Shown: positions 1 to 16,821 of the stretch, piece by piece
How the letters are laid out: each line of letters opens with the position of its first letter
Position numbering within the stretch: the first letter of the stretch is position 1
DNA from: an uncultured Streptomyces sp.
Lineage (GTDB): Bacteria > Actinomycetota > Actinomycetes > Streptomycetales > Streptomycetaceae
DNA length: 16,821 bases
Assembly: GCA_946480485.1 (NCBI GenBank)
Contig: CAMLJW010000060.1
Span: 1 to 16,821 of the forward strand
Direction: 5' to 3'
Program-made: the position numbers and the translations under genes
Notes under the pieces: model-generated
Told to the model about the DNA's origin: nothing
Databases searched by the model: none
The model's input: only the letters and a program-made list of their open reading frames with translations

Positions 1-619
1 GTGCGGCGCACGCGGTGTGAAGGCGGTGTACGGCGTCCAGCACCAGTGGGTGACGTAGTTGCCAGGGCACGCCATAGGACTGGGACAGGTCTCCGGGGCC
101 GGGCAGGACGAGGTCGACGCCTCCGCCGGTCAGGAGTTCGTCGATGGCGTCCACGCCTTCGGCGTCCTCGATCAGTGGGATGAGCATGACCTCGGCGTTG
201 GCCTGCCGTATGTACTCCACCGGGTCGAGAAGCCCGAAGCCGGGGACACGTCCGCCGTTGAGGGAGCGCATGCCCTTGGGGGCGTAGTAGGCGGCTTCGA
301 GAGCGGCGTCGACGTCGCTTCGGGTCCGCACGTGCGGCACCACGATGCCCATGGCCCCGGCGTCCAGCGCGCGCAGCGCCGCGCCGGGGTCGGCTTCGGG
401 TACGCGCACGAACGGCGTGAGGCCGGTGGTTTCGGCGGCGCGGATCAGGTGCTCCAGCTGCTGCGGGTCGACGAGGGTGTGCTCGGTGTCGAGGATGACG
501 AAGTCATACCCGGCGCAGCCCGTCATCTCGACCAGTGCGGTGGCGGGAACCGAGCAGTAGAGCCCGTGCACCTCTTGGCCGGCGGCGAGTTTCCGCTTGA
601 CCGCGTTGGGACGCAGCAC
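1..619 (-). CDS. HpcH/HpaI-type aldolase, SbnG-like citrate synthase (partial, 3' end outside window)
   Basis: The visible 206 residues belong to the class II HpcH/HpaI pyruvate-aldolase fold. Seen: GYDFVILDTEHT at residues 37-48 with the presumed catalytic His47, Arg72 in FVRVP, the segment YAPKGMRSLNGG (113-123), metal ligand Glu151 in PLIEDAEGV, and Asp177 in GPGDLS. Arg72, Glu151 and Asp177 fall at the numbers I recall for the active site of SbnG, the staphyloferrin B citrate synthase that condenses oxaloacetate with acetyl-CoA. That, and its place at the end of an NIS operon, suggests it supplies citrate for the siderophore. The GTG start at 619 lies one base after the decarboxylase stop, with GGAG about 10 nt upstream. 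SbnG is about 259 aa, so roughly 50 residues are missing off the left edge. A catabolic 2-keto-3-deoxy acid aldolase is the alternative; context argues against it. Confidence 0.85.
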   Translation of the reverse strand, partial: MLRPNAVKRKLAAGQEVHGLYCSVPATALVEMTGCAGYDFVILDTEHTLVDPQQLEHLIRAAETTGLTPFVRVPEADPGAALRALDAGAMGIVVPHVRTRSDVDAALEAAYYAPKGMRSLNGGRVPGFGLLDPVEYIRQANAEVMLIPLIEDAEGVDAIDELLTGGGVDLVLPGPGDLSQSYGVPWQLRHPLVLDAVHRLHTACAA

Positions 620-620
620 G

Positions 621-1925
621 TCAGCTCAACTCCAGTTCGGTGTCGGGGACGTCGGTGTCGGGGACTTCGGCGTCGGCGTGTGCGTCGGCCCGCGCGTCGG
701 CGTCGGATGCGCCGCCGAGGAAGTGGAAGCTTGGCCGTGGGTGCATCAGGAAGTCGTGGTGGGAGATGTTCCACGCATAGGCGCCCGCGAGGCAGAACGC
801 CACCCGGTCGCCGGCCCGGAGCCCCGGCGCGGGGACGTGTCGGGCCAGTATGTCCTTGGGGGTGCACAGCTGGCCGGTGAGGGTGACCCGGTCTCCCCGC
901 GTCACAGGGCGCGGCCAGGGGTGCGGCCAGGGCTTGGTCACCGGCAGGACCGTGCAGGGCTGGTCGTGGCCCTTGGTCGCCGGGGTGCGCAGATGGTGGG
1001 TGCCGCCGCGGACGACGGCGAACTCCTCTCCGTGGCTGAGCTTCACGTCCAGCACCTCGGTGGCGTACCAGCCGCAGTAAGCGGTCAGCGCACGACCGGG
1101 CTCGATGCGCAGGACCAGTTCGGGGTGGGCATCCGCGAGACGGCCGATTCCCGTGCCGTACGCCGCCCAGTCGAAGCGGGCGTCCGGGTCGGCGTAGTCG
1201 ACGGCCATACCGCCGCCGACGTTGACCTCGGCGAGACGGATGCCGTGGTGTTGGGCGAGCGCCAGGGACCAGGCCACGATCGACTCGGCGGCGTCGAGGA
1301 GTTGGGGGGCGTCCAGTCCGCTGGCGAGGTGGGCGTGGATGCCGCGCAGCTCCAGGTGCGGGTAGGTGCCGTCGGTCAGAAGGCGTACGGCCTCGTCGGC
1401 CCGGGCGGGGTCGAGGCCGAACGGGGTCGGGCGGCCGCCCATCGTGAGGGAGCTGTCCTCCAGGGAGCCGTCGGACAGGGGGAGGTTGAAGCGGAGGAGG
1501 ACCGGGATCCGGGTTCCCGGGGCGACGCGTTCGGCGAGGGAGGCCAGCATGTGGAGTTCGTACGCGCTCTCCAGGTGGAAGCGTTCCACGCCCTGTTCCA
1601 GGGCCGCCGTGATCTCGGCCGGCGTCTTGCCCGGGCCGCCGAAGGCCAGGGGGCGGCCGGGAGCGGCCTTGCGGACGTGGCTGAGTTCGCCTCCGGAGGA
1701 GACCTCGTAGCCGTCCACGTACGCGCCGAGCGCGGCCAGGATCTCCGGCTCGGGATTGGCCTTGGCGGCGTAGTACAGCTCGACGCGCTCGGGCAGCGCC
1801 GCGCGGACATGCGCCGCGTGGTCGCGCAGCGCCGACAGGTCGTACAGGTAGGCGGGCAGCTCCGCGGAGGCGAGCGTGAGGGCGCGGTCGCGCACCACGG
1901 CGGTCGGGGCGGCGGGGGCGGTCAT
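621..1925 (-). CDS. PLP-dependent siderophore decarboxylase (diaminopimelate/ornithine decarboxylase fold, PvsE/SbnH-like)
   Basis: A 434-residue fold-type III PLP enzyme with an alanine-racemase-like N-terminal barrel and a C-terminal beta domain. Seen: YYAAKANPEP (51-60) with Schiff-base Lys55, HAHLASG (197-203), the glycine loop VNVGGG (234-239), phosphate-binding EPGR (275-278), the Cys354 region QLCTPKD, and Tyr383 in GAYAWN. In NIS pathways such enzymes (PvsE, SbnH) decarboxylate a citryl-amino acid intermediate rather than free diaminopimelate. The substrate here, citryl-serine or citryl-diaminopropionate, cannot be read from the sequence. The ATG at 1925 overlaps the stop of the upstream synthetase by 4 nt (ATGA), so translation is probably coupled. 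Odd: the last 28 or so residues are a low-complexity Asp/Ala/Glu tail (from about 407) beyond the normal end of the fold. Confidence 0.9.
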   Translation of the reverse strand: MTAPAAPTAVVRDRALTLASAELPAYLYDLSALRDHAAHVRAALPERVELYYAAKANPEPEILAALGAYVDGYEVSSGGELSHVRKAAPGRPLAFGGPGKTPAEITAALEQGVERFHLESAYELHMLASLAERVAPGTRIPVLLRFNLPLSDGSLEDSSLTMGGRPTPFGLDPARADEAVRLLTDGTYPHLELRGIHAHLASGLDAPQLLDAAESIVAWSLALAQHHGIRLAEVNVGGGMAVDYADPDARFDWAAYGTGIGRLADAHPELVLRIEPGRALTAYCGWYATEVLDVKLSHGEEFAVVRGGTHHLRTPATKGHDQPCTVLPVTKPWPHPWPRPVTRGDRVTLTGQLCTPKDILARHVPAPGLRAGDRVAFCLAGAYAWNISHHDFLMHPRPSFHFLGGASDADARADAHADAEVPDTDVPDTELELS

Positions 1926-3694
1926 CGGGCCGTGCCCCAGACGTCGTCGGTGTGGGAGTCGCCGGCCGGCACGTGCTCGGCGAGCGGGAACGGGGAGGCG
2001 AGGCGGACATAGCCCGCGTCGCGGTCCGCCTTGCGCTCCCAGCGGGTGAGCAGGTTGGCCTTGGCGGGCAGCGGTACGCCGGCAAGCAGCGCGCTGAGCC
2101 TCGGCGGGCGGCCGTGCGCGTCGGCGTAGTCCTGGATGGTGGCGCGGACCCGGGCCCACAGGTCGGCCTCGATCTCCGGGTGGAGGTCGGCGAGGACGGC
2201 GAGCAGCTCGGCGACGTGGTTGACCAGCAGGCAGTAGACGACCCGGTCCCAGCCCCGCTGCGCGTCGTACGTCATCGGGGTCGCGACCTCGGGCGGCAGG
2301 GCGGCCAGGGTGTCGGCGTGGTGGTCCGGGAGGAGCTTGGTGCCCTCCAGGTCGCGGAAGAGGACCTGGGCGGGCATGCCGTCGCCGTCGACGCAGACGA
2401 GGACGTTCTGCAGATGCGGTTCGAGGACCAGGCCGTGGTCGAAGTAGGCCGCCAGAACCGGTGGGAGCAGCAGATCGAGGTAGGCGCTCCACCAGGCCAG
2501 GGCGGCCCGGGGTCCCGCGCCGTTAAGGAGGCGGGAGATATGGGCGGGCCCTGTCGGGTATTCGTCGGCGATCGCGGCGGCGAGCAGCGGGGTGGTGCCG
2601 GGCATCAGCCGCTGGGGCAGCCCTTCGCGGACGATCACGCCGAAGCCTTCGAGAAGGGCCAGGTCCGGGCGCCCGTCGGGGCCGGGCAGGGCGAGGCTGC
2701 GGTAGGCGGGTTCCTGGAGCACGGCGCTGCCGGGGAAACGGGTCTCCAGGTCGGCCAGCACAGGTTCCAGGAGGCGGGTCAGCGCGACGGCGCCGGACAG
2801 CTCGTAACTGGCGTTCTTGCGCAGGCAGTTGGTGATCCTGACGTTCAGGCTGAACTTCAGGAACGTATCGCCGTCGTACAGGGTCCGCACGGAGGCGGTG
2901 GCGGCGAAGGGCCGCTCGCCGAGGCCGAGGTCGAGGATGTCGCCTCGCTCCAGGGCTGCCCGCAACCCCGGGTGCTGGCACAGCAGTTGGTACTGCCAGG
3001 GGTGTGCGGGCAGCAGCCGGTAACCGTCGGGCACGGCGGGGTGCAGCCGGTCCAGCGGCGCGGACGCGTCGGCGGTCGTGCTCTCCTCGGCGATCAGGTG
3101 GCTGCGTACGGCCAGCAGGCGCAGCGGGAAGGCCGCCTGCGCCTCGGGCGCGTACGCCGTCCAGGACGCCGGGTCCCCGGTGCGGGCCTTGGGTGTGGGG
3201 TGGAAGCGATGTCCGAAGAGCAGAGACTGCTCGGACGCCAGGTAGGTGGCGAGCCGGTCGCCGCCTCCGATGGCCGGACGGGGCAGGGCTCGCGCGGCGA
3301 GGACGGCGGAGACGGCTTGATGGCTGGAGGTGATCTGTTCCAGGAACTCGTCGTTGCTCACGCCCGTACGCAGGGACAGTTCGGCGTGCGCGTATGCGGC
3401 CAGTCCGCGCCAGTCGACCTCGGCCCAGCCGCCGTTTCGCTGCTCGGCGTGCACGGGGCCGGTGAAGCGGTGCGCGCCGAACAGGGACGTGCGGCGCAGC
3501 GCGACCCGCAACAGCACGCCGCGCCGCGGCAGTCGCAGCAGCAGGTGGCCGTCGGCGACGGCCGTCTGGTGCTCGGGGCCGGACAGCTCGCGCAACAGGC
3601 AGTTGAGGAGGGTGTACGCCACGGCCTCGTCGGCTGTGGGCAGCCCGGTCGGCGCGGCGCAACGGAGGGAAACGCTGCCGGTGGGCAGTGACAT
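1922..3694 (-). CDS. NIS synthetase, IucA/IucC family (canonical, PvsD/SbnE-like)
   Basis: A 590-residue IucA/IucC-family ATP-dependent ligase, near the usual 580-620. The ATP/substrate motifs are all present: HPTPKARTG (165-173), HPWQ (231-234), KFSLNVRITNCLR (280-292), EPHLQN (425-430), RDLEG (447-451), and a C-terminal FhuF-like segment with PAKANLLTRW (543-552). The family adenylates a carboxylate, typically citrate, and joins it to an amine or alcohol. By position it matches PvsD/XssD and would be expected to catalyse the first condensation of citrate, before the adjacent decarboxylase acts. That step assignment is inference. ATG at 3694 shares one base with the MFS stop (TGATG), and a TTGGAG ribosome site lies just upstream. 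Upstream in-frame starts would run into the MFS gene and were not chosen. Confidence 0.93.
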   Translation of the reverse strand: MSLPTGSVSLRCAAPTGLPTADEAVAYTLLNCLLRELSGPEHQTAVADGHLLLRLPRRGVLLRVALRRTSLFGAHRFTGPVHAEQRNGGWAEVDWRGLAAYAHAELSLRTGVSNDEFLEQITSSHQAVSAVLAARALPRPAIGGGDRLATYLASEQSLLFGHRFHPTPKARTGDPASWTAYAPEAQAAFPLRLLAVRSHLIAEESTTADASAPLDRLHPAVPDGYRLLPAHPWQYQLLCQHPGLRAALERGDILDLGLGERPFAATASVRTLYDGDTFLKFSLNVRITNCLRKNASYELSGAVALTRLLEPVLADLETRFPGSAVLQEPAYRSLALPGPDGRPDLALLEGFGVIVREGLPQRLMPGTTPLLAAAIADEYPTGPAHISRLLNGAGPRAALAWWSAYLDLLLPPVLAAYFDHGLVLEPHLQNVLVCVDGDGMPAQVLFRDLEGTKLLPDHHADTLAALPPEVATPMTYDAQRGWDRVVYCLLVNHVAELLAVLADLHPEIEADLWARVRATIQDYADAHGRPPRLSALLAGVPLPAKANLLTRWERKADRDAGYVRLASPFPLAEHVPAGDSHTDDVWGTAR

Positions 3695-5292
3695 CAACGG
3701 CTCCAACGAAGGTGGGGGTAACGGTGGATCAGCGTGGGAAGAACGGTGGCCGGCACCGTAATCACGGCGACGGCGGTGCCGATGAGCAGGGGCGCCGTCG
3801 GTCCGAACCAGCTGTTGCCGGCCGCGGCGGCCAGGCCGGCGGCGACCGCGCCGGCCTTGGAGGCGAACTCCAGCGAGCCGAACATCCCGCCGGGGGCGCG
3901 CCCCTTGGCGCAGTCGGCGGCGAGCACGGACAGACAGACCAGGCCGAGAGTGAGGCCCGCGCCGAGCAGCAGCCGTACGGCGACGAACCCGGCGGGCGAA
4001 CCGGCGAGGGTGTGCCCGGCCAGGCCGAGCGCGATACCGCCGAAGCCGAGCGCGATGCCGGACCTCGGGCGGTCCCGGAAGGCGGCGTGCACGGCCATCG
4101 CACCGACCAGGTAGCACAGGTGCGGCAGGGCGAAGAGCAGTCCGGACAGAACCGGCGAGGCGCCCGGTATGCGCTTCTCGACGAGTGAGATCAGGTACGG
4201 GAAGGAGATGACGGTCGAGAAGACGAATGCGAACTCGAAGGCGTAGAGGGCACGCAGGGGGCCCGGCGCGGGCTCGGCCGTGCGGTGCTCCGCTGCGCCG
4301 GGCTCGGCGCGACCGAGTCCGGTACGGGCGGGCTGGGCGTGGACCGGCTGGGTGTGGCCGGGCCGGGCACGGGCGGAATCGGCGCGGCCGGGCACGATGC
4401 GACCCGGCTCGACCGTACCGGGCTCGCTGGGGGCGGACTCGGACCCGGCGGCGGACCCGGCGGACTCGGACCCGTCAGGTTCGCGCTCGGCAGCGGCTTC
4501 CGCCTCGGCAGCCCTGCCCGCGGTCTCGTCCGCTCGCGGTTCCGGGAGCGCCGCGAGCATCAGGGCCGCGGCGAGCGGCAGTACGGCGAGCAGGGCGTAC
4601 TGGCGGTGCGGCGACAGCCAGGGCGACAGCGAGCCGACGACTATCGGCGCGAGGACGAGCGCGGCGCGGGCGCTGCCCTGCATCAGGGTGAGCGCCTTGG
4701 ACAGGGCAGGGCCCTTCAGTGCGGCGCCCAGGTAGCCGTTGGAGGCGGCGAACGTGCCGCCGAGCACGCCTTGGAGCACCAGCGCCGCGGTGAAGGCGGG
4801 CAGGGAGTCGGCCCATCCGGCGAGAAGGAACGACACGGCGAGGCCCAACTGGGCGCGCAGCAGCAGCCGTTTGCGGCCGAAGCGGTCGGCGAGCCGCCCC
4901 CACAGCGGTGCGCCGAGCCCGCCGAAGACGGTGGGCACGATGTAGAGCAGCCCGGCCCAGCGCGCGGTCGGGTCGCCGAGCTCCGGCAGGATCTGGGTGA
5001 GGTAGGGCGGCAGGCCGAGAGCGGCGAAGGACGCGACGAAGTAGCAGCCGGCGACGGCGTGAATCTGACGACGGCCGAGCTGGGAACCCGGTGTCCCACT
5101 CGATTCCTCGGCCAGTGTCTCACCCGACCCCACGGGCGGTGTTTCCGTCGGCCCCACCATCGGTGCCTCCGTTGGGCCCGCCGTCCGTCCCTCCATACGT
5201 CCCTCCATACGTCCCTCCGTACGTCCCTCCGTACGTCCCTCCGTACGTCCCTCTGTCGCGGGCGCGCGCTCGGGCGGTGCGGTGGCGGTCAT
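3694..5292 (-). CDS. MFS transporter, probable siderophore exporter (PvsC/SbnD-like)
   Basis: A 532-residue major facilitator with two hydrophobic halves of about six helices each. Motif A, GRLADRFGRK, is at 132-141 in the loop after TM2. The position between two NIS synthetases is that of PvsC in vibrioferrin clusters, so export of the finished siderophore is the likely role. Typical members are about 400-420 residues. The extra length is in two places: a roughly 75-residue hydrophilic N-terminus containing six tandem EGR(T/M) tetrapeptides (14-37), and a roughly 97-residue Glu/Pro/Ala/Arg-rich linker (250-346) between TM6 and TM7. ATG at 5292 overlaps the preceding stop by 4 nt (ATGA). The substrate is inferred from context only. 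Confidence 0.88.
   Translation of the reverse strand: MTATAPPERAPATEGRTEGRTEGRTEGRMEGRMEGRTAGPTEAPMVGPTETPPVGSGETLAEESSGTPGSQLGRRQIHAVAGCYFVASFAALGLPPYLTQILPELGDPTARWAGLLYIVPTVFGGLGAPLWGRLADRFGRKRLLLRAQLGLAVSFLLAGWADSLPAFTAALVLQGVLGGTFAASNGYLGAALKGPALSKALTLMQGSARAALVLAPIVVGSLSPWLSPHRQYALLAVLPLAAALMLAALPEPRADETAGRAAEAEAAAEREPDGSESAGSAAGSESAPSEPGTVEPGRIVPGRADSARARPGHTQPVHAQPARTGLGRAEPGAAEHRTAEPAPGPLRALYAFEFAFVFSTVISFPYLISLVEKRIPGASPVLSGLLFALPHLCYLVGAMAVHAAFRDRPRSGIALGFGGIALGLAGHTLAGSPAGFVAVRLLLGAGLTLGLVCLSVLAADCAKGRAPGGMFGSLEFASKAGAVAAGLAAAAGNSWFGPTAPLLIGTAVAVITVPATVLPTLIHRYPHLRWSR
5186..5257 (-). repeat. Six tandem copies of a 12-bp coding repeat at the 5' end of the MFS gene
   Basis: On the plus strand the unit CGTCCCTCC(A/G)TA recurs six times in register (5186, 5198, 5210, 5222, 5234, 5246), with the last copy diverged. 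On the coding strand each unit gives one Glu-Gly-Arg-Thr/Met tetrapeptide. As the unit is a multiple of three, copy-number changes keep the frame. Diverged EGRT-like words continue downstream in the gene (TEAP, GPTE), suggesting an older, longer array. Confidence 0.93.
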
Positions 5293-7070
5293 CGGGCGTC
5301 CACCGCCCTCAGCAGGTAGTTGGGGCCCCGTGTGTAGTGCTTGTTGATGTCGGCGGCGCCCGAGCGTTCCTTGCTGAGCAGGGTGCCCGCGGTGACCATG
5401 GCCTTGACGGGCAGGTCGGGCGCGTCCAGGACGTGGGCGCGCAGTGTGGCGCCCGGTTCGCCGGGTGCCGTGCCGAGCCGCTCGACGGCTTCGGCGAGCC
5501 GGTCGCGTACGAGCCGCAGCAGCTTTTCCAGCGGGGCGCGGCCGTGGCGGGCGAGTCCGAAGGCATAGGCACCCGCGCACAGGTGGACGGTGATGGTGGT
5601 GAACAGGTCGGTCAACGGCCGGTCCTGGCTGCCGACGATGCGGGGATCGACGAAGTCGGCGGCGTCGAACACGTCGGTGCCGAGGGCAGCGCTCAGCCGG
5701 TCGGCGTTGATGCGCGGCCCGTCGTTGTCCTTGAACAGGAGCCGCAACCGCGGGCCGGTGCCGTCCTGGTCCAGCACCAGCGAGATGTTCTGCTGGTGGG
5801 ACTCCAGGGCGATGCCGTAGCCGAAGAGCGTGGTCTGCCAGTCGAACAGGAGGCTGAGGCAGGCGTCCAGCAGGGCGAGCGGGTCACCGCCGTAGAAGCG
5901 GTCGGCGAGATGGTCGACAACCAGCCGGCCGCGGCCGCCCGGGGCCTCGCTCAGCAGCGCGGCCGGCGAAACGACGACGGCGTCGTCGAGACCGGCCGGG
6001 TAGCGGCGGCACAGGACGGCGAGAAGCTCGTGCCCGGCATGGGCGTACGTGCTCTCGTCGGCGTGCAGGATCCTGCCCCGGAAACGAGGTTCGCGAGCGG
6101 TCACCGTCTCGACCAGACGCTGCCCGAGGGCACCGTTGACGAGCGTGCGGGGCTTGATGGTGCGCCGGTTGCGCAGGCCCAAGGAGGCGGTGGCAAGGGG
6201 CAGTTTGAGGTGCAGGGCGGGGTCGGTGGCCAGCGCGACCGTGCGCATCGACAGGGTGGGTACGACGTCGAGGTACGGCTCCTCGACAAGGACGGCCTCG
6301 TCCTCGAGTCCGGCCTCGCGCAAGGCGTCCCGCAGCGGGGCACCGACGGTGAGCGGGTGGACGGGGACGGCCAGGTGGCTGCCGTGGCGTTCCGGCAGGC
6401 CCAGGTCCGACGGTGTCGGCAGGCAGTCGGGCAGGCCCGCCGTGCCGTCCGCGACGGTGAGGGCGTACCGCGGCAGGGCGAGCCAGCGCAGTGCGAAGCG
6501 CGGGTGGAACTCGGGCGCCCAGGAGCGCAGTTGGTCTTCGCCGAGGCCGGATCGGCCGCGGGCCGTCGGGTAGACGGGGTGGTCGAGGTGGGCGGCGAGG
6601 GTGTCGTGGGCGAGGCCTGCGGCCAGGCCGGTCCAGTGGGCGGGATCGGTGCCGTAGCGCCCGGCGAGCCGGTCCGTCACCTCTCCGTGGGCCGCGGCGT
6701 GCAGCCTCATGGTCGCCAGCGTCTGCCGGCACTCCTCGGCGAAGGCGTCGAATCCGTCCCGGTCGACGGGCGCGGCGAGCTCGCGCAGCGCGGCGACGAC
6801 CTCCTCCACCGAGGCCAGTTCGGCACCGTCCGACTCCCGCCGCAGCAGCGGCAGCCGGGCCGCGTCCGCGCACTGGAAGCCGTCCTCGGCGACCGGCAGC
6901 AACAGGGCGTCGCCGTCTTCGGCCGCCAGTCGCAGCCACCGGCCGTCCGCCCGCTCCACGGCTGTGCTGCGGGCGCGCAACCCGACGACGTCCTCCCGTA
7001 GCAGCGCGCTGAGCACACGCTGCACCAGGTCCGCCTCAACGGCGTCAGGCGTGGTGGTGATCGTGGACAT
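5289..7070 (-). CDS. NIS synthetase, IucA/IucC family (divergent, PvsB-like)
   Basis: A 593-residue protein recognisable as IucA/IucC family, but with altered motifs. HPVYPTARGRSG (164-175) replaces the usual HPxxKxRxG, HPLT (238-241) replaces HPWQ, and FKDND (446-450) replaces the RD motif. LHLKLPLATASLGLRNRR (286-303), ESHQQN (423-428) and the C-terminal PVKAMVTAGTLLSK remain typical. In vibrioferrin-type clusters this position is PvsB/XssB, thought to perform a second condensation onto the citryl intermediate; this is an analogy, not shown here. The ATG at 7070 shares its A with the ATP-grasp stop (TGATG), and a strong GGGAGG site sits at 7081-7086 inside the upstream gene. The following MFS gene overlaps the end by 4 nt. 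Confidence 0.9.
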   Translation of the reverse strand: MSTITTTPDAVEADLVQRVLSALLREDVVGLRARSTAVERADGRWLRLAAEDGDALLLPVAEDGFQCADAARLPLLRRESDGAELASVEEVVAALRELAAPVDRDGFDAFAEECRQTLATMRLHAAAHGEVTDRLAGRYGTDPAHWTGLAAGLAHDTLAAHLDHPVYPTARGRSGLGEDQLRSWAPEFHPRFALRWLALPRYALTVADGTAGLPDCLPTPSDLGLPERHGSHLAVPVHPLTVGAPLRDALREAGLEDEAVLVEEPYLDVVPTLSMRTVALATDPALHLKLPLATASLGLRNRRTIKPRTLVNGALGQRLVETVTAREPRFRGRILHADESTYAHAGHELLAVLCRRYPAGLDDAVVVSPAALLSEAPGGRGRLVVDHLADRFYGGDPLALLDACLSLLFDWQTTLFGYGIALESHQQNISLVLDQDGTGPRLRLLFKDNDGPRINADRLSAALGTDVFDAADFVDPRIVGSQDRPLTDLFTTITVHLCAGAYAFGLARHGRAPLEKLLRLVRDRLAEAVERLGTAPGEPGATLRAHVLDAPDLPVKAMVTAGTLLSKERSGAADINKHYTRGPNYLLRAVDAR

Positions 7071-8260
7071 CACGGGGTGACCTCCCAGCGCTGCGCGGCG
7101 AGCAGGTCGTCGGCGACCCGGTCCACCGTCTCCTGATCGGTGCCGACGGCTCGCAGCACACCGACGTAGTCCCGGTTGGTGTGGTACAGCTCGTGCCGCT
7201 CCCCCAGCCCCCGCAGCGGGCGGTAGGCCAACTGGACGCCGTCGACGGTCAGATCGGCGGCGGGCGGGGCCGCGGTGAGCGTTCCGGGGCCGGGGGCGCA
7301 CAGGTGGTCGATGCGGGCCGCGCCGTCCGTGCGAGCGCCCAGGTCGGCGGGCAGCGGCTTCCCCAGGTGCGTGTGGAGGATGTGCTCGAACAGCGGGATG
7401 TCCAGCAGCTGGGCGAGCATCAGGTCGCACTGGTCGCCGATGGCCCGGTAGTTGACCTCGATGATCCGGGCACGGCCCTGGTGCGTCACGAACTCGGTGT
7501 GGCAGGCGCCGAATCCGACGCCGAGCGCGTCGAGTTGCGCCAGCACCTGGGTCACGACCGGCTCAGGATGCGCGGGGACGAAGCTGTGCCGTCGCTCGAT
7601 GAAGTGCGGCGGCGCGGAGAGCTCGGTGTGGAAGCCGCCCAGGACATGCCGCGTACGGCCGTCGCCGAGGGTTTCCAGGGTGTGCAGTTCGCCCGCGAGG
7701 TACTCCTCCACGACCAGCGCCGCGCCGGGTCGCCGGGCCTGGATCTCCTGGCAGCGCGGCACCAGTTCGTTGGGCCCGCCGACCAGCACCACGTCCTCGC
7801 TGGCCACGCCCTCACGCGGTTTGACCACGCACGGGTACGGCACGCTGAGGCCGGTGAGTGACACCGGATCCTCCCCCGCCGCGAGCTCCGCCGACCAGAC
7901 GGTGTCGGCGCCGGTCGCGGCGAGGTGGCGGCGCAGGTGCGCCTTGTCCTTGGTGCGCAGCGTCGCCCGCCAGTCCTTGGCGGGCAGGCCGAAGTAGTCG
8001 GCGGCCAGGGCGGCTTGGGTCTGCAGGTGGTCGCTGTTGGTGAAGACCGCGTCGGCGCGGCGGTGCGTCGCTATCCGGCTGATGACCGCACGGAAGTCGC
8101 GTACGTCGCACTCCAGGACCTCGGTCCTGGGATGACGACGCCGGTGGGGTTCTGGCTGGTCGGTGAGGATCGTGACGTCGAGGCCGAGCCGGGTGGCGGC
8201 GGGCAGAAAGCCTTCGCTGACGGAGTCGGTGGGGTTGAGGGCAAGCAGGTGGAGCCTCAA
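7070..8260 (-). CDS. ATP-grasp ligase, first gene of the siderophore operon (PvsA/XssA-like)
   Basis: A 396-residue ATP-grasp-fold enzyme (carbamoyl-phosphate synthase/D-Ala-D-Ala ligase superfamily), which forms amide bonds through an acyl-phosphate. Seen: CVVKPREGVASEDV (144-157) with ATP-binding Lys147, VVEEYLAGEL (183-192), and RARIIEVNYRAIGD (263-276) with probable Mg ligands Glu268 and Asn270. I chose the TTG at 8260 because GGAAAGG (8269-8275) lies 8 nt upstream and it gives a natural beginning, MRLHLLALNP. The open frame extends to 8359, but that would place coding sequence over the promoter and iron box. It heads the operon, as pvsA does in vibrioferrin clusters, and probably joins an amino acid (Ala in vibrioferrin) to the citrate core. 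The actual amino acid is unknown. Confidence 0.87.
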   Translation of the reverse strand: MRLHLLALNPTDSVSEGFLPAATRLGLDVTILTDQPEPHRRRHPRTEVLECDVRDFRAVISRIATHRRADAVFTNSDHLQTQAALAADYFGLPAKDWRATLRTKDKAHLRRHLAATGADTVWSAELAAGEDPVSLTGLSVPYPCVVKPREGVASEDVVLVGGPNELVPRCQEIQARRPGAALVVEEYLAGELHTLETLGDGRTRHVLGGFHTELSAPPHFIERRHSFVPAHPEPVVTQVLAQLDALGVGFGACHTEFVTHQGRARIIEVNYRAIGDQCDLMLAQLLDIPLFEHILHTHLGKPLPADLGARTDGAARIDHLCAPGPGTLTAAPPAADLTVDGVQLAYRPLRGLGERHELYHTNRDYVGVLRAVGTDQETVDRVADDLLAAQRWEVTP

Positions 8261-8268
8261 GGTCGGGG

Positions 8269-8275
8269 CCTTTCC
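8269..8275 (-). promoter_or_regulatory. Ribosome binding site deciding the TTG start of the ATP-grasp gene
   Basis: GGAAAGG on the minus strand, 8 nt before TTG 8260. A 7-codon out-of-frame mini-ORF (ATG at 8281, MPERPRP) ends in a TGA that overlaps this TTG. Confidence 0.55.
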
Positions 8276-8328
8276 GGCATGGGGCTTCGCGAGGGGCAGC
8301 AGCCTTCGCACTCGGGACACGAAGATCC

Positions 8329-8359
8329 ATATTAGGTTAGGCATACCTAACCTTGTCAA
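8329..8359 (-). promoter_or_regulatory. Iron-regulated promoter of the siderophore biosynthesis operon
   Basis: On the minus strand a perfect -35 TTGACA (8354-8359) is followed by a -10-like TAATAT (8329-8334) at 19 bp; slightly shifted -10 readings give 17-18 bp. The iron box fills the spacer. A transcript would start near 8322 and leave a leader of about 60 nt before TTG 8260. Confidence 0.7.
8332..8350. promoter_or_regulatory. Iron box (DtxR/IdeR/DmdR-type operator)
   Basis: The sequence TTAGGTTAGGCATACCTAA matches the actinobacterial iron-box consensus TTAGGTTAGGCTAACCTAA at 17 of 19 positions; only the central two bases are swapped. Lying between the -35 and -10, an Fe(II)-loaded repressor bound here should block polymerase when iron is plentiful. 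Confidence 0.92.
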
Positions 8360-8406
8360 ACCCTTGCGCTTCTACTGTGACCTGTGTCTCTTTCGATCGC
8401 CTCGGC

Positions 8407-9282
8407 TCAAGAGGAGCGAGGGCCGCCCTCGGGAATGACGAGCGGTGTGCCCGCGACGGGGCATGGGATGACGGCGGCGCGCAGACCGAACACGTCCTCG
8501 ACAAGAGCCGAGGTGACCACGTCGGCCGGTGCTCCCACCGCGACGATCTCGCCGTCGCGCATCGCGATGAGGTGATCGGCGTACCGGCAGGCGAGGTTGA
8601 GCTCGTGCAGGACCATGACGACGGTGCGGCCCTTGGCGCGGTTGAGGTCGGCGACGAGTTCGAGGACGTCGACCTGGTGGGCGAGGTCGAGGTAGGTGGT
8701 CGGCTCGTCGAGGAGGAGGACCGGGGTGTCCTGGGCGAGGGCCATGGCGATCCAGACGCGCTGGCGCTGGCCGCCGGAGAGCGCGTCGAGGGTCCGGTCG
8801 GCGAGCGCGGCGGTACCGGTGGCCTCCAGGGCCCGGTCCACGACGTTCTCGTCGGCGGCTGACCACTGACGCCACCAGCGCTGGTGCGGGGTACGGCCGC
8901 GGGCCACCAGGTCGCGCACCGTGATGCCGTCCGGCGCGGTCGGCGTCTGCGGCAACAGGGCCAGCCGGAGGGCGATTTCCCGGGCCGCGAGGTGGGCGAT
9001 GTCCTGGCCGCCGAGATGGACGGCACCGCCCGTCGGCTTGAGCAGTCGGGCCAGGGCGCGCAGGGCGGTGGACTTGCCGCAGGCGTTCGGACCCACCAGC
9101 GCGGTCACCTTGCGTGCGGGAATCTCCAGGTCGAGTCCCTCGGCGACGACATGGCCGCCGTAGCCCAGGCGCAGTGCCGTGCCGGTCAGCGTGGCTCCGC
9201 CGGGCGCCGTGGTCGCGCCGGCGCGGCTTCCGCCGACCGTGGCGAGGGCCTCGGAATGGTTCTTGTCGGGCGCGGCGGTCAT
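8407..9282 (-). CDS. ABC transporter ATPase for iron-siderophore uptake (FepC/FecE family)
   Basis: A 291-residue ABC ATPase that powers import of ferric siderophore through the two neighbouring permeases. Seen: Walker [10 protein letters not shown] (64-72), Q-loop Gln112, signature LSGGQ (168-172), Walker B VLLLDEP (188-194), and switch His226 in VLHELN. The N-terminal 30 residues or so are a poorly conserved extension before the first strand. ATG 9282 is preceded by GGGAGG and lies 1 nt after the upstream permease stop, so the three genes are co-transcribed. No hairpin is evident between its stop and the iron-regulated promoter at 8329-8359, so read-through into the biosynthesis operon is possible. 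Confidence 0.95.
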
Positions 9283-9283
9283 G

Positions 9284-10339
9284 TCAGCCTCCCTTTCCGG
9301 CCCGGTTGGCGCGGGCGAGCAGCAGCAACAGATACGGGGCGCCGACGGCGCCCGTGATGACGCCGACCGGCAGCTCGGTCGGCGAGAAGACCAGGCGGGC
9401 GGCGAGGTCGGCGAGCAACAGCAGTACGGCTCCGGTGAGTCCGCTCAGGACGAGCGGAATCCCGGCCGTCCCGGCCAGCCGGCGGGCGATCTGCGGGGCG
9501 CCCAACGCGATGAAGGCGACGGGCCCCGCGGCCGCGGTCGCCAGGGCCGCGAGGCAGGTGGCGAGCAGCAGCAGCGCGATACGGGCCCGGCCGATCCGTA
9601 TGCCGAGAGCCAACGCGGTGTCGTCGTCGAACTGGAGCAGTTCATAGGCGCGGGCCAGCGCTACGGTCAGCGGCAACAGGACCAGCAGCGCGAGCCCGGC
9701 CCAGCGGACGTGGTCGTAGTCGCGGCCGTTGAGACTGCCGGTGAGCCACACCATGGCGCGGGACGCCTGGTCGATGTCGGCGCGGGCGAGCATCCAGCGG
9801 GTCAGCGCCACCAGGGCGCCGTTGGCCGCGAGGCCCACGAGGACGAACCGGTAGCCGGTGATCGTGCCGCCGCGCCAGGCCAGTACGTAGATCACGGTCG
9901 CGGTGGCGAGCGCGCCGGCCAGCGCCCCGAACGGCACCGCCCCGAAGGTACCGGCCGCGGCCGCGGTGATCCCGCCCAGCAGGATCGCGCCGACCGCGCC
10001 CGCCCCGGCCCCGGCGGAGATGCCGATCAGGTCGGGGCTGGCGAGCGGATTGCGGGTGACGGCCTGGTAGACGGCGCCGGCGACACCGAACGCGGCGCCG
10101 ACCAGCAGGGCGGTCAGCGCCCGCGGCAGGCGCAGCTGATAGACGATCAGGTCGGCGTCCCCGGATCCGGTGCCGAGCACCGAACCGATCACATCCCCGA
10201 CGGGGATGGAGAAGGTGCCGAGCGACACCGAGGCGATCAGGGCGGCGAAGGCGGCCAACGCGAGGCCCACGGCGGTCAGGGCGATCCGCGGCCGCAGCCG
10301 CATCCCGACCGGACCGAGTTCCATGTGCAGGGGCTTCAC
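9284..10339 (-). CDS. FecCD-family ABC transporter permease (second permease)
   Basis: A 351-residue integral membrane protein with about ten hydrophobic segments, the normal FecCD/BtuC size. Seen: the family-typical stretch from [20 protein letters not shown] through [17 protein letters not shown] (about 83-120), and near the C-terminus the cytoplasmic coupling region [12 protein letters not shown] followed by a Leu-rich helix and [18 protein letters not shown]. It would form the translocation channel with the other permease. GTG 10339 overlaps the upstream stop by 4 nt (GTGA); an internal ATG at 10324 (MELGPVG) is a possible alternative start. Siderophore specificity is inferred from the adjacent biosynthesis genes. 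Confidence 0.93.
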
Positions 10340-11412
10340 CGGGTGTGCTCCTTGAGCTTGCCGCGCTTGACGAGTGCCGCGAGGAAGGGGGCGCCGATCA
10401 GCGCGGTCACCACACCGGCCTCCAGTTCACCGGGTCGGGCCACCATCCGTCCGATCACGTCGGCGGCCAGCACCAGGGTCGCCCCGCCGAGCGCGGAACA
10501 GGGCACCAGCCAGCGGGCGTCCGGTCCGGTGAAGGCCCGCACGACGTGCGGTACGACCAGGCCGACGAACGTGAGGGGCCCGGCGGCGGCCACCGCGGCG
10601 CCGGTCAGCAGGACGACCGCGAGCGCGCCGAGGGCCCGGGTGGTACGGACCCGCGTCCCCAGGGTGGACGCCAGGTCGTCACCCAGGGCGAGGGCGTTGA
10701 GGCGTCCGCTCAGCGCGAGGGCGAGCAGCAGCCCGGCCACGATGAACGGCAGCAGTTGTACGCCGAGGCCCGCGTCGCGGCCCGCGAGCGAGCCCACGGC
10801 CCAGTAGCGGTACTGGTCCAGGGTGCTCACATCGAGCAGCAGCAGCGCGTTGGTACAGGCTTCCAGCAGTACCGTGACGGCCGCTCCGGCCAGGGCGAGT
10901 TTGGCGGGCGTCGCGCCTCCGTAGCCGGTGCCGCCGACGGCGTAGGCGAGCAGCCCTGCCAGTCCGCCGCCCAGGAACGCGAACCACACGTACTGGTACG
11001 AGCTGGTCAGCCCGAGCAGCCCGATGCCCGACGCGACGGCGAACGCCGCCCCGGCGCTCACGCCGATCAGCCCCGGGTCGCCCAGCGGATTGCGGGTGAT
11101 GTCCTGCGCGACGGCTCCCGCCGCTCCCAGCGCCAGCCCCGCCAGCAGGCCGAGCAGGGTGCGCGGCAGGCGCAACTCCCGTACGACGACGGCGTCGCCG
11201 TCCGTGCCACCGCCGATCGCGGTCAGCACGTCGGACAACGGGACGGCTTTGGCGCCGATCGCCAGCGAGGCACATCCCGCCACGGCGAGGACGGCGAGCA
11301 GGACGAGCAGCACGAAGACGCGCGACCCGGCGCCACGGGCAGGCCGTGGCCAAGGCGCGGGCGGCGCCGCGGACGCGGGCGCGACGGAGGAAGGCTTCAA
11401 GGACACGCACAC
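10336..11412 (-). CDS. FecCD-family ABC transporter permease (first permease)
   Basis: A 358-residue FecCD-type permease. Seen: RELRLPRTLLGLLAGLALGA (78-97), then TRNPLGDPGLIGVSAGAAF, the coupling segment VVPHVVRAFTGPDARWLVP, and a C-terminal ELEAGVVTALIGAPFL. It pairs with the next permease as a heterodimeric channel. The first 30 residues or so are a Pro/Ala-rich cytoplasmic extension. The start is uncertain: GTG 11412 directly abuts the iron box and has no clear ribosome site, GTG 11406 is two codons in, and a leaderless transcript or a later start is possible. It is the first gene of the minus-strand import operon and diverges from the binding protein. Confidence 0.9.
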   Translation of the reverse strand: MCVSLKPSSVAPASAAPPAPWPRPARGAGSRVFVLLVLLAVLAVAGCASLAIGAKAVPLSDVLTAIGGGTDGDAVVVRELRLPRTLLGLLAGLALGAAGAVAQDITRNPLGDPGLIGVSAGAAFAVASGIGLLGLTSSYQYVWFAFLGGGLAGLLAYAVGGTGYGGATPAKLALAGAAVTVLLEACTNALLLLDVSTLDQYRYWAVGSLAGRDAGLGVQLLPFIVAGLLLALALSGRLNALALGDDLASTLGTRVRTTRALGALAVVLLTGAAVAAAGPLTFVGLVVPHVVRAFTGPDARWLVPCSALGGATLVLAADVIGRMVARPGELEAGVVTALIGAPFLAALVKRGKLKEHTR

Positions 11413-11434
11413 AAAAGTAAGGCATGCCTAAATT
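11413..11434. promoter_or_regulatory. Iron box upstream of the permease-ATPase operon
   Basis: The core TAAGGCATGCCTAA (11418-11431) is a dyad. Read on the minus strand, TTAATTTAGGCATGCCTTA (11416-11434) matches the 19-bp iron-box consensus at 13 positions. It lies next to the permease start, as expected for Fe-dependent repression. Confidence 0.72.
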
Positions 11435-11496
11435 AATCTTCCACCACCCTCTGTGCGCGGACTGTGAAGGACGGGTTATGCTCACGCAGGCTTTAC

Positions 11497-11515
11497 ACAG
11501 GTAAGCCTTACCTAA
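11497..11515. promoter_or_regulatory. Iron box upstream of the binding-protein gene
   Basis: The dyad AGGTAAGCCTTACCT (11499-11513) is extended to a 19-mer that, on the minus strand, agrees with the iron-box consensus at 15 of 19 positions. It sits 20 nt before the ATG at 11536, overlapping the expected promoter or early leader. Confidence 0.82.
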
Positions 11516-11535
11516 CTCCATCACTCGGGAGAACC

Positions 11536-12546
11536 ATGTTCACCCTTACCCGTCACCGCGGACGCCGCGGTGCCCGTCTCGGCGCTCTCGCCCTCACCGC
11601 CGTCCTGGCCGCTGGTCTCTCCGCCTGCGGCGGCTCGGACAGCTCGGACGGCAAGTCGGCCGACAGCAGCGCGGCCGCCGCCGAGAAGTCCACCGGCTTC
11701 CCCCGAACCATCGAGCACCACAAGGGCAAGACCGAGCTCAAGGCCAAGCCGCAGCGGATCGTGGCCCTGGACAACAGCCTCGTCGAGGCCGTTGTCGCGC
11801 TCGACCGGCCGCTGGTCGGCGGCATCGGCTCCTACCGCGACCAGGAGGGCTTCCCTCCCTACCTCGGCGACGCCGTCAAGGACACCAAGGACGTCGGCCC
11901 GCTCGACAGCCCCAACCTGGAAGCGATCGCCGCACTCCAGCCCGACCTGATCGTCTCCGCCACGGTCCGTCACGACGACCTCTACGACCAGCTCAGCAAG
12001 ATCGCCCCCACGGTCTTCGTCGAGACCACCGGCCCGCTCTGGAAGGACAACATCACCCTCCTCGGCAAGGCTCTCGGTGAGGAGGACAAGGCCAAGGAGG
12101 AGATCACCGCGTACGAGACGCGCGCCAAGAAGATCGGCGACGCGATCAACGCCAAGGCGGACAAGCCCACCGTCTCCCTCCTCCGCTTCGTCGACGGCCC
12201 CACACGTATCTACCTGCCCAAGACCTTCAGCGGCATCATCCTGTCCGACATGGGGCTGGCCCGTCCGAAGAACCAGCAGGATCCCGAGAACTTCAACATC
12301 GAGATCAGCGAGGAGCAGATCGAGCAGGCCGACGCCGACGTCCTCTTCTACACGGCCTTCTCCGGCGGCGAGGAGCGCGAGAAGAAGTTCCTCTCCAACC
12401 CGCTCTGGAAGCGCCTGGACGCCGTCAAGGGCGGCAACACCCACAAGGTGAAGGACGAGTCCTGGATGACCTCCGTCTCCCTCCAGGGCGCCGAGATGGT
12501 GCTCGACGACATGGCCGACATCTTCAAGGTCGACCCGGCCAAGTAG
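11536..12546 (+). CDS. Iron-siderophore ABC transporter substrate-binding lipoprotein
   Basis: A 336-residue FepB/CeuE-like periplasmic-binding-protein-fold lipoprotein. The N-terminus has an Arg-rich region, a hydrophobic core and lipobox LSAC with Cys31 as the lipidation site, then a Ser/Asp-rich tether (32-48). The body carries class III binding-protein hallmarks: PQRIVALDNSLVEAVVALDRPLVGG near the start, DSPNLEAIAALQPDLIVSA in the middle, and a C-terminal WMTSVSLQGAEMVLDDM helix. It would capture the ferric siderophore at the cell surface and deliver it to the divergent permeases. ATG 11536 is chosen over the upstream in-frame start (11464) because GGGAGA immediately precedes it, it gives a proper signal peptide, and the iron box must lie upstream. 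Confidence 0.94.
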   Translation: MFTLTRHRGRRGARLGALALTAVLAAGLSACGGSDSSDGKSADSSAAAAEKSTGFPRTIEHHKGKTELKAKPQRIVALDNSLVEAVVALDRPLVGGIGSYRDQEGFPPYLGDAVKDTKDVGPLDSPNLEAIAALQPDLIVSATVRHDDLYDQLSKIAPTVFVETTGPLWKDNITLLGKALGEEDKAKEEITAYETRAKKIGDAINAKADKPTVSLLRFVDGPTRIYLPKTFSGIILSDMGLARPKNQQDPENFNIEISEEQIEQADADVLFYTAFSGGEEREKKFLSNPLWKRLDAVKGGNTHKVKDESWMTSVSLQGAEMVLDDMADIFKVDPAK

Positions 12547-12563
12547 CCGTCACCGCCCCGTCC

Positions 12564-12594
12564 GGCGTCTGCCCCTCCTTCGGGGGCAGACGCC
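12564..12594 (+). terminator. Hairpin terminator after the binding-protein gene
   Basis: GGCGTCTGCCCC (12564-12575) pairs perfectly with GGGGCAGACGCC (12583-12594) around a 7-nt loop, starting 17 nt after the stop. There is no U-tract, as is common in high-GC actinobacteria. Confidence 0.88.
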
Positions 12595-12717
12595 GAAACG
12601 GCAAGGCCCCCGCACTGAGGTACGTCTGATTCACCGTGGCCTGCCCCTGGGCTGACGTACGCGTGCCGTACACCTGACCACCTATGTGGCAGCAACGGGC
12701 CAGGCGTGCGGGTCCGG

Positions 12718-12736
12718 CGTACGCGCCCGGCGTACG
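12718..12736 (-). terminator. Weak hairpin after the first SseB-like gene
   Basis: CGTACGC and GCGTACG form a 7-bp stem with a 5-nt loop about 10 nt past the minus-strand stop at 12747. It is a short stem without a T-run, so terminator function is uncertain. The rest of 12595-12746 shows no gene. Confidence 0.35.
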
Positions 12737-12746
12737 GGCCCGAGAG

Positions 12747-13148
12747 TCAGTCGTCGTCGCGGTCGAGCAGTTCCTTGACGCCGTGGGCCGTGAGCGCCAG
12801 CTCCTCCGGTGTGCCGGCGTCGATGACAAGCGAAAGCCGCTCATCGGGCCAGCCATGGGCGAGCGCTCCGAGCACCACGCTGCGGTGCCGCCTGATCTGC
12901 GGAAGTACCTGCTCCATGCGGTCCTGGGTGGTGAAGACCGGAACCAGCTCGGTGCCGTCCTCCTGTTCGAACACGGGCAGGCTCAGTGCCATGGGAGCGG
13001 GCCCTTCCGCGTCCGGTCCGGTGGGGAGCAGAACCTCGCTCCTGGCCAGCGTGCTCAACGCCGTCTCGTCCACGGCGCCCTCGACGACCGCGCGCAAGGC
13101 CTGCTGGGCGGCGGAAGCAGAGCCGCTGTGAGAATGGGAGTCAGTCAC
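12747..13148 (-). CDS. SseB-like domain protein (paralogue 1)
   Basis: A 133-residue acidic, soluble protein with no signal or membrane segment. The core LPVFEQEDGTELVPVFTTQD, then LALTAHGVKELL near the end, resembles the SseB N-terminal domain (named for enhanced serine sensitivity in E. coli), a family of unclear biochemical role. GTG 13148 gives VTDSHSHSGS; the longer open frame to 13325 runs back over the divergent intergenic region and is not preferred. It is a clear paralogue of the gene at 13664-14080, sharing SLPVF/VLPVL, the VPVFT(T/S) segment, WPDE(R/E)L(S/Q)LVID and ELALTA/ALALTA. Start moderately sure, function unknown. Confidence 0.75.
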   Translation of the reverse strand: MTDSHSHSGSASAAQQALRAVVEGAVDETALSTLARSEVLLPTGPDAEGPAPMALSLPVFEQEDGTELVPVFTTQDRMEQVLPQIRRHRSVVLGALAHGWPDERLSLVIDAGTPEELALTAHGVKELLDRDDD

Positions 13149-13179
13149 GGTTCGTCCAATCGCCGTATCGAAATCAGGG

Positions 13180-13203
13180 CTCCGAACGGAGTCGAGAGCT
13201 CGA
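13180..13203. promoter_or_regulatory. Two abutting 12-bp dyads in a divergent intergenic region
   Basis: CTCCGAACGGAG (13180-13191) is followed directly by TCGAGAGCTCGA (13192-13203); each has 5-bp arms and a 2-bp centre. They lie between the divergent SseB-like and DUF1876-like genes and could be operators. No specific regulator is recognised. Confidence 0.3.
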
Positions 13204-13315
13204 GTACCCGAACCTGCGAGACCCATGTGACAGCTGCTCGGAACCGCTCCGCATAGGGCGGCGGGATCCGGGCACTCGTCGCGTGCACGGCACAACGGCG
13301 TACGGGAGGGTCGCC

Positions 13316-13585
13316 ATGCAGGCACACCTCAACTGGCATATCGACCTGGACATCGAGCGGACCGAGACCGAGAGCAAGGCGACCGCCTCACTCCGGTTGC
13401 CCGACTCCAGTCGGCTGACGACCCACGGACATGCCCGGCGTAATCCCGACGACCCGGAGCAGGCCCGGGTGGGTGAGGAACTCGCCGCGGCCCGGGCACT
13501 CAACGACCTGGCCCGACGGCTGCTCCGCAAGGCCGCCCACGAGATCGAGGAGACCACGCACTCGCCGGCGCACCCGCACCCATGA
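13316..13585 (+). CDS. DUF1876-like (dsRBD-fold) small protein
   Basis: An 89-residue soluble protein matching the actinobacterial DUF1876 family, annotated elsewhere as dsRBD-fold-containing. Seen: a W-H-(I/V)-D-L-D opening (8-13), ATASLRLPDS (22-31), HGHARRNPDDPEQARVGEEL (37-56), and ARALNDLARRLLRKAAHEIE (59-78), a terminal amphipathic helix. ATG 13316 has an ideal GGGAGGG site (13304-13310) 5 nt upstream. It diverges from SseB-like paralogue 1 and converges on paralogue 2. No catalytic residues are evident and the function is unknown. RNA binding is suggested only by the fold name. Confidence 0.85.
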   Translation: MQAHLNWHIDLDIERTETESKATASLRLPDSSRLTTHGHARRNPDDPEQARVGEELAAARALNDLARRLLRKAAHEIEETTHSPAHPHP

Positions 13586-13647
13586 CGAGACGCTGCGGCG
13601 ACCTCACGCCGCGGCCGGGCAGCAGACGCCGCCGCTCCGCGCACCGT

Positions 13648-13686
13648 GCACCTTGCTCTCCCGTCAGTGACGGGAGAGCAAGGTGC
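13648..13686. terminator. Perfect 39-bp palindrome, probable bidirectional terminator
   Basis: The left arm GCACCTTGCTCTCCCGTCA (13648-13666) is the exact reverse complement of the right arm (13668-13686) around a single G at 13667. It sits between the convergent DUF1876-like and second SseB-like genes; the latter's stop codon and last seven codons lie inside it. Either strand's RNA could fold into a long stem. No T-tract is visible. Confidence 0.8.
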
Positions 13687-14080
13687 GGATTCCCTCGGCG
13701 GTCAGGGCCAGCGCGTCGGAGTGGCCGGGGTCGATGACCAACTGCAGCTCCTCGTCGGGCCAGTCGGCGGCAAGCCGGCCCAGCGGCGCCAGCCGGTAGG
13801 ACAGGACGTTCGGCAGGGCGTCGCCCAGCCGCTCCTCCGAGGTGAACACCGGCACCGACTGAGAGCCGTCGACCTGGTCGAGCACGGGAAGGACCACCGC
13901 TCGCGGGTCCCCGTCGCTCCGCTCGTAGTCCTTCGGATCGACGACCGGTATCAGGACCGGTGTCTTGGCCAGCACGTCCAGGGCCGCCTGCAACGCCTCC
14001 CCACCCAAGGAGTCGTCGGTCAGGACGCTGAGGGCCTCCTGAGCCTGCGAAGGCGTCGGATGATCGGGGATGTCGGGCAT
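13664..14080 (-). CDS. SseB-like domain protein (paralogue 2)
   Basis: A 138-residue soluble acidic protein, paralogous to the gene at 12747-13148. Seen: TPVLIPVVDPKDY (45-57), VVLPVLDQVDGSQSVPVFTS (68-87), LAADWPDEELQLVIDPGHSD (104-123) and LALTAEGIRTLL near the C-terminus. This is the pattern of the SseB N-terminal domain, whose molecular role is not established. It is slightly longer than paralogue 1 at the N-terminal side of the core. ATG 14080 follows a GGGGG-rich ribosome site by about 6 nt. Its 3' end is embedded in the 39-bp palindrome. The two paralogues with a DUF1876-like gene between them may be a small stress-related cassette; that is inference. Confidence 0.8.
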   Translation of the reverse strand: MPDIPDHPTPSQAQEALSVLTDDSLGGEALQAALDVLAKTPVLIPVVDPKDYERSDGDPRAVVLPVLDQVDGSQSVPVFTSEERLGDALPNVLSYRLAPLGRLAADWPDEELQLVIDPGHSDALALTAEGIRTLLSRH

Positions 14081-14202
14081 GGTATGCCCCCATCGTGTCG
14101 GCGGGCCGGTACCGCGAACGGTCCCGTCTCGGCGTGATCGGCCTTCGTGTACCCGCTGTGTGGGCAGACATGCGCGGGTACTCTGCCGGAAGGAAGCGCG
14201 AG

Positions 14203-14233
14203 GCGGCTCCCACCGAAGCTCGGTGAGAGCCGC
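14203..14233 (-). terminator. Hairpin terminator after the copper-associated protein gene
   Basis: On the minus strand GCGGCTCTCACCGA pairs with TCGGTGGGAGCCGC around a 3-nt loop, all 14 pairs forming in RNA if one G-U is allowed. On the plus strand the same position is a C-A mismatch, so the structure fits minus-strand transcription. It begins about 50 nt after the stop and is followed by a C/T-rich run. Confidence 0.78.
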
Positions 14234-14281
14234 GCGCACCCTGCGGCACGCCGTGCAGGTCACTGCGCCGCCGCACAGGTC

Positions 14282-15346
14282 TCAGTGCATGTGACCGGGC
14301 CCTTCTTCCTCGGAGGGCGTGGTCCCCGCAGGCTTCTGAGGATCCTCCGCCGCCTCTGCCGCACCGTCCGCGTGCACCGTGAAGGCCGCCGTACGGACCT
14401 TGCCCTCGTGCTTGAAGTCCAGGAACAGGCGGTACGAGCCGGCGCTCGGCGCTGTCACCGTGAAGAAGACCTCCGGGCCGGGGTCGGTCTTGCCGTCGCC
14501 GGGCTCGCCGTTGGGGTGGACATGCAGGTAGGCCAGGTCTCCGGAGCGCAGGGCGACCAGATGGCCGTACGCGCCCAGATAGGGCTGGAGGTCCCGCACC
14601 GGCACGCCGTCCTTGCTCACGGTCAGCTTCAGTTCACTGCCCTTGCCGGGGGTCGGCTCACCGTCGAGTTTCACCTCGTAGCCGTCGGCCTTGGCCGTGG
14701 TGTTGTACGGAGGCAGCGCTGCGGGTTCGTACGCTCCGGACACGGCGAGGTCCGCGCCGAGCGTGAGTCCTTCGCCGCCCTTGGGTGTGAAGTCGGCGAA
14801 GACTCGGTAGCCGCCTGCCTTGGGCAGGTCCACGCGGGTGGACCAGATGCCGTCGGCGGCCCGGACGGGGTGCAGGTGACGGTAGACGGTCAGGTCGCGT
14901 GAGGCGAGGATCAGGTGCAGTTCCTTGGTGTGTTCGCGCTGGTACGCGGTGACTGTGCGGCCGGTTCCGTCCCGCACGATGGCGAAGCGCAGCTCGGTCT
15001 TCTTTCCGGCCTCGATACGCGGGGTCTTCAGGTCGAGCGTGTAGCCGCCCCTGGAGATCTCGAGACCTTGGGGCGGTGCCTGATCGTGCCCACCGCCCAT
15101 CTCCTCGTGCCCGCCGGCTTTCTCCTCGTGCCCGCCGCTCGTCTCTTCGTGCCCACCGCTCATCTCTTCCTGCCCGCCGCTCATCTCTTCCTGCCCGCCG
15201 CTCGTCTCTTCCTGCCCGCCGGCGGCATGGGCGGCGCCCTTCGGCTCGGGCGAGACGGGGTCGACCGCGTTGCCCAGGCCGTAGGCGCCACCGAACGTCG
15301 CGGCGAGCGCGGCGACGAAGACGGTGATCCGCAGTCCGGTGTTCAT
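14282..15346 (-). CDS. Exported His/Met-repeat protein, probable copper-binding or copper-handling
   Basis: A 354-residue protein with an N-terminal hydrophobic signal or anchor (about 5-25) and no clear lipobox. Residues 43-88 are a heptad array of the form GG(Q/H)EE(M/T)S. Two similar beta-rich domains follow, each with a metal-ligand-like HxHP motif: YRHLHP in the first half, YLHVHP in the second, followed by GSYRLFLDFKHEG. The tail ends GPGHMH. The His/Met/Glu-rich repeats and HxHP motifs suggest extracytoplasmic copper binding. The operator upstream supports copper induction. The beta domains may be YtkA-like, but I cannot confirm the family. ATG 15346 is supported by GGAG 7 nt upstream. 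It is apparently monocistronic, with a terminator downstream. Confidence 0.8.
   Translation of the reverse strand: MNTGLRITVFVAALAATFGGAYGLGNAVDPVSPEPKGAAHAAGGQEETSGGQEEMSGGQEEMSGGHEETSGGHEEKAGGHEEMGGGHDQAPPQGLEISRGGYTLDLKTPRIEAGKKTELRFAIVRDGTGRTVTAYQREHTKELHLILASRDLTVYRHLHPVRAADGIWSTRVDLPKAGGYRVFADFTPKGGEGLTLGADLAVSGAYEPAALPPYNTTAKADGYEVKLDGEPTPGKGSELKLTVSKDGVPVRDLQPYLGAYGHLVALRSGDLAYLHVHPNGEPGDGKTDPGPEVFFTVTAPSAGSYRLFLDFKHEGKVRTAAFTVHADGAAEAAEDPQKPAGTTPSEEEGPGHMH
15095..15220 (-). repeat. Six 21-bp in-frame repeats encoding GG(Q/H)EE(M/T)S heptads
   Basis: Six consecutive 21-bp units encode heptapeptides beginning Gly-Gly-Gln/His-Glu-Glu. Units nearest the N-terminus carry Gln at position 3, later ones carry His; a partial seventh (GGHD) follows. 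The nucleotide identity of adjacent units suggests recent duplication by slippage or recombination. Confidence 0.92.
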
Positions 15347-15395
15347 GACTCACTCCTCTGCTTCGAGGCCGCTCCTGCCCGCGACCGACATTGAT

Positions 15396-15428
15396 CACCG
15401 TACCCCCTAGGGGTATAGAGGCAAGTTG
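15396..15428 (-). promoter_or_regulatory. Promoter of the copper-associated gene
   Basis: On the minus strand TTGCCT (15418-15423) and TACGGT (15396-15401) are spaced by 16 bp, and the copper-type operator fills the spacer. The hexamers are only approximate matches to the consensus. Confidence 0.45.
15401..15415. promoter_or_regulatory. CsoR-type copper operator
   Basis: TACCCCCTAGGGGTA has symmetric arms TACCCC/GGGGTA around CTA. GC-rich dyads of this form are bound by the Cu(I)-sensing repressor CsoR in actinobacteria. Placement between -35 and -10 would give repression relieved by copper. No csoR gene lies in the window. Confidence 0.7.
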
Positions 15429-15704
15429 ACGACTCTCTTCTTCCCCTAGGACGCGCTGCCGCACCCGACCCTTACTCGCACCCGCACCGCCTCGGCTCGG
15501 CTCGGCTCCGATCGACCAGGTCGCACCGCATGGCCCGGTCGGGGCCGAGGTGGCAACGAGCCGGAAGGCGCATCGATTCGGCTGCGTTTGCTGTGGCCCC
15601 AGAGCCGGAGGAGGCTCGAAGGGAGAGGCCGCCGCCGGTCGTAGCCCGCGCTCCTCGTCGGGCCGCGGCCCACCAAGCGGCTCAGGTCCACAAGGAGGTC
15701 CACC

Positions 15705-16076
15705 ATGGGCACCGCAAAAGGCTCAGGCTTCGACACCGAAACTCTGCGCCGGGCCATTGAAGGCCAGAACGCGCAGACACTCCTGTCGCTGTACGCCGAC
15801 GACGCGGAGCTCCGCATCGTCGACCGCAACACCCAACCCAGCCACCCGAAGGTCATGCAGGGACGCGAGCAGATCAGCGAGATGCTCAACGACGTCTACA
15901 GCCGCGACATGACCCACAAGCTCGAACAGTGCGTCACCCAGGGCGACCAGGTCGCCTTCACGGAGTCCTGCGAGTATCCCGACGGCGTCAAGGTGCTCGC
16001 CAGTTCGATGGTGGCCCTGCGCAACGGCAAGATCGTCGACCAGACCCTGCTGCAGGAATGGGACGGCGAGACGTAG
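15705..16076 (+). CDS. NTF2/SnoaL-like fold protein
   Basis: A 123-residue protein with the layout of SnoaL-like/NTF2-fold polyketide-cyclase-type proteins. Seen: an N-terminal helix, then LLSLYADDAELRIVDRN (26-42), VMQGREQISEMLNDV, the core strands FTESCEYPDGVKVLASSMVA, and a final LRNGKIVDQTLLQEW. These small cone-shaped proteins bind or isomerise hydrophobic ligands, or are catalytically silent; no specific substrate can be inferred here. ATG 15705 has a near-perfect AAGGAGGT site 5 nt upstream. It stands alone, diverging from the copper-associated gene and converging on a decayed fragment. No terminator hairpin of note follows. Confidence 0.85.
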   Translation: MGTAKGSGFDTETLRRAIEGQNAQTLLSLYADDAELRIVDRNTQPSHPKVMQGREQISEMLNDVYSRDMTHKLEQCVTQGDQVAFTESCEYPDGVKVLASSMVALRNGKIVDQTLLQEWDGET

Positions 16077-16250
16077 GAAGACGGGACACCCGGCAGGTCC
16101 CTCAGCAGCGACGAGGTCCCGCCCGGTAGTGGTACCGACGGACAGTGCCAGGGCCTCGGTCAGGGTGTGCACGCCGAAGGGGCGGCCCGCAGGTCAGCCT
16201 CCGCTTCCTTGGCCCGCCCCGGCAAGGGCGGCGTACCGGTGAGCGATACG

Positions 16251-16463
16251 TCAGCTGTCGCTGAACCGTTCGCCCTTCTCGGCCTTCTCGACCAGCAGGG
16301 CGGGCGGCGTGAACCGTTCGCCGTAGGTGGCGGCGAGCGTGCGTGCCCGTGCCACGAAGCCGGGCAGCCCGCCCTCGTAGCCGTTGATGTACTGCAGGAC
16401 ACCGCCCGTCCACGCGGGGAAGCCGATTCCCATGATCGAGCCGATGTTGGCGTCGGAACGTGG
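16251..16463 (-). pseudogene. C-terminal remnant of a 3-hydroxyacyl-CoA dehydrogenase/enoyl-CoA hydratase (FadB/FadJ-type)
   Basis: About 70 codons match the end of the fatty-acid beta-oxidation multifunctional enzyme, including IGSIMGIGFPAWTGGVLQY, a GGLPGFVARARTLAATYGER segment and PALLVEKAEKGE. The intact protein is about 700 residues, so roughly 90% is missing. Similarity stops abruptly near 16463. The open frame continues to 16610 but encodes nothing resembling the enzyme. There is no start codon or ribosome site near the homology boundary, so it is a decayed fragment, not a functional short gene. Confidence 0.82.
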
Positions 16464-16771
16464 ACACAGCCCAGACGCGACTGCCATCCCGGGCTGACCG
16501 CCGCCGTTCCTTCCTCGGCACGCGACGTCGGCGACGCCCGCGAACCCCTGGCCTTCGCCACCGCCCTCGAACGCGCCGCCCGAACCAGCCGGACAATCCA
16601 GCCGAGGCACTACTACGGCCCTGGTCCTTCCCCCACCCCGACGAGACCGCCCCCACCTACTGTGGCGGTCGACCTGGCGCCGCCGCCATCAACACGGCGC
16701 CCTCATCTGCCACCGGAACTGGCACACGTACGGCGGCACCACACCAAAGCCCGGGGTTCAGAAACGGGTTG
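16464..16771. other. Gene-poor stretch with a possible transposase remnant
   Basis: No intact gene is visible. On the plus strand, 16660-16740 translates to LWRSTWRRRHQHGALICHRN and onward, preceded in another frame by WSFPHPDETAPTY (from 16622). WRRRHQ followed by spaced His/Cys resembles the C-terminus of some Streptomyces transposases, split by a frameshift. The resemblance rests on a short motif only. No terminal inverted repeats were found. Confidence 0.3.
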
Positions 16772-16821
16772 TCACTGGGTCAGCAGGCTGATGTCGTTCT
16801 GCGGGGCCTGGGCGTTGGCTT
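16772..16821 (-). CDS. Possible C-terminal end of an unidentified gene (partial)
   Basis: An open minus-strand frame enters from the right edge and ends at a TGA at 16772-16774, giving ANAQAPQNDISLLTQ. I do not recognise it. Sixteen codons at a window edge are weak evidence, so this may be chance. Confidence 0.2.
   Translation of the reverse strand, partial: ANAQAPQNDISLLTQ

Follow-up and report, generated by a model that had tools for sequence, protein, structure and literature searches.

A Streptomyces operon of vibrioferrin-type gene order with an SbnG-like gene, predicted to make a citrate-based siderophore

Vibrioferrin-type citrate-based siderophores are best known from marine bacteria. 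The pvsABCDE operons of a V. fortis plasmid (L008) and Piscirickettsia (L009), which were identified as such from order and likeness, share the A-B-C-D-E order and the kinship of both synthetases with the Streptomyces operon described here, but they carry TonB receptors, neither locus contains an SbnG match, and their proteins are 28–42% identical to those of our operon. In Cupriavidus necator H16, plasmid pHG1 (L004) has an identical A-B-C-D-E-G order, but its SbnG is of another lineage (EGAIDLSQS) and a TonB receptor is present. The staphyloferrin B cluster has SbnG- and SbnH-like enzymes in common with our operon. The Sodalis cluster L012, presumably of the achromobactin type (a label given from its order and AcsD-like synthetase), shares the AcsD-like synthetase, the decarboxylase, and the SbnG-like gene, but differs in having three synthetases, a diaminobutyrate aminotransferase, and no PvsA. 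Vibrioferrin itself consists of citrate, ethanolamine, alanine, and 2-ketoglutarate (PMC5577590). In S. avermitilis, avsABCD has been called a vibrioferrin-like polyhydroxycarboxylate siderophore cluster (PMC9394381). As described in the available part of that source, three siderophore-synthetase-component genes are followed by a diaminopimelate-decarboxylase-like gene, as in our operon, whereas MFS and SbnG genes are not among the four listed, and avs resembles an A-B-D-E form.

The window, i.e. the whole 16,821-nt stretch of DNA from an uncultured soil Streptomyces sp. that was analyzed, carries on its minus strand tightly packed genes for an ATP-grasp ligase, an NIS synthetase, an MFS protein, a second NIS synthetase, a PLP decarboxylase, and an SbnG-like protein (Table 1). 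A preliminary description had proposed six coupled genes, the first five in pvsABCDE order; ORF calls and Pfam matches located all six as claimed, and the order was confirmed by comparison with the V. fortis operon. Junctions 1–4 are overlaps of 1 or 4 nt, and the decarboxylase and SbnG-like genes are separated by a 1-nt gap. The Pfam scores of the two IucA_IucC proteins (97.7 and 168.5 bits), the decarboxylase (99.3 bits), and the SbnG-like protein (HpcH_HpaI, 88.9 bits) are all well above the cut-offs of these models (23–25 bits). Both PDB matches of the ATP-grasp protein are L-amino acid ligases; its closest named relatives have a length of 396 aa and match it at 100% coverage, and its identity to the V. 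fortis protein is 34.8%. The top NCBIfam model for the MFS protein is FslB (rhizoferrin exporter), with a score far under the cut-off. Rfam and tRNA scans of the window gave no match.

Table 1. Features of the siderophore locus and their positions in the window
Feature	Position	Strand	Basis
PvsA-like ATP-grasp ligase, 396 aa, TTG start	8260-7070	-	Pfam ATP-grasp_4
NIS1, PvsB-like NIS synthetase	5289..7070	-	Pfam IucA_IucC; tree
PvsC-like MFS exporter (predicted), long low-complexity middle loop	3694..5292	-	Pfam MFS_1
NIS2, PvsD/AcsD-like NIS synthetase, predicted citrate + L-serine	1922..3694	-	Bit scores, tree, AcsD residues
PvsE/SbnH-like PLP decarboxylase	621..1925	-	SbnH structure match; Pfam
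SbnG-like HpaI-family gene, 3' end cut by window edge, 206 codons inside	2..619	-	4tv5 match, trees
Iron-box-like palindrome TTAGGTATGCCTAACCTAA, candidate DmdR/IdeR operator of operon	8332..8350	-	Pattern scan
ABC transporter ATPase, iron-siderophore type	8407..9282	-	NCBIfam enterobactin/FecE models, 338/324 bits, below their cut-offs
FecCD permease 2	9284..10339	-	Pfam FecCD, 280 bits
FecCD permease 1	10336..11412	-	Pfam FecCD, 288 bits
Siderophore-binding lipoprotein (predicted)	11464..12546	+	Pfam Peripla_BP_2

The iron-box-like site was found with an iron-box consensus pattern; it has two mismatches on the plus strand and three on the minus strand, and no match occurred in 200 shuffles. 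TTGACA lies just upstream of the palindrome (8359–8354), and a sigma-70 scan found no promoter within the 16–18 nt spacing rule. The operon is probably controlled by iron. In the neighboring uptake genes, the lipoprotein probably starts at an internal ATG at 11536 rather than at 11464, and a second box-like site with five mismatches is located at 11497–11515.

In the tree, NIS1 groups with the first synthetases of the V. fortis, Piscirickettsia, Cupriavidus, and Pantoea operons (support 100/100) in a PvsB-type clade that is sister to the SbnC/AcsA-type rows, and NIS2 falls into a clade of PvsD- and AcsD-type rows (100/98). Both are outside the SbnC/E/F-type rows and DesD, which agrees with the pvs kinship proposed earlier; the reference labels SbnC/E/F/H, AcsA/C/D/E, and PvsA–E were assigned from operon position and likeness, with record names given for some rows only, i.e. 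SbnA (L007) and PvsA (L005). A desferrioxamine reading of the operon is excluded by the distance of the synthetases from DesD in this tree, which contains one identified DesD. NIS1 has similarly low scores with 7cbb, an SbnC-like structure (29.9 bits), and with IucC (27.0 bits). NIS2 scores 250.6 bits with AcsD, compared with 134.5 bits for IucA and 49 bits for DesD, and by this bit-score comparison an aerobactin-type identity of NIS2 is disfavored. AcsD residues R305, E442, R501, and K563 are kept in NIS2 as R292, E425, R484, and K545, in an alignment that leaves out four other synthetases (L091, L094, L097, and L100) of Streptomyces sp. NBRC 110611 (G001). The functional roles of the AcsD acceptor residues are described in the available part of PMC3323832, according to which AcsD itself also takes diaminopropionate. 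R501 and K563 are kept in SbnE-type rows as well, and therefore cannot separate the use of serine from that of diaminopropionate. The best PDB match of the decarboxylase is 6knh (273 bits; next different enzyme, 143), which a code-to-name table in the accessible text of PMC7139808 identifies as SbnH; in the tree, the protein groups weakly with PvsE-type rows (80/87).

We consider it likely that the six genes form an iron-repressed operon for a vibrioferrin-type citrate-serine carboxylate siderophore with its own citrate supply. Gene content, order, coupling, the iron-box-like site, kinships, and residue conservation were read directly, and from them we infer the following route. Under iron starvation, the SbnG-like enzyme would make citrate from oxaloacetate and acetyl-CoA. 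The PvsD/AcsD-like synthetase, given its AcsD kinship and the four functional residues, would adenylate citrate and join it to L-serine, and the PvsE/SbnH-like enzyme, given its SbnH kinship, would decarboxylate citryl-serine to citryl-ethanolamine. The ATP-grasp and PvsB-like enzymes would then add an amino acid and 2-ketoglutarate through amide bonds, and the MFS protein would export the siderophore, with the neighboring ABC system retrieving its iron complex. In S. aureus lacking citZ and citB, the additional loss of sbnG left no detectable citrate under an iron chelator, as stated in the available part of PMC11315280. A review proposes ester formation for PvsA and decarboxylation of free serine for PvsE (PMC5577590), and these assignments count against the second and third steps.

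The sixth gene had been described beforehand as SbnG-like, and this held. Its best solved structures are 4tv5 and 4tv6 (172.6 and 171.3 bits; next, 109), which by their titles are SbnG and its E151Q variant, and 4tv5 also ranks first by fold. In the trees, where P0121 served as a stand-in for the edge-cut gene of the window, it descends within the SbnG clade of siderophore clusters, apart from HpaI/GarL (two catabolic rows). These scores and the tree exclude a catabolic HpaI-type aldolase. An older SbnG structure paper reportedly groups SbnG with homologues of other siderophore clusters. The actinobacterial Pvs-linked SbnGs are nested among SbnGs of actinobacterial staphyloferrin-B-type clusters, and the lineage of the window, by this tree, would have arisen inside the latter. 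A single clade of actinobacterial Pvs-linked and Cupriavidus SbnG was rejected (p-AU 0.0006), as was one that also included Pantoea SbnG (p-AU 0.0005), for groups that were named after tree inspection and with the Pantoea row being a long branch beside the outgroup. The rejection of a joint clade with Cupriavidus SbnG implies that Pvs-type operons acquired SbnG more than once.

The expectation of SbnG-type active-site residues was borne out in part. H47, R72, E151, and D177 (SbnG numbering) are present; E151 was taken as an active-site position from the title of the 4tv6 variant, and D177 presumably is another. H47 and R72 were chosen by analogy with EcHpaI His45 and Arg70 (PMC8560999, available part). 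The part that did not stand concerns positions 149, 173, and 175, which lie near E151 and D177 in the sequence: M149L, E173P, and A175P are fixed in 10/10 actinobacterial Pvs-linked rows (nine loci), whereas M149, E173, and A175 are kept in all 29 other siderophore-cluster rows, including Cupriavidus Pvs-linked SbnG. The altered loop, LPGPGDLSQS, was read in the window DNA itself, and residue 215, outside the window, is changed from P to A/S/T in the actinobacterial Pvs-linked SbnGs. M149, E173, and A175 are not known to be required for SbnG function. The active site of the enzyme looks altered in its lineage.

These substitutions could mean another reaction. The enzyme may have changed its chemistry (acceptor, donor, or metal need), with another hydroxy-acid entering a product that is not plain vibrioferrin, and the agreement of A175P with the GPxDL motif of two aligned catabolic aldolases points the same way. 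We regard this as unlikely, given that the four active-site residues are kept, that Cupriavidus Pvs-linked SbnG is unchanged, and that the substitutions may share one origin in one lineage. Moreover, no column of PvsB, PvsD, or the decarboxylase splits SbnG-plus (8 rows, 7 loci) from SbnG-minus (55–56 rows) Streptomyces operons. The acid taken by the synthetases therefore seems to be the same with and without SbnG, which favors citrate as the product of the SbnG-like enzyme. Equally doubtful is the fuller proposal of a new functional subfamily made up of the actinobacterial Pvs-linked SbnGs. In this view, an aldolase-fold enzyme was taken over from a staphyloferrin-B-type cluster and its active site was then remodeled, with a change of metal need or substrate, and the operons would make a vibrioferrin relative based on another hydroxy-acid. 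Column 225 of the ATP-grasp protein is H in eight SbnG-plus rows and L/M/S/A in 56 SbnG-minus Streptomyces rows; it was dropped as an SbnG-linked marker because the pattern does not extend to Rhodococcus or Cupriavidus.

A product resembling staphyloferrin B, for which the genome would have to carry diaminopropionate genes at another site, would fit the SbnG and SbnH likeness, the acceptance of diaminopropionate by AcsD (PMC3323832, available part), and the SbnA-like gene some kb away in Rhodococcus, but is very improbable. Staphyloferrin B clusters combine SbnA and SbnB with three NIS synthetases, and this set was not found in the window, searched from position 1; instead there are two synthetases, neither grouping with SbnC-, SbnE-, or SbnF-type rows, and an ATP-grasp gene. 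The Sbn-type clusters of actinobacteria form a separate set, and most of them have SbnA and an OCD/SbnB-like gene. The preliminary claim that diaminopropionate genes are lacking stands for the window and five longer Streptomyces six-gene loci (L015–L019), where SbnA and SbnB queries gave no match, but not for the two Rhodococcus six-gene loci, both of which contain an SbnA-query match (34% identity, annotated cysteine-synthase family) ∼9–12 kb past SbnG, and no SbnB match. Least probable of all is a cryptic or decayed operon without product, for which a relative with a decayed SbnG (L023) could be cited, against intact frames within the window, five tight junctions, conserved active-site residues, and the iron-box-like site.

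The operon had been contrasted with the hydroxamates typical of Streptomyces, and its novelty in the genus is not supported: 59 of the 246 genomes sampled from the genus (that of G001) have the ATP-grasp gene, and avs of S. avermitilis was already named (PMC9394381, available part). The A-B-D-E form, without MFS and SbnG, accounts for 31 of 57 sampled loci, and SbnG is linked to the operon in two of the 57. Its absence from most Streptomyces operons and its decay in L023, where most of the N-terminal half is lost, imply that SbnG is dispensable. Nor is the combination special to the window or restricted to actinomycetes, since SbnG also adjoins Pvs genes in Cupriavidus, Pantoea, Rhodococcus, and an Amycolatopsis-like genome, and the same six-gene order is found on two Rhodococcus plasmids and C. 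necator pHG1. Among 397 genomes of the order of G004 (Actinophytocola), which also defined the Pseudonocardiaceae sample, eight had SbnG, none beyond those already found. Locus counts merge duplicates (L061, the L018 stretch; L122, the L007 plasmid; L044, within L015). A limited literature search for a link between vibrioferrin and an aldolase or citrate lyase found nothing, and we do not claim absence from print.

What appears new, as read from the sequences, is the nesting of the actinobacterial Pvs-linked SbnGs, the repeated gain of SbnG, and the three fixed substitutions. If this is right, operons of the vibrioferrin type acquired a citrate source of their own on at least two occasions, which may be a recurring answer to the need for citrate when iron-dependent central metabolism is throttled. 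The fixed substitutions would allow a direct comparison of three natural SbnG lineages, i.e. those of S. aureus, Cupriavidus, and the actinobacterial Pvs-linked operons. In view of the frequency of the ATP-grasp gene in the sampled genomes, the picture of Streptomyces as chiefly hydroxamate makers would be broadened.

Six closely linked genes on the minus strand of the window encode an ATP-grasp protein, two NIS synthetases separated by an MFS protein, a PLP decarboxylase and an SbnG-like protein, in agreement with the preliminary description of a vibrioferrin-type (Pvs) gene order with an added SbnG-like gene in an actinomycete. Each of the first four junctions is a TGATG or ATGA overlap, and 1 nt separates the decarboxylase gene from the SbnG-like gene. 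Two FecCD permease genes and an ATPase gene lie upstream on the same strand, and a substrate-binding lipoprotein gene is divergent from them. The TTG is the most likely start of the ATP-grasp gene, since it gives a protein that is matched over 100% of its length by its nearest named relatives, which have 396 aa; an alternative upstream ATG at 8344 would fall within an iron-box-like site. The secreted-looking protein encoded further upstream possibly binds metal.

Operon genes (lettered as in the text) and other features of the window
Feature	Position	Strand	Remarks
A, ATP-grasp protein (PvsA-like)	8260-7070	-	TTG start; Pfam-supported
B, first NIS synthetase (PvsB-like)	7070-5289	-	Pfam-supported
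C, MFS protein	5292-3694	-	Pfam-supported
D, second NIS synthetase (PvsD-like)	3694-1922	-	Pfam-supported
E, PLP decarboxylase	1925-621	-	Pfam-supported
G, HpaI-type protein (SbnG-like)	from 619 past left edge	-	206 codons in window; Pfam-supported
12-base tandem repeat	5145-5253		TEGR/MEGR repeats, N-terminus of MFS protein
Iron-box-like palindrome	8350-8332		TTAGGTATGCCTAACCTAA
SseB N-terminal domain protein	12747-13325	-	apparently tandem pair with next
SseB N-terminal domain protein	13664-14263	-	adjacent to previous
Secreted-looking protein	14282-15346	-	weak YtkA match below cut-off
21-base repeat	15084-15221		His- and Glu-rich repeats in secreted-looking protein
SnoaL-like protein	15705-16076	+	

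The palindrome, ~70 nt ahead of the ATP-grasp start and with TTGACA a short way before it, would be bound by DmdR/IdeR. The search pattern, derived from the iron-box consensus, matched in 0 of 200 shuffled sequences. A box with ≤4 mismatches was found within 300 bases before the ATP-grasp gene in 24 of 67 related loci. Of 1262 control pieces taken from these loci, 6 gave such a match, and some of the control pieces may themselves contain genuine boxes. It is mostly absent before operons that directly follow transporter genes, as their promoter presumably lies further upstream. A sigma-70 scan gave no site meeting its rules before the operon.

In a tree of 68 synthetases, labeled by operon position and built without aerobactin enzymes, the first synthetase grouped with its Vibrio fortis, Piscirickettsia, Cupriavidus and Pantoea counterparts (PvsB-type clade, 100/100), adjoining SbnC/AcsA-type rows, and the second with PvsD- and AcsD-type rows (100/98), apart from SbnE. 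This supports the vibrioferrin-type reading of the preliminary description, and clustering with desferrioxamine enzymes, which would have refuted it, was not seen: DesD (L089, identified by 427 bits to 7tgn) is far from both. Bit scores of the second synthetase were 250.6 for AcsD, 134.5 for IucA and 49 for DesD. AcsD is described as coupling citrate and L-serine, with roles in acceptor recognition and catalysis assigned to E442, R501, K563 and R305 (PMC3323832). All four are conserved in the window (E425, R484, K545 and R292) and in 55/55 SbnG-minus and 8/8 SbnG-plus Streptomyces rows; they are also present in SbnE-type rows, so it is the tree, and not these residues, that discriminates between serine and diaminopropionate.

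The ATP-grasp gene is present in 59 of 246 Streptomyces genomes (60 hits, E up to 1e-60) and SbnG in three (E up to 1e-40), adjoining Pvs genes in G001 and G090 and within an SbnA-type cluster in G094. Class-wide, 4 of 394 genomes contain SbnG: G001 and three with SbnA-type clusters. The 57 Streptomyces loci examined (56 fetched of 60 plus L015 from G001; G036, G052 and G154 left out) are arranged as A-B-D-E (31), A-B-C-D-E (23), A-B-C-D-E-G (2) and A-B only (1). In genome G064, a second copy (L070) has only the ATP-grasp and PvsB-like genes detected. The four-gene avs cluster of S. avermitilis was previously termed vibrioferrin-like (PMC9394381), and a table in the S. tunisialbus genome paper contains an antiSMASH region 'Vibrioferrin 18%' (PMC7385001). 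A genome-contig scan with P0121, a stand-in for the cut SbnG, gave 9 loci: five with all six genes (L015–L019), one cut off at the decarboxylase (L020), two with SbnG followed by the decarboxylase (L021, with three synthetases, and L022), and L023, which has the five Pvs genes together with an SbnG missing E151 along with the greater part of its N-terminal half. The latter remnant (S. catenulae, about 9950-10260), behind an intact decarboxylase, is a case of natural gene decay.

The six-gene order of the window is identical in C. necator pHG1 and recurs on two Rhodococcus plasmids, whereas in Pantoea soli SbnG is placed in front of the Pvs genes; SbnG beside Pvs genes is therefore not restricted to actinomycetes. 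In Amycolatopsis-like G870 (L109), SbnG ends a transporter operon divergent from the adjoining A-B-C-D genes. Among 249 Pseudonocardiaceae genomes, 23 have SbnG and nine the ATP-grasp gene. Of 20 SbnG loci fetched (G004, G602 and G642 lie outside this set, the first two being represented by L022 and L087), 16 contain SbnA and other Sbn genes, two are partial (L116, L120), one is Pvs-linked (L109) and one has no other siderophore gene match (L127, 38% identity). Five loci (L121, L123–L126) carry SbnA-SbnC-SbnF-SbnG-decarboxylase clusters with no SbnE query match, perhaps for a different staphyloferrin-like compound, and the SbnG match of L117 (G757) has one in-frame TGA.

In a 41-row SbnG tree (L023 and L127 excluded, L022 not used; L018/L061 and L007/L122 each the same stretch; Sbn labels of L021, L116 and L120 based on partial evidence), all 10 Pvs-linked rows from actinobacteria, which represent 9 loci, formed a single clade (99/97). 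This clade is nested within a set of 24 Sbn-type rows from actinobacteria, and the Cupriavidus and Pantoea rows branch outside that set. With groups defined after the tree was seen, topology tests rejected both a single clade with Cupriavidus (p-AU 0.0006) and an Sbn-type clade excluding the Pvs-linked rows (p-AU 0.003), which points to capture of an Sbn-type SbnG within Actinobacteria, independently of Cupriavidus.

The SbnG-type active site of the preliminary description was retained in part: E151 and D177 are conserved, but M149L, E173P and A175P occur in 10/10 actinobacterial Pvs-linked rows. The other 29 rows (24 actinobacterial Sbn-type, S. aureus, two achromobactin-type, Cupriavidus and Pantoea) all have M, E and A. 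Residue 215 also differs (P to A/S/T); it lies beyond the window and has no coverage in the S. aureus row. The two catabolic aldolases aligned have GPSDL and GPRDL motifs, to which A175P seems to revert; irrespective of gene context, GP[GAS]DL occurs in 44 of the homologues P0121–P0240. The structure model (pLDDT 80.9; residues 114–128 mostly <50) matches SbnG 4tv5 first and HpaI aldolases after. Judged from the sequence, the changes at 149, 173 and 175 would lie in the pocket region. A new substrate, with citrate no longer made, is a less likely possibility for this lineage. Counting against a new substrate, no column in PvsB, PvsD or the decarboxylase separates SbnG-plus (8 rows from 7 loci, including L023 with its decayed gene) from SbnG-minus Streptomyces operons. 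One does in the ATP-grasp protein: residue 225 is H in 8/8 SbnG-plus and L/M/S/A in 56/56 SbnG-minus rows, with H not conserved in Rhodococcus, Cupriavidus or Pantoea.

We infer every reaction of the proposed pathway from kinship and residues only. The SbnG-like enzyme would make citrate and the PvsD-like enzyme citryl-serine, which would be decarboxylated to citryl-ethanolamine; the PvsA- and PvsB-like enzymes would add an amino acid and 2-ketoglutarate, with the MFS protein as putative exporter and the ABC system for re-uptake. Amide-bond formation by the ATP-grasp protein is favored, since both solved relatives are L-amino acid ligases. A review that calls the functions untested proposes an alternative, with free serine as the substrate of PvsE and ester formation as the role of PvsA (PMC5577590). 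Kinship with AcsD and SbnH instead favors decarboxylation after citryl-serine formation; among solved structures the decarboxylase is closest to SbnH (273 bits vs 143 for the next), and its grouping with PvsE-type rows is weak (80/87). The vibrioferrin-type operon, which includes an enzyme of the SbnG lineage, is real and probably functional; it is a variation on a known system.
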